Shown in pieces: positions 1 to 64,000 of a stretch of DNA of 64,000 nucleotides (the stretch's first letter is position 1; each line of letters opens with the position of its first letter). The notes under the pieces are model-generated. The model had not been told where the DNA came from, did no database searches, and worked only from the letters and a program-made list of their open reading frames with translations. The DNA is from Roseomonas sp. (GTDB lineage: Bacteria; Pseudomonadota; Alphaproteobacteria; Acetobacterales; Acetobacteraceae). The position numbers and the translations under genes were made by a program. The stretch is from assembly GCA_020249265.1 (NCBI GenBank), contig JADCGA010000002.1, positions 1 through 64,000 on the forward strand, in the 5' to 3' direction.

Positions 1-582
1 CCCGGCGAGCATGCCGCCATCGTGCCGCAAGCGCTGTGGAACGCCGCCCATGCATTGCTGACCATCAGCCCACGAACACGCGCCAACCGGACGCGCTGCC
101 AGACTCCTGCTTTGCTGCGTGGGTTGATTTTTGACAGCGATGGGCGGGCCATGTCGCCCACGCATACGCGGGGCCGGCGCGGCCAGCGATACCGCTACTA
201 TGTCAGCCAGTCGGTGCTGAAGGGTAGCGCCGCGGACGGGCCGGCCATTGCGCGCATCTCTGCCGGCGAAATCGAGGGCATCGTGATCGCGCAGCTGCGC
301 GGACTGTTGCGCCAGCCTGAGATAGTCCTGGGCGCCTGGCGCGCGGCACGGTTGGCGGCGCCGGGCCTGACAGAGGACGAGGCCCGGTTAGCCCTGGAAC
401 GGCTCGACCCCCTTTGGGAGGAGCTCTTTCCCGCCGAGCAGACGCGGATCCTCCGGCTTTTGGTGGATAGGGTGGATCTTGGGCCGGATGGCGCCGATGT
501 GCGGATGAAGCTGGAGGGGCTATCCAGCCTGGCGCGGGAATTGGCCGCCCCTGGCGCGGACTGGGCGAGGGCTGCCGCATGA
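1..582 (+). CDS. Serine recombinase, C-terminal part (partial)
   Basis: The reading frame is open from the first base, so the gene begins upstream of the window and only about 193 C-terminal residues are visible. The segment containing GRRGQRYRYYVS, followed by a helical tail with LFPAEQTRILRLLVDRV, matches the C-terminal region of large serine recombinases of the 'recombinase family protein' type. The cysteines of the classical zinc ribbon are absent here, as in a common proteobacterial branch of this family. These enzymes cut and rejoin DNA to integrate, excise or invert elements. The catalytic N-terminal domain is outside the window, so activity cannot be judged. The stop overlaps the next start (ATGA), implying translational coupling to the HTH gene. 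Confidence 0.8.
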   Translation, partial: PGEHAAIVPQALWNAAHALLTISPRTRANRTRCQTPALLRGLIFDSDGRAMSPTHTRGRRGQRYRYYVSQSVLKGSAADGPAIARISAGEIEGIVIAQLRGLLRQPEIVLGAWRAARLAAPGLTEDEARLALERLDPLWEELFPAEQTRILRLLVDRVDLGPDGADVRMKLEGLSSLARELAAPGADWARAAA

Positions 583-974
583 CCGGCGAGGCGCAAATGC
601 TGACCATCCGCGTGCCGCTAGCGCCCCGGAAGCTGCCCAGTGGGCGGAAGCTGGTGCTGACGCCAGAGGGGAACGCGATCGAGGCGCCGGCAAATGTGGA
701 CATCACGCTGGTCAAAGCCCTAGCGCGGGCCTTTCGCTGGCGCCGGATGATCGAAACGGGCCGGCACGCGACCGTCGCCGAGCTGGCGGCGGCGGAGAAA
801 ATCAATCCTTCCTATGTCAGCCGGGTGCTGCGGCTGACGCTGCTTTCGCCCACCATGGTCGAGGCGATACTGGCGGGGCGGCAGCCGGAGGGGGTGACGC
901 TGCCGGCGCTGCTGGAGGGGGTGCCGGTGGGGTGGGGGGAGCAGCGGGGTGTATGTTGGGGAATCATCGCCTAG
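579..974 (+). CDS. Recombinase-associated HTH protein
   Basis: A 131-residue protein coupled to the recombinase by a 4-base overlap. Residues about 62-86 (TVAELAAAEKINPSYVSRVLRL) look like a ParB-like helix-turn-helix, followed by the conserved-looking tail VEAILAGRQPEG. Similar small HTH proteins are often found directly after serine recombinases in alphaproteobacteria. I infer a role in DNA binding or regulation of the element, but no function is established from the sequence. The last third occurs again, decayed, at 3312-3434. The C-terminal GVCWGIIA is probably not conserved. Confidence 0.65.
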   Translation: MTGEAQMLTIRVPLAPRKLPSGRKLVLTPEGNAIEAPANVDITLVKALARAFRWRRMIETGRHATVAELAAAEKINPSYVSRVLRLTLLSPTMVEAILAGRQPEGVTLPALLEGVPVGWGEQRGVCWGIIA

Positions 975-1151
975 CTGCCGCTGTCTTGAGCAGATTATGG
1001 AGACTTTTCCTGGCGTCTCCAAAAATAGCAACCAGCCCGAAGGCAGGCCTCTTTCATGTTTCACTTCAAAAACACAATACGTTGATGCTTGGGAAGAAAG
1101 CTACTAGCGTTCAGCTTATCTTGGAATAACCAAAGCTAGCGCGAGGCATCT

Positions 1152-3095
1152 TTGAAAATCTCCACCATCCTGGACCATATCGACAATGGTCACATGGCTT
1201 TGCCGGAATTTCAGCGCGGCTACGTTTGGAATCGGGACCAAGTGCGGGGTCTATTCGATTCGCTTTACAGGCGTCACCCGGTAGGAGGATTACTCGTCTG
1301 GGCCACTGAAGCCCAGACCGCAGCTCACCGCGGCGAGGGTCAGCTCGCGTCTGGAATTGTGAAGCTGCTTCTCGATGGACAGCAGCGCATGACAACGCTT
1401 TACGGAGTTATTCGTGGCCGTCCGCCTAAATTTTTCGATGGCCAAGCCCAGGCATTCACAAGCCTTCAATTCCACCTGGGGTCGGAGACATTTGCATTCT
1501 ATCAGCCCATTAAGATGCAAGACGACCCGCTTTGGATTGATGTCACGGAACTGATGAAAGCAGGCACGGCGGGCTTGGGGGCATTTGTCGCTCGGCTGTC
1601 AACTTTACCTCAGCATACGGCACAGCTGGGTGATTTTTTTGGCCGCCTCAGTAAACTATTGAGTATCGCAGACATTGATCTCCATATCGAAGAAGTTACC
1701 GGGGCGGATAAGACTCTAGATGTCGTGGTGGACATATTTAATCGGGTAAATAGTGGTGGCACCAAGCTTTCGAAGGGTGACTTAGCGTTGGCGAAAATCT
1801 GCGCCGAATGGCCGGAGGCTCGCGATACGATGAAAGCAAAGATCAGGGAATGGTCTGCCGCAGGTTATCAATTTAATCTCGATTGGCTCTTACGTTCGGT
1901 GAATACCATATTGACCGGAGAGGCAAAATTCAGCTTTCTCCACGATAAGGACGCCGTTGCTATCAAAGACGGCCTGAAACGGACCAAGAAGCATATAGAT
2001 ACGGTTTTGAATCTTATTTCTGGGCGATTGGGCCTTGATCATGATCAGGTGTTTTTTGGACGTTTTGGTGTCCCCGTGATGGTTCGCTACCTTGATCAAA
2101 AGACGGGAACCCTCAATGCTAAAGAGCGCGATAAACTTCTTTTCTGGTATGCGCAGGCCGGAATGTGGGGTCGCTTTTCTGGATCAACGGAAACCGTAAT
2201 TGATCAGGACCTCGCGGCTTTGGAAGGAAAAGACGGAGGCCTCGACGCTCTCCTTGAGCAGTTACGCCTCTGGCATGGCGGACTAAAGGTTGAACCTGGG
2301 CATTTTACGGGGTGGAGTCTTGGTGCGCGCTTCTATCCCGTTCTTTATATGCTAACGCGAATGGGCGGCGCTCGTGATTGGGGTACAGGCCTCCCCCTCA
2401 AGGCCACTCTTCTCGGTAAAATGAATCGGTTAGAGGTACATCATATTTTTCCGAAAGCTCAACTATATAAATTAAAACATCGACAACCAGAAGTGAATGC
2501 GCTGGCAAATTTTTGCTTTCTCACTAAGGATACAAACCTTAGTATCAGTGACCGTAGGCCTGAAAATTACTTCCCCGAGATAGAGGAAAGTCATCCGGGC
2601 ACCCTGGCCTCGCAGTGGATTCCCATGGACCCTGCACTTTGGAAAATGGACCGCTATCTCGATTTCCTCGATGCGCGTAAGGCTTTGCTCGCGGAAGAGG
2701 CCAACAAGTGTTTCGCTGATCTTTTGCATGGCGAGACTCATTGGGTTGGAGAAGTTGCTCCGGTATCCGCCAGTTTTCCGGCTGTCATCGGAGGGCTGAC
2801 AAGCGAATCCGAGGAACTTCAGATCGAGGAACTGAATGAGTGGATTGGGGCGAAAGGCTTGATGCGAGGAGTTATCGCCTTTGACTGCTCTGACCCGAAT
2901 ACGGGCAATCAACTCGCGGTCTTTGATCTCGCTTGGCCCGAAGGCCTGCAACAGGGCCTTACAGCGCCTGTCGCTCTGCTGCTCAATGAAACTACAGATA
3001 TTGTGGCCTTCGCAAGCGCCCATGGGTTTCGTTGCTTCACCTCCGTCGCAGCCTTGAAGGCTTACGTATCCTCGGAGATTCTGCAGCCGGATTAG
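1152..3095 (+). CDS. GmrSD-like DUF262/HNH endonuclease
   Basis: A 647-residue protein. The DUF262 (GmrS/ParB-like NTPase) domain is marked by PEFQRGYVW at residues 18-26 and LLLDGQQRMTTLYG at 72-85, with FNRVNSGGTKLSKGD further on. The second half has a DUF1524-like HNH signature, HHIFPK at about 430-435 with asparagines at 453 and 462. This is the single-chain layout of type IV, modification-dependent GmrSD restriction enzymes, which cut modified phage DNA in the cytoplasm. About 130 C-terminal residues after the HNH region are unassigned. The TTG start is chosen because GCGAGG lies a few bases upstream and the frame matches the family N-terminus. Base composition is clearly more AT-rich than in the neighbours, suggesting separate acquisition. 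The target is unknown. Confidence 0.8.
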   Translation: MKISTILDHIDNGHMALPEFQRGYVWNRDQVRGLFDSLYRRHPVGGLLVWATEAQTAAHRGEGQLASGIVKLLLDGQQRMTTLYGVIRGRPPKFFDGQAQAFTSLQFHLGSETFAFYQPIKMQDDPLWIDVTELMKAGTAGLGAFVARLSTLPQHTAQLGDFFGRLSKLLSIADIDLHIEEVTGADKTLDVVVDIFNRVNSGGTKLSKGDLALAKICAEWPEARDTMKAKIREWSAAGYQFNLDWLLRSVNTILTGEAKFSFLHDKDAVAIKDGLKRTKKHIDTVLNLISGRLGLDHDQVFFGRFGVPVMVRYLDQKTGTLNAKERDKLLFWYAQAGMWGRFSGSTETVIDQDLAALEGKDGGLDALLEQLRLWHGGLKVEPGHFTGWSLGARFYPVLYMLTRMGGARDWGTGLPLKATLLGKMNRLEVHHIFPKAQLYKLKHRQPEVNALANFCFLTKDTNLSISDRRPENYFPEIEESHPGTLASQWIPMDPALWKMDRYLDFLDARKALLAEEANKCFADLLHGETHWVGEVAPVSASFPAVIGGLTSESEELQIEELNEWIGAKGLMRGVIAFDCSDPNTGNQLAVFDLAWPEGLQQGLTAPVALLLNETTDIVAFASAHGFRCFTSVAALKAYVSSEILQPD

Positions 3096-3311
3096 GCTAG
3101 ATGCAGCCTTGATGTTGGCAAGTACTCCGAGGGGGCGTTACTCAGAAGGCGAAAGAGGCCGGTGCTAGCCTTGACTGCGCAAACTTGGTGCCAGCAAGCC
3201 CACGTAAATCCGCACCCGGAACGAGATCAAGCTCCAACTAAGGCCATGGCCCGCAGCCGGGTTGCGCATTTTGGGAGGAATCGTGGAGGCGCAGCTGGCT
3301 GCAAAAGGTTT

Positions 3312-3434
3312 CGCAGGCTCCAATTCATTTTTCCGTCAGGCATGGCTGCGGCGATCTTGGACGGGCGGCAGCCGGAGGGGGTACCAGTGGGGAGGGAGAA
3401 GCAGCGGTTAACTTGGTCGGCCATTGCGGTTTGA
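3312..3434 (+). pseudogene. Decayed tail of a second HTH gene
   Basis: In one frame this stretch reads RRLQFIFPSGMAAAILDGRQPEG, then GVPVGREKQR, and ends at TGA. It aligns with the tail of the HTH protein at 579-974 (LRLTLLSPTMVEAILAGRQPEG and GVPVGWGEQRG), with about nine residues deleted in between. The nucleotide match is also clear, for example gggcggcagccggaggggg in both. No HTH domain precedes it, so it is a remnant of another copy of the recombinase-linked gene and not a functional gene. Confidence 0.65.
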
Positions 3435-3443
3435 TCCATTGGC

Positions 3444-6353
3444 TCACCACCCCTCAGCCATGAGCTGGGAGACGTCACGCCTAGAAATAACGCGCGAGCA
3501 CGATTCCCATCCCGCGTGCCAAGCACGCTCTTCGGCGGTAAGCTCGGTCCCGGTCGCTGTTCCACCCCATCGCAGAGAAAAGGCATTCGCGGTGCGCCGC
3601 TTCTCAATGAAGGTGTCGAGCTCGCGGTCTAGCGCGGAGGCGTCGTCGATCCAGCTGTCCTCGATGACGTCAGGGAGTTGGCCAAACAAGTCAAAGCGGT
3701 CGCGCATCCTTCTTGAGAGCCGATCATAGACGACTTCATCTCGCGTGCCAGCGTACACCATGTTCAGCATGTCCACGGTATCGCGGCGCTGACCGAACCG
3801 CTTTATTCGACCAATTCGCTGCTCGAGGCGCGATGGGTTCCATGGCAGGTCCATGTTGACCAAGGTGCCCAGTGTCTGAAGATTCAATCCTTCACAGGCG
3901 GCGTCAGTGGCGACAACAAGACGAATAGCGCCCTCACGAACGGTTCGCTTTATGTCGTCACGCGGGCAGGCGACAAACTGACCGTCGCGGAACACGCCTG
4001 AGCGACCTGCGCCAGCGTAAACAGCAACCGGGGTCGTTGGCAGTTCTGCGGCAAGCGAAGTCGCTGCCCAAAATACAGTGTCGAAAAACTGGCTGAAGAC
4101 GATAGCGCCGTGGCGCAGCCAATCGCGCTCGATGAGAAAGTGCCGCAAGACGCGCCACTTCGGATCGGCGGCTGGACTGTTGCGCGGTTGGGCTACGATG
4201 TCCTCCAGAAGGACGATGGCTTCACGCAATTCTTCCTTCTCGTCGTCCATGTCGCTACCGAGTGCGGCAAGCTGATCGGGCAGTAATTCCTCATTGTCGT
4301 CTTCCCGGAAGGAGTTCCCAGCGCGCAGGCGCTCAAAGCCGATTGCCTCCGGAGATTGGCCGGCTGCTGCACCACGCGGATCAGGGTCGCCCAGCAGGAC
4401 GCGGGATGTCGCCAATCCTGACGCAGCGGACGAACATATCCGCTGAAGGAGGAGGCTCTTTATGTACCCAGCGCCGCGCTTGCGTGATGCCAGCGCCTCG
4501 CAGAAACGCCCTGCCGCCGCAAGCGCAGCTTCCAACTGTGGTGAAGTCGCGATGCCTCGACCGCCCTCTGTGAAGAAGGCCTTTGTTTGAGGGTCGCGCT
4601 CGGCATCGTTCGGATGCAGATCCACGGCGACCGGTCTCAGCAGCCCCGCTTGCTCCAGGTCTTTGCGACGGCGGAGAATTGTGTGCCGAACTATCGGGTT
4701 ATTGTTCTGTAGAAAGCCTAGACCGTCCCGATCGTACATAAGCCGGTCTTCAATCTCCTCGCGCGCCATGCCTGCTCCAAGCGCGGTCCAGGGACGGTCA
4801 GTAGAGAAGGTCCCGTCGTCGAGGTTCAAGTCTTGTCGCAGGATCCCGAACACCGGGTCGCGCTCGCGGCGGCTGGGGATGGCGTGACGCAGCCACTCCC
4901 AGGCGGCGTCGACACCTCTGGGCCGCACACGGCCAGAAACTATGTCCACCGCATCCGGCAGTCGGCGCCAAGGGCTGAGCGGTGGACCGAGAACGTGCCC
5001 AGCTCCTGCATCAAGAATTTCGAGCAAATCCCAAAGTTCGCGGATGTCGGTCTGGATTGGGGTTGCCGTACCCAGCAGCACGTGTCGCGCCTTCGACGCA
5101 GCCCGGCCCATAAACCGGAGAAGATTGTTCGGCCGGCGATCGCCGTTGCCCTCTGTCTGCGCCCGCGCCCGGTGGGCCTCGTCGAGGATCAATGTGCCGA
5201 AAGCAGCGGATTCACCGCGGCTGGCGCGGCGGCGTAGCAATACCTCGGCTTCGGGCGCTTGTTTAAAAATGAGGCCTGTTGAGACGATGGCGATGCGACA
5301 CGGGCAGCGCGCGACGCCCTCCGCTCCGCCGCCACGGATGAAGTTGCCGTCCTGGTCGACCCAATCCTTTCGCGCCGAGAGCCACCGCGCTGATGGTATC
5401 CCTAGCCGATCCTTCAGCTCTGTCTGCCACTGCTCGCAGAGGGGAGCCGGCGTCAGGATCAAAGCTGGGCCGTCGCCGAGCAAGCTGGCGACGAGCGCGG
5501 ACGTTGCGAGCGAAAGGGTCTTTCCGACCCCAACCTCGTCGGCGAGCAGCAGCCTCGCCTTGCCATACCAATCCCGGTGTCTGAGGAACTCAGCGACAAA
5601 TGCCTTCTGCCAAGGCTGCAGGCCTTCACCTGCGCGGGCGATTGGCGCCTCCGCCATGGCCGCCGCCGGCAACTGCCAGGCCGTGCAATCAGGCACTGAG
5701 ATCTCTTCACGCTCGGCGCAGCGCTCCACTTCGCGGATGATTGCCTGGGGCAATGGCACCGCCTTGTCCCAAAGAAACTCGAATTCCTCCTGGGTCCAGG
5801 CGATGCCCTCTGGGGAAGTGTCTTCCCACAGGATCTCGTAGTGCTTTCGCCAGGCATCGAGCGTCTCGTTTACTGACCCCATGAAGCAGGTCTTCGCGCC
5901 ACTCCGGGCCGTGATGATGCCGGCCTTGCCGTGGACCAATGGTGCGGTGGTGCGGTCAACCACCCGGATCTGAACCTTCGCTTCGCCATTCCCATCCCGG
6001 GCGGAAAGCAACTCAGCCAGCTTGCGGTAGCGCGTCCGGTGCAGCAGGCTTTCGATTTCTAGCGGCAACTCGCCACGGCCGCCCTCCCACCAGCGGGCAA
6101 CCAGCGCTTGTTCTCGGATAGCCTGCGAGGTCCGCAAGTCATCGGGGTCGAGGTCTGAATTGCAAACAATACGCACCCGATCGATTTTCGCGATCTCTTC
6201 CGCCGCGACCTCGAAGATCGAGCTACGGAAGTACCCCGCAATCCGGTCATAGGTTGCCGCATCCCGCAAACGGTCCCTCAGAAAGGCGTGGTCCAGCCGT
6301 TCGCGGCGAGACGAGAAGCGGCGAAGCGTCGCAACAGGGGACTCTGACGTCAT
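3444..6353 (-). CDS. PLD-SNF2 helicase of antiphage operon
   Basis: A 969-residue protein. The N-terminus (about 1-200) resembles a phospholipase D-like domain with one HxK motif (HGK at 141-143, then MGSVNET). The rest is an SNF2-type superfamily 2 motor: DEVGVGKT at 272-279, DEAH at 391-394, GTATPIQT, and a C-terminal helicase half with SRLEQRIGRIKRFGQ. It probably translocates on DNA and may nick or sense it through the PLD part, as the effector arm of the operon. The ATG at 6353 is preferred because GAGG precedes it by about 7 bases. A GTG at 6461 would add 36 residues lacking family features. It is the last gene of the four-gene operon, 136 bases after the methyltransferase stop. Related proteins include BrxHI and DrmD of BREX and DISARM. 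Confidence 0.85.
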   Translation of the reverse strand: MTSESPVATLRRFSSRRERLDHAFLRDRLRDAATYDRIAGYFRSSIFEVAAEEIAKIDRVRIVCNSDLDPDDLRTSQAIREQALVARWWEGGRGELPLEIESLLHRTRYRKLAELLSARDGNGEAKVQIRVVDRTTAPLVHGKAGIITARSGAKTCFMGSVNETLDAWRKHYEILWEDTSPEGIAWTQEEFEFLWDKAVPLPQAIIREVERCAEREEISVPDCTAWQLPAAAMAEAPIARAGEGLQPWQKAFVAEFLRHRDWYGKARLLLADEVGVGKTLSLATSALVASLLGDGPALILTPAPLCEQWQTELKDRLGIPSARWLSARKDWVDQDGNFIRGGGAEGVARCPCRIAIVSTGLIFKQAPEAEVLLRRRASRGESAAFGTLILDEAHRARAQTEGNGDRRPNNLLRFMGRAASKARHVLLGTATPIQTDIRELWDLLEILDAGAGHVLGPPLSPWRRLPDAVDIVSGRVRPRGVDAAWEWLRHAIPSRRERDPVFGILRQDLNLDDGTFSTDRPWTALGAGMAREEIEDRLMYDRDGLGFLQNNNPIVRHTILRRRKDLEQAGLLRPVAVDLHPNDAERDPQTKAFFTEGGRGIATSPQLEAALAAAGRFCEALASRKRGAGYIKSLLLQRICSSAASGLATSRVLLGDPDPRGAAAGQSPEAIGFERLRAGNSFREDDNEELLPDQLAALGSDMDDEKEELREAIVLLEDIVAQPRNSPAADPKWRVLRHFLIERDWLRHGAIVFSQFFDTVFWAATSLAAELPTTPVAVYAGAGRSGVFRDGQFVACPRDDIKRTVREGAIRLVVATDAACEGLNLQTLGTLVNMDLPWNPSRLEQRIGRIKRFGQRRDTVDMLNMVYAGTRDEVVYDRLSRRMRDRFDLFGQLPDVIEDSWIDDASALDRELDTFIEKRRTANAFSLRWGGTATGTELTAEERAWHAGWESCSRVISRRDVSQLMAEGW

Positions 6354-6489
6354 CGGACCTCGCCGGAAAAGTGGACCGTCTGCGCCCAGGTGGAAAGTGG
6401 GGCGGAAGACTTCGGCGCCGCACCAAACGTGGTTAAGGAGCAGCTCTGGAACAAACTGCACCTCACCCCACGCATGGCGGCCCGATCCC

Positions 6490-9400
6490 TCAACCCACCT
6501 GGACCCGTTCGGTCCGGATCAATTCCGCAAGCACGCGTGCGGCTTCCGCTTCCTCCGGACGGGATGTCTGCTGGCTACGGCCGAGCCAGGTCGCGATCGC
6601 CATTGCGTCGGCGCGGCGGCGCATCCACTCCGGGCCGAATAGATCACGAAGCGCATGGATGGCGGCAGCGCCGGCCTCGCCTGGGTCCTGCTGGGTTGCT
6701 GCGGCCTGGACCAAGCCGCGGACGGCGAACAACACCGGCCGGATCAGGCCGCCGGCGAATTCGTGCCCCTCCATCACCGCCCGCCCGAAAGCGACCGCGC
6801 CCCGCAGACGCGCATGGTTCGCGCTAGCCTCCTCCATGAGCGGGCGCCAATCGGTGCAGCGGAATGCCTTGGCAAAGGTCTGGTACTCGTCGAGCTTGGC
6901 AGAAGTCCCTGATGGGCGGGCTCCCTCGATCTCGGCCATCTTCAGCCAGAACCGCTCACTGGCATTGTTAAGCCGCTCCCACAGGGCTCTGTCGAAACCT
7001 GCGGGCACCAGCAGCTCGGCTGCGGTTTGCACGGCGAGCTCAATCATGCGGCCGACGATGCCGGTCTCGCCACGCCGGTCCCCTTGGGCGCGCGGGCGCA
7101 GTGCCGCGCGGGTCATGTCCTCGCCGTCGATCTTCGTGTAGCCGGTCAAAACCTCCAGCGCAGCGGCATAACCGGCCATCTGAATGTCCGAAGAGGAGAA
7201 GGCGTGTTCGCCCCGGTCGCGCAGGGCCTCCGCGTCCAGCGCCAGAAGGCGGTTGACCTGCTCCTCGACGCGGAACTTCAACTCCGGCACGAGGTCATTG
7301 GTCCAGGCGCTCTCCTCGCCTGCGCGTTTCCGCAACACCAGCAGGACGGTGCCCTGCACATGACCTTCGGCGCGAAAGGCGTTCTCCGCTTCGGTCGAGA
7401 CATACCAAGCCGCGCTGACCTGCAACCCGGCAGACCAGACGATTTCGGCCATATCGGCCCAGACCTGGGCATCCTGGTGAGTGAACATGCACACATGCAG
7501 TCCGTTCGCCGGCATCGCCGCCGCCATGGCGGACATTGCCTTCGCCATATCGGCTCGGAATTTCTCGCCACTGCCTTGGATGGCATAGGGCCGCAGACTG
7601 TCCCAGGTCCACTCGGCGAAATCGCCCGGTGCATTGCGGCGCAGCCAGGCGATGAAGAACTCGGTGATCTCGTGATAATGGACAGCGTCTGCGTAGGGCG
7701 GATCGTAGATCCAGAAATCGGACTGACATTCAAGGGCAGTTGCCGAGTGTACCGAAAGCCTACTCATCCCATTAGAAGGCGAGAGAGGTGCCTGCTCCAC
7801 GATGAACTCGAAAAGGCCAGCAAACGATCTTCCGGCGTAGCTATAGTTCGTGTTGAAAGCCTGATTGTAAAAGACGTTTTGGACCGTATCGGCAGACGGT
7901 GCGACGCCGATTTTTCCAGCGTGGCCGACGTTCCATCTGCAGAGCCGCGATGTCCTGTCGAGCACCGTGCACAAGGTGAGGGCCATGGCGGGTTCGCGAA
8001 TCTGGTCCTTCAATAGCGAGAGCATCAGCAGTTGACGCGGCGTAAATAGGTGATGCCAGTGAGTCCAGCCACGCGTACGAATCGGCTCGTCGGTCTTCTC
8101 GCCCGGCTCGATCCGCATGTCGGGCACCAACCCCGCCGCCTGCCAGCCAGCTATCCGGTCCTCTACCAGCGCACGTAGCCGCGCCTCGCGTGCTAAATCT
8201 GCAGCGTCCGGGGCAGCGAACCACGTGGTCGGCCTCGCCTTGCCCTCGGCTAGGTCCTCCGCGCTCATCCACTGGATGCAGAACAACCGCTCCAGAAAGA
8301 TGTCACCACCGCGCCAAGCTCCCGGCGCGCTACCGGGTAGAACGGCCACGGCTGTCGCATCCCATTCCGGCTCGATGGGCGCCACGTCATGCAATCCCCA
8401 GGGACGCAGAAGGTTTGCTGGCTCGCCATCGGACCCTGGCTGACCTTCGCCATCACGCCGCAGTCGCCCCATGGGAATGCGCCACTCCCGCTCCTCACCA
8501 CCGGGGGTAGGGGCCAGGCGAAAAACCACATCGGGGTCCATTCGGGCCGACTTGACCACAGTTCCAAGCTCCGCGGCCTTCATGGTCGCAGCCGAAGCCC
8601 CGTCCTCGATCAGGATGTCGAAGCGCTTGCGGAGGTGATCCGGCACCAGCCGCGCCACGGTCCGGCGATTGCGACTGATCAACAGGGAAGGCAGCAGCGG
8701 CACGCGCCAGCCGGTCTGTGGGTCCACCACCTCGATGCAATACAGGAAGGCCTTCGCGCGGTTGCCACGCTCGTCATGCTCTATCCCGAGGCGTGTAATC
8801 TCAGCGTCCACCTCTCGTGCCACGCGGCGCTGTTCCTCAGCGACGCGCGCGCGGGTCTCCGGCGATGCACCGATGATGTTCAGTGCGCCCCAAGTCAGCA
8901 TGGCCGCCACGGGGTTCAGGTCGCTCGCCACGACGCCACAGCCAAGGCGTGCGGCCTCGAAGGGGATTGACCCGCCACCAGCAAAGGGATCACCCACCAC
9001 TGGCGCATGGCCAAAGCGGGCGACGCCAAGTTGCCGGATCAACTCTGGCAAGGTTTCCGCCGTAGTGCCCAGCCGCGCATTCGCCTCGCCCAGGACGCCC
9101 GCATAAAGAGGGTCAGCCGGATCGCCGAGCGTTTCGATTTCCTCAGGTCGTTTGCATACGAACACCTTCTCGGCGAAGCTCATTGCGTCGAAGGCGCGCG
9201 CCTTTAGCGCCTCGCGCTCCGCCTTGATACCGGCGCGTTCCAGCTTCCGCTCGGCTGGACGCAGGTGCGACACATTGATTTTGCGCCAGCGCCACCGCTG
9301 TGCGCCGGTTGTTGGGGGTTCCTCCGCTTCGTCGCCGCCCTCTTCCTCTTCATCATCTGCTTCCGCGTCGGCTGCCAAAGGCTTAGGCTCGATGTGCGGT

Positions 9401-9759
9401 GCCCAAGCCAGCTCATCGCCTGGCAGCTTTGCGACGATGTGGGCTGGCTTGATCGTTGGATTTCGCCGGCGCAAGCCGCGTTCATCCATGGCCAAGAGAG
9501 CTTCCAATAGTGCGAGGTCGCCAGCGGCATCCTTGGTCGCTGGCAACAGTGCGGCCAGAATGCATGCCCTTACAAGCACAAGCGGCTTTCGGCCCTTCCA
9601 ATAGCTACCGAGCGCGGTCAGCGTTTGCCCGGCACCGCTCTTGCGTTCCTTCTGCGCTTCCACCCCGATTTTCTGTGCAGGAAACACGCGCTCGATCAAA
9701 GAGGGCTCGTCGCGAATGGAGAAAGGCGCCAAGCCGGGCGCGAGGGGAGCCTCCGGCAT
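6490..9759 (-). CDS. DUF1156 DNA methyltransferase
   Basis: A 1089-residue protein. It starts with a divergent DUF1156 segment (LIERVFPAQKIGVEAQKERKSG, about 21-42). A glutamate/aspartate-rich linker lies at 127-148. The AdoMet-binding motif DPFAGGGS is at 257-264 with SDLNPVA at 279-285, and the catalytic DPPY of amino-methyltransferases at 686-689. The family methylates adenine N6 (or cytosine N4) and would mark host DNA as self. The roughly 420 residues between the AdoMet motif and DPPY are unusually long and could hold target recognition. The start lies 3 bases after the DUF3780 stop, so the two are co-transcribed. Target site and modified base cannot be read from sequence. Confidence 0.88.
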   Translation of the reverse strand: MPEAPLAPGLAPFSIRDEPSLIERVFPAQKIGVEAQKERKSGAGQTLTALGSYWKGRKPLVLVRACILAALLPATKDAAGDLALLEALLAMDERGLRRRNPTIKPAHIVAKLPGDELAWAPHIEPKPLAADAEADDEEEEGGDEAEEPPTTGAQRWRWRKINVSHLRPAERKLERAGIKAEREALKARAFDAMSFAEKVFVCKRPEEIETLGDPADPLYAGVLGEANARLGTTAETLPELIRQLGVARFGHAPVVGDPFAGGGSIPFEAARLGCGVVASDLNPVAAMLTWGALNIIGASPETRARVAEEQRRVAREVDAEITRLGIEHDERGNRAKAFLYCIEVVDPQTGWRVPLLPSLLISRNRRTVARLVPDHLRKRFDILIEDGASAATMKAAELGTVVKSARMDPDVVFRLAPTPGGEEREWRIPMGRLRRDGEGQPGSDGEPANLLRPWGLHDVAPIEPEWDATAVAVLPGSAPGAWRGGDIFLERLFCIQWMSAEDLAEGKARPTTWFAAPDAADLAREARLRALVEDRIAGWQAAGLVPDMRIEPGEKTDEPIRTRGWTHWHHLFTPRQLLMLSLLKDQIREPAMALTLCTVLDRTSRLCRWNVGHAGKIGVAPSADTVQNVFYNQAFNTNYSYAGRSFAGLFEFIVEQAPLSPSNGMSRLSVHSATALECQSDFWIYDPPYADAVHYHEITEFFIAWLRRNAPGDFAEWTWDSLRPYAIQGSGEKFRADMAKAMSAMAAAMPANGLHVCMFTHQDAQVWADMAEIVWSAGLQVSAAWYVSTEAENAFRAEGHVQGTVLLVLRKRAGEESAWTNDLVPELKFRVEEQVNRLLALDAEALRDRGEHAFSSSDIQMAGYAAALEVLTGYTKIDGEDMTRAALRPRAQGDRRGETGIVGRMIELAVQTAAELLVPAGFDRALWERLNNASERFWLKMAEIEGARPSGTSAKLDEYQTFAKAFRCTDWRPLMEEASANHARLRGAVAFGRAVMEGHEFAGGLIRPVLFAVRGLVQAAATQQDPGEAGAAAIHALRDLFGPEWMRRRADAMAIATWLGRSQQTSRPEEAEAARVLAELIRTERVQVG

Positions 9760-9762
9760 GGA

Positions 9763-10377
9763 TCAGTCCTCCGGGGTCGTGTCGAGAAGGCCGAGGGCCA
9801 TCTGCGCACCTTTCGGCTTGAGGGGCCGTGGCGCGCGCGGCGCCGCCGCAGGGCGTCGGTCCGGCCCGGAGGAGAGCAGCAGAGCCAGCCCTCGCCGAGG
9901 CTTCGCCATGGCATCCGCGGCACCGCCAGCTGAACTAGCCACGCGGCCGAACAACCACCAACGTTCCTCTGGCCGCAGCGCTGCCCATGCAGCGGCCACC
10001 GCATCAACATCCTCTTCCTCGGCGGCCTCGACCGCCCAGGCCAGCACAACGACCTCCTTGCCAAGGAGACGCTCGACACGGTTCTCACCGGCCATCCAGC
10101 GGGATGCCGGGAGGTCCTGCTCCTTCAGCCGATCATTCATCGCCTGCTTCGCCACGTTGGCGATGGCGTTCCAGCGAACCCGCGGCAGAACACAGCGCGC
10201 CAGGCGGTCCGGGCCGCCAGCCTGGGCGACGCCCCAATCCTCTTCCAGCAGCACCTCGCCGGTACGGCTTTCGGGGATCGTCACGAGCACATGATGGACG
10301 AACATCTCCGCCGGGCAGCCGAAGCCCGTTGTGCTGGCGGGTTTGAGAGGGCGGGGTTTCCGCGACAATTCGTTCAC
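9763..10377 (-). CDS. DUF3780 antiphage-associated protein
   Basis: A 204-residue protein recognised as DUF3780 by GFGCPAEMFVHHVLVTIP near the N-terminus, then RWMAGENRVERLLGKEVVVLAWAVE and LRPEERWWLF. No catalytic motif is visible and its biochemical role is unknown. The family is found almost only beside DUF499 and DUF1156 genes, so I infer a structural or adaptor subunit of the same complex. Its start overlaps the DUF499 stop by 4 bases and its stop lies 3 bases before the methyltransferase start, which fixes it inside the operon. The C-terminal 50 residues are proline/arginine/alanine-rich and probably disordered. Confidence 0.8.
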   Translation of the reverse strand: MNELSRKPRPLKPASTTGFGCPAEMFVHHVLVTIPESRTGEVLLEEDWGVAQAGGPDRLARCVLPRVRWNAIANVAKQAMNDRLKEQDLPASRWMAGENRVERLLGKEVVVLAWAVEAAEEEDVDAVAAAWAALRPEERWWLFGRVASSAGGAADAMAKPRRGLALLLSSGPDRRPAAAPRAPRPLKPKGAQMALGLLDTTPED

Positions 10378-13300
10378 TGCTTCACCATGGTGGCGGGACT
10401 CTCCACCGGCTCGTGGAGGGCGTCCACCAATGCCAACAGGTCGGCACCAGTCGGAAAGTCAAGCCGGTCAAGTCGCAAGGTCACCGGTGCGCGCTCATCA
10501 CTCACCAACTCGCGCAGCAGCGTCGCGGCGCGTTCAATAGCGGCGCCCTCCGCGCCCGCATCCCGGCCAATGCGGAGCATGGCGCTGGCATCACCCAGTC
10601 CTACGGTGAGGATGGCGCCGAAAGCTTGGGCGCGCGCGGACTTTATCTGATTGATCAGCTCGAATGCGCCCTGCGTATCAGTCCGCTCAACGCGCTTGAG
10701 CAGGGAGGATGCCTTGCCTGCGTCCACATAGTCACGAAGGGTCAGGGGCTTTTCTTCCACACCCTGACGCTTTGGCGCGAAGTCGAACGAGTTCTCGGCG
10801 GAGATGTCACCGTCTTCCGCCAACACGCGCAGAAGGCCGCCACTCAATGGGATCGGCACCGCTCCGACATAGGCGGCGCCCATGTCACGCGGGCTGGTTC
10901 CACCGAGCGTCCATCGCAGGGATCCGGCCGGTACCGCCTTCAATTCGACAACGCGCCCACCCGATGTCTCGCGCGGCTCGTGGAGGATCGTGATCTCATT
11001 GCGCCACAGCACTGCGTCGCCGGTCGGATGATCGCCAGTCGAGTCCTCCGCCAAGAACCACAGACGCAGCTTGCTTGTGGCGAAGGACAGCTCCTTCAAC
11101 TCGGGGCTGGAGGGCAGGGCCGGGCCGGTGTCCGACCAACGGATGACCGGGCGGGGGCCGGCATCGCGAGCTGTAACCTCGATCCGCGCTTCTCCTGAAT
11201 TGCTATCGTAAGCGATGCGGGAGACGGAGACAGTAGTACGCGCTTTCTCGAAAGGACCTCGCTCGATGAAGCCGTCCGCCGTCGGACGCCAGCGGGCTTG
11301 CGATTCTGCGTAGCGGCGCAGCGCTTCCAGCCCCTTCGCAGGCAGCCAGGCGAAGCGGGCGGTAGAGCGGGCATTCATCTCGATGTCGTGCCACTTCACC
11401 TTCTTGACCCCACCTGGCCAAAGCTGGTCCTCGATGCGTCCAAGCAGTGCCTCTGCCTGCTTCTCCGGCTCCGGGATGAGCTTACTTGCCTTGCCCGGGC
11501 CAAGCGCTGCCTCGATCTGAGGCTCACCGATGAGTCGTGGGGGAGCGTCTTTTGGCCGCTCGACACGAAGGTCGAGCTTTTGTTCCAGCAGGTCTGGTTG
11601 GCGCGTGCGGGGAGAGAGACCTGGATACCAAATCTTGTTGAAGACCTGCTCAATGGTTGTGAGGAGGTCGAATTCCGCCTGTTCCAGCTTCTCCTGTACC
11701 TCGTCAATTTGAGGATGGTCGCGGCCGAGATCCTTGAGGACTTTACGCGCGGCGTAGAGGCGACGAGCGGCCCCGTCCATGCTTGCAAAGCGCGTGACAT
11801 CCCCTGTCACGATCAGCAGGTTATTCTTCTCAACGACGCCCGAGAACAGGGTCGCCGCGGCGTTCGGCGGACTGCCGCTATCGGGCGACATGACCAGTAG
11901 CGTGCGTTCCCGGCGAAGGTCGATCGCGTCCATTTCCGGCAGCGCCAAAACTTTCTGATACGCATTGCCGGTCTGCGGTGCGAAGACCTCCTCAAGGCGA
12001 CGGACAAGCTCGCTGTGAATGCGTGGCTCCGGCGCATCTTTAGCCTCTTTTTGAAGGCGGCGGGTTAGGTTCTCCTGGTTGGTGAAGCGATAGGTGCCCT
12101 CGTCCTTGCCGTCGCCATGGAGATACCAGGCACCATCCATGCTTCGCAGCGCGTCAAAGGCAGTGCCGAATTCGGTAACGGTGCGGTTCGGCGCCATCAG
12201 GCACTCGATGAGCTCCGAGCGGGTCAGGCCACGTTTGCTTTCCGGGCCGGAGCCGATTGATGCGAAGAGCAGGGCGACCGCAACCTGGGTACCAGCATCA
12301 GACCCTTGGGCCGCGTTGATAGTCTCAGCCTTGGCTTGTCCCTGGTTGGCGATGTCGATGGCTACGGCCTCGCGCATCGGTTCGAGGAATGGCTCGCTCC
12401 GCAGACTGGTGTCCGCCATATCCGCGTGCTGGACGCCAATGAGGTGGACATCGTTTGGCCGCCCCTCCTTGTAGACACCGCGCACGATGCGACCGGCGAG
12501 GCTGAGCAAGCCGCGGGTCTGACGGAAGTTCTCGTTATTTCGGAAGGTGGCGACGAGGTCCGCGAAGCGCGGATGAAACGGGTAGCAGCCGTGAATCTCC
12601 TCAGCGAGGCGTTCCGGTGACTTCTGCACCGCGCGTGCCTTGACGGCTTCGTCCATCGCCTTGACGTAAGCGTCGGCCACGGCGTCGATCTGATTGGGCT
12701 TGGCCAGCGTCTTGAAGAGGCGCTTCCGTAGGATCGCGAAGATGTCGCCACCCTGGAGCGAGACGGGTTCAATGGGGCGAGCGCTACGAAACGCCTCGCG
12801 TTCCAGATCACGAACCGCCTCTGGATAGGCGCCGCCCGAGAGATTGGATGCAACGATGCAGGTGCTTGGCGTCTTTCGCGCCGCCTCGAATAGATTGGCA
12901 AGGGCGTAGCGTGCCACGTTGGCGAGAGAGCCGTCGCCAACCTTCTGAGTTACTGCGTTGTCGAACCACGCTGGCAGCTCATCGAACATGATCAGTGTCG
13001 GCTCGCTGCCGAGCAGTTCCTTCCAATCGCTTTCGTCAGGTCCGCGTGGCCCCTCTGCCCAAAACCGGCGAAACAACTCCGGTTTCTTCAGCTGGAGAGC
13101 AATCTCGCCCCAGAGGTAATGGGCTGGATTGCGCCGGCCAGTAACGGCAACTACTCGAGCGGCGCCTTCAAACTCGTCCCCTAGGCCGGTCTCACTGAGG
13201 ATACGGCGCCGCAGGGTTGGAAGTTGGGCAAGCAGGCCGAGCGCAATCATCATGTGGGTCTTGCCGCCTCCCATTGCTTGCGAAAGCACAAAGGACGGCT

Positions 13301-13511
13301 GTTCGCCCTTGGCCGCGAGGCGACGAAAACCAAGTTCCAGGAGCAGGCGCATCCCGCCAGTGATATGATTGGTGGCGAAGAATTGGCTGGCGGCTTCGGA
13401 AGACGCCGCAGCAGCAGCCAGCGCGTCGATCAGGTCATCGATCTCAGGGGCGGTGTCTTCACGCCGGACGTGATCGTGAACTTCGCAGGCGTCGCGGACG
13501 GTTAACATCAT
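10374..13511 (-). CDS. DUF499 AAA-like ATPase
   Basis: First gene of the operon, 1045 residues. A Walker A motif (GGGKTH, 81-86) and Walker B (LIMFDEL, 173-179) lie in an N-terminal AAA-like ATPase domain, followed by a sensor-like STCIVASNLSGG near 216-227. RGLLSLAGRIVRGVYKE further on is typical of DUF499. The family has been linked to the BrxC/PglY ATPases of BREX. A role in assembling or powering the methylation/restriction complex on DNA is likely but inferred. Two adjacent ATG codons (13511 and 13508) can serve as start, and no strong ribosome binding site is seen. Base composition is near that of the core genome. Confidence 0.85.
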   Translation of the reverse strand: MMLTVRDACEVHDHVRREDTAPEIDDLIDALAAAAASSEAASQFFATNHITGGMRLLLELGFRRLAAKGEQPSFVLSQAMGGGKTHMMIALGLLAQLPTLRRRILSETGLGDEFEGAARVVAVTGRRNPAHYLWGEIALQLKKPELFRRFWAEGPRGPDESDWKELLGSEPTLIMFDELPAWFDNAVTQKVGDGSLANVARYALANLFEAARKTPSTCIVASNLSGGAYPEAVRDLEREAFRSARPIEPVSLQGGDIFAILRKRLFKTLAKPNQIDAVADAYVKAMDEAVKARAVQKSPERLAEEIHGCYPFHPRFADLVATFRNNENFRQTRGLLSLAGRIVRGVYKEGRPNDVHLIGVQHADMADTSLRSEPFLEPMREAVAIDIANQGQAKAETINAAQGSDAGTQVAVALLFASIGSGPESKRGLTRSELIECLMAPNRTVTEFGTAFDALRSMDGAWYLHGDGKDEGTYRFTNQENLTRRLQKEAKDAPEPRIHSELVRRLEEVFAPQTGNAYQKVLALPEMDAIDLRRERTLLVMSPDSGSPPNAAATLFSGVVEKNNLLIVTGDVTRFASMDGAARRLYAARKVLKDLGRDHPQIDEVQEKLEQAEFDLLTTIEQVFNKIWYPGLSPRTRQPDLLEQKLDLRVERPKDAPPRLIGEPQIEAALGPGKASKLIPEPEKQAEALLGRIEDQLWPGGVKKVKWHDIEMNARSTARFAWLPAKGLEALRRYAESQARWRPTADGFIERGPFEKARTTVSVSRIAYDSNSGEARIEVTARDAGPRPVIRWSDTGPALPSSPELKELSFATSKLRLWFLAEDSTGDHPTGDAVLWRNEITILHEPRETSGGRVVELKAVPAGSLRWTLGGTSPRDMGAAYVGAVPIPLSGGLLRVLAEDGDISAENSFDFAPKRQGVEEKPLTLRDYVDAGKASSLLKRVERTDTQGAFELINQIKSARAQAFGAILTVGLGDASAMLRIGRDAGAEGAAIERAATLLRELVSDERAPVTLRLDRLDFPTGADLLALVDALHEPVESPATMVKQ

Positions 13512-13691
13512 GTTCGGGGGCTATCCAGCTCTTCGGAGACGATATGTGTAATGATAACAGATTTGAGGCGGTGGGTGATAGGCACGGCGTCAGTCTTCTG
13601 GAGAGCGGGACGCCCAATGGAACTGGCGGTGGAGGTTGAGCGAAAACGTATTGGGCCCGCAGGCCCGCCGTACCGCCAGTTCGACTTTTTT

Positions 13692-13780
13692 GTACGGATT
13701 TCGTGCAAGTGCCATTCGAACCACGCCACATTTCCGCGACAGGAAATTCTTTTAATTTCAATGACTTGCGAAATCCGTAC
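13692..13780. repeat. Inverted-repeat element, 17-bp arms
   Basis: The left arm GTACGGATTTCGtgCAAGT (13692-13710) is the exact reverse complement of the right arm (13764-13780), apart from two extra bases (tg). The 53-base loop contains a second small palindrome, gaaatt/aatttc, at 13743-13759. It could be a MITE-like remnant, a recombinase binding site or a structured leader. No clear target-site duplication flanks it. Confidence 0.6.
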
Positions 13781-13915
13781 TAAATCGGCCAAGTCAACAG
13801 GTTCGGAGAGAATTGGCCCTCGGAGAGCGATTTTTGGGCTTTTCGCGGTTTGGCCGGTCAACAGGTCCGCCCCAAAAACCCCAGGAATCCTGCCATCCAG
13901 CGGGGGGGACGGACG

Positions 13916-13926
13916 GGCGGAGAGAG
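13916..13926 (+). repeat. Copy of tRNA-Ser 3' end, possible att remnant
   Basis: ggcggagagag here is identical to 13944-13954, which encodes the 3' acceptor strand and the CC of CCA of tRNA-Ser(CGA). Both copies continue with one different base and then gg. Duplicated tRNA 3' ends are typical footprints of tRNA-targeted integration. At 11 bases this one is suggestive only. Confidence 0.35.
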
Positions 13927-13942
13927 CGGATCAGTTTGAAAC

Positions 13943-14032
13943 TGGCGGAGAGAGTGGGATTCGAACCCACGGTACAGTTGCCCGTACTTCGGTTTTCGAG
14001 ACCGACCCGTTCGACCGCTCCGGCACCTCTCC
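13943..14032 (-). tRNA. tRNA-Ser (anticodon CGA)
   Basis: The reverse strand folds as a class II tRNA. The acceptor GGAGAGG pairs with the 3' strand ending CTCTCC, with discriminator G and encoded CCA. The anticodon loop CTCGAAA reads codon UCG. The long variable arm (TACGGGCAACTGTA) and GGTTCGAATCC T-arm are typical of serine tRNAs. Its 3' end faces the accessory region, the usual orientation for integration into a tRNA gene. Confidence 0.95.
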
Positions 14033-14111
14033 AGCGGGATAGGGAAGCACGCCGTTCCCCGAACAGATCTGCCCCTATAATTGCCTCCGCCCTCGGACGC
14101 AATCGCTGGCG

Positions 14112-14140
14112 TTGACGTGGGGGGCCCGCCCGTCTATATG
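14112..14140 (+). promoter_or_regulatory. Sigma-70 type promoter of rplU-rpmA
   Basis: TTGACG at 14112-14117 and TATATG at 14135-14140 are separated by exactly 17 bases. This lies about 100 bases before rplU, leaving a GC-rich leader with an inverted segment (cggcccggcgctccgcgcccgg). It is the best vegetative promoter in the window. Confidence 0.6.
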
Positions 14141-14241
14141 ACCTCCGCTTCCGGCCCGGCGCTCCGCGCCCGGGGCGGGCGGTTTTTGCCTTTGGTGAGG
14201 GCCGGGCAGTCACGCTTTTGAAAGAGTTTCGGGGCATCCCC

Positions 14242-14559
14242 ATGACCTATGCAGTTATCCGCACCGGCGGCAAGCAATACCGCGTCACGCCGGACGCCGT
14301 TCTCACCGTTGAAAGGTTGGATGCCGAACCCGGCGCCACCGTCACGATCCATGACGTTCTGGCAATCGCAACCGAAGCGGGCTTGGCCATCGGCGCGCCG
14401 ACCGTGCCTGGCGCCAGCGTGACGGCGACCGTGGTGGAACAGAATCGCGGCGACCGTATCCTGATCTTCAAAAAGCGCCGCCGGCAGAATAGCCGCCGCA
14501 AGAATGGCCATCGCCAGCACCAGACCGTGCTGCGTATCGCCTCCATAAACGCAGCCTGA
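14242..14559 (+). CDS. rplU: 50S ribosomal protein L21
   Basis: Ribosomal protein L21, which binds 23S rRNA in the large subunit. It has the classic start [15 protein letters not shown] and the basic stretch [16 protein letters not shown] near residues 77-92. The 105-residue length is normal. The frame is open further upstream, but the family N-terminus places the start at the ATG at 14242. It is followed 18 bases later by rpmA, the usual L21-L27 pair. Confidence 0.96.
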
Positions 14560-14577
14560 TCGGGAAGGAACCTAGCC

Positions 14578-14847
14578 ATGGCACATAAGAAAGCAGGCGG
14601 TTCTTCGCGCAATGGTCGCGATTCTGCCGGTAAGCGCCTCGGTGTTAAGCTGTTCGGCGGCCAGACTGTGAATGCCGGTTCTATCATCGTGACCCAGCGC
14701 GGCACGAAGATGATCCCAGGCGCCAATGTCTATGCCGGCCGCCAGCACAGCCTGCATGCCGCGGTTGATGGCCGTGTGGTGTTTGAACGCAAGGGTGAAG
14801 ACCGCGTGCATGTTACCGTGCAACCGCTGCCGCAGGCTGCGGAATAA
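14578..14847 (+). CDS. rpmA: 50S ribosomal protein L27
   Basis: Ribosomal protein L27, 89 residues. It starts [20 protein letters not shown], the conserved N-terminal tail that reaches the peptidyl transferase centre, and no cleavable N-terminal extension is present. [10 protein letters not shown] and the DGRVVFE segment are also typical. It lies in the rplU operon and a strong terminator follows 28 bases after the stop. Confidence 0.97.
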
Positions 14848-14875
14848 CCCTAGCTTCCAGTATATCGCTGAAGGC

Positions 14876-14906
14876 GAGGGTCCCTAGGGGCCCTCGTTTT
14901 GTTTTT
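14876..14906 (+). terminator. Intrinsic terminator after rpmA
   Basis: gagggtccc and ggggccctc form a GC-rich hairpin at 14876-14895 around a two-base centre, followed by gttttgttttt. It ends the rplU-rpmA transcript before obgE. Confidence 0.8.
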
Positions 14907-14931
14907 GGGGCCGTGATGCCCCACGGATTGA

Positions 14932-15930
<999 letters not shown>

Positions 15931-15963
15931 CAGGCCCCGCTTTGCCATGGTAAGCGCAGCGGT

Positions 15964-17091
15964 ATGATCAACCCGGCCCAGCCCCGCTTCAAGGATGCCA
16001 AGCGCATTGTGGTGAAGATCGGCTCCGCGCTGGTGGTGGATAACGCCACCGCCGCGCCGCGCGCCGCTTGGCTTGCTTCCGTCGCCGCAGATATTGCGGC
16101 GTTGCGGGCGCGGGGCGCTGAAGTGGTGGTGGTATCTTCCGGCGCCATTGCATTGGCGCGCAAGGCGCTGGGGCTGACGCGCAGGCGCTTACGGCTGGAA
16201 GAAAAACAAGCCGCTGCCGCGGTTGGGCAGATTCGCCTGGCCGGCGCCTGGCAGGAAGCCCTCGCCGCGCATGGGTTGAATGCGGCGCAATTGCTGCTGA
16301 CGCTGGAAGATTCGGAAGATCGCCGGCGCTATTTGAATGCGCGCGCCACCCTCGCCACGCTGATTAATCTCGGCTGCGTTCCGGTGATCAATGAAAACGA
16401 CACCGTCGCCACTGCGGAAATTCGCTTCGGCGATAATGATCGGCTGGCAGCCCGTGTGGCCGAGATGATCCAGGCCGATGCGCTGCTGCTGCTGTCCGAC
16501 ATTGATGGGCTTTATACTGCTGATCCCCGCAAGGACCCCGAAGCGCAGCATCTGCCCGTGGTGGAACGCCTGACAGATGAGATCATGGCGATGGGTGGCG
16601 AACCGCCGCCTGGCTATTCCTCGGGCGGTATGCGCACCAAATTGATTGCCGCGCGTATCGCAACCGGGGCCGGGACGGCGATGGCGATTGCGCTTGGCCA
16701 ACGCGACCATCCGCTGCGCGCGCTTGAAGAAGGCGCACGTTGCACCTGGTTCCTGCCGCTGCCGGAAGGCCGCAGCGCACGCAAGCGCTGGATCGCAGGC
16801 AGCCTTGCGCCGCTTGGCGCGTTGGTCGTGGATGCGGGCGCGGCACGGGCGCTGAAGCGTGGTTCATCGCTGCTACCGGCAGGTGTGCGCGCCGTGGAAG
16901 GCGATTTTTCGCGCGGCGATCCCGTCAGCGTGCGCGATGCTGAGGGCGTTGAAGTGGCACGCGGGCTTAGCGCTTATGATGCCGATGCGGCGCGGCAGAT
17001 TGCTGGGCATCGCAGTGAAGCACTGGAAGAAATCCTCGGCTGGCGCGGGCGGGATGAGATTATCCACCGCGACGATATGGTGCTGCTGTAA
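15964..17091 (+). CDS. proB: Glutamate 5-kinase
   Basis: First step of proline synthesis: ATP-dependent phosphorylation of glutamate to gamma-glutamyl phosphate. The amino acid kinase domain covers about residues 10-265 ([44 protein letters not shown]). A C-terminal PUA domain follows (about 280-370), ending in DDMVLL as usual. The length of 375 is normal. It follows obgE by 33 bases. The partner gene proA is not next to it here, so it must lie elsewhere. Confidence 0.95.
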
Positions 17092-17184
17092 CAGGCGCCT
17101 TGGGCGCTATACGCGCCGCATGCTTCATGGCAGCCTTTGCCCCAAGCGCGGCGCAAGCCCCGCCGATAAAGGGTAAGAAACGAC

Positions 17185-18546
17185 ATGAAGGAAATACGCC
17201 TTCTCTCCACCAGTGCGATTCTGGGCTACGGCTTCCCGGAAGCGAGCCTGCAAGCCGGCATGGAACGCAACCCGCATATCATAGGCGTAGATGGCGGCAG
17301 CGTTGATCCCGGCCCGCATTACCTGGGCGCGGGCGTGCCTTTCTGTTCCACCATGGCGATCAAGCGCGATTTGCGCCTGATGCTACGCGCCGCGATTGGC
17401 GCTGGCATTCCGCTGATGATCGGCACCTCTGGCGGGGCGGGGGGTGATCCGCATCTTGATCTGACGGCGCAGCTGGTGCGTGACATCGCCGCGGAAGAAG
17501 GGCTGCATTTCCGCATGGCCCTGATCCGCGCCGAACCTCCGCGCGCCGAATTACAGCGCCGGTTGGCGGCGGGGCGCATCCACCCGCTCAGTAATCAGCC
17601 AGCGCTTTCCAGCGGAACCTTGGGCCGTGCCAGCCGTGTTGTCGCTATGATGGGGCCGGAACCCTTCATGGAGGCTTTGGATAATGGCGCGCAGGTGATT
17701 CTGGCGGGCCGCGCGAGTGATCCCGCGCCTTGGGCCGCTGCCGCCATTCGCGCGCAATTGCCGCCCGCCCCCGCCTGGTATGCCGGCAAGATGCTGGAAT
17801 GCGGCGCGACCCCATCCATTCCCAAGGGCCATGATTGCCTGTTGGTGACGGTGCGTGAAGATGGCATGGAATGCGAACCGATGAACCCCATCCGCCGCTG
17901 CACGCCGCTTTCCATCGCTAATCATTCGCTGCATGAAAACAGCAGCCCCATTCATCACATTGAACCAGGCGGCATGCTGGATACATCCGATTGCCGCTTT
18001 GATGCGTTGACCGATCGGGCCGTGCGCATCAGTGGCATGCGTTGGACCCCGGCTTCGCAATACACAGTTAAGCTGGAAGGCGTGGAAATGGCGGGCTATC
18101 GCAGCATTTCCATCTGCGGCACGCGGGACCCGTTATTGATCGCGCGCCTGCCTTTGTTTCTGGAAGAAGTGCGCGGCATTGTGCGCGAAAAGGCGCAGGC
18201 TTTCGGCGCCGCCCCGGAAAGCTATACGCTCACCATCCGCACCTATGGGCTGGATGGGGTGATGGGCGCGCGTGAACCGGTGCGTGATGTCGCCGGCCAT
18301 GAAGTGGGCTTTGTGATTGAGGTGATTGCCGACACGCAGGAAATCGCCGCCGCCGTGCTTGGCATTGCGCGCACCAATATGCTGCATACGGATTTCCCAG
18401 GCCGCCTCTGCCGCGAAGGCAATATGGCCTTTCCTTTCTCGCCTTCGGATATTCCAGTTGGCCCAGTTTATCGCTTCAGCATTTATCACGTGCTGGAACT
18501 GGATGACCCGCGCGAGATTTTCCCGATTTCCTATGAGGAGGTTTGA
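17185..18546 (+). CDS. AtuA-family (DUF1446) protein
   Basis: A 453-residue protein of the acyclic terpene utilisation AtuA/DUF1446 family, recognised by VDGGSVDPGPHYLGAG near residues 34-49, MIGTSGGAGGDPHL, and later ILAGRASDPAPWAAAAI. AtuA is required for citronellol/geraniol use in pseudomonads but its reaction is not established. Here it is followed 8 bases later by a DUF4387 gene, the usual partner, and then by a flavin monooxygenase. I infer a small catabolic operon with an unidentified substrate. The ATG at 17185 is preceded by a weak GGGTAAG. Confidence 0.85.
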   Translation: MKEIRLLSTSAILGYGFPEASLQAGMERNPHIIGVDGGSVDPGPHYLGAGVPFCSTMAIKRDLRLMLRAAIGAGIPLMIGTSGGAGGDPHLDLTAQLVRDIAAEEGLHFRMALIRAEPPRAELQRRLAAGRIHPLSNQPALSSGTLGRASRVVAMMGPEPFMEALDNGAQVILAGRASDPAPWAAAAIRAQLPPAPAWYAGKMLECGATPSIPKGHDCLLVTVREDGMECEPMNPIRRCTPLSIANHSLHENSSPIHHIEPGGMLDTSDCRFDALTDRAVRISGMRWTPASQYTVKLEGVEMAGYRSISICGTRDPLLIARLPLFLEEVRGIVREKAQAFGAAPESYTLTIRTYGLDGVMGAREPVRDVAGHEVGFVIEVIADTQEIAAAVLGIARTNMLHTDFPGRLCREGNMAFPFSPSDIPVGPVYRFSIYHVLELDDPREIFPISYEEV

Positions 18547-18554
18547 GGCAGCAA

Positions 18555-18866
18555 ATGGCACGCATCCGTGATTTGGCGCGAATCTGCAAAAGCAAGAATG
18601 CCGGGCCGTTTGATCTGACCATTGATATCGTGTTCGACGATAGCGCGCTCTATCAGAAGGTGCGTGCCTCTGGCGTCATCACCGAAGCCTTGTTTGCGCG
18701 GCTTTATGGTGTGGCGGCGAAGGATGTGTTGCTGACGCCTTATGATGCCGCCATGGCGATCAAGGCGACCTTTCCGCGCCTGGTACCGGCGGGCGGTATT
18801 GGTGATACCGATGTCTATGGCTGCCAGCAGCATGCGCCGCTGCTTGATGTTGATATTCCTGTCTGA
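18555..18866 (+). CDS. DUF4387 protein
   Basis: A 103-residue protein matching DUF4387: ARICKSKNAGPFDLTIDIVF at the start and TDVYGCQQHAPLLDV near the end. Biochemical role unknown. The family almost always accompanies AtuA/DUF1446 proteins, sometimes fused to them, so the two probably form one functional unit. The ATG at 18555 is chosen over an in-frame TTG at 18543 because GAGG lies 7 bases before it. Confidence 0.8.
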   Translation: MARIRDLARICKSKNAGPFDLTIDIVFDDSALYQKVRASGVITEALFARLYGVAAKDVLLTPYDAAMAIKATFPRLVPAGGIGDTDVYGCQQHAPLLDVDIPV

Positions 18867-18884
18867 TCCAAAGGGGTTTTTCCA

Positions 18885-20264
18885 ATGACAAGCGCCAATC
18901 GCCAAATGACCATGGTCGCCTTCCTGCAGGCGCAAAATTGCTCCAACCTGCCTGGTTCCTGGCGTCACCCCGCTTCTATGAGCGATTTTCTGACGCCGGA
19001 TTACTACCAGCGCATCGCGCGCATTCTGGAAGATGGCAAATTCCACATGGCCTTTTTCGATGATCGGCTCGCGATGCCCGATATCTATGCCAATGATTTC
19101 CGCAATACGGTGGCGCATGGCGTGCGCGCGGTGAAGCTTGATCCGCTGACCATTGTTATGATGATGGCCGCCGCCACCAAGCGCATTGGGCTCGGTGCCA
19201 CTTATTCCACCACCTATTACGAACCCTATCACGTGGCGCGGCTTTTCGCGACTGCGGATCTGATGACGCATGGTCGTGTGGCGTGGAATATCGTGACCTC
19301 ACTCAACAATAGTGAAGCGCTGAATTTCGGCCATAGCGAACATCTGGAGCACGATCTGCGTTACGATCGCGCGGATGAATTCATGGGAGTGGTCATGGGC
19401 CATTGGGGGTCTTGGGATGATGATGCGCTGATTGTGGATAAGGAATCAGGCGCCTTCGCCAAGCCAGATGGCGTGCGGCGGTTAGAACATCAGGGCAAGT
19501 ATTTCAAATCGCGCGGGCCTTTCACCGTGCCGCGTTCGCCGCAGGGCCATCCTGTGTTGTTGCAGGCGGGGCAAAGCGGCCGTGGCCGAAGCTTTGCCGC
19601 GCGTTGGGGTGAGGCTGTTTTCGTGATCTATCCCAATCTGGAAAATGGCAAGAAGCAGTATCGTGAATTCCGCGCCGCCGTTGCAGCGGAAGGCCGCGAC
19701 CCGGATCGCGTGAAAATCCTGCCCGCCTGCTACGCCATTCCCGCCGAAAGCGCCGATATGGCTGCCGAGAAAAAGGCAGTGATCGAAAGCACCGCGCGGC
19801 CCATTGATGGGCTGACGCTACTTTCTGAAGTGCTGAACTGGGATCTTGGTAGCAAGCCCTATGATGAACCTCTGACGGATGACGAATTGGCGGGGCTTTC
19901 CTGGCATGGTTTTCGTGATCGCGTGATCATGCTCTCAGGCAAGAAGAACCCAAGCGTGCGCGATTTTGTGGAGGTTTCCGGTCGCGGCACGGTACATGAA
20001 CATCACGCCTTTGTCGGCACGCCAAAGCAGGTCGCGGATCAGATGGAAGAATGGTTCCATGGCGGCGCCTGCGATGGCTTTGTCATGGCCGCCACGCATA
20101 TCCCCGGCGCTTATGAGGATTTCGTGCGTCTTGTTGTGCCTGAATTGCAGCGTCGAGGCGTGTTCCAGAAGGATTATCCCGGCAGCACGCTGCGCGATAT
20201 TATGGGCCTGAAGCGTCCCAGCGCCGCCGAATGCCGCGCTGCGGGCCAACCAAAACGAACATAA
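18885..20264 (+). CDS. NtaA/DmoA-type flavin monooxygenase
   Basis: A 459-residue LLM-class, FMN-dependent oxygenase of the NtaA/SnaA/DszA/DmoA branch, shown by FHMAFFDDRLAMPD near 52-65, GLGATYSTTYYEPYHVARLFATAD and AWNIVTSLN near 124-132. These enzymes use reduced flavin and oxygen to split C-N or C-S bonds or to hydroxylate small organics. They need a separate flavin reductase, which is not in the window. It comes 18 bases after the DUF4387 gene, so it is probably co-transcribed with the AtuA-type cluster. Substrate unknown. Confidence 0.88.
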   Translation: MTSANRQMTMVAFLQAQNCSNLPGSWRHPASMSDFLTPDYYQRIARILEDGKFHMAFFDDRLAMPDIYANDFRNTVAHGVRAVKLDPLTIVMMMAAATKRIGLGATYSTTYYEPYHVARLFATADLMTHGRVAWNIVTSLNNSEALNFGHSEHLEHDLRYDRADEFMGVVMGHWGSWDDDALIVDKESGAFAKPDGVRRLEHQGKYFKSRGPFTVPRSPQGHPVLLQAGQSGRGRSFAARWGEAVFVIYPNLENGKKQYREFRAAVAAEGRDPDRVKILPACYAIPAESADMAAEKKAVIESTARPIDGLTLLSEVLNWDLGSKPYDEPLTDDELAGLSWHGFRDRVIMLSGKKNPSVRDFVEVSGRGTVHEHHAFVGTPKQVADQMEEWFHGGACDGFVMAATHIPGAYEDFVRLVVPELQRRGVFQKDYPGSTLRDIMGLKRPSAAECRAAGQPKRT

Positions 20265-20665
20265 GCCGCCTTGATATCCCAGCCATGCTGTAGCTGATTG
20301 ATCATGGCAATTGCCTCGGCCGGGAGTGGCCCTTGATTGATCGTCGCCACAGCATGGTCCAGTTCCGCGATGCTGGCCGTACCCACCAATACCGTACTGA
20401 TATCGCGCGGCATGGCGGAAAAGCGCAGCGCCAATTCCACCAAATCCTTCGCATAGCCGGCCTCAATCAATAGCAACAGGCGCCGCGCCGCTTGCACATC
20501 CACCGCATAACTGGTGCCGGAGGCAATGGGTTCCACTTTCGGCACGCCAAGGGGGCTGCGATCTTCTGAACCACTCAGCGCACCACCCGCGAGGATGCGG
20601 ATTGCCATAACGCCAATACCCGCCATGCCAGCGTGATGAATGACGCCACCCAGATGGCGCAGCAT
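20174..20665 (-). pseudogene. Aldo/keto reductase C-terminal fragment
   Basis: The 163-codon frame carries only the last part of an aldo/keto reductase: GVMAIRILAGGALSG, then ELALRFSAMPRDISTVLVGTASIAELDHAV, then GPLPAEAI. The N-terminal half, with the catalytic Asp-Tyr-Lys-His and most of the barrel, is missing, and no homologous coding is seen upstream in 20666-20733. The frame runs about 90 bases antisense into the end of the monooxygenase gene. A GAGGGAG before the ATG could still allow translation, but the protein would be inactive. Confidence 0.7.
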
Positions 20666-20733
20666 GGAACACTCCCTCTCGTAACGGCATTCTACGCCTT
20701 GATGAGCAGGCGTTGCTTCACGCGCATCACGCC

Positions 20734-21315
20734 TCAGGGAGTGCGTTCCGTTTTTACCTGACGGGAGTTGGGGGCCACGAGGAAAAGCATGAAGCGCGCA
20801 AGCGGGCGCTTAAAAAGAAACAGGTAAGCGACGTGAAGCCCGACGATGATCATGAGCAAGTTCGACAGCCCCTCATGCGTTTCGCCGAGGATACCTTCTT
20901 CTTGCTTTCCGCCAACGCCTTCTGCGTCTCGGCGGCGTTCATGGCGATCATCACGCGCATGGGCCTCCGTGACGACGACGCTGGTTGCCAACCCAAGCGT
21001 CCTGCCGCGATCCAAGGCGATACCGGTGGCCGTAGCCAAGATCAGGCAGACGGCAATACCGGCCAGCAGCGTCTTGCTGATGGCTGGGTGGGTGGACGCA
21101 TTACCGAGCGTCAGCCCATCGAACTGCGGGTAGAAACGTGAAAGGCCCAGTTGCCGAAGACCTGAGAGGGCAGCAATTAAGCGACCCCCGATGATGACCG
21201 CGATTGTGTAGCCCAGCACGGCGTGGATCATACCAAGTTCGCCGGTCAGAAATGCCGCGATGACCAAAAGGCCGAGAACGGCGTGATAAGCCCGTAGGCC
21301 CTGCATGATGGACAT
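20734..21315 (-). CDS. Cytochrome b561-like membrane protein
   Basis: A 193-residue integral membrane protein with about four transmembrane segments. Histidines sit where b-type haem ligands are expected: YHAVLGLL in helix 1, MIHAVLGY in helix 2, and HEGLSNLL/GLHVAYLF in the last helix. It resembles di-haem cytochrome b561/b6-domain proteins, which pass electrons across the inner membrane. A charged, histidine-containing loop (HARDDRHERRR) precedes the last helix. The ATG at 21315 is chosen because AAGGA lies 7 bases upstream; the 28 residues before it look non-native. No dedicated cytochrome c partner is nearby. Confidence 0.75.
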   Translation of the reverse strand: MSIMQGLRAYHAVLGLLVIAAFLTGELGMIHAVLGYTIAVIIGGRLIAALSGLRQLGLSRFYPQFDGLTLGNASTHPAISKTLLAGIAVCLILATATGIALDRGRTLGLATSVVVTEAHARDDRHERRRDAEGVGGKQEEGILGETHEGLSNLLMIIVGLHVAYLFLFKRPLARFMLFLVAPNSRQVKTERTP

Positions 21316-21661
21316 GATGATCCTTGCGCAGCAATCTGGTGGCGCCGCATCGGACCAAGCTAGGCTTAATTGCTGACGGATGTCTTTGATGGACATCAAT
21401 CTTTCCGAGCATAGAGCGCGGGGATATGGTCGCGTTCAAGGCGCGTAGCAAAAAGGCATAGACACTGGCCATGACGCTTGACGGTTTTGATCAGCCGATT
21501 GCGCTTGCCGCGACACAGAGCGCCTGCCCATGCCTCCGCGATTACCCCCTAATGACCGCGAGCATGGGGTATAATGTTACGTATCGGGTCAGACAAAGTT
21601 GGCGATTTGTCCACGTAAATTCCGGACATATGCGGCGGCTCTAGCTTGGATTTAAGGAATT
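21316..21661. other. Intergenic region without a gene
   Basis: This 346-base region between the cytochrome gene and tRNA-Ser(TGA) has no supported gene. It contains a perfect TATAAT at 21570-21575 on the plus strand without a matching -35 box, and a small inverted repeat gacaaa/tttgtc at 21592-21611. Confidence 0.4.
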
Positions 21662-21748
21662 CGGATGGGGTGGGATTCGAACCCACGGTAGGCTTTCACC
21701 TACGCCGGTTTTCAAGACCGGTGCCTTAAACCGCTCGGCCACCCATCC
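21662..21748 (-). tRNA. tRNA-Ser (anticodon TGA)
   Basis: The reverse strand forms a class II serine tRNA. The acceptor GGATGGG pairs with the 3' end CCATCC, with discriminator G. The anticodon loop CTTGAAA reads UCA, the long variable arm is GTAGGTGAAAGCCTAC, and the T-arm is GGTTCGAATCC. CCA is not encoded (AAT follows) and must be added by the CCA enzyme. Confidence 0.95.
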
Positions 21749-21796
21749 ATAAGCCTTGCTGCGACACCTCGCCGCAAGGCTGCGAATGCAGGCCGT

Positions 21797-23197
21797 CTAT
21801 TCGCCCGCCATGCGCTGCGCGACAAGGGGGGCGCCAAGGCGCATCAGCGCATTCACATCGCCCGCCTGATCAAGCCCAATCACCGCATCGGCCAATTGCT
21901 TGGCGCGCTCAGCGCCCAGCACCGCATCGGCCAGGCCATGGAATTTGGCGCGGAGTTCAGCTTCCGTCAGGAAATTGTCGGGCTCCCCCTTCGGGATCTT
22001 GATGTGGCGCGCAAAGCTTTGCCCGCGCGCCTTGATCGTCAGCTTGCCCGACATGAAGGTCGGGAATTCGGCCTGCACATCGGCATCTTCTTCCGGCAGG
22101 ATCTTCGGCATCAGCGCGCGAATATCCTTATCCTGCAACCAGGCATAGGAATCCCAGCCGAAATGCCCACGGGCCAAAGCGCATGCCACCACGAAGGGGC
22201 CACTGAACTGGCCGTCCACGATATTCTGCGGGTTCTGCTTGTAAGCCAGCGGCGCACCCACCAGCAGCATGCCCTTATTCGGCAGGCCCATGATCACCGC
22301 TTCAATCTCTTCCACCTTCAGGCCAAGCTCAGCGCGCAAAGCCAGCGCGGCATCCACACTCGCATGGCCATAGCGGCAGGAAGGATAGGGCTTCACGGCG
22401 GTCTGCATCAGTTCCCACGCCTTGCCCAGATCCTGCAGCACACGCTCCGGCTTTGGGTTCGGGGCATAGGCGCGCAGGAAGCCGGCCTTGCCTTCAATGG
22501 CCTCACCCGCGCCGCGGAAGCCTTCCCGCGCGATGGTCGCGGCGGCAAGGCCGTTCATGGCGCTCCAGCCGACTTGGAAGCGCTTGGTCCAGGCGCCATT
22601 GGCGAGGAATTGCAGGCTGCCGGCGGCCTGGGAGAGCGCAATGCCAAAGGCGTCTTCCATCTGGGCAGCGGAAAGGCCGAAAACGCGGCCCGCCGCCGCT
22701 GCCGCGCCAAAGGCGCCGCAGGTTGCGGTTGGGTGGTAGCCGCGGTCGTAATGATCTCCGCCGGGCAAAGCGAGCGCCAGCCGGCAGGTGGTCTCATACC
22801 CCGCCACAATCGCCGCCATCACGGTCTTGCCATCGGCGCCCGTCATTTCAGCGGCGGCGAGGGCGGCCGGGATCACTGGCGCGCCGGGATGCAGCGTGCC
22901 CGCCGCGTGCGTGTCATCGAAATCCAGCGAATGCGCCATGGCGCCATTGATCAACGCGGCGCCCGCCGGCGTATAGCGCTGCGAATCACCGAAAACAGCG
23001 GCGGAACCACCCGTCAGGCCAAGCGCGCGGGCTGCGGCCAGAAGGGGGGGCGTGCTTTCCGCCTCATGCCGGCCACGCAGCATATTGCCGACTAGGTCCA
23101 GGATCAGGAAGCGTGTGCGTTCCTGCACATTTGCGGTCAGGCTTTCATAACGAAGCCCAGCAACAAAAGCAGCGAGTTCTCGGGTGACGGCGACCAT
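21797..23197 (-). CDS. MmgE/PrpD family protein
   Basis: A 466-residue protein of the MmgE/PrpD family (2-methylcitrate dehydratase-like; includes cis-aconitate decarboxylase). Features are FLILDLVGNMLRG near the N-terminus, INGAMAHSLDFDDTH, HPTATCGAFGAAAAAGRVFGL and KPYPSCRYGHASVDAAL. Without prpB/prpC neighbours, a methylcitrate role cannot be claimed. The start at 23197 is preceded by GAGGAG at 7 bases. The longer open frame upstream is antisense to the next gene and is discarded. It is divergent from the MltB-like gene. Confidence 0.88.
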   Translation of the reverse strand: MVAVTRELAAFVAGLRYESLTANVQERTRFLILDLVGNMLRGRHEAESTPPLLAAARALGLTGGSAAVFGDSQRYTPAGAALINGAMAHSLDFDDTHAAGTLHPGAPVIPAALAAAEMTGADGKTVMAAIVAGYETTCRLALALPGGDHYDRGYHPTATCGAFGAAAAAGRVFGLSAAQMEDAFGIALSQAAGSLQFLANGAWTKRFQVGWSAMNGLAAATIAREGFRGAGEAIEGKAGFLRAYAPNPKPERVLQDLGKAWELMQTAVKPYPSCRYGHASVDAALALRAELGLKVEEIEAVIMGLPNKGMLLVGAPLAYKQNPQNIVDGQFSGPFVVACALARGHFGWDSYAWLQDKDIRALMPKILPEEDADVQAEFPTFMSGKLTIKARGQSFARHIKIPKGEPDNFLTEAELRAKFHGLADAVLGAERAKQLADAVIGLDQAGDVNALMRLGAPLVAQRMAGE

Positions 23198-23305
23198 GGC
23201 GTTTCTCCTCAAATTTGGAACTAATGTAGCACCAGTTCCGCGCTGGCCAATACCGGCATGGAAAGGGTTTGCAATGGCCCGCACGGCATGGCACCTCATG
23301 CGTCC

Positions 23306-24331
23306 ATGATCGAAAGAAGGCTCCTGCTTGGCGGAGTCGCGACCCTGATCGCGGCCTGCAGCCCAGAGGCGAATTCCGCCAACCAAATCCCCGCGCCCAA
23401 TGCCCCAACGGCCTATGTGCCGGTCTCTGGCCAATCCTTTGAACGCTTCCTGGAAGGTGTGCGCGCCGATGCGCGCCGCGCCGGGATTTCGGATGCGACG
23501 CTGAACCAGTCCTTTGCCGCCATCAAACCCAATCAGCGCGTGATTGAATTGGATAGGCGCCAGGCCGAAGGCGCCATGCCGTGGGAAGAATACCGCGACC
23601 GGATCATGCTGACACCAACGCGCATTCAAAATGGCCGGCGCCTGATGGCGGAAAACGCCGATCTGCTGCGCCGGATTGAAGCGCGCTATCAGGTCTCGCC
23701 TGCCGTGATTGTGGCCATTTGGGGCGTGGAGACGAATTACGGCGGCAATACCGGCGGCTTTGGCGTGGTGGAAGCACTCGCCACACTCGCCTGGGAAGGG
23801 CGCCGGGCGGCCTATTTTCGCAATGAATTGATGTCCGCTTTGCGCATCTTGAATGACCGCCACACAAGCGCCGATCGCATGAAGGGTTCATGGGCGGGTG
23901 CTATGGGCCAGCCGCAATTCATGCCGAGCAATTTTGAACGGCTTGCGGTGGATTTCGATGGCGATGGCAAGCGCGACATTTGGGATAATCGTGCCGATGC
24001 GCTGGCCTCCATCGCCAATTACTTCCAAAGGCATGGCTGGCGGCGTGGTGAGGCCTGGGGGCGGGAAGTGCGCCCGCCAGCGGGGTTTTCGGCCAGTGGC
24101 GCGGATACGGAAACCAAGCGCCCCTTGCGCGATTTCGCCCGCATGGGCTTTCGCAAGCCCGATGGGTCGCCGCTGCCTTCATCCGATATCGAAACGCAGA
24201 TCGTGTTGCCCGCACGCGGGAATGGCGGGCAGATATTCCTTGGCCATCACAATCTGCGCGTCATCCGGCGCTATAATTCGCCAGTGAATTACGGGCTTTC
24301 TGTGGGCCTTTTGTCCAATCGTGTGGCGTGA
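23306..24331 (+). CDS. MltB-like lytic murein transglycosylase
   Basis: Cleaves peptidoglycan glycan strands to 1,6-anhydro products. With the ATG at 23306 the protein is 341 residues. It begins with a lipoprotein signal whose lipobox LIAAC puts the lipidated cysteine at 18, so it is probably membrane-anchored in the periplasm. AIWGVETNYGG holds the catalytic glutamate (about 142). AGAMGQPQFMPSNF and the FDGDGKRDIWDN loop are typical of the SLT_2/MltB family. Earlier in-frame ATGs (23258, 23288) would bury the signal peptide. It overlaps the RlpA-like gene by 4 bases. Confidence 0.9.
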   Translation: MIERRLLLGGVATLIAACSPEANSANQIPAPNAPTAYVPVSGQSFERFLEGVRADARRAGISDATLNQSFAAIKPNQRVIELDRRQAEGAMPWEEYRDRIMLTPTRIQNGRRLMAENADLLRRIEARYQVSPAVIVAIWGVETNYGGNTGGFGVVEALATLAWEGRRAAYFRNELMSALRILNDRHTSADRMKGSWAGAMGQPQFMPSNFERLAVDFDGDGKRDIWDNRADALASIANYFQRHGWRRGEAWGREVRPPAGFSASGADTETKRPLRDFARMGFRKPDGSPLPSSDIETQIVLPARGNGGQIFLGHHNLRVIRRYNSPVNYGLSVGLLSNRVA

Positions 24332-25209
24332 CGCGCTGGGGCGTTTTGGCCATTGCCCTGCTGGCGATGGCGGGCTGCACGCAGCCTGAACCGCGTTATG
24401 TGGTGGGCGATCCCTATTGGCTGGGTGGTGTTTGGTCCTACCCGCAGGAAGATTACGCGCTTGCCGAAACCGGGCTGGCCGAGGTGCTTTCCGCGCCAAT
24501 GTTTGGCGCCCAGACGGCGAATGGCGAAGTGCTGACGGCCCAGGGCCTGACGGCGGCGCATCGCAGCCTGCAATTGCCGGCCATCATTCGCGTCACCAAT
24601 CTGGAAAATGGCCGTTCGATGCTGCTGCGCGTCAATGATCGCGGCCCGGAAAAGCCCGGGCGCATCCTGGGCGTATCCCCGCGCGCCGGGGCCTTGCTTG
24701 GCATGGCACCTGGCCGCGCGACACAAATTGCGCTGGTGGTGGATGCGGAAATGAGCCGCGCGGTGGCCGAAGGCCTACCCGGCCATGCGCCGGCCGCCGT
24801 CGCCATTGCCGCCGCGCCACGCGCCACCGTGCTGCGGGAAGAATTGGCGCCCTTGCCCGGCACGCGCGAAGCACCGCGGCGGGAGGTCCAGCCCCTGCCA
24901 AGCGCTGCGCCGATCGCCGAATTGGCCCCTCAAAGGCGCGGCCCTCCGGCCCCCTTGCCCGAAACCGTGATGCAAACCGCGCCGCGCCCAGGCGTCTTGA
25001 TGGTGGAAGCCGGGCAATTTGCCGGCCGTTCTGCGGCGGAAGCCGTCGCGGCCCGGCTGCCAGGCGCGCGGATCAGCCAGCAGGGCAGGGGGCGCAGTGC
25101 CAGCTTCCGTGTCGCCCTTGGCCCCTTTGCCGAGGTCCGGGCCGCGGATTTTGCGCTTGAGCGGACTCTGGCCGCTGGCCTATCCGTAGCAAGGATCATT
25201 GTGGAATAA
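24328..25209 (+). CDS. RlpA-like lipoprotein with SPOR-like end
   Basis: A 293-residue lipoprotein (lipobox LLAMAGC at 12-18). The middle region (about 45-140) is a double-psi beta-barrel with TANGE, AAHRSLQLP and VNDRGP, the pattern around the RlpA catalytic aspartate. A proline/alanine-rich linker follows, then a SPOR-like C-terminus (about 220-290) that would bind denuded glycan at the septum. The usual ASWYG motif is replaced by AEVLS, so activity is less certain than in canonical RlpA. The GTG start is coupled to the MltB-like gene (GTGA overlap). Confidence 0.82.
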   Translation: MTRWGVLAIALLAMAGCTQPEPRYVVGDPYWLGGVWSYPQEDYALAETGLAEVLSAPMFGAQTANGEVLTAQGLTAAHRSLQLPAIIRVTNLENGRSMLLRVNDRGPEKPGRILGVSPRAGALLGMAPGRATQIALVVDAEMSRAVAEGLPGHAPAAVAIAAAPRATVLREELAPLPGTREAPRREVQPLPSAAPIAELAPQRRGPPAPLPETVMQTAPRPGVLMVEAGQFAGRSAAEAVAARLPGARISQQGRGRSASFRVALGPFAEVRAADFALERTLAAGLSVARIIVE

Positions 25210-25259
25210 GACAATGCCTTTTCTTGGCGTAAAAGCGATCAGGCATGAAGGAACCCGGC

Positions 25260-26486
25260 ATGGCATCGCGTCGTAGTATCATTGGGGGCGTTTTGGGCGG
25301 TCTGCCGCTATGGCTTGTGGCGGAACAAGCCTTCGCGCAGCAGCGCCCGGCGCCAGCACCAGCCCAGCCACAACGCCGTCCTGCGCCTCGGCAGGAAGGC
25401 ACGCCGGTTGCCACACCGGTTGGCAATGTGGATGTACTGGCGCGTCAGGCATTGGTGGTGGATTTCGAGACCGGTGCCACGCTGCTTGAGAAAAACGCCG
25501 ATGAGCGCATGCCACCTTCCAGCATGTCCAAGCTCATGACCATGTATGTGGTGTTTGAACGGCTCCGCCAGGGCCGGCTGCAAATGGATCAGACGCTGCC
25601 GGTCAGTGAACGCGCCTGGCGCATGGGCGGTTCCAAGATGTTCGTGGATATTGGCCAACAGGTGCGGGTTGAGGACCTTATTCGCGGCGTGATCGTGCAA
25701 TCAGGCAATGATGCCTGCATTGTACTGGCCGAGGCGATTTCCGGCAGCGAACAGCAATTCGCCGAATTGCTGACCGAAACGGGCCGCCGCATTGGCCTAG
25801 CGAACAGCAATTTCCGCAATAGCACCGGCTGGCCTGATCCGGAACACCGCATGACGGCGCGTGATCTTTCCATCCTGGCACGGCGCATCATCACGGATTT
25901 CCCGGATTACTATCGCTTTTACAATGAACGCAGCTTCCGCTTTGCCAATATCAGCCAGGATAATCGCAACCCGCTTCTGGCGCGCGTACCGGGCGCGGAT
26001 GGGCTAAAGACCGGCCATACGGAAGAAGCTGGTTTTGGTCTGACCGGCAGCGCCATTCGTGATGGGCGGCGCGTTATCCTGGTGGTCAATGGCCTGCCCA
26101 GCATGCGTGCGCGGGCTGAGGAAAGCGAGCGCCTGATGGAATGGGCCTTTCGCGAATTTGAGGCCGTAACCCTGTTCCGCGCGCAGGATACGGTGGAAGA
26201 CGTGCCGGTATATCTCGGCGAACGCCGCACCGTACCCATGGTGGGCGGGCGTGACATTACCCTGACGCTGCCAAGACGTTGGCGGGAAAGGCTTGAAGTG
26301 CGTGTGCGCTATCAGGCGCCGCTGACCGCACCCGTCATGCGCGGGCAGACCATTGGCGAATTGCAGGTGGCAGGGCAGGGGGTGCCGACACTTTCCGTGC
26401 CTCTGGTCGCCGGCGCGGATGTCGAAAAACTTGGCCTCTTGCCGCGCATTCCAGCGGTGATCGGGCGCTGGGTCTCCGGCGCCTGA
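25260..26486 (+). CDS. D-alanyl-D-alanine carboxypeptidase (PBP5-like)
   Basis: Trims the terminal D-Ala of peptidoglycan stem peptides. The three penicillin-binding motifs are present: SMSK at 88-91, SGN at 148-150 and KTG at 250-252. An N-terminal signal with RR (ASRRSIIGGVLGG) directs export, possibly by Tat. A PBP5-type C-terminal beta domain follows. The ATG at 25260 is chosen because AAGGAA lies about 7 bases before it; an ATG at 25245 is the alternative. The two upstream genes are also cell-wall enzymes. Length is 408 residues. Confidence 0.93.
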   Translation: MASRRSIIGGVLGGLPLWLVAEQAFAQQRPAPAPAQPQRRPAPRQEGTPVATPVGNVDVLARQALVVDFETGATLLEKNADERMPPSSMSKLMTMYVVFERLRQGRLQMDQTLPVSERAWRMGGSKMFVDIGQQVRVEDLIRGVIVQSGNDACIVLAEAISGSEQQFAELLTETGRRIGLANSNFRNSTGWPDPEHRMTARDLSILARRIITDFPDYYRFYNERSFRFANISQDNRNPLLARVPGADGLKTGHTEEAGFGLTGSAIRDGRRVILVVNGLPSMRARAEESERLMEWAFREFEAVTLFRAQDTVEDVPVYLGERRTVPMVGGRDITLTLPRRWRERLEVRVRYQAPLTAPVMRGQTIGELQVAGQGVPTLSVPLVAGADVEKLGLLPRIPAVIGRWVSGA

Positions 26487-26487
26487 A

Positions 26488-27120
26488 GTGCTGATGGCGC
26501 GGGGCTATTTCATCACGCTTGAAGGCGGCGAGGGTGCGGGGAAATCCACTCAGGCGCGGCGGCTTGCGGCAGCGCTAGCGGCGACCGGCGTGCCGGTTCT
26601 GCGCACGCGTGAGCCAGGCGGCGCGCCTGGGGCAGAGCGTATTCGTGATTTGCTGCTCTCAACCGGTTCCTGGGACAGTCTGACGGAAGCCATGCTGCAT
26701 TTCGCCGCGCGGCGGGAACATGTGGTGCGGTCCATCCGCCCCATGCTGGAAGCCGGCGCCTGGGTGATTTGTGATCGCTTTGCGGATTCGACTTTGGCTT
26801 ATCAGGGGGCGGGGCAGGGTCTGGCGCATGAAACCTGGGCGCGGCTTTGTGATCTGACCCTGGAAGGCTTGCAGCCCGACCTGACGCTAATTCTGGATTT
26901 GCCGGTGGAAGCGGGCTTGGCACGCGCAGCGGGGCGGAGTGCGGCTGATCGCTACGAAGAGCTTGGCGCTGATTTCCATGCCCGCATTCGCGCTAGCTTT
27001 CAGGACATTGCACGCCGAGACCCCGCGCGCTGCGTGGTGCTGGATGCGGCGCGGGATGCGGAGGCCGTTTATGCGGCCATCAGCGAAACCCTGCGCCAAA
27101 GGCTGGGCGCCAAGCTGTGA
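26488..27120 (+). CDS. tmk: Thymidylate kinase
   Basis: Converts dTMP to dTDP with ATP. P-loop GGEGAGKST at 13-21, TREPGGAPGAERIRDLLL, CDRFADSTLAYQGAGQG (the DR motif) and a lid region near RAAGRSAADRYE. The length of 210 is typical. The GTG at 26488 follows the dacA-type stop by one base, and an ATG two codons later is an alternative. It overlaps holB by 4 bases, the standard tmk-holB pairing. Confidence 0.95.
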   Translation: MLMARGYFITLEGGEGAGKSTQARRLAAALAATGVPVLRTREPGGAPGAERIRDLLLSTGSWDSLTEAMLHFAARREHVVRSIRPMLEAGAWVICDRFADSTLAYQGAGQGLAHETWARLCDLTLEGLQPDLTLILDLPVEAGLARAAGRSAADRYEELGADFHARIRASFQDIARRDPARCVVLDAARDAEAVYAAISETLRQRLGAKL

Positions 27121-28130
27121 GCTTGCCGGAACCGCGCGCCAATCCGGAACTTTTCGGCCATGAAACGGCTGCCGCCGCGCTGGTGGAAGCGGCGCTTTCC
27201 GGGCGGCTGCATCACGCCTGGCTGATGGCCGGGCCTGCCGGGATCGGCAAGGAAACACTCGCCTGGCGCTTCGCCCGCTGGTTGCTGGCCGGCATGCCCG
27301 AAGCGCCCAAGGGCAAGCCGCCGCTTTATCTGGAACCGACGCATCCGGTGTTTCGCCGCGTCGCCGCCGAAAGCCATGCGGATTTGCTGACCATTGATGC
27401 CGATACCTTGCGCGGCGACCGCAAGCGCAATGACATCAATGTGGATGCGGCGCGGCTCATCCCCGGCTTCATGAACAAAACGGCTGCCGAGGGCGGTTGG
27501 CGCGTGGTGGTGGTAGATGGCGTGGAGACAATGAACCTCCAGGCGCAAAACGCCATTCTGAAAGTACTGGAAGAACCTCCGGCGCGGGCGGTCCTGTTGC
27601 TGGTCTCCTCAGCCCCCGCGCGGCTTTTGCCGACCATTCGCAGCCGTTGCCGCCGGCTTGACCTTTTCCCGCTGGCGGAGGCGGAGATGCAGGCCCTGCT
27701 CGCGCGGCTTTTGCCTGATGCGCCGGCGGCTGATCGTGCCAAGCTTGCGGAAATGGCGGAGGGCTCTCCGGGCCGCGCCATGCAGCTTGCCGAGGGCGAT
27801 GGGCTGGAATTGCAGGCTTTGGTGGAAGATTGCCTTGCCAACCTGAAGCGACCCGATCCGGCGCGGTTTCATGCGGTGGCGGAACGCTGCCTAGCCGATC
27901 GTGGTGGCGGCGCCTTCGTGACCTTTATGGCGCTGCTGCGCGGGCGGATTGCGGGCGCGCTGCGCCAGGCCGCGCGTGGAGAGGCCGCGCCCGGCTGGAT
28001 CAACGCCCATCCGCTTGCCGCTTGGCCCGCGCTATGGGATAGGCTCGGGCGCCTCGTGGATGAGACCGAAAGGCTGAATATGGACCGCAAACAGGCGGTG
28101 TTGACCGGGCTTTCCTGGCTTTCAGCGTGA
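27117..28130 (+). CDS. holB: DNA polymerase III subunit delta'
   Basis: Clamp-loader delta' subunit of the replicative polymerase. P-loop-like GPAGIGKET at 39-47, LKVLEEPP and the SRC motif (TIRSRCRRL) identify the AAA+ clamp-loader family. The N-terminal zinc-binding cysteines of E. coli HolB are not present. The length of 337 is normal. GTG start, coupled to tmk by a 4-base overlap; metG follows 24 bases later. Confidence 0.93.
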   Translation: MSLPEPRANPELFGHETAAAALVEAALSGRLHHAWLMAGPAGIGKETLAWRFARWLLAGMPEAPKGKPPLYLEPTHPVFRRVAAESHADLLTIDADTLRGDRKRNDINVDAARLIPGFMNKTAAEGGWRVVVVDGVETMNLQAQNAILKVLEEPPARAVLLLVSSAPARLLPTIRSRCRRLDLFPLAEAEMQALLARLLPDAPAADRAKLAEMAEGSPGRAMQLAEGDGLELQALVEDCLANLKRPDPARFHAVAERCLADRGGGAFVTFMALLRGRIAGALRQAARGEAAPGWINAHPLAAWPALWDRLGRLVDETERLNMDRKQAVLTGLSWLSA

Positions 28131-28154
28131 ACGCGCGACATCAAGGCAAGAGAC

Positions 28155-29729
28155 ATGACAGAAACGCGCTACGTCACAACGCCGATTTATTATGTGAATG
28201 ACAAGCCGCATGTGGGCCACGCCTATACCTCGGTGGCGGCGGATGTGCTGGCGCGTTGGTGGCGGCTGACGGGCCATGAGGTGTTCTTCCTCACCGGGAC
28301 GGACGAACATGGCCAGAAGGTGGAAAAGGCCGCGCGTGATGCAGGGATGGACCCGCAAGCCTTCACGGATCAAGTGAGCCAGCATTTCCGCGACCTGACC
28401 GCGACGCTAGGCCTTTCCAATGATGATTTCATCCGCACCACCGAAGCGCGCCACAAGGCCGCCTGCACCGCGCTTTGGGAGGAATTAGCCAAGCGCGATG
28501 AGATTTACCTCGGCCATTATGAAGGCTGGTATGCGGTGCGGGATGAGGCGTTTTACGGCCCGGATGAACTGACGGAACGCGACGGCGTGAAATACGCGCC
28601 ATCAGGCGCGCCGGTGGAATGGGTGCGAGAGCCTTCCTATTTCTTCCGCCTGTCGAAGTGGCTGCCAGAATTGCTGCGCCGCTTTGATCTGCCCGAAAGC
28701 CATCCTGAGAGGATTGATGTGCAGCCCGAAGCCCGGCGCAATGAGGTGCGCGCCTTTGTGCAGCAGGGGCTCAAGGATTTCGCGGATAAGCCGGAAAAGC
28801 TCGATCTTTCCATCTCACGCACTAGCTTCACCTGGGGGGTGAAGGTGCCGGGCGATGAAGCCCATGTGATGTATGTCTGGCTTGATGCGCTGACCAATTA
28901 CATCACCGCCGCCGGTTACCCAGACGCAAAGGCCGAGCGCTGGAAATTCTGGCCTGCCAGTGCGCATTTCGTCGGTAAGGATATTGTGCGCTTCCACACC
29001 ATCTACTGGCCGGCGTTTCTGTTGGCGGCGGGGATTGCGCCTGCCAAGCGCGTCTTTGCCCATGGTTGGTGGACCATCGAGGGGCAGAAAATGTCCAAAT
29101 CCCTCGGCAATGCCATTGATCCGGTGGCTTTGGTCGCCGATTACGGGCTTGATCCGCTGCGCTATTTCCTGCTGCGCGAAGTGCCCTTCGGCGCGGATGG
29201 GGATTTTTCGCGCAAGGCGCTCGCCAATCGGTTGAATGGCGAATTGGCCGATGCTTTGGGCAATTTGGCCAATCGCACGCTGTCCCTCATTCAGCGCAAT
29301 TGTGAGGGCAAGCTGCCCGCGCCGGCGCCCGCCATTGGTGATGATGTGGCGCTGCTGGATGCGCTGGCCGCCATGCCCGGCATGGTTGGCAAGCATGTCG
29401 AGGACCAGGCCTTCCATCTGGCCTTGGAAGAAGTGTTTCGGGTTGTTCGCGCCGCCAATGGCTATATCACCGCGCAAGCGCCTTGGGCGCTGAAGAAAAC
29501 CGATCTGGCCCGCATGGAAGCGGTGCTGCGCCATCTGCATTCCGTGCTGCGCGGTGCGGCGACGGCGCTTCAGCCCTTCATGCCTGGGACCATGGCGGCT
29601 TTGCTCGATCAGCTCGCCGTGCCCGCAGATGCCCGGGATTTGGCGGCGCTGGCGACCCCCTTGCCTGCCGGCACCGCCTTGCCGCCCCCAAGCCCCCTCT
29701 TTCGCAAAATCGAAATCGAGGCCGCCTGA
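28155..29729 (+). CDS. metG: Methionine--tRNA ligase
   Basis: Class I aminoacyl-tRNA synthetase charging initiator and elongator tRNA-Met. HIGH-type PHVGHAYTS lies at 18-25 and KMSKS at 312-316. The protein is the short form (524 residues) without the zinc-knuckle cysteines and without the C-terminal tRNA-binding domain of longer enzymes. The stop overlaps the TatD start by one base (TGATG). Confidence 0.95.
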   Translation: MTETRYVTTPIYYVNDKPHVGHAYTSVAADVLARWWRLTGHEVFFLTGTDEHGQKVEKAARDAGMDPQAFTDQVSQHFRDLTATLGLSNDDFIRTTEARHKAACTALWEELAKRDEIYLGHYEGWYAVRDEAFYGPDELTERDGVKYAPSGAPVEWVREPSYFFRLSKWLPELLRRFDLPESHPERIDVQPEARRNEVRAFVQQGLKDFADKPEKLDLSISRTSFTWGVKVPGDEAHVMYVWLDALTNYITAAGYPDAKAERWKFWPASAHFVGKDIVRFHTIYWPAFLLAAGIAPAKRVFAHGWWTIEGQKMSKSLGNAIDPVALVADYGLDPLRYFLLREVPFGADGDFSRKALANRLNGELADALGNLANRTLSLIQRNCEGKLPAPAPAIGDDVALLDALAAMPGMVGKHVEDQAFHLALEEVFRVVRAANGYITAQAPWALKKTDLARMEAVLRHLHSVLRGAATALQPFMPGTMAALLDQLAVPADARDLAALATPLPAGTALPPPSPLFRKIEIEAA

Positions 29730-30502
29730 TGCTGGTGGATAGCCATTGCCACCTCGATTACTATGTCGAGGCGGAGATCGCCGATGTCATTGCCCGCGCC
29801 CAGGAAGCCGGCATAGGCCGTATGGTCACCATCGGCACGCGCTTCGCCCAGGCGGAGCAAGTGAAGGCGCTGACCGAACGCTTTGATTGCGTGCTCGGCA
29901 CCGTCGGCATCCACCCCCATAATGCCGGGGAGGGGGAATTGCCGGGGCCGGAAGCCCTGGCCGCGCTGGCCGATCATCCGCGCATCATCGGGCTTGGCGA
30001 AAGCGGGCTTGATTACTTCTATGACAAGGCGCCGCGCGAGGCTCAGGCGGAGAATTTCCGCAACCATATCCGCGCGGCGCAGATCACTGGCCTGCCCTTG
30101 GCGATCCATGCCCGCCAGGCGGATGAGGATATCGCCGATATCCTGGCCGAGGAACGTGACAGGGGCGGGGCCTTCCCATTCCTGCTGCATTGCTTCAGCA
30201 GCGGGCGCGGCTTGGCGGAACGCGCGGTTGCCATGGGGGGATATGTGTCCTTCTCCGGCATTCTGACTTTTCCGAAAAGCGAGGAATTGCGGGAGATTGC
30301 GCGGGACATGCCGGCAGATCGGCTGCTGGTGGAAACCGATGCACCCTACCTTGCCCCCGTGCCCTTCCGCGGCAAGCGCTGTGAACCCGCCATGGTGGCG
30401 CATACCGCCAAGGTGCTGGCGGGGGTCCGGGGGCTGGAAATTGCGGCGCTTGAGGCGCTGACGACTCGGAATTTCGAGACCCTCTTCCCGAAGGCCGCCT
30501 AA
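29729..30502 (+). CDS. TatD-family metal-dependent DNase
   Basis: A 257-residue TIM-barrel metallohydrolase of the TatD/YcfH family. Visible metal ligands are HCHLD at the start, GLGESGLDY, IHARQADED, LHCFSSG and ETDAPYLAP. Family members act as 3'-5' exonucleases or deoxyribonucleases. The start at 29729 overlaps the metG stop; the longer open frame upstream lies inside metG and is rejected. metG-tatD-metallo-hydrolase is a conserved order in many bacteria. Confidence 0.93.
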   Translation: MLVDSHCHLDYYVEAEIADVIARAQEAGIGRMVTIGTRFAQAEQVKALTERFDCVLGTVGIHPHNAGEGELPGPEALAALADHPRIIGLGESGLDYFYDKAPREAQAENFRNHIRAAQITGLPLAIHARQADEDIADILAEERDRGGAFPFLLHCFSSGRGLAERAVAMGGYVSFSGILTFPKSEELREIARDMPADRLLVETDAPYLAPVPFRGKRCEPAMVAHTAKVLAGVRGLEIAALEALTTRNFETLFPKAA

Positions 30503-30505
30503 GGC

Positions 30506-31312
30506 TTGGTCACGGTCACGATCCTTGGCTGTGGCGGTTCGGCCGGCGTCCCGCTGATTGGCGGTGCCGATGGAAGGGGCGATTGGGGGGCCTGTGACCC
30601 GAAGGAGCCGCGGAATCGGCGGATGCGATCCTCGATTCTGATCGAAGGCGATCAGGGGCAAAGGCTGCTTGTGGATGCTGGCCCGGATATGCGCGCCCAA
30701 TTCCTGGCGGCTGGGATCGGGGCGGTGGAGGCGATTCTTTTCACCCATCACCACGCCGATCACGTGATGGGCACGAATGAAACGCGTGTGCTGAACCGCA
30801 TCACGGGTAAGCCGCTTCCTATATACGGCATGGCAAGAACGCTGGATAACCTACGGCAGCGCTTTGATTATGCCTTCCTGCCGGCGGTTGGCCCCTGGTT
30901 TTTTCGCCCAGCGCTTGAAGCCGCCGAGGTAAAGCCCGGTGAAACCGTTGAAATTGCGCGGCTGCCGCTGACCCTGTTCAGCCAGGATCATGCGGTGATG
31001 GAAACGCTCGGCCTTAGGATCGGCGGTTTCGCCTATTCCACCGATCTGGTGCGCCTGCCGGCAGAAAGCCTGGCCCTTCTTCACGGTCTGGATACCTGGG
31101 TTGTGGGATGTTTCCAGCGTGCGCCCCACAAGGTGCATGCCAATCTGGAACAGGTGCTTGAATGGGTGCGCATAGTGCAGCCGCGTCGGACAATTTTAAC
31201 CCATATGGGTAGCGATCTGGATTATGGCTGGCTCTGCCGAACCCTGCCTCCGGGGATCGAACCCGGGTATGATGGCATGGTGTTACAACCAGGCGCTGCG
31301 CCAGGACGTTGA
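30506..31312 (+). CDS. MBL-fold metallo-hydrolase (PhnP-like)
   Basis: A 268-residue metallo-beta-lactamase-fold protein with THHHADHVMG as metal motif, LVDAGPDMR and LTHMGSDLDY. It resembles the PhnP-like phosphodiesterase group that often follows tatD. The substrate cannot be assigned, and no phn genes are present. TTG start, four bases after the tatD stop, so it closes the tmk-holB-metG-tatD run. Confidence 0.85.
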   Translation: MVTVTILGCGGSAGVPLIGGADGRGDWGACDPKEPRNRRMRSSILIEGDQGQRLLVDAGPDMRAQFLAAGIGAVEAILFTHHHADHVMGTNETRVLNRITGKPLPIYGMARTLDNLRQRFDYAFLPAVGPWFFRPALEAAEVKPGETVEIARLPLTLFSQDHAVMETLGLRIGGFAYSTDLVRLPAESLALLHGLDTWVVGCFQRAPHKVHANLEQVLEWVRIVQPRRTILTHMGSDLDYGWLCRTLPPGIEPGYDGMVLQPGAAPGR

Positions 31313-31420
31313 CCCGGGCGGGAAAATGGGCGCATGGGAATTGTGCTGTCCTACCGCCGCACCACATGCGGGGTCAGACAAAAGTGACGAAGGGCGGCCT
31401 GCTTGCCGCGAAAGGATGAG

Positions 31421-32071
31421 ATGATGATCAGGGACCGTGATCCTGTTGATGTTTATAACAATACCTTGGTGCCCATGGTGGTCGAACAGACGGCGCGTGG
31501 GGAACGGGCTTTCGACATCTATTCCCGCCTGCTCAAGGAACGCATCATCTTCCTGACCGGCCCGGTTTTTGACCAAGTGTCGTCGCTGATTTGCGCTCAG
31601 CTGCTGTTCCTGGAAAGCGAAAACCCCAACAAGGATATCGCCTTCTACATCAATAGTCCGGGCGGCGTGGTTTCATCCGGCCTCGCGATGTATGACACCA
31701 TGCAGTATATTCGTAGCCCCGTGAGCACGGTGTGCATCGGGCAGGCGGCGTCCATGGGGTCCTTGCTGCTGTGCGCCGGCGCCAAGGACAAGCGCTATGC
31801 GCTGCCCAATAGCCGCGTGATGGTGCACCAGCCATCCGGCGGGGCGCAGGGCCAGGCGACCGATATCGAAATCCAGGCGCGCGAAATTCTGAAGCTTCGC
31901 CAAAGGCTTAATGAGATTTACGTGCACCACACCGGCCAGCCCATTGATGCCATTGAGCGCAAGCTGGAACGCGATAGCTACATGTCGGCGGAAGAAGCGC
32001 GGGATTTCGGCCTGGTGGATCACGTGGTGGAAAAGCGGCCCTTGCCGGCCACGGAAACCACCCCGGCATGA
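31421..32071 (+). CDS. clpP: ATP-dependent Clp protease proteolytic subunit
   Basis: Serine protease subunit of ClpXP. The catalytic serine lies in [11 protein letters not shown], the histidine in VMVHQPSGG, and the aspartate in the later [16 protein letters not shown] near the N-terminus is also conserved. The ATG at 31421 is selected because AAAGGA lies just upstream; the ORF opens at a TTG at 31403. Length 216 residues. clpX follows, so the protease and unfoldase are co-encoded. Confidence 0.96.
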
Positions 32072-32168
32072 AACTGGCCGGCCTGAACCGGTCAAGCTTT
32101 CCCCGCCTGAACGTGGGGGGTATATTATGTGATTCGCGGTCTGCAAATTCGGACCGCATGGAGACGGT

Positions 32169-33425
32169 ATGAGCAAGTCCGGCGATTCCAAGAATACTCT
32201 TTACTGCTCCTTCTGCGGGAAGTCGCAGCATGAGGTCCGCAAGCTAATCGCCGGACCGACTGTATTCATTTGCGATGAATGCGTTGAACTTTGCATGGAT
32301 ATCATCCGTGAAGAGCACAAGACGCATCTTGTGAAGTCCCGCGATGGCGTGCCGACGCCAAAGGAAATCTGCAAGGTCCTGGATGATTATGTGATCGGCC
32401 AGGAACATGCCAAGCGTGTGCTCTCGGTCGCTGTCCATAATCATTACAAGCGCTTGGGGCAGGGTGGTAAGGGCGCAGATATTGAAATCGCCAAATCCAA
32501 CATCATGCTGCTGGGGCCGACTGGTTCGGGCAAGACGCTGCTGGCCCAGACGCTGGCGCGCATCCTGGATGTGCCTTTCACCATGGCGGATGCCACCACC
32601 CTGACCGAAGCGGGTTATGTGGGTGAGGATGTGGAGAATATCATCCTCAAGCTGCTGCAGGCCGCTGATTACAATGTGGAACGTGCCCAGCGCGGCATTG
32701 TCTATATTGATGAGGTGGACAAGATCAGCCGCAAGTCAGACAATCCTTCCATTACGCGTGACGTTAGCGGGGAAGGTGTGCAGCAGGCGCTGCTCAAGAT
32801 CATGGAAGGCACGGTCGCTTCCGTGCCGCCGCAGGGTGGGCGCAAGCATCCGCAGCAGGAATTCCTGCAAGTGGATACATCCAACATCCTGTTCATCTGC
32901 GGTGGAGCCTTTGCCGGGCTTGAAAAGATCATCAGCGCCCGCGGCAAAGGTTCGGGCATTGGCTTCGGCTCCGAGGTGCGCGACCCGGATGAACGCCGCA
33001 CAGGCGCCATCCTGCGCGAGGTAGAGCCTGAGGATTTGCTGAAATTCGGCCTGATCCCGGAATTCATCGGCCGTCTGCCAGTACTGGCGACGCTTGAGGA
33101 TCTGGACGAAAAGGCGCTGATCGAAATTCTCACCAAGCCGAAGAATGCGCTGGTGAAGCAATATGGTCGTCTGTTTGAGATGGAAGGCGCCAAGCTGACC
33201 TTTACCGAGGATGCGCTGCGCGCTGTTGCGACCCGTGCCATCCAGCGCAAGACTGGCGCGCGGGGCTTGCGTTCCATTCTGGAATCGATCTTGCTCGAAA
33301 CCATGTTCGAATTGCCTGGGCTTGAGACGGTTGAAGAAGTTGTGGTGAACCGCGAAGTTGCCGAAGGCCGCGGCCAACCTCTGTTCATTTACGGCGAGCG
33401 TGCTGCCGAGCAATCCTCGGCCTGA
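32169..33425 (+). CDS. clpX: Clp protease ATPase subunit ClpX
   Basis: AAA+ unfoldase feeding substrates to ClpP. The N-terminal zinc-binding domain has CSFC and CDEC (about 13-40). Walker A GPTGSGKT is near 116-123, Walker [11 protein letters not shown], and the ClpP-binding and pore regions are intact. The length of 418 is standard. It lies 97 bases after clpP. The gap holds an AT-rich tatattatg patch that might be an internal promoter, but no -35 box is clear. Confidence 0.97.
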
Positions 33426-33540
33426 TGCACGCATCGCTGGGCCTTGTGAGGGCGCTGGTGAAAACCAACATAAAGGCAGAAGGCGCTTCGCCTGCGCCGC
33501 TTTTGGGCGGGCCGGGCGCGACTGTCCATAGTGAGGTCAC

Positions 33541-35940
33541 ATGACTGAAACAGTACATGGCGATATCCTTCCCGTTCTGCCGTTGCGGGATATCGTTGTA
33601 TTCCCCCATATGATTGTGCCGCTTTTCGTGGGCCGTGAGAAATCCGTCCGCGCCCTGGAAGCGGTGATGAAGGATGACAAGCAGATCCTGCTTGTTGCCC
33701 AGAAGAATGCTGGCCAGGATGATCCGGGCGCGGATGATCTGTTCCAGATCGGCACCATTTCCACGGTGCTGCAATTGCTGAAGCTGCCCGATGGCACGGT
33801 GAAGGTGCTGGTCGAAGGTGGTCGGCGCGCGCGCGTGGCCGGCTTCAAGGAAACCGCGCCTTATTTCGAAGCCTTTGTCGAAAAGATCGAAGAACCGCCG
33901 GTTGAAGGCCGTGAGACGGAAGCACTGGCGCGCACCGTGGTCGCGCAATTCGAACAATACATCAAGCTGAACAAGAAGATTGCTCCTGAGGTGCTGGTTT
34001 CGGTTAACCAGATCGAAGATGCATCAAAGCTGGCCGATACCATCGCTTCCCATCTGGGGCTCAAAATCCCGGAAAAGCAGGAATTGCTGGAACTGCCTTC
34101 CGTCGCCGCGCGGCTTGAAAAAGTCTTCGCCCATATGGAAGGCGAGATCGGCGTGCTTCAGGTGGAAAAGCGCATCCGCAGCCGCGTGAAGCGGCAGATG
34201 GAAAAGACGCAGCGCGAATATTACCTGAACGAACAGTTGAAGGCGATCCAGAAGGAGCTTGGCGAAGGCGAAGACGGCAAGGACGAAATTGCCGAAATCG
34301 AAGCCAAGATCAAAGCCACCAAATTCTCCAAGGAAGCGCGCGAAAAGGCTTTGGCTGAGGTCAAGAAGCTGCGCAGCATGAGCCCCATGAGCGCGGAAGC
34401 GACCGTGGTGCGCAATTACCTGGATTGGATGCTGTCCATCCCCTGGAAGAAGCAAAGCCGGGTGCGCAGGGATATCGTGGCGGCGGAGAAGGTTCTCGAT
34501 GCCGATCACTATGGGCTTGAGAAGGTGAAGGAACGCATCATCGAATATCTGGCGGTGCAGTCACGCTCGCCCAAAATTCGTGGGCCGATCCTGTGCCTGG
34601 TGGGGCCGCCTGGTGTCGGCAAGACCTCGCTTGGCAAATCCATCGCGAAGGCGACAGGGCGGAACTTCGTGCGCATGTCGCTGGGCGGCGTGCGGGATGA
34701 AGCGGAAGTGCGCGGCCATCGCCGGACTTATATCGGCTCCATGCCCGGCAAGGTCATTCAGGGCATGAAGAAGGCCAAAACCTCCAACCCGCTTTTCCTG
34801 CTTGATGAAATTGATAAGCTGGGCGCGGATTGGCGGGGGGACCCTTCCTCCGCGTTGCTTGAAGTGCTGGATCCGGAACAGAACAGCACCTTCGCGGATC
34901 ACTATCTGGAAGTGGATTATGATCTTTCGGATGTGATGTTCGTCACCACGGCGAATTCGCTTCGCATGCCGCAGCCGCTGTTGGACCGCATGGAGATCAT
35001 TCGCATCCCCGGCTATACGGAAGATGAGAAGGTTGAAATCGCCAAGCGGCACTTGATTGCGAAGGTGAGCGAGGCGAATGGCCTGAAGGAAGGCGAATGG
35101 ACGCTGGCTGATGCCGCTATTCGTGACCTGATCCGCTACTACACGCGCGAAGCCGGCGTGCGTAACCTTGAACGCGAAATCGCGGGCCTGGCGCGGAAGG
35201 CGGTGAAGGAGATCGTCTCCAAAAAGGCGAGGAAGGTCGCGATCACGCCGAAGAACCTTGAGAAATTCGCAGGCGTGCGGAAGTTCCGCTACGGCGAAGC
35301 GGAAGCTGAGGATATGGTGGGCGTGGTCACTGGGCTGGCCTGGACCGAAGTGGGGGGTGAAATCCTCACCATCGAATCGGTACTGCTGCCTGGCAAAGGC
35401 AATGTGAAGCAGACCGGCAAGCTTGGCGATGTGATGCAGGAAAGTGTCTCGGCTGCGATGTCTTATGTCCGGAGCCGCTCGACGACCTTCGGCATCAAGC
35501 CGACGCTGTTTGAAAAGCGCGATTTGCATGTGCATGTGCCGGAAGGGGCGACGCCCAAGGACGGGCCATCGGCTGGCATTGCCATGGCGACCAGCATCGT
35601 CTCCGTCCTGACGGGCATTCCTGTCAGGCGCGATGTGGCCATGACTGGGGAGATTACGCTGCGCGGGCGGGTATTGCCGATTGGTGGGCTCAAGGAAAAG
35701 CTGCTGGCCGCCATGCGGGCCGGCATCAAGACCGTGTTCATTCCCAAAGAGAATGAGAAGGACCTGGCCGATATCCCGGAAAGCGTAAAAAAGGGCCTGG
35801 AAATCAACCCCGTTTCCCATGTGGATGAGGTGATCATGCGCGCGCTGGCCCGAAAGCCCGAGGCGATTGCCTGGGAAGAACCGGTGGAAGCGCCGCCGCA
35901 AAAGCCCGAATCGGCCGCAGGCGCCGCGCTGCCGCATTAA
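33541..35940 (+). CDS. lon: ATP-dependent protease Lon
   Basis: Cytosolic AAA+ protease degrading misfolded and regulatory proteins. N-terminal LON substrate-binding domain ([23 protein letters not shown]), Walker [10 protein letters not shown] near 355-363, and a C-terminal protease domain with [11 protein letters not shown] (catalytic serine) and [14 protein letters not shown] (catalytic lysine). The length of 799 is normal. GAGG lies 6 bases before the ATG. The clpP-clpX-lon-hupB order is conserved in proteobacteria. Confidence 0.97.
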
Positions 35941-35979
35941 TCAGGCGGGAGCATTCTTTCTGCCATTTGCAGCGGGAGA

Positions 35980-36024
35980 GGGTGACGTGTAGAGAGGCGC
36001 AGGCTTTTCGTGACACGTTCACCC
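35980..36024 (+). promoter_or_regulatory. Stem-loop between lon and hupB
   Basis: gggtgacgtg (35980-35989) pairs with cacgttcaccc (36014-36024) with a single bulged base, enclosing a 24-base loop. It is not followed by a T run, so it could be a weak or Rho-assisted terminator of lon or part of the hupB leader. Confidence 0.4.
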
Positions 36025-36090
36025 CTCCGGCTGATGGCTGATCGATCGTTTCGCGCTCAAGTCGTTTCATCACCTGGAAAGGATGTTTCC

Positions 36091-36363
36091 GTGAACAAAC
36101 AGGAACTGGTCGCGGCTGTCGCCAAGGCGGCTGATATGACCAAGGAAAAGGCTGCCGAGGCTGTGGATGCGGTGTTCGATTCGATCACTGCCGGGCTGAA
36201 GCAGGATGGCGAAGTGCGCCTGATGGGCTTTGGCACCTTTGTTGCCGCCAAGCGCGCCGCCAGCATCGGACGCAACCCGCGTACAGGTGCGGAGCTCAAA
36301 ATCCCCGCCAGCACCGCGGTGCGCTTCAAGATGGGCAAGGCGCTAAAGGATTCGGTAAACTGA
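36091..36363 (+). CDS. hupB: DNA-binding protein HU
   Basis: Histone-like nucleoid protein of 90 residues. It starts VNKQELVAAVAKAADMTKEKA, with GFGTFVAAKRAAS and the DNA-minor-groove arm GRNPRTGAELKIPAS. The GTG start at 36091 is fixed by AAGGA 8 bases upstream; the earlier open frame has no HU similarity. It has a 150-base leader after lon, so it may have its own promoter. Confidence 0.96.
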   Translation: MNKQELVAAVAKAADMTKEKAAEAVDAVFDSITAGLKQDGEVRLMGFGTFVAAKRAASIGRNPRTGAELKIPASTAVRFKMGKALKDSVN

Positions 36364-36383
36364 GCCTGCGGGCTTGGTGATTG

Positions 36384-36407
36384 GGCCGGGTCAACAAGGG
36401 CCCGGCC
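36384..36407 (+). terminator. Hairpin after hupB
   Basis: ggccggg (36384-36390) and cccggcc (36401-36407) form a 7-bp stem with a 10-base loop just after hupB. There is no T run directly after it, so it is only a candidate terminator. Confidence 0.4.
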
Positions 36408-36431
36408 TCCATGCTATATGTTTTTGGGTTG

Positions 36432-36503
36432 GGGCGCTTAGCTCAGCGGTAGAGCGCCTGTCTTACACACAGGATGTCGGCGGTTCGAACCCGTCAGTGC
36501 CCA
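36432..36503 (+). tRNA. tRNA-Val (anticodon TAC)
   Basis: The acceptor GGGCGCT pairs with AGTGCCC. The D-arm is AGCTCAGCGGTAGAGC, the anticodon stem CCTGT/ACAGG encloses CTTACAC, and the T-arm GGTTCGAACCC is present. CCA is not encoded. It lies between hupB and tRNA-Asp. Confidence 0.95.
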
Positions 36504-36572
36504 TTCCACCCGGCGCCAGATTGCCTTGACACCTACGGGTCAGGCGTCCTATCAGCCTTTCACGCATGGAAT

Positions 36573-36649
36573 GCGGGTGTAGCTCAGTCGGTTAGAGCGT
36601 CGGCCTGTCACGCCGAAGGTCGCGGGTTCGAGCCCCGTCACTCGCGCCA
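36573..36649 (+). tRNA. tRNA-Asp (anticodon GTC)
   Basis: The acceptor GCGGGTG pairs with CACTCGC, discriminator G and encoded CCA. The anticodon stem TCGGC/GCCGA encloses CTGTCAC, reading GAC/GAU. The T-arm is GGGTTCGAGCCCC. Confidence 0.95.
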
Positions 36650-36713
36650 CTCTCCACCATAAATTTAACGCTGCAATCATGCTTCCGTAACCAGGATGTT
36701 GTATCTCAGCATC

Positions 36714-36741
36714 TTGAAATTACGGCTGAATGCCCTATGGC
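36714..36741 (+). promoter_or_regulatory. Candidate promoter of the nuo operon
   Basis: TTGAAA at 36714-36719 and TATGGC at 36736-36741 are 16 bases apart, 108 bases before nuoA. The -10 box is weak. It is the best match in the 199-base gap between tRNA-Asp and nuoA. Confidence 0.35.
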
Positions 36742-36748
36742 GCATTCT

Positions 36749-36774
36749 GCGAAGCGGGGCTAATCTCGCTTCGC
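36749..36774 (+). promoter_or_regulatory. Inverted repeat in nuo leader
   Basis: GCGAAGCG and CGCTTCGC form a perfect 8-bp inverted repeat around a 10-base loop. It lies just downstream of the candidate nuo promoter, where it could be a 5' stem-loop of the mRNA or an operator. Confidence 0.4.
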
Positions 36775-36848
36775 TGCAATTCGGTAAAAACCGTGGGCAG
36801 GCCATAATGCACCCCCAGGCTCATGGGGGCGCCAGAGTTGAGGAAGCC

Positions 36849-37217
36849 ATGACCGAGCCCCTGTTGGCCTCGTATTTTCCTGTGCTCGTTTTCCTTGGCA
36901 TAGCCGCGGGAATCGCGACTGCCATGGTTGCTGGCGCCATGCTGGCCGCGCGGCAGAAGCCCTATGCGGAAAAGCTTTCCACCTATGAATGCGGCTTTGC
37001 GCCCTTTGACGATACACGGCGCCGATTCGATGTGCGCTTCTATCTGGTGGCGATTCTTTTCATCATCTTCGACCTGGAAGTGGCCTTCCTGTTTCCCTGG
37101 GCGATATCGCTGGGCGCGATTGGCTGGCTCGGCTTCGGTTCCATGATGGCCTTCCTTTTCGTGCTGACCATTGGTTTTGTCTATGAATGGCGCAAAGGCG
37201 CGCTGGATTGGGAATGA
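36849..37217 (+). CDS. nuoA: NADH-quinone oxidoreductase subunit A
   Basis: Small membrane subunit of respiratory complex I, 122 residues with three transmembrane helices. The conserved loop [20 protein letters not shown] precedes helix 2, and [12 protein letters not shown] is typical. The ATG at 36849 has GAGGAAG just upstream and starts [12 protein letters not shown]. It is the first of 14 nuo genes in the order A to N; together they form a proton-pumping NADH dehydrogenase in the inner membrane. Confidence 0.96.
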
Positions 37218-37218
37218 G

Positions 37219-37773
37219 ATGAGCGGCGCTTCAGAGCTTTCCTGGAATAAGCAGGCCCTTCCGCCCGGTTCCGCACAGGATGCGGTGGTGAAGGCGGTTG
37301 GCGATGAGATCACCGAAAAAGGGTTTGTTGTCGCCAATTTGGACAAGGTGGTGAATTGGGCGCGCACGGGCAGCCTTTGGCCGATGACTTTTGGCCTGGC
37401 CTGCTGTGCGGTGCCAATGATCCATGCCTATATGGCGCGCTATGATTTGGATCGTTTTGGTATCATTCCGCGTGGTTCACCACGACAATCGGATGTGATG
37501 ATTGTGGCCGGGACGCTCACCAACAAAATGGCGCCGGCACTGCGCAAGGTTTACGACCAAATGTCTGAGCCGCGCTGGGTGATTTCCATGGGGTCCTGCG
37601 CCAATGGCGGCGGGTATTACCATTACTCCTACAGCGTTGTGCGCGGCTGTGATCGTGTGGTGCCGGTGGATATCTATGTGCCCGGCTGCCCGCCCACGGC
37701 CGAAGCGCTGGTCTATGGCATTCTGCAATTGCAGAAGAAAATCCGCAGGACAGGGACGATCCTCCGTGGCTGA
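37219..37773 (+). CDS. nuoB: NADH-quinone oxidoreductase subunit B
   Basis: Peripheral-arm subunit that binds cluster N2, the last iron-sulfur centre before quinone. The cysteine ligands are visible in [18 protein letters not shown] and [11 protein letters not shown]. 184 residues from the ATG one base after the nuoA stop. Its end overlaps nuoC by 8 bases. Confidence 0.97.
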
Positions 37774-38431
37774 GCAAGTGCCGGAAACCGTCGAAGCGGT
37801 TGCTGAAAATCCGTTGAAGCTGCTGGGGGCGGCGATTGCCGCTGCCGCCCCGCAAGGCGCTGTGACCGGCTTTGATCTGGCGCGCGGCGGGGCGGAATTG
37901 GCGGTGCATGCCAATCGTGATCACTTGCTGGCGCTGATGCTGTTGCTGCGCGACGATCCGCGTTTTTCCTTTGAACAATGCATGGATATTTGCGGCGTGG
38001 ATTGGCCGGAACGCGCTGAGCGTTTTGAGGTTGTCTATAATCTGCTGAGCCTGGCCGAGAACCGCCGCATTCGCGTGGCGGTGGCGACAGATGGCGTGGC
38101 GCCCGTGCCTTCCGTTGCTGATATTTGGCCGAGTGCGACTTGGTATGAGCGTGAAACCTGGGACATGTATGGCGTGGTCTTCGCCGGTCAGCCAGATTTG
38201 CGCCGGCTGCTCACGGATTACGGCTTTGAAGGGCATCCGCTGCGTAAGGATTTCCCGCTCACCGGGCATGTTGAAGTGCGCTATGATTCCGAACAGCAGC
38301 GCGTGGTCTATGGGCCAGTGACGCTGCAACAGGATTTCCGCAACTTTGATTTCCTGAGCCCCTGGGAAGGCATGACCACGCTGCCCGGGGATGAAAAAGT
38401 GCATCTGAACCGTCTGGAGGGGCCGGCATGA
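37766..38431 (+). CDS. nuoC: NADH-quinone oxidoreductase subunit C
   Basis: Peripheral-arm subunit (30 kDa type), about 221 residues. Features are [22 protein letters not shown] and [20 protein letters not shown]. nuoC is separate from nuoD, unlike the fused form in E. coli. The GTG at 37766, overlapping the nuoB end by 8 bases, is the most plausible start because the frame upstream is nuoB coding. It ends with a 4-base overlap with nuoD. Confidence 0.93.
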
Positions 38432-39657
38432 GTCAGAGCCAGGCAATCGCCATTGCGGGCGCGGAGCCCGAGACGGTCCGCCACACGATTGAAGGCGACA
38501 GCCACACCATCAATTTCGGCCCGCAGCACCCCGCCGCGCATGGTGTGCTGCGCCTGATTTTGGAGATGAAGGGTGAATTGGTGGAACGTGCCGATCCGCA
38601 TATCGGCCTTTTGCATCGCGGCACCGAAAAGCTGATCGAACACAAAACCTATATCCAGGCGCTGCCGTATTTCGATCGGCTGGATTACGTCAGCCCCATG
38701 TGCATGGAGCATGCATTTGCGCTCGGTACTGAGCGGCTTCTGGGGATCGAAGCGCCGGAACGCGCGCAATATATCCGCGTGCTGTTCAGCGAATTGACGC
38801 GCGTGCTGAACCATTTGCTGAACATCACCACCTATGCGCTGGATTGCGGCGCCATTACGCCCGCGCTTTGGGGGTTTGAGCAGCGCGAGACCTTGCTTGA
38901 GTTTTATGAGGCGGTCTCCGGCAGCCACTACCACGCGAATTACTTCCGCCCGGGTGGTGTCGCGAAGGATTTGCCGGCGGGGCTTGAAGACAAGATCGCT
39001 GCTTGGGCCAAGAAGTTCCCGGATTTCCTCAAGGATCTGGAAGGGCTGCTCACGGAAAACCGCATCTTCAAGCAACGAACCGTTGATATCGGTATCATGA
39101 GCGCGGAGCAGGCCATGGCTTGGGGTTTCAGTGGGCCATGCCTGCGTGCATCTGGCTGCGCCTGGGATCTACGGAAAAGCCAGCCCTACGATGTTTATGA
39201 CCGGATGGAATTTGATGTGCCGGTCGGCACGCGCGGCGACTGCTATGATCGTTATCTGGTTCGCATGCTGGAAATGCGCGAAAGCCTCAAGATCATTGAT
39301 CAATGCCTGAAGCAGATGAAGCCGGGCCCGATCAAGTTGATGGACAATAAGATCGCGCCGCCGCAACGCGGGGAGATGAAGCGTTCCATGGAAGCGCTGA
39401 TCCATCACTTCAAGCTGTACACGGAAGGCTATCACGTGCCGGCGGGGTCTACCTATTCCGTGGTGGAAGCGCCGAAGGGTGAGTTCGGCGTCTATCTGGT
39501 CGCGGATGGCACGAATAAGCCTTATCGCTGCAAAATCCGCGCGCCGGGTTACGCGCATTTGCAGGCGATGGAAGTGCTCTCAAAAGGGCATATGTTGGCG
39601 GATGCGGTTTCCGTCATTGGTTCTCTTGATATCGTCTTTGGGGAAATTGACCGGTGA
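38428..39657 (+). CDS. nuoD: NADH-quinone oxidoreductase subunit D
   Basis: The 49-kDa type subunit forming the quinone site with Nuo[22 protein letters not shown] near the start holds the quinone-contacting histidines. [12 protein letters not shown] and [12 protein letters not shown] are conserved, and the C-terminus [12 protein letters not shown] is the standard end. The length of 409 is normal. It is coupled to nuoC and nuoE by 4-base overlaps. Confidence 0.97.
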
Positions 39658-40274
39658 GCGCGCCAGCCCACAAGGAACCTGAAAGCTTCGCTTTTGATGC
39701 CGAAAGCGAGGCGAAGATCGCGACCATTTTGAAGCGCTACCCGGAAGGCAAGCAGGCGAGTGCGGTGATCCCGCTGCTTTATGTCGCGCAGCGCCAAATG
39801 GGGCGCTTGACCCAAAGCGCCTGGGTGCCGCGTGTGGCGATGGATGTCATCGCGGCGCGGCTTTCCATGCCGCCGATCCGCGTTTACGAAGTGGCGACCT
39901 TCTATTTCATGTTCAACATGAAGCCGATTGGGCGGCATCATTTGCAGCTTTGCGGCACCACGCCCTGCATGCTGCGCGGTTCGGATGATGTGCTGCGCGC
40001 CTGCAAGGATGCGGGCGGCCTGAAGGGCGTTGACGATACCAGCGCGGATGGGTTGTTCACGCTGACGGAGGTGGAATGCCTGGGCGCTTGCGTGAATGCG
40101 CCGATCCTGCAAATTGACGATGATTACTACGAAGACCTTGATTATGAGAGCGCGGTGAAGCTGCTTGAAGCCTTCAAGCGCGGCGAAAGGCCAAAGCCTG
40201 GGAGCGCCATTGGTCGGCAGGCAAGCGCGCCTGCCGGAGAGCAAACCGTATTGACCGGGCGGGGAGAAGGCTGA
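39654..40274 (+). CDS. nuoE: NADH-quinone oxidoreductase subunit E
   Basis: The 24-kDa subunit with a [2Fe-2S] cluster of the NADH-oxidising module. Ligand cysteines are in [10 protein letters not shown] and [10 protein letters not shown] helical N-terminus precedes a thioredoxin-like domain. 206 residues. The GTG start overlaps the nuoD stop by 4 bases. The last 25 residues after [10 protein letters not shown] are a low-conservation tail. Confidence 0.95.
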
Positions 40275-40275
40275 G

Positions 40276-41574
40276 ATGGCCCTTGCAGATAAGGACCGGA
40301 TTTTCCAGAACCTCTATGGCCGTCAGCCCTGGAATCTGGCTGCGGCACGGATGCGCGGCAATTGGGATGGCACGGCGGCCATCATCGCGCGCGGGCGCGA
40401 TACGGTAATTGACGAGGTAAAAAATTCTGGTCTGCGTGGTCGTGGCGGCGCGGGCTTCCCGACCGGCATGAAATGGTCCTTCATGCCGAAGCAATCCGAT
40501 GGCCGGCCTTCCTATCTGGTGGTGAATGCCGATGAATCCGAACCCGGCACCTGCAAGGATCGAGACATCATCAGGCATGATCCGCATACGCTGATTGAAG
40601 GCTGCCTGATCGCGGGTTTCGCGATGGGCGCGCATGCGGGCTACATCTATATTCGCGGCGAATATTACAACGAAAGCGTTATCCTCGAAGCCGCCATTCA
40701 GGAAGCCTATGATGCCGGCTTGCTCGGGCGAAATGCGGCGGGATCGGGTTGGGATTTCGACTTGTATGTGCATCGCGGCGCGGGCGCCTATATTTGCGGC
40801 GAGGAAACCGCGCTGATTGAAAGCCTGGAAGGCAAGAAGGGCATGCCGCGGCTGAAGCCGCCATTCCCGGCCGCCGTTGGGCTTTATGGCTGCCCGACCA
40901 CGGTGAACAATGTTGAAACCATCGCGGTGGTGCCGGAGATTTTGCGCCGCGGGCCGGAATGGTTTGCTTCCTTCGGACGGCCCAAGAATTCGGGCACCAA
41001 GGTTTTCTGCATCCAGGGCCATGTGAACAATCCCTGCAATGTGGAAGCAGAAATGAGCATCCCGATGCGCGAATTGATTGAACGTTACGCGGGCGGCGTG
41101 CGCGGCGGTTGGGATAATCTTCTGTGTGTCATTCCGGGTGGGTCTTCCACGCCGCTTCTGCCGAAGCATATTTGCGACGATGTGCTGATGGATTTTGATG
41201 CGCTGCGCGAACACCGTTCCGGCCTTGGTACGGCGGGCGTGATTGTGATGGATAAATCCACCGATGTGATCAAGGCGATTGCGCGGCTCGCGGCCTTCTA
41301 CAAGCATGAAAGCTGCGGCCAATGCACGCCCTGCCGTGAAGGCATGGGCTGGCAGAAGCGCATGATGGACCGCATGGTGGAAGGCAATGCGGAGATTGAG
41401 GAAATTGACGTGTTGGAAAACGTCACACGTCGCATTGAAGGCCACACGATTTGCGCGCTGGCCGATGGTGGCGTTTGGCCGGTGCAGGGGTTGATCCGGC
41501 ATTTCCGCCCACTGATGGAAGAACGCATTCGTGACTATAAAAAGCGGCACTCCATGCCGCTGGCGGCGGAGTAA
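40276..41574 (+). CDS. nuoF: NADH-quinone oxidoreductase subunit F
   Basis: The 51-kDa subunit carrying FMN and the NADH site. [18 protein letters not shown] is the NADH/FMN-binding glycine motif, [18 protein letters not shown] follows, and [12 protein letters not shown] binds a [4Fe-4S] cluster. The length of 432 is normal. The ATG lies two bases after the nuoE stop; nuoG follows after 5 bases. Confidence 0.97.
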
Positions 41575-41579
41575 GCGCC

Positions 41580-43637
41580 ATGGCGAAGGTCACGGTTGAT
41601 GGCATTGAAGTGGAAGTTCCGAGTGGGTCTTCCGTGCTGCAAGCCTGCGAAGCGGCGGGCAAGGAAATCCCGCGCTTTTGCTATCATGAACGCCTGAGCG
41701 TCGCCGGCAATTGCCGCATGTGCCTGGTGGAAGTGGAAAAGGCGCCAAAGCCTGTCGCTTCCTGCGCCTATCCGGTCATGGATGGAATGAAGGTATTCAC
41801 GGATACACCCGTGGTACGCAATGCGCGGCGCGGCGTGATGGAATTTTTGCTGATCAATCACCCGCTGGATTGCCCGATCTGCGACCAGGGTGGTGAGTGT
41901 GACTTGCAGGATCAGGCCTATGCCTATGGCCATGACAAGTCGCGTTACGGTGAAGCCAAGCGGGCGATGAAGGACAAGAATATCGGCCCGCTCATCAAAA
42001 CCGTGATGACGCGCTGCATTCAATGCACACGCTGCGTGCGTTTTGCTGCCGAGGTTGCCGGCACGCCGGAATTGGGCGGCACCAATCGCGGCGAGAATAT
42101 GGAAATCGGCACCTATGTGGAAAAGGCGCTGACATCTGAACTTTCCGGCAATTTGATTGATATCTGCCCGGTCGGTGCGCTGACCAGCCGGCCTTATGCT
42201 TTCGTGTCTCGGCCTTGGGAATTGCGCAAGACGGATGGCATTGATGTGCTGGATGCCGTTGGCGCCAATATCCGCATTGATACGCGCGGGCCGGAAGTGC
42301 TGCGTATTCTGCCGCGCATCAATGAGGCGGTGAATGAGGAATGGATGGCTGATCGCGGCCGCTTTTCCTTTGATGGCCTGAAGCGTCGCCGTTTGGATCG
42401 GCCTTGGCTGCGCAAGGATGGCCGCATGGTCGCGGTAAGCTGGGCTGAGGCTTTCGGCGCCATCGCCGCGAAATTCGCCGCAACGTCGGCGGAACGCATT
42501 GGCGCTGTGGCGGGAGCACTGGCCGATGCGGAAAGCGTTTTGGCGCTTAAGGATTTGATGGCGGCTTATGGCAGCACGAACATCGATTGCCGCGATGATG
42601 GCGCGGCGATTGCTGGCGCGCGGCCTGATTTCTATCGCTTCAATACGGGCATCGCCGGCATTGACGAAGCCGATGCGCTGATCATCATCGGTGCCGATCC
42701 GCGCAAGGAAGCGCCGGTATTGAATGCGCGTATCCGCAAGCGCTGGGCGCAGGGCGGTTTGCCGGTTGGGTATATCGGGCCGGCGGGGCTGGATCTGACT
42801 TATGAGGCGGCGCATCTGGGTGAGGGGCCTGCGGCGATCAACGCGCTGCTGGATGGCAGCCATGCTTTCGCTGCGACGCTGAAGGCAGCGCAAAAGCCCA
42901 TGCTGATCTTGGGGCGCGGCGCGCTTGCGCGGGCTGATGGTGCGGCGGTGCTCGCAGCCGCGTGGCGCTTGGCGGCTGAGGCCGGCATGCTGAAGCCCGA
43001 TTGGCACGGCTTCAATCTGCTGCATCAATTTGGTGGTCAGGTTGGTGCGCTGGAACTCGGCTTCCTGCCAGGGCAGGGCGGCAAGGACCTTGGCGCGATG
43101 CTCTCGGGCGGCGTGGATGCGCTTTGGTTGCTTAATGCTGATGGGTTTGACCCCGCGTGCATTCCGGCCAGCAGCTTCGTGATCTATCAAGGACATCATG
43201 GTGATGCGATGGCTGCGCGCGCGGATGTTCTGCTGCCGGGTGCCGCTTATACGGAAAAGGATGCGACTTGGGTGAATACCGAAGGCCGCGCGCAACGCGG
43301 CTATCGCGCTATTCACCCGCCAGGCGAAGCACGCGAGGACTGGCGCATCATCCGCGCCTTCAGCGAAGGTGTCGGCAAGAACTTGCCCTATGATGATCTG
43401 GATGCGCTGCGCGCGCGGATGGCCGGTGTCAGCTCTGTCTTTGCGCGCATTGGCGAAGTGGCGGCTTCCGGCTGCGCCGATATGGCCGGCCCTCAGACGG
43501 CAATGGCGATGGAAGCAGCGCCCTTCCGCCTGCCCATCACGGATTATCACCGCGCCGATGTGATCAGCCGCGCTTCGGATGTGATGGCGGAATGTGCAGC
43601 GGTCTATGGGCCGCAACAGGCTTTGGCGGCGGAGTAG
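41580..43637 (+). CDS. nuoG: NADH-quinone oxidoreductase subunit G
   Basis: The 75-kDa subunit with several iron-sulfur clusters. An N-terminal ferredoxin-like domain has [15 protein letters not shown], followed by [17 protein letters not shown] and [10 protein letters not shown]. The larger C-terminal part is a molybdopterin-oxidoreductase-like fold without evidence for molybdenum use. 685 residues, in the usual alphaproteobacterial range. A large antisense open frame over this gene is a GC artefact. Confidence 0.96.
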
Positions 43638-43641
43638 GGCG

Positions 43642-44652
43642 ATGAGTGAATTCCTAGCCTCCCCCATTGGTGTCTTGGCACTGACGGTCGCCAAGGCTTT
43701 GGCACTACTTGTGCCCTTGCTGGTGATGGTTGCCTTCCTGACGCTTGCTGAACGCAAGGTTTTGGCGGCGATGCAAATGCGTCGCGGTCCCAATGTGGTC
43801 GGGCCTTTCGGCTTGCTGCAGCCCTTTGCCGATGCGATCAAGATGCTGCTCAAGGAAACCATTGTGCCGACGGGGGCGAGTAAGCTTCTGTTCCTGTTTG
43901 CGCCGATGCTGACCTTCATGCTGGCCATGCTGGCCTGGGCGGTGATCCCCGTGAATGATGGCTGGGCGATTGCCGATATCAATGTCGGCATCCTCTATCT
44001 TTTCGCCATTTCATCGCTTGGCGTCTATGGCATCATCATCGCGGGCTGGGCTTCCAATTCGAAATATGCCTTCCTCGGCGCGTTGCGCTCTGCCGCGCAG
44101 ATGGTTTCCTATGAAGTCAGCATGGGTTTCGTGATTGTGACCGTGCTGCTTTGCGTGGGTTCGCTCAATCTGAATGACATTGTGAAGGCGCAGGAGAATC
44201 TGTGGTTCTTCATTCCGCTTTTCCCGATGTTTGTGATTTTCTTTATCTCGACGCTGGCGGAAACCAATCGCGCGCCCTTCGATTTGCCGGAAGGCGAAAG
44301 CGAATTGGTGGCGGGCTTCTTTGTTGAATATAGCAGCATGTCTTTCGCGCTATTCTTTCTTGGTGAATACGCGAATATGATCTTGATGGCGTCGCTGACG
44401 ACCATCCTGTTCCTGGGGGGATGGTATCCGCCGCTGGCCATTGAGCCCTTCACCTGGATCCCGGGCCCCATTTGGTTCGTGCTAAAGGTCTGCTTTTTGC
44501 TGTTCGTTTTCATTTGGGTCCGCGCGACCTTCCCGCGCTACCGCTATGACCAGTTGATGCGGCTGGGCTGGAAGGTGTTTCTGCCCTTCAGCCTTATCTG
44601 GCTGGTGATTACCGCGGCGGTTTTGAAACTTACCGGCTGGCTGCCGGCTTGA
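43642..44652 (+). CDS. nuoH: NADH-quinone oxidoreductase subunit H
   Basis: Membrane subunit (ND1) next to the quinone chamber, 336 residues with about eight helices. [22 protein letters not shown] and [21 protein letters not shown] are highly conserved, and their acidic residues belong to the proton/quinone coupling path. The ATG at 43642 comes four bases after the nuoG stop; the earlier open frame is nuoG sequence. Confidence 0.97.
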
Positions 44653-44665
44653 TGGGGCGCTGAAC

Positions 44666-45154
44666 ATGGCTTCTCTCGATCGCGTCGCCCGTAGCCTGCT
44701 GCTTACGGAAATCGTCTCTGGCATGGCGCTGACGCTGAAATACTTCTTCAAGAAGAAGGTGACGCTGAACTACCCCTATGAACGCGGGCCGCTTGGGCCG
44801 CGCTTCAAGGGCGAACATGCGCTGCGCCGCTACCCGAATGGCGAAGAACGCTGCATTGCGTGCAAGCTGTGTGAGGCTGTCTGCCCCGCCCAGGCCATCA
44901 CCATTGAAGCCGAACCGCGCGAAGATGGCAGCCGCCGCACCACGCGCTATGACATTGACATGACGAAATGCATCTATTGCGGCTTGTGCGAAGAAGCCTG
45001 CCCAGTGGATGCCATTGTCGAAGGCCCGAATATGGAATTCGCGGTCGAGCGGCGGGAAGAACTGATCTACACCAAGGAAAAACTGCTTGATAATGGCGAT
45101 CGTTGGGAACCCATGCTGGCCGAGAGGCTACGCCTCGATGCGCCATATCGGTAA
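44666..45154 (+). CDS. nuoI: NADH-quinone oxidoreductase subunit I
   Basis: Peripheral-arm subunit (TYKY) with two [4Fe-4S] clusters N6a and N6b. [12 protein letters not shown] and [12 protein letters not shown] are the two ferredoxin motifs. [20 protein letters not shown] is the conserved lead. The length of 162 is typical. It begins 13 bases after nuoH. Confidence 0.97.
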
Positions 45155-45169
45155 GGGAAGGGGCGTTTG

Positions 45170-45856
45170 ATGATTGCCGCTCTTGCCTTCTACGCTTTTG
45201 CTGCGGTGTTGATTGGTTCTGCTGTGATGGTGGTGACCAGCCGGAACCCAGTGCATAGTGTGCTGTTCCTGATCCTGGCCTTCTTCAATGCGGCCGGCCT
45301 GTTTCTGATCGCGGGTGCCGAATTCCTCGCCATGATTTTGGTGATCGTCTATGTCGGCGCGGTTGCGGTGCTGTTCCTGTTCGTCGTCATGATGCTGGAT
45401 ATTGATTTCTCGCGGCTACGGGAAGGTTTCCAGCGCTATGCGCCCGTTGGCGCGCTGATTGGCCTGGTGCTGCTGGTGCAATTGGTGATGGTCATGATCA
45501 GCTGGCGCATGGCGCCGGGGGCGATGGCGCTCAGGTTGAATGAAACGCCATCTGATATTCCCAATGCTGAGGCGCTCGGGCGTATTCTCTACACCGATTA
45601 CATCTATCTGTTTCAGGGCTGCGGCCTGATCTTGCTGGTCGCCATGATCGGTGCCATTGTGCTGACCTTGCGCGACAAGCCTAATTCCAAGCGGCAGAAT
45701 ATCGCCGAACAAATCGCGCGTGCTGGGTCAGTGAGCAATGTCGCAGTGCCGACCGGCGCCGGCTTGAAGCAGCTTGGCATCCGCCGCCCACCCTTGCCTG
45801 AGGAAGCCGCGCCCAAGCCCATTGAGCATCACCATGGCCATGGGGGGCATCACTGA
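45170..45856 (+). CDS. nuoJ: NADH-quinone oxidoreductase subunit J
   Basis: Membrane subunit (ND6), 228 residues with five helices. [29 protein letters not shown] and the [17 protein letters not shown] region are typical. The C-terminus is extended and ends in a histidine-rich tail ([10 protein letters not shown]) of unknown purpose. The ATG at 45170 is favoured over a TTG one codon earlier. Confidence 0.94.
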
Positions 45857-45857
45857 T

Positions 45858-46166
45858 ATGACCATTGGCCTTTCCCATTTTCTGACCGTGGCGGCGATCC
45901 TTTTTGTCCTCGGTATTTTCGGGATCTTTCTGAACCGCAAGAATGTCATTGTCATTCTGATGTCGGTGGAATTGATCCTGCTGTCGGTCAATGTGAACCT
46001 TGTGGCCTTTTCCGCGCATCTGAATGACCTCGCGGGGCAGGTCTTTGCCATGTTCATCCTGACTGTCGCGGCGGCTGAGGCCGCGATTGGCCTTGCAATT
46101 CTTGTCGTTTACTTCCGCAACCGCGGTTCGATCGAGGTCGAGGATATCTCGACCCTGAAGGGTTAG
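45858..46166 (+). CDS. nuoK: NADH-quinone oxidoreductase subunit K
   Basis: Small membrane subunit (ND4L), 102 residues with three helices. [19 protein letters not shown] contains the membrane glutamate of the proton path, and [15 protein letters not shown] contains the second. It starts at ATG 45858, one base after nuoJ. An ATG at 45840 inside nuoJ is possible but less likely. Confidence 0.95.
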
Positions 46167-46170
46167 CGCG

Positions 46171-48081
46171 ATGTTTGTCGGCGCCGTTTTCTTCCCGCTT
46201 CTGGGTGCGACCATTGCGGGCTTCTTTGGTCGCTGGATTGGCGACAAGGCATCGCAATGGGTGACGGTTCTCTGCATGGCGTTGGCCGCCATTTGCGGCG
46301 TGGCGGCCTTTGTTGAGGTAGCCTTGGGCCATGCGCCGCAAACCCTGGTGCTGCTGCGCTTTCTGGATGTGGGGTCCTTCGGCCTTGATTGGGCGCTGCG
46401 GTATGACACGCTGAGTGTTGTCATGGTGGCGATGGTCACCTGCATTTCCACGCTGATCCATCTTTATAGCGTGGGCTATATGTCGCATGACCCGACAACG
46501 CCGCGCTTCTTTGCCTATCTGTCGTTGTTCACCTTCATGATGTTGATGCTGGTGACAGCGGATAATCTGGTGCAGTTGTTCTTTGGCTGGGAAGGGGTTG
46601 GCCTCGCTTCCTATTTGCTGATTGGTTATTGGTATGAAAAAGAAAGCGCCTGCGCGGCGGCGATGAAGGCCTTCATCGTCAATCGCGTGGGTGATTTGTT
46701 CTTCATGCTGGGGCTTTGCCTGACTTTCTGGGTCTTTGGATCCATCGAATTCAGCGAGATTTTTGGCGCCATTGATCAGCACAAGGATGCACGCTTTGCC
46801 GGCCTGCCGGCTTATGAGGTGATTTGCATTCTGCTGTTCCTCGGCGCTTGCGGCAAATCGGCGCAGCTTGGCCTGCACACCTGGCTGCCGGATGCGATGG
46901 AAGGGCCTACGCCGGTTTCCGCGCTGATCCATGCCGCTACAATGGTGACGGCGGGCGTGTTTCTGGTGGCGCGCATGTCGCCGGTGTTTGAATATGCGCC
47001 GACAGCCTTGGCCATCGTAACCGTGGTAGGCGCTTCAACCGCGCTATTTGCCGCGACCATTGGCTGCGTGCAGAACGATATCAAGCGCATCATCGCCTAT
47101 TCCACCTGTTCGCAGCTTGGCTATATGTTCTTCGCGGCTGGGGTTGGCGCCTATCAGGGTGCGATTTTCCATCTTTTCACCCATGCCTTCTTCAAGGCGC
47201 TGCTGTTCCTTTCCGCCGGTGCGGTCATTCATGCCATGTCGGACGAACAGGATATCCGTAAGATGGGCGGCATCTGGAAGAAGATTCCAGTGACCTATGC
47301 GGTGATGTGGATTGGTTCTTTGGCGCTGGCGGGCGTGCCTTATTTCGCCGGGTATTATTCCAAGGATTTCGTGCTGGAAGCGGCTTATGCGGCGCATTCC
47401 GGGGTTGGGATGTATGCCTTCATCTGCGGGTTACTCGCGGCCTTCCTGACCGCTTTCTATTCTTGGCGATTGCTCATCCTGACCTTCCATGGCGCCCCAC
47501 GGGCGGATCATCACACCATGGAACATGTGCATGAAAGCCCGCTGGTGATGCTGGTGCCGCTGCTGCTGCTGGCGGTGGGCGCGATGTTTGCCGGTGCGGT
47601 ATTTGCACCTTCCTTCATCGGCCACCATTGGGAAGAATTCTGGAACGGCGCCATAGTTAATGCGCCCGGTAATGAAATCATGCATCACGTGCATGAAGTG
47701 CCGGGCTGGGTGCCGCTGGCGCCAACCATTGTTGGCCTCGGCGGCATCGCGCTGGCTTATGTGATGTATATGTTCGCACCAAGCCTGCCAGGTGCGCTGG
47801 CCCGTGCGTTTCCTGGGGTGCATCGGTTCCTGCTCAACAAATGGTATTTTGATGAGCTTTATGACGCGATCTTTGTTCGCCCCGCGCAGGCTTTGGCGCG
47901 CGGCTTTTGGAAGATTGGCGATGTGCGCATCATTGATGGCGTGCCGAATGGCCTCGCTGCATCAGTCGCCGGCGCGGCACGCCAAGCTGTTTCACTGCAA
48001 ACTGGGCGGGTTGCCAGCTACGCCTTCACCATGATTGTCGGACTTGTTGTGCTTGTTTCTCTGCTGCTGTTCGGGGGCTGA
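46171..48081 (+). CDS. nuoL: NADH-quinone oxidoreductase subunit L
   Basis: Antiporter-like proton-pumping subunit (ND5), 636 residues with many helices and the C-terminal lateral helix. GWEGVGLASYLLIGYWY carries the key glutamate. LHTWLPDAMEGPTPVSALIHAATMV and IKRIIAYSTCSQLGYMFFA are the ion-pair helices. It begins 4 bases after nuoK. Confidence 0.97.
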   Translation: MFVGAVFFPLLGATIAGFFGRWIGDKASQWVTVLCMALAAICGVAAFVEVALGHAPQTLVLLRFLDVGSFGLDWALRYDTLSVVMVAMVTCISTLIHLYSVGYMSHDPTTPRFFAYLSLFTFMMLMLVTADNLVQLFFGWEGVGLASYLLIGYWYEKESACAAAMKAFIVNRVGDLFFMLGLCLTFWVFGSIEFSEIFGAIDQHKDARFAGLPAYEVICILLFLGACGKSAQLGLHTWLPDAMEGPTPVSALIHAATMVTAGVFLVARMSPVFEYAPTALAIVTVVGASTALFAATIGCVQNDIKRIIAYSTCSQLGYMFFAAGVGAYQGAIFHLFTHAFFKALLFLSAGAVIHAMSDEQDIRKMGGIWKKIPVTYAVMWIGSLALAGVPYFAGYYSKDFVLEAAYAAHSGVGMYAFICGLLAAFLTAFYSWRLLILTFHGAPRADHHTMEHVHESPLVMLVPLLLLAVGAMFAGAVFAPSFIGHHWEEFWNGAIVNAPGNEIMHHVHEVPGWVPLAPTIVGLGGIALAYVMYMFAPSLPGALARAFPGVHRFLLNKWYFDELYDAIFVRPAQALARGFWKIGDVRIIDGVPNGLAASVAGAARQAVSLQTGRVASYAFTMIVGLVVLVSLLLFGG

Positions 48082-48083
48082 AG

Positions 48084-49595
48084 ATGAATAGCGTCGGTTT
48101 CCCCTTGCTCAGCTTGCTCACCTTCCTCCCCTTGGCGGGGGTGGCGATTATCCTTGCAATTCGGGGTGATGAACAAACAGTCGCAAGTAACGCGCGCTGG
48201 ACTGCCCTTTGGACCAGCCTGATCACCTTCATGCTGTCCCTGGTTCTGTGGTTCCGCTTCGACAAGAATGAAGCTGATTTCCAGTTCGTCGAAAGGCTTG
48301 ATTGGCTCTCGGATTTTGGCGTGACCTATCACATGGGCGTGGACGGCATCTCCGTGCTGTTCGTCCTGCTGGCCACGCTGTTGACGCCCATCTGCATCCT
48401 ATCTTCCTGGGAAGCGGTGCAGAACCGGGTGCGCGAATACATGATCGCATTCCTGATCCTTGAGACCATGATGGTCGGCATGTTCTGCGCGCTGGACTTC
48501 GTGGTATTCTACATCTTCTTCGAAGGCGTGCTGATCCCGATGTTCCTGATCATCGGCGTATGGGGCGGGCAGCGGCGCGTTTATGCGGCCTTCAAGCTGT
48601 TCCTTTATACGCTGCTTGGCTCAGTGCTGATGCTGCTGGCTATTCTGCTGCTTTGGTACAAGGCCGGCACCACGGATATTGTGGAACTATTCACCCTCAC
48701 CATTCCGCCATCGCTGCAAACCTGGATTTTCCTGGCTTTCTTCGCGTCCTTCGCCGTCAAGGTGCCTATGTGGCCGGTGCATACCTGGCTGCCGGATGCG
48801 CATGTGGAAGCACCAACGGCGGGCTCCGTCATTCTGGCGGGTGTGCTGTTGAAGATGGGCGCCTACGGCTTTCTGCGCTTCAGCCTGCCCTTGCTGCCGG
48901 TGGCCAGTGCGGAATTCGCGCCCTGGATCTTCGCGCTTTCCATCGTCGCCATTGTCTATACCTCGCTGGTGGCTTTGGCGCAGGAGGATATGAAGAAGCT
49001 GATCGCTTATTCATCAGTTGCGCATATGGGCATCGTCACGCTTGGCATCTTCACCTTCACGCAGCAGGGGCTATCGGGCGCGCTGTTCACCATGCTGTCG
49101 CATGGTGTGGTTTCAAGCGCGCTGTTCCTTTGTGTGGGCGTTTTGTATGACCGGGTGCATTCGCGCGAGATTATGCGTTACGGCGGGGTGGCGAAGATCA
49201 TGCCAGCCTATGCACTTGTGTTTATGCTGTTCACCATGGCCTCTGTCGCGCTGCCTGGGTTGGCTGGCTTCCCGGGTGAATTGCTCGTGATCCTGGGCGC
49301 CTGGAAGGTGAACCCTTGGGTCGCCTTTGGCGCAGCGCTCGGCATGATCCTGGGTGCTGCCTATATGCTTTACCTCTACCGCCGCGTTGTTTTCGGGCGT
49401 ATTACGCGGGATGATTTGCGTGGCCTGCTGGATCTCTCGCCGCGCGAATATGCGGTATTCGCGCCGCTGATCGTGCTCACGATCTGGATGGGCATTTATC
49501 CGCAAAGCTTCCTTTCCTTCTTTGAAGCCTCCGTCGCGGCCCTGGTGGAACGGCATCACGCCGCGCTCGGCGCGGCACGGCTCGCGGGGTTGTAA
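48084..49595 (+). CDS. nuoM: NADH-quinone oxidoreductase subunit M
   Basis: Antiporter-like pumping subunit (ND4), 503 residues. GVDGISVLFVLLATLLTP, FEGVLIPMFLIIGVWGG, VHTWLPDAHVEAPTAGSV and KKLIAYSSVAHMGIV are conserved. The ATG lies two bases after the nuoL stop. Confidence 0.97.
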   Translation: MNSVGFPLLSLLTFLPLAGVAIILAIRGDEQTVASNARWTALWTSLITFMLSLVLWFRFDKNEADFQFVERLDWLSDFGVTYHMGVDGISVLFVLLATLLTPICILSSWEAVQNRVREYMIAFLILETMMVGMFCALDFVVFYIFFEGVLIPMFLIIGVWGGQRRVYAAFKLFLYTLLGSVLMLLAILLLWYKAGTTDIVELFTLTIPPSLQTWIFLAFFASFAVKVPMWPVHTWLPDAHVEAPTAGSVILAGVLLKMGAYGFLRFSLPLLPVASAEFAPWIFALSIVAIVYTSLVALAQEDMKKLIAYSSVAHMGIVTLGIFTFTQQGLSGALFTMLSHGVVSSALFLCVGVLYDRVHSREIMRYGGVAKIMPAYALVFMLFTMASVALPGLAGFPGELLVILGAWKVNPWVAFGAALGMILGAAYMLYLYRRVVFGRITRDDLRGLLDLSPREYAVFAPLIVLTIWMGIYPQSFLSFFEASVAALVERHHAALGAARLAGL

Positions 49596-49599
49596 GATC

Positions 49600-51021
49600 A
49601 TGAACTGGATGCTCGCCCTGCCTGAGATGGTGCTGGCCTGCGCTGGCCTAGCCATTCTGATGATTGGTGTGCTGCCGCGGCAGAATATGTTCTTCGGCTG
49701 TACCATGGCCTCCATCGGTGCATTGGTGGTGACTGCGGCTTTGGTGCTGACCGTGCCGGATGGCACTGGCTTTTCCGGCCAGGTGATTTCCGATGGCTTC
49801 GCGCGTTTCATGAAGCTGTTGGTGCTTCTGGGTGCGGCCATCGGCATGCTGATGGCGCTGGACTTCAATACGCGCGAAGGGCTGGATCGTTTCGAATATC
49901 CGGTACTGCTGTTATTCGCGACACTCGGCATGTTGATCATGCTGAGTGCGAATGATTTTATGACTGTCTATATCGGGTTGGAGTTGCTTTCGCTCAGCCT
50001 TTACGTAGTCGCGGCCTTTCATCGGGATAATGAGCAATCCGCTGAAGCCGGCTTAAAATACTTCGTGCTGGGTGCCCTGGCTTCGGGCCTGTTCCTTTAT
50101 GGTGCGTCGCTGGTTTATGGCTTTGCCGGCACCACCAGTTTTGAACGCATCGCGCAGGCATTGCTCGACCCCGCCGGCCGCAGCCAGGGGCTGACGGTTG
50201 GGCTCATCTTCATCCTGGCTGGCCTTGCCTTCAAGGTTTCCGCCGTGCCGTTTCATATGTGGACGCCCGATGTCTATGAAGGCGCACCCACACCCGTGAC
50301 GGCGTTCTTCGCGGCAGCCCCGAAAGTGGCGGCGATTGCCTTGCTCACCCGCGTCCTGGCCGGGCCTTTCGCGGAACTCGCCGCGCAATGGCAGCAGGTG
50401 ATCGTTTTGATGTCACTCGCTTCCATGGTGCTTGGCGCGCTCGCCGCCGTTGGGCAGCGCGATATCAAGCGGCTGATGGCCTATTCCTCCATCGGCCATA
50501 TTGGCTATGCGCTGATGGGCCTTGCGGTGGCGAGTGACGAAGGCCTCCATGGCCTCATCGTTTATATGGCGATCTACCTTGCCATGAATCTAGGCGCCTT
50601 TGCGGTGCTGATCGCCATGCGCCGTCAAGGCAAGGCCGTGTCGCGCATTGAAGATCTGGCCGGGCTTGGCAAGACCGATCCTGCCATGGCGATGTGGATG
50701 ACGGTCTTCATGTTCTCCATGGCTGGCATCCCGCCACTCGCGGGGTTCTTCGGTAAGCTTTATGTCTTTCTTGCCGCGGTGCAGGGCGGGTTTTGGACGC
50801 TTGCGGTTGTTGGCGTGCTGACCTCGGTGATTTCGGCCTTTTATTATCTACGCGTCGTCAAGGTGATGTATTTTGATGACGTGCAAGCGCCGCTCGATGC
50901 GCGCCCGCAGACGCTGACGATGGTGATGGGCATTTCCGGCATTTTCACCACGCTGTTCTTCATCATGCCGGCGCCTTTGGTGCGCGCGGCGCAAGAAGCG
51001 GTTTCCGCGCTGCTCGGCTAA
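49600..51021 (+). CDS. nuoN: NADH-quinone oxidoreductase subunit N
   Basis: Third antiporter-like subunit (ND2), 473 residues. YIGLELLSLSLYVVAAFHR, HMWTPDVYEGAPTPVTAFFA and KRLMAYSSIGHIGYALMG are hallmarks. The ATG at 49600 is four bases after nuoM; the open frame before it is nuoM sequence. It closes complex I. birA follows after 26 bases, so the transcript may continue. Confidence 0.96.
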   Translation: MNWMLALPEMVLACAGLAILMIGVLPRQNMFFGCTMASIGALVVTAALVLTVPDGTGFSGQVISDGFARFMKLLVLLGAAIGMLMALDFNTREGLDRFEYPVLLLFATLGMLIMLSANDFMTVYIGLELLSLSLYVVAAFHRDNEQSAEAGLKYFVLGALASGLFLYGASLVYGFAGTTSFERIAQALLDPAGRSQGLTVGLIFILAGLAFKVSAVPFHMWTPDVYEGAPTPVTAFFAAAPKVAAIALLTRVLAGPFAELAAQWQQVIVLMSLASMVLGALAAVGQRDIKRLMAYSSIGHIGYALMGLAVASDEGLHGLIVYMAIYLAMNLGAFAVLIAMRRQGKAVSRIEDLAGLGKTDPAMAMWMTVFMFSMAGIPPLAGFFGKLYVFLAAVQGGFWTLAVVGVLTSVISAFYYLRVVKVMYFDDVQAPLDARPQTLTMVMGISGIFTTLFFIMPAPLVRAAQEAVSALLG

Positions 51022-51047
51022 TGCCGGGCGCGCGGGGGTAAGCGCGC

Positions 51048-51770
51048 GTGAAGTTTCGCCTTGAATGTCATAAGGTGCTGGAAAGCACCTCCTCCCTGGT
51101 CAAGCAACGCGCCGAAGCCGGAGAGGCTGAGGGGCTTGCCATCCAAGCTCTGCGCCAAAGCGCGGGCAGGGGAAGGCAGGGCAGGGGATGGGACAGCCCG
51201 GCGGGCAATCTGTACCTTTCTGTGTTGTTGCGGCCTGAGGTGCCGCTCAGGGATGCACCGCAATGGTCCTTTGTGGCGGCGGTGGCGCTCGCGGAAACGC
51301 TCAACGCGTTTTTGCCGGAAGCAGCGACGCCCAAACTGAAATGGCCGAATGATCTGCTGCTGCAAGGCGCCAAGGCTGCGGGCATTTTGGTGGAAACGGG
51401 TATCGCGCCAAGCCATGCGCTGGATTGGATCTGCGTCGGCATTGGCGTGAATATCATGAGCAAACCCAGCCTCCCGGATCGGCACACCGCCTGTCTTGCG
51501 GAATACCTGGCCGCCCCGCCAGCGCCGGAAGCCTTGACGCAAAGCCTGCTGGAAAGTCTGGCGCATTGGCATGGCATCATGCTGCAACAGGGCTTCGCGC
51601 CCATCCGTGAAGCCTGGCTGCTTCACGCGCCCGCCATGGGCGCCGCAATTTCACTCAAACGCGATGGCGGGCTATTGGAAGGCGCCTTTGCCGGGCTGTC
51701 GCCCGAAGGCGGACTACTGCTTGCCAAAGACAACCAAGTTCAGCTTATTCTGGCCGGGGAGATCATGTGA
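51048..51770 (+). CDS. birA: Biotin--[acetyl-CoA-carboxylase] ligase
   Basis: Attaches biotin to the carboxyl carrier protein through biotinyl-AMP. SAGRGRQGRGWDSPAGNLYLS is the nucleotide/biotin loop, and KWPNDLLLQGAKAAGILVE is the second core motif. The protein has 240 residues and no N-terminal HTH domain, so it is an enzyme only, not a repressor of biotin genes. GTG start. It follows nuoN and precedes coaX, an order common in alphaproteobacteria. Confidence 0.93.
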   Translation: MKFRLECHKVLESTSSLVKQRAEAGEAEGLAIQALRQSAGRGRQGRGWDSPAGNLYLSVLLRPEVPLRDAPQWSFVAAVALAETLNAFLPEAATPKLKWPNDLLLQGAKAAGILVETGIAPSHALDWICVGIGVNIMSKPSLPDRHTACLAEYLAAPPAPEALTQSLLESLAHWHGIMLQQGFAPIREAWLLHAPAMGAAISLKRDGGLLEGAFAGLSPEGGLLLAKDNQVQLILAGEIM

Positions 51771-51773
51771 CCC

Positions 51774-52592
51774 ATGCTGCTTGCGATTGATGCCGGCAAT
51801 ACGAATGTTGTCTTCGCGGTCCATGACGGCACGGAATGGCGCGGGCGCTGGCGCATTGCCACACGTGCGGACCGCACATCGGATGAATATGCGGTTTGGC
51901 TGCTCGCCCTTTTTCAGCATGCCGGCCTGAAGCCCAATGATATCCTGCGCTGTGTCATCGGCACGGTAGTGCCTGCCGCGCTTTACAATCTGCGCCGGCT
52001 TTGCCGCGAATGGATGGATTGCGAACCGCTGATCGCGCGCGCGCCGCTCGATTGGGGGTTTGATATTCGCGTCGACCGGCCGGAAGAAGTGGGCGCCGAC
52101 CGCCTGCTGAATGCGCTTGCCGCCCATACGCGCTATGGTGGTCCGCTAATCGTGATTGATTTCGGCACTGCCACCACTTTCGATGTGGTGCACAGCGATG
52201 GATCCTATCTGGGCGGCGCGATTTCGCCCGGCATCAATCTTTCCATCGAAGCGCTGCACAAGGCGGCAGCCCGGCTGCCGCGCATTGGCATTGGTCGCCC
52301 GCAATCCGTCATTGGGCGCGCCACCGTGCCCGCCATGCAATCCGGCATCTACTGGGGCTATGTCGGCCTGGTGGAGGGCATAGTATCGCGCATCAAGGCG
52401 GAATATGGCGGCCCCATGAAGGTCATCGGCACGGGCGGCCTTGCCCCGCTATTCGCCGAAGGCACCCTTGTCATTGAAAGAACCGATCCCGACATAACCC
52501 TGGAAGGGTTGCGCCTGCTGGCCGAGCGCAATCCTTCTTCTGTCTTCCACCAGAGCGCGCTCCGCGATCCCCTCAGATCGGATTCTGATTAG
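51774..52592 (+). CDS. coaX: Type III pantothenate kinase
   Basis: First step of coenzyme A synthesis, phosphorylating pantothenate. ASKHA-fold motifs are present: [17 protein letters not shown] at the start, [36 protein letters not shown] in the middle, and [15 protein letters not shown]. The length of 272 is slightly above average. It starts three bases after birA and is followed four bases later by the RNase J gene. Confidence 0.94.
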
Positions 52593-52596
52593 CACC

Positions 52597-54243
52597 ATGA
52601 ATGTCATGACTGGCGATCTTGCCTTTATCCCGCTGGGCGGGACGGGTGAGATCGGAATGAACCTTAATGTCTATCGCTGTGATGGCGCCTTGCTGGCAGT
52701 GGATTGCGGGCTCGGCTTTGCCGGGCCGGATCAGCCAGAAGCCGATATCATGGTGCCGGACGCGGCCTGGCTTGCCGAAAACCGCAGCGCTTTGCTTGGC
52801 CTGATCATCACCCATGCGCATGAAGACCATATCGGGGCGGTGGTGCATTTGTGGCGGCAATTGCGCTGCCCCATCTATGGCACTGCCTTCGTGCTTTCCG
52901 TGCTGCGCCGCAAGCTTGGTGAAGCCGGCATGATCCATGAAGTGCGCTTGCTGGAATTGCCGCCCGGTGGGCGCGTGAAGCTTGGCCCGTTTGATTGCAG
53001 TTTCATCCCCGTGACGCATTCCATCCCGGAAGCCCAGGCGCTGGTGCTGCGCACGCCCTACGGCTTGGTGCTTCATACGGGCGATTGGAAGCTTGACCCC
53101 CAACCGCTGATCGGCCCGCCCACGGATGAAGGCGCCTTCGCCAGGCTTGGCGAAGAAGGCGTGCTCGCCATGGTGTGCGATTCGACCAATGCCATAGTTG
53201 AAGGCCATTCGGGCAGTGAGGCAGAAGTGCGTTCCTCCCTCACTGAATTGATCAAGGGGCTGAAGGGGCGCGTGGCGGTTACCTGCTTCGCTTCGAATGT
53301 TGCGCGGCTTGAAAGCATTGCGGTCGCCGGACGCGCGGCGGGGCGGCAAGTGGCGTTGCTGGGGCGGTCTTTGCGCAATATGGAAGCCTCGGCGCGGGAA
53401 TGCGGCTATCTGAAATCCCTGCCGCCCTTTTTGGATGAAGCGGAAGCGGGCTTTTTGCCTGATGATGAGATTCTGCTGATCTGCACTGGCAGCCAAGGGG
53501 AACCGCGTTCCGCCATGGCGAAGATCGCGGAAGACAAGCACCCGGCCATTGCGCTCGGTGAAGGCGATACGGTGATCTTCTCCTCTCGCCAGATACCGGG
53601 GAATGAGGTCGCCATTCAGCGCGTGCAGGATGGGCTGGTGCGCCGTGGTTGCCGCCTGATTACCGATGAACAGGCTATGGTGCATGTGTCCGGCCACCCG
53701 GCGCGCGAAGAACTGCGCCGCCTTTACGCGCTGGTAAAACCGCGCATTGCGGTGCCGGTGCATGGCGAATGGCGGCATATGCAGGAACATGCGGATCTGG
53801 CGCGCATCGCCGGCGCCAAGCCTGTGCTGCTGAATGATGGCGATGTGCTGCGCCTTTCCGGCAATCGGGCTGAGGTGATTGAAGCTGTCCCCACTGGCCG
53901 CCTTGCCGTGGATGGCGATAGGCTTTTGCCACTGGATGGCGATGTGATCGCCGCGCGCCGACGCATGATGTTCAATGGTGTGGTGCTGGCTTCCGTCGCA
54001 CTGGACCGGCAGGGCAAGGTGCTTAGCGATCCCGTGATCACCGCCCCTGGCCTTTTCGCCGAGCAGGACCCCGAACCTGGGCTGGTTGCCGCCGAGCTTC
54101 GCCGCAGCATTGCCGATCTGCCGGCTGGCTTGCGCGATGATGATGAAACGCTGCGCGAATCGCTACGTGCCGCCTTGCGCAAGGCGCTGGGGCGGCGCTT
54201 CAAGAAGCGACCCAATGTCGAAATCCACGTGATCAGGGTTTAA
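52597..54243 (+). CDS. rnj: Ribonuclease J
   Basis: Metallo-beta-lactamase/beta-CASP ribonuclease with endo- and 5'-exonuclease activity in mRNA and rRNA processing. THAHEDHIGA is the zinc motif; LHTGDWKLD, CDSTNA and the later HVSGHPAREELRRLY and PVHGEWRHM complete it. The length of 548 is typical. A compact C-terminal domain ends in RPNVEIHVIRV. The DUF1467 gene follows 3 bases after the stop. Confidence 0.93.
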   Translation: MNVMTGDLAFIPLGGTGEIGMNLNVYRCDGALLAVDCGLGFAGPDQPEADIMVPDAAWLAENRSALLGLIITHAHEDHIGAVVHLWRQLRCPIYGTAFVLSVLRRKLGEAGMIHEVRLLELPPGGRVKLGPFDCSFIPVTHSIPEAQALVLRTPYGLVLHTGDWKLDPQPLIGPPTDEGAFARLGEEGVLAMVCDSTNAIVEGHSGSEAEVRSSLTELIKGLKGRVAVTCFASNVARLESIAVAGRAAGRQVALLGRSLRNMEASARECGYLKSLPPFLDEAEAGFLPDDEILLICTGSQGEPRSAMAKIAEDKHPAIALGEGDTVIFSSRQIPGNEVAIQRVQDGLVRRGCRLITDEQAMVHVSGHPAREELRRLYALVKPRIAVPVHGEWRHMQEHADLARIAGAKPVLLNDGDVLRLSGNRAEVIEAVPTGRLAVDGDRLLPLDGDVIAARRRMMFNGVVLASVALDRQGKVLSDPVITAPGLFAEQDPEPGLVAAELRRSIADLPAGLRDDDETLRESLRAALRKALGRRFKKRPNVEIHVIRV

Positions 54244-54246
54244 GCC

Positions 54247-54510
54247 ATGTCGGTCTTCACCGGCGTCATTATCTATCTGCTGATCTGGTGGCTCGCGCTG
54301 TTCTGCGTGCTCCCGATCGGCACTCGCCCACAATCCCAAGGCAAGATGGAAGAAGGCGGCTGGCGCGGCGCGCCGCAAAAGCATCTGATGGGCTGGAAGC
54401 TGCTTGGCACCACCGCGCTGGCGGGGGTGATTTGGGGGGCGGTTTGGTGGCTGATTGAAAGCGAATGGCTTTCTTTCCGGACCGGCATCCTCGCAATGCC
54501 CACCAATTAA
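54247..54510 (+). CDS. DUF1467 membrane protein
   Basis: A short protein of 87 residues with two transmembrane segments (about 5-24 and 50-70) and the conserved LPIGTRPQSQG loop, matching DUF1467 of alphaproteobacteria. Function unknown. It is the last gene of the birA-coaX-rnj run, closed by a terminator 4 bases after the stop. Confidence 0.88.
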   Translation: MSVFTGVIIYLLIWWLALFCVLPIGTRPQSQGKMEEGGWRGAPQKHLMGWKLLGTTALAGVIWGAVWWLIESEWLSFRTGILAMPTN

Positions 54511-54514
54511 GCGA

Positions 54515-54538
54515 AAAACCGACCCTGGGGTCGGTTTT
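54515..54538 (+). terminator. Intrinsic terminator after DUF1467 gene
   Basis: aaaaccgacc and ggtcggtttt form a perfect 10-bp stem with a four-base loop. The descending arm itself supplies the T run. It ends the nuo/birA/rnj transcription unit. Confidence 0.85.
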
Positions 54539-54619
54539 GCCTTATGTTCGGGCAATGTCAGTCTGGTAGCCGCTTTTTTGACCTTGCTCATGACTCTTTT
54601 TGATTGAGCCTTTGAAGCT

Positions 54620-54731
54620 GGTCCGCCATCCTAACACTCGAGAGGAGGGTTGGTTCCTTCCTCTACCGTGTGACTGGCGTTTCCTCCCTAAACTTGGGCC
54701 GCTGCCTGATGGTAGCGGCCTTCTCTTTTTT
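54620..54731 (+). ncRNA. Candidate small RNA before proS
   Basis: This segment lies between two terminators and has no protein gene. A stem of AGAGGAGG (54641-54648) and CCTtCCTCT (54656-54664) with a 7-base loop is followed by an unpaired stretch with tttcctccct, an anti-Shine-Dalgarno-like sequence, and then a strong terminator. Hairpin, single-stranded CU-rich seed and terminator is the layout of Hfq-dependent sRNAs in alphaproteobacteria. No convincing promoter was found and the 5' end is a guess. Confidence 0.4.
54697..54731 (+). terminator. Strong intrinsic terminator without an upstream gene
   Basis: ggccgctgcc and ggtagcggcc pair over 10 bp around tgat, followed by ttctctttttt. The T run shows it acts on the plus strand. 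The previous operon already ends at 54538, so something else must be transcribed through 54540-54696. Confidence 0.85.
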
Positions 54732-54911
54732 AAATGTTTGTCCTGCCCGCTGGCAAGCATGAAAATGCCACAAACGCGCCCCAAATGACGAATTGCTGCG
54801 TCGCACAATAAATTCCTGATCTTTTATTGCGCGGTGGGGCAGGTGATTCCCCCGGAAACACTTCTGGACTAGGGTGCGCTCCCCGTCGCTAGACATTGAA
54901 GGATGAGAACC

Positions 54912-56225
54912 TTGCGCCTTACTCGCGCCTTTCTGCCGACCCTTAAGGAAACCCCGGCCGAGGCGCAAATCGCCTCTCACCGCCTCATGCTGCGTGCGGG
55001 GCTGATCCGCCAGACCTCGGCGGGGATTTATGCGTGGCTGCCGGCGGGCTTGCGCGTGCTGCGCCGCGTTGAACAGATTGTGCGCGAAGAACAGGACCGC
55101 GCCGGGGCGCATGAAATCCTGATGCCGACCATCCAGCCGGCTGAGCTGTGGCGCGAAAGCGGGCGCTATGATGATTACGGCAAGGAAATGCTCCGCATTC
55201 GCGACAGGCATGAACGCGAAATGCTCTTCGGCCCGACCAATGAGGAAATGGTCACCGATATCTTCAAGCAATTCGCCAAATCCTATCGCGATTTGCCGCG
55301 CAACCTGTATCACATTCAGTGGAAGTTTCGCGATGAAGTGCGCCCGCGTTTTGGCGTGATGCGTGGGCGTGAATTCCTGATGAAGGATGCCTATTCCTTT
55401 GATCTCACCAAGGAAGGTGCGCAGCATTCCTATCGGCAGATGTTCCTGGCCTATCTGCGCACCTTTGCGCGCATGGGCCTGAAGGCCATTCCGATGCGCG
55501 CAGATACGGGGCCGATTGGCGGCAATCTGTCGCATGAATTCATCATCCTGGCTGAGACCGGCGAAAGCCAGGTTTTCGTGAGCCGCGATCTGCTGGAACG
55601 CGATGTGCTGGCCGAAGCGCCGGATTACGATAGCGATTTGACCGCGCAGGTGGATTTCTGGACCAGCCATTACGCCGCCACTGAAGAAATGCACGACGAA
55701 GCCGCCTGGGCCGCGCTTTCAGAAGACAAGCGCGTTTCCGCCCGCGGCATTGAAGTGGGTCATATCTTTTATTTCGGCACCAAATATAGCGCGGCTATGG
55801 GCATGGCCGTGACCGGGCCGGATGGCAATGCCGTTATCCCGGAAATGGGAAGCTATGGCATTGGTGTGTCGCGCCTGGTGGGTGCTCTGATCGAAGCCAA
55901 TCATGATGAAGCTGGCATCAAATGGCCGGATGCGGTCGCACCCTGGTCGGCGGCTATCCTGAATCTGCGCCCCGGTGATGGCGCAACCGATACGATGTGT
56001 GAAACACTTTACGCGCGGCTGGGTGCGGAGCACGCGGTTTATGATGATCGCCCAGCGCGCGCTGGTGAGAAATTTGCCGATGCCGATCTGATGGGCTTTC
56101 CCTGGCAGGCCATTATCGGCCCGCGCGGTGCCGCTGCCGGTCGCGTGGAACTGAAACGCCGCATGACTGGTGAGCGTCAGGAAGTCTCGCTCGAAGACGC
56201 CATCACCCGCATCAAGGGCGGCTGA
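54912..56225 (+). CDS. proS: Proline--tRNA ligase (short form)
   Basis: Class II synthetase charging tRNA-Pro. It begins [34 protein letters not shown]. Motif 2 lies in [25 protein letters not shown]. The editing (INS) domain between motifs 2 and 3 is absent, as in alphaproteobacterial and mitochondrial enzymes. The TTG at 54912 (437 residues) is preferred because AAGGA lies 8 bases before it and it matches the family start. The ATG at 54903 has the same AAGG abutting it and would add three residues. Confidence 0.93.
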
Positions 56226-56231
56226 GCCAGC

Positions 56232-57479
56232 ATGTTCAACGCCTTTGAGCGTATGGTCGCCTTCCGCTATTTGCGCGCGCGGAAGGGGGAACGCTTTGTC
56301 TCGGTGATTGCGATTTTCTCGCTGGTTGGCATCGCGCTTGGCGTTGCCACGCTGATCATTGTCATGAGCGTGATGAATGGCTTCCGCCATGAATTGCTTG
56401 GGCGCATTCTTGGGCTGAATGGGCATCTTGGTATTTATGCCGTGGGCTCATCCTTCACCGATTTTGATGATGTGGCGGCGCGTATTCGCGCCGTGCCGGG
56501 CGTGGTTTCCGCGACACCGATTGTGGAAGGCCAGGTGCTGATCACTTCTGATTCAGGCGGTGCCACAGGCGGGCTTGCGCGCGGCATCAGGCCCGAGGAT
56601 TTGCGCGCGCGGTCCTTGATTGCTGATGGCATAAGGCTTGGCAACCTTGATGCGTTCGAAGGCGAGGATGCCATTATCATTGGCCGGCGCTTGGCCTCCC
56701 GCTTGCGTGTTTCAGTTGGCGATAATGTCAGCTTGGTTTCGCCCCAAGGGCGCACAACGGTTTTCGGCACAGTGCCGCGCGTGCGCGCCTATCGCGTGGT
56801 GGCTTTGTTTGATGTCGGCATGAATGAATATGACAGCAGCTTCGTCTTTCTGCCGCTGGAAGCCGCGCAGCTTTTTTTCCAGCAACGCGATGCTGCGACA
56901 CAGATCGAAGTTTTCGTGCAGGACCCGACCAGGCTGCGCGGCATCATGCGGCAAATCCAGGAAGCTGCCGGCAGTCGCGTAATCGTGCATTCCTGGCAGG
57001 ATGCCAATTCAAGCTTCTTCAATGCGGTGCAGGTGGAACGCAATGTGATGTTCCTGATCCTGACGCTGATCATCATTGTCGCTGCCTTCAATATCGTCTC
57101 AAGCCTGATCATGTTGGTGAAGGATAAGGGGCGCGATATCGCCGTGCTGCGCACCATGGGCGCCACCAAGGGCGCGGTGATGCGAATTTTCCTGCTGTGT
57201 GGTGCTTCCATTGGTGTGCTCGGCACCATGATCGGCTTTGTGCTGGGCTTGGTGTTTTGCCTGAATATCGAAAGCATCAGGCAGTTCCTGCAATCCCTGT
57301 CCGGCACAGAATTATTCAGCGCGGAGGTCTATTTCCTGACGCGCCTGCCCGCGATCCTGGATTACAATGAGGTAGCGCAGGTGGTGGCGATGGGGCTTGG
57401 CCTTTCTTTGCTGGCGACGCTTTACCCTTCCTGGCGCGCTGCGCGCACGGACCCGGTGGAGATGCTGCGCAATGAATGA
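56232..57479 (+). CDS. lolC: Lipoprotein-releasing ABC permease LolC/E
   Basis: Inner-membrane permease that extracts lipoproteins for transfer to LolA. 415 residues: [50 protein letters not shown] holds the first helix, a large periplasmic domain follows, and three helices lie at the C-terminus ([31 protein letters not shown]). Only one permease gene is present next to lolD, as usual in alphaproteobacteria where a single LolF-type protein replaces LolC and LolE. It starts 6 bases after proS. Confidence 0.92.
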
Positions 57480-58152
57480 AGCGCCGCTCCGCCTCGCCGC
57501 TGTTGAACGCCGCTACCGCACCGAAGCGGGCGAATTGCCTGTTTTGCTTGGTGCTGACCTGACGATTGAGGCGGGCGAGATCGTGGCCTTGGTCGCGCCT
57601 TCCGGCACCGGCAAATCTACGCTGCTGCATCTGGCAGGCTTGCTCGAGAAGCCTGATGCGGGCGAGGTTTTCATTCAAGGCAAGCCCGCTGGTTCGCTTT
57701 CGGATGAGGCGCGCACCACCATCCGCCGCACCACCATCGGCTTTGTCTATCAATTCCATCATCTGCTGCCGGAATTCACCGCCGCCGAGAACATCATCCT
57801 GCCGCAACTCGCCGCCGGGAAAAGCCGCGCGGCGGCAACGGAGCGTGCCAAGGATTTGCTCGGGATTTTCGGCTTGCAAGCGCGGTTGGATCATCGCCCA
57901 GGCAAGCTTTCGGGCGGCGAACAGCAGCGTGTGGCCATTGCGCGCGCGCTGGCCAATCAGCCGCGGTTGCTATTGGCGGATGAACCCACCGGCAATCTGG
58001 ATGTCGCCACATCCGATCGTGTCTTTGCCGAATTGCTGGAACAGGTGCGCGGTCAGGGCCTGGCGGCGCTGATTGCGACGCATAACCCTGATCTGGCGCG
58101 GCGGATGGACCGGGTGGTGACGCTGCGGGATGGAAAGATCGTCAGCGGTTAG
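57472..58152 (+). CDS. lolD: Lipoprotein-releasing ABC ATPase LolD
   Basis: ATPase driving the Lol permease. Walker [10 protein letters not shown] near 42-50, [19 protein letters not shown] signature and [12 protein letters not shown] Walker B. 226 residues. The ATG at 57472 overlaps the lolC stop by 8 bases. Its TAG stop shares two bases with the stop of the convergent HupE-like gene. Confidence 0.95.
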
Positions 58153-58730
58153 GCCAGGAACAGCACCACGCCGAAAGCCGCCGTGGCCGCACCACCAAAG
58201 CGCAGCGCGGCAGCATAACGCGCGCTGGCCACACCAAGCGCCACGCCAAGCCCAAGCAGCAGCGCAGAGCCCGCCAGCATGCCGAAGGCGGTTGCAGCAG
58301 CGGCGCCGCCAATCTCACCACCATGCGCCAAGCCATGCACCAGGCCGGCCACCAGCACCAAAGGCAGCGCAAGGGCGGGGCGGAAGGGCTGCGCCATCGC
58401 AAGCATCGCGCCCAGCACAATCAAGCTGCCCGCCACCGCCGTTTCAACCACACCAAAGCCAAGCCCGATCCCGCCAGCTAGGCCAAGCGCAATGCCGCCC
58501 GCCATGCCAGCAAGGAAGCCCAGCGGCGGCAGCCAGCCGCGGCGCCAGCCAAGGGACGCCGCCCAAAGCCCAATCGCCACCATCGCCGCCACATGATCCG
58601 CACCCATCAGCGGGTGCAGGAAGCCCGCCACAAAGCCATGCTCATGCCCGGCATGGGCCAGCGCGGGGTTCGCACCAAAGGCAAGAGCCAGGAAGGGTAG
58701 GGCGGTCAGGGCAAGGCGGGGCAGGGACAT
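58149..58730 (-). CDS. HupE/UreJ-family membrane protein
   Basis: A 193-residue protein of the HupE/UreJ family, implicated in nickel or metal uptake. A signal peptide ([15 protein letters not shown]) is followed by [22 protein letters not shown], the conserved histidine-rich metal motif, then about six helices with [10 protein letters not shown]. The ATG at 58730 has AGGAG 8 bases upstream. No urease or hydrogenase genes are in the window, so the metal and purpose remain open. Confidence 0.88.
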
Positions 58731-58841
58731 GGTGGGCTCCTGTAAAACTCCGAATTCCATCCTGAGCGCGCACGGGACGGCAGGCAAGGGCTTTTGGCTG
58801 TGCTAACCTTGCTCCGCACGCGATTCCGGAACGCAAACTGC

Positions 58842-61800
58842 ATGCCCTTTATTCATCTGCACACGCATTCGGCCTATTCGCTCTCGGAAGGCGCGATCAA
58901 GGTGGAAAAGCTTGCCGCGCTTGCCGCCGCGGATGGCATGCCGGCGCTGGCGCTGACGGATACCGGAAACCTGTTTGGTGCTTTGGAATTTGCCGAAGCC
59001 TGCGCGAAGAAGGGCGTGCAACCCATCATGGGCTGCCAATTGGGGCTTTCCCGCGCCAGCACGGATGCTGATCGGCCAGATGCGCTTCGCCTGCCGCCTG
59101 ACCCACTGGTGGCGCTCGCGCTCACGCCCAAGGGGCTCGATAATCTGCAACGCCTGTCATCGCTTGGCTTTTTGCGGGACGATGCCTCCGGCAAGCCAGC
59201 CGTGCTGCTGGACCAACTCGCGGAACATGCCGAAGGGCTTTTCCTGCTGACGGGCGGCACGCTCGGCCCGATTTCACGGCTATTGTTGGAAGGGCAAAAG
59301 CCTGCTGCCGAAAAGCTGCTCGCGCGGCTCAAGGAAGCCTTTCCGGATCGCTTGGCGGTGGAGCTCAACCGCCATGGGCGGGATGAGGAAGCCCGGCTGG
59401 AACCTGCCTTGCTCGCACTTGCCCATGCCGCACGGCTGCCGATCATCGCCGCCAATGATGTCTATTTCGCTGCGCCCGCCATGTATGAAGCGCATGATGC
59501 GCTGCTGTGCATCGCTGAAGGCCGCACCATGGCGGAACGCGACCGCCGGCGCGTGACACCGGAGCATTGGTGCAAGCCTGCTCAGGCAATGCGTGAGTTG
59601 TTCGCGGATTTGCCCGATGCCTGCGACAATACGCTCGCCATTGCGCGCATGAGCGCGGTGATGACCGAAGCGCGGAAGCCCGAATTGCCGATCTGCCCCA
59701 AGGTACAGGAAGGCAAGACGGAAGCGGAGACACTCCGCGCCATGGCCGAGGCCGGGCTGGAACAACGCCTGGACGCCATGCGCCCTGCGCCGGATGAAGC
59801 AACGCGCACGCAATATCGCGAACGCCTGGCCTATGAAATCGGCGTCATCGAGAAGATGGGTTTCCCAGGCTATTTCTTGATTGTTGCGGATTTCATCCAA
59901 TGGGCCAAGGCACAGAACCCGCCCATTCCGGTGGGCCCCGGGCGCGGTTCGGGTGCTGGTTCTGTTGCCGCCTGGGCGTTGCTGATCACGGACCTCGATC
60001 CCATCCGTTTCGGCCTGCTGTTTGAACGATTCTTGAACCCAGAACGCGTTTCCATGCCGGATTTCGACATTGATTTCTGCCAGGACCGCCGCGACGAGGT
60101 GATTGCCTATGTCCGGCGCGAATATGGCGAAGATCGCGTTGCGCAAATCATCACCTTCGGCAAGCTGCAAGCGAAAGCCGCGGTGCGCGATGTGGGCCGC
60201 GTGCTTGGCATGCCTTATGGGCAGGTGGATAAGATCGCCTCACTGATCCCGAATAACCCGGCGAAGCCTGTCACGCTTTCCCAGGCGATTGAAGGCGAAG
60301 CACGTTTGCAGGAAATGCGCGACAGTGATGAACAGGTCGCGCGGCTATTGGTTATCGCGCTGCAGGTGGAAGGGCTTTATCGCAATGCCTCCACCCACGC
60401 CGCCGGCCTGGTGATTGGGCGCAAGCCCTTGATTGAAACCGTGCCGCTCTATCGCGACCCGCGTTCGGAAATGCTCGTCACGCAATATTCGATGAAATAC
60501 GCTGAGATGGCGAGCCTGGTGAAGTTCGACTTCCTGGGCCTCAAGACACTCACCGTCATTGAACGCGCTTTGGACATTCTGAAAGGGCAGGGGGTCACCA
60601 TAGATATCGCCGCCATCCCGCTGGATGACGCGAAAACCTATGACATGCTCGGGCGCGGCGATGCTGCTGGCGTGTTCCAGTTTGAAGGGCAGGGGATGCG
60701 CGATTGCTTGCGGCAGATGCGCGCCAACCGCTTTGAGGATTTGGTGGCTGCTGTGGCGCTGTATCGCCCCGGCCCCATGGCGAATATCCCGGCCTATTGC
60801 ACGCGCAAACATGGCGAGGCCTGGGAACCGCCGCATGAGGCGATAAGGCATATCCTGTCCGAAACCTATGGCATCATGGTCTATCAGGAACAGGTCATGC
60901 AGATTGCGCAGGATCTGGCCGGCTATTCGCTGGGTGCTGCGGATTTGTTGCGCCGTGCCATGGGCAAGAAAATCCGCAGCGAAATGGAAGCGCAGCGCAA
61001 GATTTTCTGTGACGGCGCCGAAGCGCGCGGCATTGAAGCCGCGAAAGCCGCCGAGATTTTCGATCTCATGGAACGCTTCGCCGATTACGGCTTCAACAAA
61101 TCCCACGCGGCGGCTTATGCGCTGGTCAGCTATCAAACCGCCTGGTTGAAGGCCAATCACACCGTGGCCTTTCTGGCCGCTTCCATGACGCTTGATCTTT
61201 CCAATACGGATAAGCTTGCCGGCCATATGCAGGAAGCGGCGCGCTTGGGGATTTCCGTGCTGCCGCCCAATATCAACCGCAGCGGCGCTGATTTCCGCGT
61301 CGAAGCGCGGGATGATGGCAAGCAGGCCATTCGCTTCGCCCTTGCCGCCGTGAAGCGCGTTGGCGAAAGCGCGATGCGCGATCTGGTGGCGGCGCGCGAT
61401 AAAGGCGGTGATTTCGCGTCCCTGGCGGATTTTGCGGCTCGGGTGGACCCCAAGCTGCTCAACAAAATGCAGATCGAAAACCTGGCCCGCGCCGGCGGCT
61501 TTGAATGCCTGGATGGCAATCGCGCCCGCGTCATGGCCGGTGCCGAGACCATCCTGCGCCGCGCCCAAGCGAGTGCCGAGGAACGTTCCAGCGGCCAGAT
61601 TGGGCTTTTCGGCGCTGAACCCGGCAAGGCGGAAGCGCTGCGCCTGCCGGATGTGCCGGATTGGCAGCCGCTCGATCGGCTGTCGCAGGAAGCCGAGGCG
61701 ATTGGCTTTCACCTTTCCGCCCATCCTTTGGATGCCTATCGCCAGGCGCTGAAGCGGCTTGGTGTGGTGCCTTCTTCCGCCATTACGGACCGTGCAGGCC

Positions 61801-62291
61801 GCGGCGGCGGACGCGTGAAGCTGGCCGGTACGGTGGTCAATGCCAAGGAACGCACCACGAAAACCGGCAGCCGCATGGCCTGGGTGCGCGTTTCGGACAC
61901 CCATGGCAGTTTCGAAGTGACCTGCTTTTCCGAGGTGCTGAACCGCAGCCGGGATTTGCTGGCCGAAGGCAGCGCCATTCTGGTGACCGCCGATTTGCGC
62001 CAGGACGGCGAAGCGCTGCGCCTCACCGCGACCGAGGTCGAAAGCCTGGACAAGGTCGCCGCCAATGCTGGCGGTGGGATCAAGCTATGGCTGGAAGCAA
62101 CGGCAACACTTGACCCGATCCGCGCCTTGCTGACGCGCGAAGGCCGCGGGCGTGGCCGCGTGATCCTGGTGCCGCAGCTTGGACCGGCGCAGGAAGTGGA
62201 AATTGCGCTGCCGGGCGGCTTCAATGTCGGGCCACGGCTGATGCAGGCGATGCGCGTGGTGCCGGGTGTGGCGCAGGTGGAGGAGTTCTAG
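58842..62291 (+). CDS. dnaE: DNA polymerase III alpha subunit
   Basis: Replicative polymerase catalytic subunit, 1149 residues. The PHP domain starts FIHLHTHSAYSLSEGAIKV. The polymerase core has GPGRGSGAGSVAAWALLITDLDP and PDFDIDFCQDRRDEV, which holds the catalytic aspartates. A C-terminal OB fold (VKLAGTVVNAKERTTKTGSRMAWV) follows. The ATG at 58842 is chosen by homology; the ribosome binding site is weak (CCGGAAC), and an ATG at 58794 is unlikely. Confidence 0.96.
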   Translation: MPFIHLHTHSAYSLSEGAIKVEKLAALAAADGMPALALTDTGNLFGALEFAEACAKKGVQPIMGCQLGLSRASTDADRPDALRLPPDPLVALALTPKGLDNLQRLSSLGFLRDDASGKPAVLLDQLAEHAEGLFLLTGGTLGPISRLLLEGQKPAAEKLLARLKEAFPDRLAVELNRHGRDEEARLEPALLALAHAARLPIIAANDVYFAAPAMYEAHDALLCIAEGRTMAERDRRRVTPEHWCKPAQAMRELFADLPDACDNTLAIARMSAVMTEARKPELPICPKVQEGKTEAETLRAMAEAGLEQRLDAMRPAPDEATRTQYRERLAYEIGVIEKMGFPGYFLIVADFIQWAKAQNPPIPVGPGRGSGAGSVAAWALLITDLDPIRFGLLFERFLNPERVSMPDFDIDFCQDRRDEVIAYVRREYGEDRVAQIITFGKLQAKAAVRDVGRVLGMPYGQVDKIASLIPNNPAKPVTLSQAIEGEARLQEMRDSDEQVARLLVIALQVEGLYRNASTHAAGLVIGRKPLIETVPLYRDPRSEMLVTQYSMKYAEMASLVKFDFLGLKTLTVIERALDILKGQGVTIDIAAIPLDDAKTYDMLGRGDAAGVFQFEGQGMRDCLRQMRANRFEDLVAAVALYRPGPMANIPAYCTRKHGEAWEPPHEAIRHILSETYGIMVYQEQVMQIAQDLAGYSLGAADLLRRAMGKKIRSEMEAQRKIFCDGAEARGIEAAKAAEIFDLMERFADYGFNKSHAAAYALVSYQTAWLKANHTVAFLAASMTLDLSNTDKLAGHMQEAARLGISVLPPNINRSGADFRVEARDDGKQAIRFALAAVKRVGESAMRDLVAARDKGGDFASLADFAARVDPKLLNKMQIENLARAGGFECLDGNRARVMAGAETILRRAQASAEERSSGQIGLFGAEPGKAEALRLPDVPDWQPLDRLSQEAEAIGFHLSAHPLDAYRQALKRLGVVPSSAITDRAGRGGGRVKLAGTVVNAKERTTKTGSRMAWVRVSDTHGSFEVTCFSEVLNRSRDLLAEGSAILVTADLRQDGEALRLTATEVESLDKVAANAGGGIKLWLEATATLDPIRALLTREGRGRGRVILVPQLGPAQEVEIALPGGFNVGPRLMQAMRVVPGVAQVEEF

Positions 62292-62344
62292 CGCCTAACC
62301 CGGTATAGCGTAATTTTACATAATATACCTTATGCGGGAAATAC

Positions 62345-63154
62345 ATGACCCAAACCCCAAAGCAAAATTCACCTGAAACCGCCCTTGCAGCCCTGCTCGC
62401 CATCATGGCCAAGCTGCGTGACCCGAATGGCGGCTGCCCTTGGGATTTGGTGCAGGATTTCACCTCCATCGCGCCCTACACCATTGAGGAAGGCTATGAG
62501 GTCGCGGATGCCATCGCCGCGAATGACCCGGACAAGCTATTGGATGAATTGGGCGATCTGCTGTTCCAAGTGGTCTATCACGCGGAAATGGCGGCTGAGC
62601 GCGGCTGGTTCGGCTTTGCTGATGTAGCAAAATCCATTTCTGACAAGATGATCCGCCGCCATCCTCATGTGTTTGGTGAGGCTGCCGCGCGCGATGCCGC
62701 TGCCCAAACCAGCGCCTGGGAAGCGCAAAAAGCCGCCGAACGCGCCGCGCGGGCGGAAAGCGGTGTGCTGGCCGGGATCCCGGATGGCCTCCCTGCCCTA
62801 ACCCGCGCCATCAAGCTGACGCGCCGCGCCGCGCGGGTTGGCTTTGATTGGCCGGATGCTGGCGCCGTGCTGGATAAGCTGGAAGAAGAAGCGGATGAAC
62901 TCCGCGCCGAGTTGCAAGGCGCTGATAAATCACGACTTCAGGATGAGGTCGGCGATCTGCTTTTCGTGCTGGCCAATCTGGCACGCAAGCTGGATATAGA
63001 CCCGGAAGCGGCCTTGCGCCACGCCAATCAGAAATTCACGCGCCGCTTTGGGTATATTGAAGAACAGGCGGATAATGCAGGAAAAAGCCTGAATGATATG
63101 AGCTTGGAGGAGATGGAGGCTTTGTGGGTGCAGGCAAAGCGCAGCGAGAAGTGA
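62345..63154 (+). CDS. mazG: NTP pyrophosphohydrolase MazG
   Basis: Hydrolyses (d)NTPs to monophosphates, limiting aberrant nucleotides. It has two tandem MazG domains: EEGYEVADAI with LDELGDLLFQVVYHAEMA in the first, and EEEADELRAEL with LQDEVGDLLFVLANLARKL in the second. The length of 269 fits the two-domain form. It follows dnaE after 53 bases; this AT-rich gap may contain a promoter. It converges with greB. Confidence 0.94.
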   Translation: MTQTPKQNSPETALAALLAIMAKLRDPNGGCPWDLVQDFTSIAPYTIEEGYEVADAIAANDPDKLLDELGDLLFQVVYHAEMAAERGWFGFADVAKSISDKMIRRHPHVFGEAAARDAAAQTSAWEAQKAAERAARAESGVLAGIPDGLPALTRAIKLTRRAARVGFDWPDAGAVLDKLEEEADELRAELQGADKSRLQDEVGDLLFVLANLARKLDIDPEAALRHANQKFTRRFGYIEEQADNAGKSLNDMSLEEMEALWVQAKRSEK

Positions 63155-63188
63155 GAAAACACTCACAATCATCTGAAATTACTTTATT

Positions 63189-63722
63189 TTAGATGCTCGG
63201 ATACCTAATCCCTACAACCTCAATCTCCTCCATCCCGGCAGGGGTGCGTAGCCGCCGCATATCACCCACCCGAGCCCCCAATAGCGCACGCGCCACCGGC
63301 GCCACCCAGGAAATCCGCCCTGCCTCGGCCTCCGCCTCATCCACGCCGACAATGGTGATCGTCACTTCGGCATCATCGGAAGCCCGCGCATAGGTCACGG
63401 TGGCGCCGAAAAACACCTGGTCGCGCCGGGTTTGCTGCGCCGGGTCCACCACCTGCACCTTCTCCAGCCGCTTGGTCAGGAAGCGCACGCGCCGATCAAT
63501 CTCACGCAGCCGCCGCTTGCCATATTGGTAATCCGCATTTTCGGACCGGTCGCCGAGTGCCGCGGCCCAGGAAACAATCTCAACCACCTTCGGGCGTTCT
63601 TCTTCCCACAGGCGCTTTACTTCTGCACGCAAGGCCGCGGCGCCGGCGGGGGTCATGTAAAAGGGCGTGCCGGGGGGCAGGCCGGGCGGGCCGGCCTCCT
63701 CATCCTCATCGGCGCCACTCAT
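63189..63722 (-). CDS. greB: Transcription elongation factor GreB
   Basis: Rescues backtracked RNA polymerase by stimulating transcript cleavage. 177 residues: an N-terminal coiled coil with LRAEVKRLWEEERPKVVEIVSWAAALGDRSENADYQYGKRRLREIDRR carries the acidic tip, and a C-terminal FKBP-like domain ends with RRLRTPAGMEEIEVVGI. YQYGKRRLREIDRRVRFL favours GreB over GreA. The ATG at 63722 overlaps the upstream stop by 4 bases (ATGA), so the two genes are coupled. Confidence 0.9.
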   Translation of the reverse strand: MSGADEDEEAGPPGLPPGTPFYMTPAGAAALRAEVKRLWEEERPKVVEIVSWAAALGDRSENADYQYGKRRLREIDRRVRFLTKRLEKVQVVDPAQQTRRDQVFFGATVTYARASDDAEVTITIVGVDEAEAEAGRISWVAPVARALLGARVGDMRRLRTPAGMEEIEVVGIRYPSI

Positions 63723-64000
63723 GGGGTGAAAAGCGCCTCCTGGGCGGCTTCCCAACTTGCGCGGTCTGGCGCGCAGATCAGTCCGCCGCTAGTCAGATGC
63801 GGGCCGTAATCGCTGCCATCGAAGCGCGCGGAATGGCCGCCGGCTTCGCGGTGAAGCAGCCAGCCCGGCGCATGATCCCAGGGCATCAGCCTGTTATAGA
63901 CCAGCAAATGCGCATGCCCGCCGGCGGCCAGCCGATACTCATGCGCGGCGCAGCGATAGGAAACCGTGGCCGCCAGCCTCGGCAGCCGGCTGGTCACGCG
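63719..64000 (-). CDS. Inositol monophosphatase-family protein (partial)
   Basis: Only the last 93 codons are in the window and the frame continues past base 64000. MPWDHAPGWLLHREAGGHSARFDGSDY matches the C-terminal metal-site motif (WDxAPG) of inositol monophosphatase/FIG-superfamily enzymes. Substrate (inositol phosphate, CysQ-type 3'-phosphoadenosine phosphates or other) cannot be decided from this part. Coupled to greB by a 4-base overlap. Confidence 0.85.
   Translation of the reverse strand, partial: RVTSRLPRLAATVSYRCAAHEYRLAAGGHAHLLVYNRLMPWDHAPGWLLHREAGGHSARFDGSDYGPHLTSGGLICAPDRASWEAAQEALFTP

What the first reader, a model, noticed from the sequence alone, without database searches (positions are those of the whole stretch)
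3444..13511. Four-gene antiphage operon: DUF499 ATPase, DUF3780, DUF1156 methyltransferase, PLD-SNF2 helicase
All four genes run on one strand with couplings of 4 bases overlap, 3 bases and 136 bases. The set has a self-marking enzyme (DPPY methyltransferase), a BrxC/PglY-family ATPase, a SNF2 motor with a PLD-like domain and a DUF of unknown role. Unlike BREX it has no PglZ or BrxL, and unlike DISARM it has no DrmA, DrmB or separate DrmC. From memory, these families are labelled antiphage-associated in public databases, but their mechanism is not described to my knowledge. It sits in a mobile, tRNA-bounded island.
Basis: partly seen in the sequence, partly recalled or inferred. Interest (0 to 1): 0.75.

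Follow-up and report, generated by a model that had tools for sequence, protein, structure and literature searches.

The report
Known four-gene phage-defence operon, mobile carrier
The four genes are a complete copy of an already catalogued bacterial system thought to mark the cell's own DNA and destroy unmarked invading DNA; here it appears to ride on a mobile element that carries different defence gene sets in related bacteria.

Summary
Observation confirmed. Minus strand: DUF499 ATPase (10374-13511), DUF3780 (9763-10377), DUF1156 methyltransferase (6490-9759), HKD/PLD-SNF2 helicase (3444-6353), spaced -4, +3 and +136 bases. They hit the PADLOC set PDLC02189-02193 and NCBIfam NF042961-NF042964. 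This is the Type-2 DUF499-centred BREX-related system of PMC12839542 (passages read), by recall also Gao_RL: not new. Best mechanism, untested here: restriction-modification-like; the methyltransferase marks self, the ATPase senses through a C-terminal beta-sandwich/RRM-like module, the SNF2-nuclease attacks, DUF3780 (no PDB fold match) reads or adapts. The ATPase branches with Bradyrhizobium and Acetobacteraceae MAGs, far from other members. The new part is the carrier: tRNA-Ser | conserved end | cargo | 131-aa protein | serine recombinase. Of 18 such stretches that I chose in congeners, 16 hold PADLOC-type defence genes. The nearest relative, L004, has the same operon on this kind of carrier at another tRNA-Ser. 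In other lineages the DUF3780-methyltransferase junction often holds DarTG or other toxins.

The parts
10374..13511 (-). DUF499 AAA+ ATPase, 1045 aa, first gene; Walker A GGGKTH (81-86), DE (177-178); [quoted passage not shown]
9763..10377 (-). DUF3780 protein, 204 aa (GTG start), 4-base overlap with the ATPase gene; modelled as four strands plus five helices, no PDB fold match
6490..9759 (-). DUF1156 methyltransferase, 1089 aa; GGGS (261-264) and DPPY (686-689) invariant in 59 relatives
3444..6353 (-). HKD/PLD-SNF2 helicase, ATG start 6351-6353 (longer GTG frame to 6461); HGKAG...GSxNET nuclease signature and SNF2 motifs intact
13661..13942 (.). conserved end of the carrier element between the operon and the tRNA 3' end; related sequence in 24 of 35 genomes of the genus, own included
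13943..14032 (-). tRNA-Ser(CGA), inferred integration point; synteny with most congeners begins at its 3' end
22..582 (+). C-terminal part of the carrier's serine recombinase, cut by the contig edge (97% to residues 258-450 of the relative in L112)
579..974 (+). 131-aa protein that follows the recombinase; homologue found in 18 of 18 carrier stretches read and in L004
1152..3095 (+). GmrSD/DUF262-like protein, second defence-type cargo gene; not taken as part of the four-gene system (no tblastn hit of 80 bits or more in any of 81 loci)

Best explanation
It is a complete Type-2 DUF499-centred BREX-related system (Gao_RL by recall), acting as a multi-subunit restriction-modification machine. Proposed steps: (1) the DUF1156 methyltransferase methylates adenines of a host motif (inferred from DPPY and family); (2) the DUF499 ATPase assembles on DNA and uses its C-terminal two-beta-sandwich plus RRM-like module to examine it (domains modelled, role inferred); (3) DUF3780 acts as reader or adaptor between modification state and the motor (inferred); (4) on unmarked DNA the SNF2 motor translocates and its N-terminal HKD/PLD domain cuts (motifs shown, activity inferred). 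The cassette was probably acquired horizontally as cargo of a serine-recombinase element that sits at tRNA-Ser genes.
For: Family matches over nearly full length. Gene order complete in 56 of 80 relatives (57 with L009) and partial in 23. Catalytic signatures invariant in 69 (ATPase), 59 (methyltransferase) and 42 (helicase) relatives. The C-terminal ATPase model (mean pLDDT 90.8) shows the domain order that PMC12839542 gives for 53% of Type-2 BR taxa. HmaA, HmaB and HmaC models score far lower (112, 82 and 128 bits), and the ATPase groups with 22 Type-2 relatives, apart from two Hma-like ATPases of the same genus. In the genus, the methyltransferase is found in the window's own genome and in none of 34 others at E<=1e-50, and the operon lies on a carrier shared with L004.
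Against: No activity, methylome or phage assay was available. Three of four NCBIfam scores fall below their cut-offs. The D of the classical HKD motif is T here and only 3 of 42 relatives have D, so nuclease activity rests on H, K and GSxNE. No sequence relative of the ATPase, methyltransferase or DUF3780 was found among solved structures. DUF3780 has no fold match in the PDB, so step 3 is a guess; the site of step 1 is unknown. The ATPase model has a modest pTM (0.53) and its fold search never ran. The two Hma-like outgroup rows have very long branches.
Confidence: 0.72

Rival explanations
1. BREX-like exclusion without cutting: the complex recognises unmarked DNA and blocks phage replication by bound motor and ATPase; the HKD fold is structural.
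For: Relationship to Type-3 BREX parts is argued in PMC12839542; the HKD aspartate is not conserved.
Against: H177, K179 and GSxNE are invariant in 42 of 42 relatives, which a purely structural role would not need.
Confidence: 0.2
2. Reversed logic: the complex attacks modified (phage-type) bases, with DUF3780 as the reader, and the methyltransferase tunes or licenses it.
For: PMC12839542 reports DUF3780 fused to ASCH/PUA and RAMA reader domains in some members and names detection of modified phage bases as one option.
Against: A methyltransferase match of 80 bits or more is on the same stretch as DUF3780 in 74 of 80 relatives (the other 6 include short contigs), which fits self-marking better; no reader fold was found in DUF3780 itself.
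Confidence: 0.12
3. Its main selected role is to keep the carrier element in the cell (RM-type addiction), phage defence being secondary.
For: It sits on a mobile element whose cargo in congeners is often RM-like.
Against: Carrier cargo is varied, including Ssp, DrmD-type and Hma-type genes; no post-segregational killing data exist.
Confidence: 0.1

Closest known systems
Type-2 DUF499-centred BREX-related (BR) system (PMC12839542)
   Same: Same four families; standalone DUF3780; HKD nuclease N-terminal to the SNF2 motor; DUF1156 methyltransferase; ATPase ending in a two-beta-sandwich plus RRM-like order
   Different: The window copy is on a divergent branch with L002-L004; best-segment identities to the other loci are 28-46% (ATPase), 40-52% (DUF3780), 37-64% (methyltransferase) and 41-52% (helicase). 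Tightly coupled, no inserts
Gao_RL (Gao 2020; DefenseFinder) - recalled
   Same: Believed to be the same four-gene set; its helicase is listed as SF2 SNF2 in the Hachiman preprint
   Different: Gene list not checked; original paper not held
Hma / Type-1 BR system
   Same: DUF499-type ATPase, DUF1156-type methyltransferase, SNF2 helicase
   Different: By PMC12839542 its locus has only ATPase, methyltransferase and helicase, and a C-terminal REase rather than HKD serves as nuclease; low scores of the window proteins to Hma models
Type-3 BREX
   Same: Related ATPase, methyltransferase and helicase according to PMC12839542
   Different: No PglZ, BrxA or BrxF gene in the set; the ATPase is DUF499
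DISARM
   Same: SNF2 helicase (DrmD-like, 124 bits), PLD-type domain, methyltransferase
   Different: No DrmB; DrmA only as a weak helicase-domain match; DrmD score far below its NCBIfam cut-off (164 vs 610)

Membership tests
Type-2 BR system | DUF499 AAA+ ATPase | tested here: met
   Pfam PF04465 above cut-off, PADLOC DUF499 851 bits, NCBIfam NF042962 1068 (cut-off 1200); Walker motifs
Type-2 BR system | Standalone DUF3780 in the core locus | tested here: met
   PF12635 178 bits; separate ORF 9763-10377
Type-2 BR system | DUF1156 N6-type methyltransferase | tested here: met
   PF06634 and NF042963 above cut-off; DPPY invariant
Type-2 BR system | N-terminal HKD nuclease fused to SNF2 helicase | tested here: met
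   PF13091 at 95-231, SNF2 and Helicase_C C-terminal to it; HxK...GSxN invariant, the D not
Type-2 BR system | ATPase C-terminus with two FnIII-like sandwiches before an RRM-like domain (53% of taxa in the paper) | tested here: inconclusive
   Secondary-structure order of the model agrees, but the fold comparison did not run
Type-2 BR system | DUF499 ATPase falls in the Type-2 clade | tested here: inconclusive
   Groups with 22 Type-2 rows against two Hma-like ATPases, but those have very long branches
Type-2 BR system | Phage defence / DNA methylation activity | not testable with these tools
   no assay
Hma / Type-1 BR system | HmaA, HmaB and HmaC models as best match | tested here: not met
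   112, 82 and 128 bits against 1097, 1055 and 851 for the Type-2 models
BREX | PglZ gene in the operon | tested here: not met
   No PglZ among the families listed for P0001-P0005 (PADLOC, where 12 of 37 families for P0004 are not shown; Pfam; NCBIfam)
DISARM | DrmA plus DrmB genes | tested here: not met
   No DrmB listed for P0001-P0005 (same limit for P0004); DrmA only as a helicase-domain match of 80 bits to the SNF2 protein

The most novel reading that the evidence does not exclude
The operon is one interchangeable cassette of an undescribed family of serine-recombinase elements that sit mainly at tRNA-Ser genes and are specialised for carrying phage-defence gene sets (Type-1 and Type-2 BR, Ssp, DrmD-type, type I and III RM, Mza-like). 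Cargo lies between a recombinase plus 131-aa protein and a conserved ~150-bp end beside the tRNA. In parallel, the DUF3780-methyltransferase junction of the system itself is a recurrent slot for toxin modules, above all DarTG whose DarT start overlaps the DUF3780 stop.
Probability: 0.45. Interest if true: 0.55.

Novelty: new member of a known kind. Interest (0 to 1): 0.33.

Why it matters
The operon itself adds a divergent member to a widespread system whose mechanism, as far as I saw, is proposed but not shown, and whose small DUF3780 subunit has no fold match in the PDB. The more useful point is its vehicle: one recombinase-and-end architecture holding many different defence systems at tRNA genes would show how whole systems are exchanged within a genus, and gives a simple way (recombinase to conserved end) to find further defence cargo. 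The toxin slot suggests a back-up killing response built into the same operon in many lineages.

Tried and rejected
Novel four-gene combination: rejected, consecutive PADLOC models and a published survey exist. Hma, BREX or DISARM membership: rejected on scores and missing genes. GmrSD neighbour as a fifth component: no tblastn hit of 80 bits or more in any of 81 loci, although one relative (L041) has a different GmrSD protein inside its operon. Phage-borne copy: no match of the methyltransferase in 50,697 phage records at E<=1e-5. Plasmid copies: 15 plasmid records with distant DUF3780 relatives, none covering 80% of it. Fold of DUF3780: Foldseek best E-value 0.5, no meaningful match. The pdb_via library was not available. 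Fold search of the ATPase C-terminal model never got a slot. ARAGORN's 'tRNA-???' at 59893-59980 found no support in Rfam. Two paired recombinase/end stretches (L130, L138) gave no defence gene in the ORFs scanned singly (3 of 6 for L130, 6 of 9 for L138), so not every carrier-like stretch holds defence cargo or is a real element. Paper search for the carrier (at least 3 of 6 terms) found 0 papers; this is one search only. Searches for the identity of Gao_RL in papers gave the Hachiman preprint (passages read) and paper as relevant listings, and a Shewanella paper that I did not open.
Full report
OBSERVATION. The four genes exist as described. DUF499 ATPase 10374-13511, DUF3780 9763-10377, DUF1156 methyltransferase 6490-9759 and the PLD-SNF2 protein ending at 3444 all run on the minus strand. 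The couplings are a 4-base overlap, 3 bases, and 136 bases when the helicase starts at ATG 6351-6353. That start agrees with where conservation begins and with 968-aa ATG-started helicase ORFs in L003 and L004. NCBIfam scores are above the cut-off for the methyltransferase and 2-14% below it for the other three.

WHAT IT IS. PADLOC carries these families as consecutive models (PDLC02189-02193) and NCBIfam as NF042961-NF042964, labelled anti-phage. PMC12839542 (Nucleic Acids Res. 2026; I read passages) names this arrangement the Type-2 DUF499-centred BREX-related system, reports it in 1120 taxa with DUF3780 in 98%, and proposes an RM-like mechanism. From memory it is also Gao_RL of Gao 2020; that paper is not held, and the Hachiman preprint (passages) only shows that Gao_RL has an SNF2-family helicase. 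One search for at least two of the three DUF names found one paper. So the system is known, and this is a new copy.

INTEGRITY. In relatives taken from the 80 fetched loci, the Walker A and DE residues (69 sequences), GGGS and DPPY (59) and core helicase residues (42) are invariant and all present here. The nuclease signature is HGKAGxI...GxxxFxGSxNET; H, K, G, S, N, E are in 42 of 42, but the classical D is E in 26, T in 10, D in 3 and other in 3, and T in the window. It is a family feature, not decay of this copy.

STRUCTURE. DUF3780, modelled with 54 sequences (mean pLDDT 83.6), has four strands and five helices, as PMC12839542 describes. Foldseek against the PDB gave no match better than E 0.5, and a profile search of PDB sequences gave none at E<=1. 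[quoted passage not shown] This is the order PMC12839542 gives for 53% of Type-2 taxa. I judged it from secondary structure only; the fold search never ran.

PLACE IN THE FAMILY. In a tree of 25 ATPases the window groups with L002 (Bradyrhizobium MAG), L003 (Acetobacteraceae MAG) and L004 (Proteobacteria MAG) at 100/99 support on a long branch beside the other 19 Type-2 rows (22 of 69 relatives used). Two Hma-like ATPases from congeners fall outside but have very long branches, so the rooting is unsure. In the genus the methyltransferase is found in the window's own genome and in none of the 34 others at E<=1e-50, which fits horizontal arrival. The host itself is unnamed.

MECHANISM. Shown: intact motifs, conserved order, modelled domains. 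Inferred: adenine methylation of self, sensing by the ATPase C-terminus, DUF3780 as reader or adaptor, cutting by the HKD-SNF2 protein. I favour the RM-like reading (0.72) over non-cutting BREX-like exclusion (0.2), attack on modified DNA (0.12) or mainly addiction (0.1); these overlap in part and are not meant to sum to one.

ISLAND. Window 13900-15900 was searched in 59 genomes: the own one, 34 other members of the genus and 24 of the class. Where a listed match in a congener spans the tRNA, it begins in most at 13939-13946, the 3' end of tRNA-Ser(CGA) at 13943; in five congeners (G004, G006, G011, G019, G020) it begins at 13900-13915, inside the end sequence described below. Of 18 congeners where the DNA beyond that tRNA end was read, one (L091) had none, 2 share more than 100 bp with the window (L090 at 82%, L101 at 77%) and 15 share at most 24 bp, mostly tRNA. 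It is a turnover hotspot. The 282 bp between operon and tRNA (13661-13942) recur at 89% beside tRNA-Ser(GGA) on own contig C31 and in congeners, and related sequence is in 24 of 35 genomes of the genus, own included.

CARRIER. At the window's left edge lie the end of a serine recombinase (22-582) and a 131-aa protein (579-974). The recombinase is in 29 of 35 genomes at E<=1e-40, own included; the window piece matches residues 258-450 at 97% and own contig C68 holds residues 1-304 at 96%. I picked 18 stretches in congeners where recombinase and conserved end lie on one contig 6-18 kb apart (L111, L112, L126-L141). This was a selection, not a census. All 18 have the 131-aa homologue. ARAGORN found tRNA-Ser beside the end in 8 of the 18 stretches as cut and tRNA-Glu in 1; for L111 and L112 the tRNA-Ser lies just outside the cut; for the other 7 no tRNA was seen in the stretch. 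PADLOC matches at E<=1e-10 to defence enzymes occur in the cargo of 16 of 18: Ssp proteins in L111 and L132 (SspC scanned singly in L132), type III methyltransferase in L112, MzaE in L126, type I RM parts in L127, L128, L136, L137, L139, L140, DrmD in L129 and L134, HmaB/HmaC-like plus PLD helicase in L131, Hma in L133, HKD+Snf2 in L135, type II/IIG methyltransferase in L141. L130 and L138 gave none in the ORFs scanned singly (3 of 6, and 6 of 9) apart from a LolE-type membrane match in L138. As a control, 34 ORFs of at least 200 aa from window 14.9-63.2 kb gave 3 family matches, one member each (mad3, PDC-M51B, BrxL), against 366 families among 75 of 112 cargo ORFs. That contrast is biased: the 75 were picked by eye, overlapping models inflate family counts, and the control is one region of one genome.

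SAME CARGO, SAME CARRIER ELSEWHERE. In L004 the order is tRNA-Ser(GGA) 6364-6454, conserved end 6422-6623 (69%; the match includes part of the tRNA), the four genes 6870-16850, the 131-aa homologue (58%) and the recombinase 17362-18636 (75%). No recombinase was found in L001-L081 other than L004, so none in L002 or L003. The operon is thus seen on this carrier type at two different tRNA-Ser genes.

TOXIN SLOT. In 75 relatives with both genes, the space from the DUF3780 stop to the methyltransferase match exceeds 450 bp in 41. Of 97 ORFs in these spaces, 12 match Macro, 9 DarT, 6 Phd/YefM, 5 YafQ, 5 DUF3368, 5 Uma2, 3 PemK, 3 SLFN_AlbA_2, 2 PIN and 1 HepT-like (the first 25 of 34 families were shown). 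In 9 loci the DarT-like frame (64% or more identical to the L051 DarT, or that protein itself) overlaps the DUF3780 stop by 4 bases. The words DarT, MazF, VapC and macro domain do not occur in the main text of PMC12839542 (supplements not read), so I have not seen this slot described, but embedded genes in defence operons are a known theme (search listing). The window copy has a 3-base gap there and no insert.

VERDICT. The finding is real and correctly read but already known: new member of a known kind. Interest comes from DUF3780 as an orphan fold and from the carrier.

Noticed in passing
window 1-13942; L111, L112, L125-L141, L004: Family of serine-recombinase elements, mostly at tRNA-Ser genes where a tRNA was seen, with a conserved end and interchangeable, mostly defence, cargo (16 of 18 chosen stretches).
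   Followed up: partly
L039, L043, L051, L060, L062, L064, L065, L068, L069 and others, between DUF3780 and methyltransferase genes: DarTG and other toxin-antitoxin modules embedded in Type-2 BR operons; DarT start overlaps the DUF3780 stop by 4 bases in 9 loci.
   Followed up: partly
window 1152-3095: GmrSD/DUF262-like protein with a C-terminal HHxFP stretch (HNH-like, judged by eye); independent cargo.
   Followed up: no
L131 and L133 (congeners G003, G015): Hma-type or Hma-like DUF499 systems on the same kind of carrier; L131 pairs HmaB/HmaC-like proteins with a PLD helicase.
   Followed up: partly
   Followed up: no
own contig C68 (L125): Beyond the recombinase lie XRE-, primase- and ParB-like ORFs (judged by eye), so the element may be phage-like.
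   Followed up: no
window 54648-54735: suhB/mmgR small RNA just above its Rfam gathering score (41.2 vs 41).
   Followed up: no
window 59893-59980: ARAGORN reports an odd tRNA-??? not supported by Rfam; likely false.
   Followed up: partly
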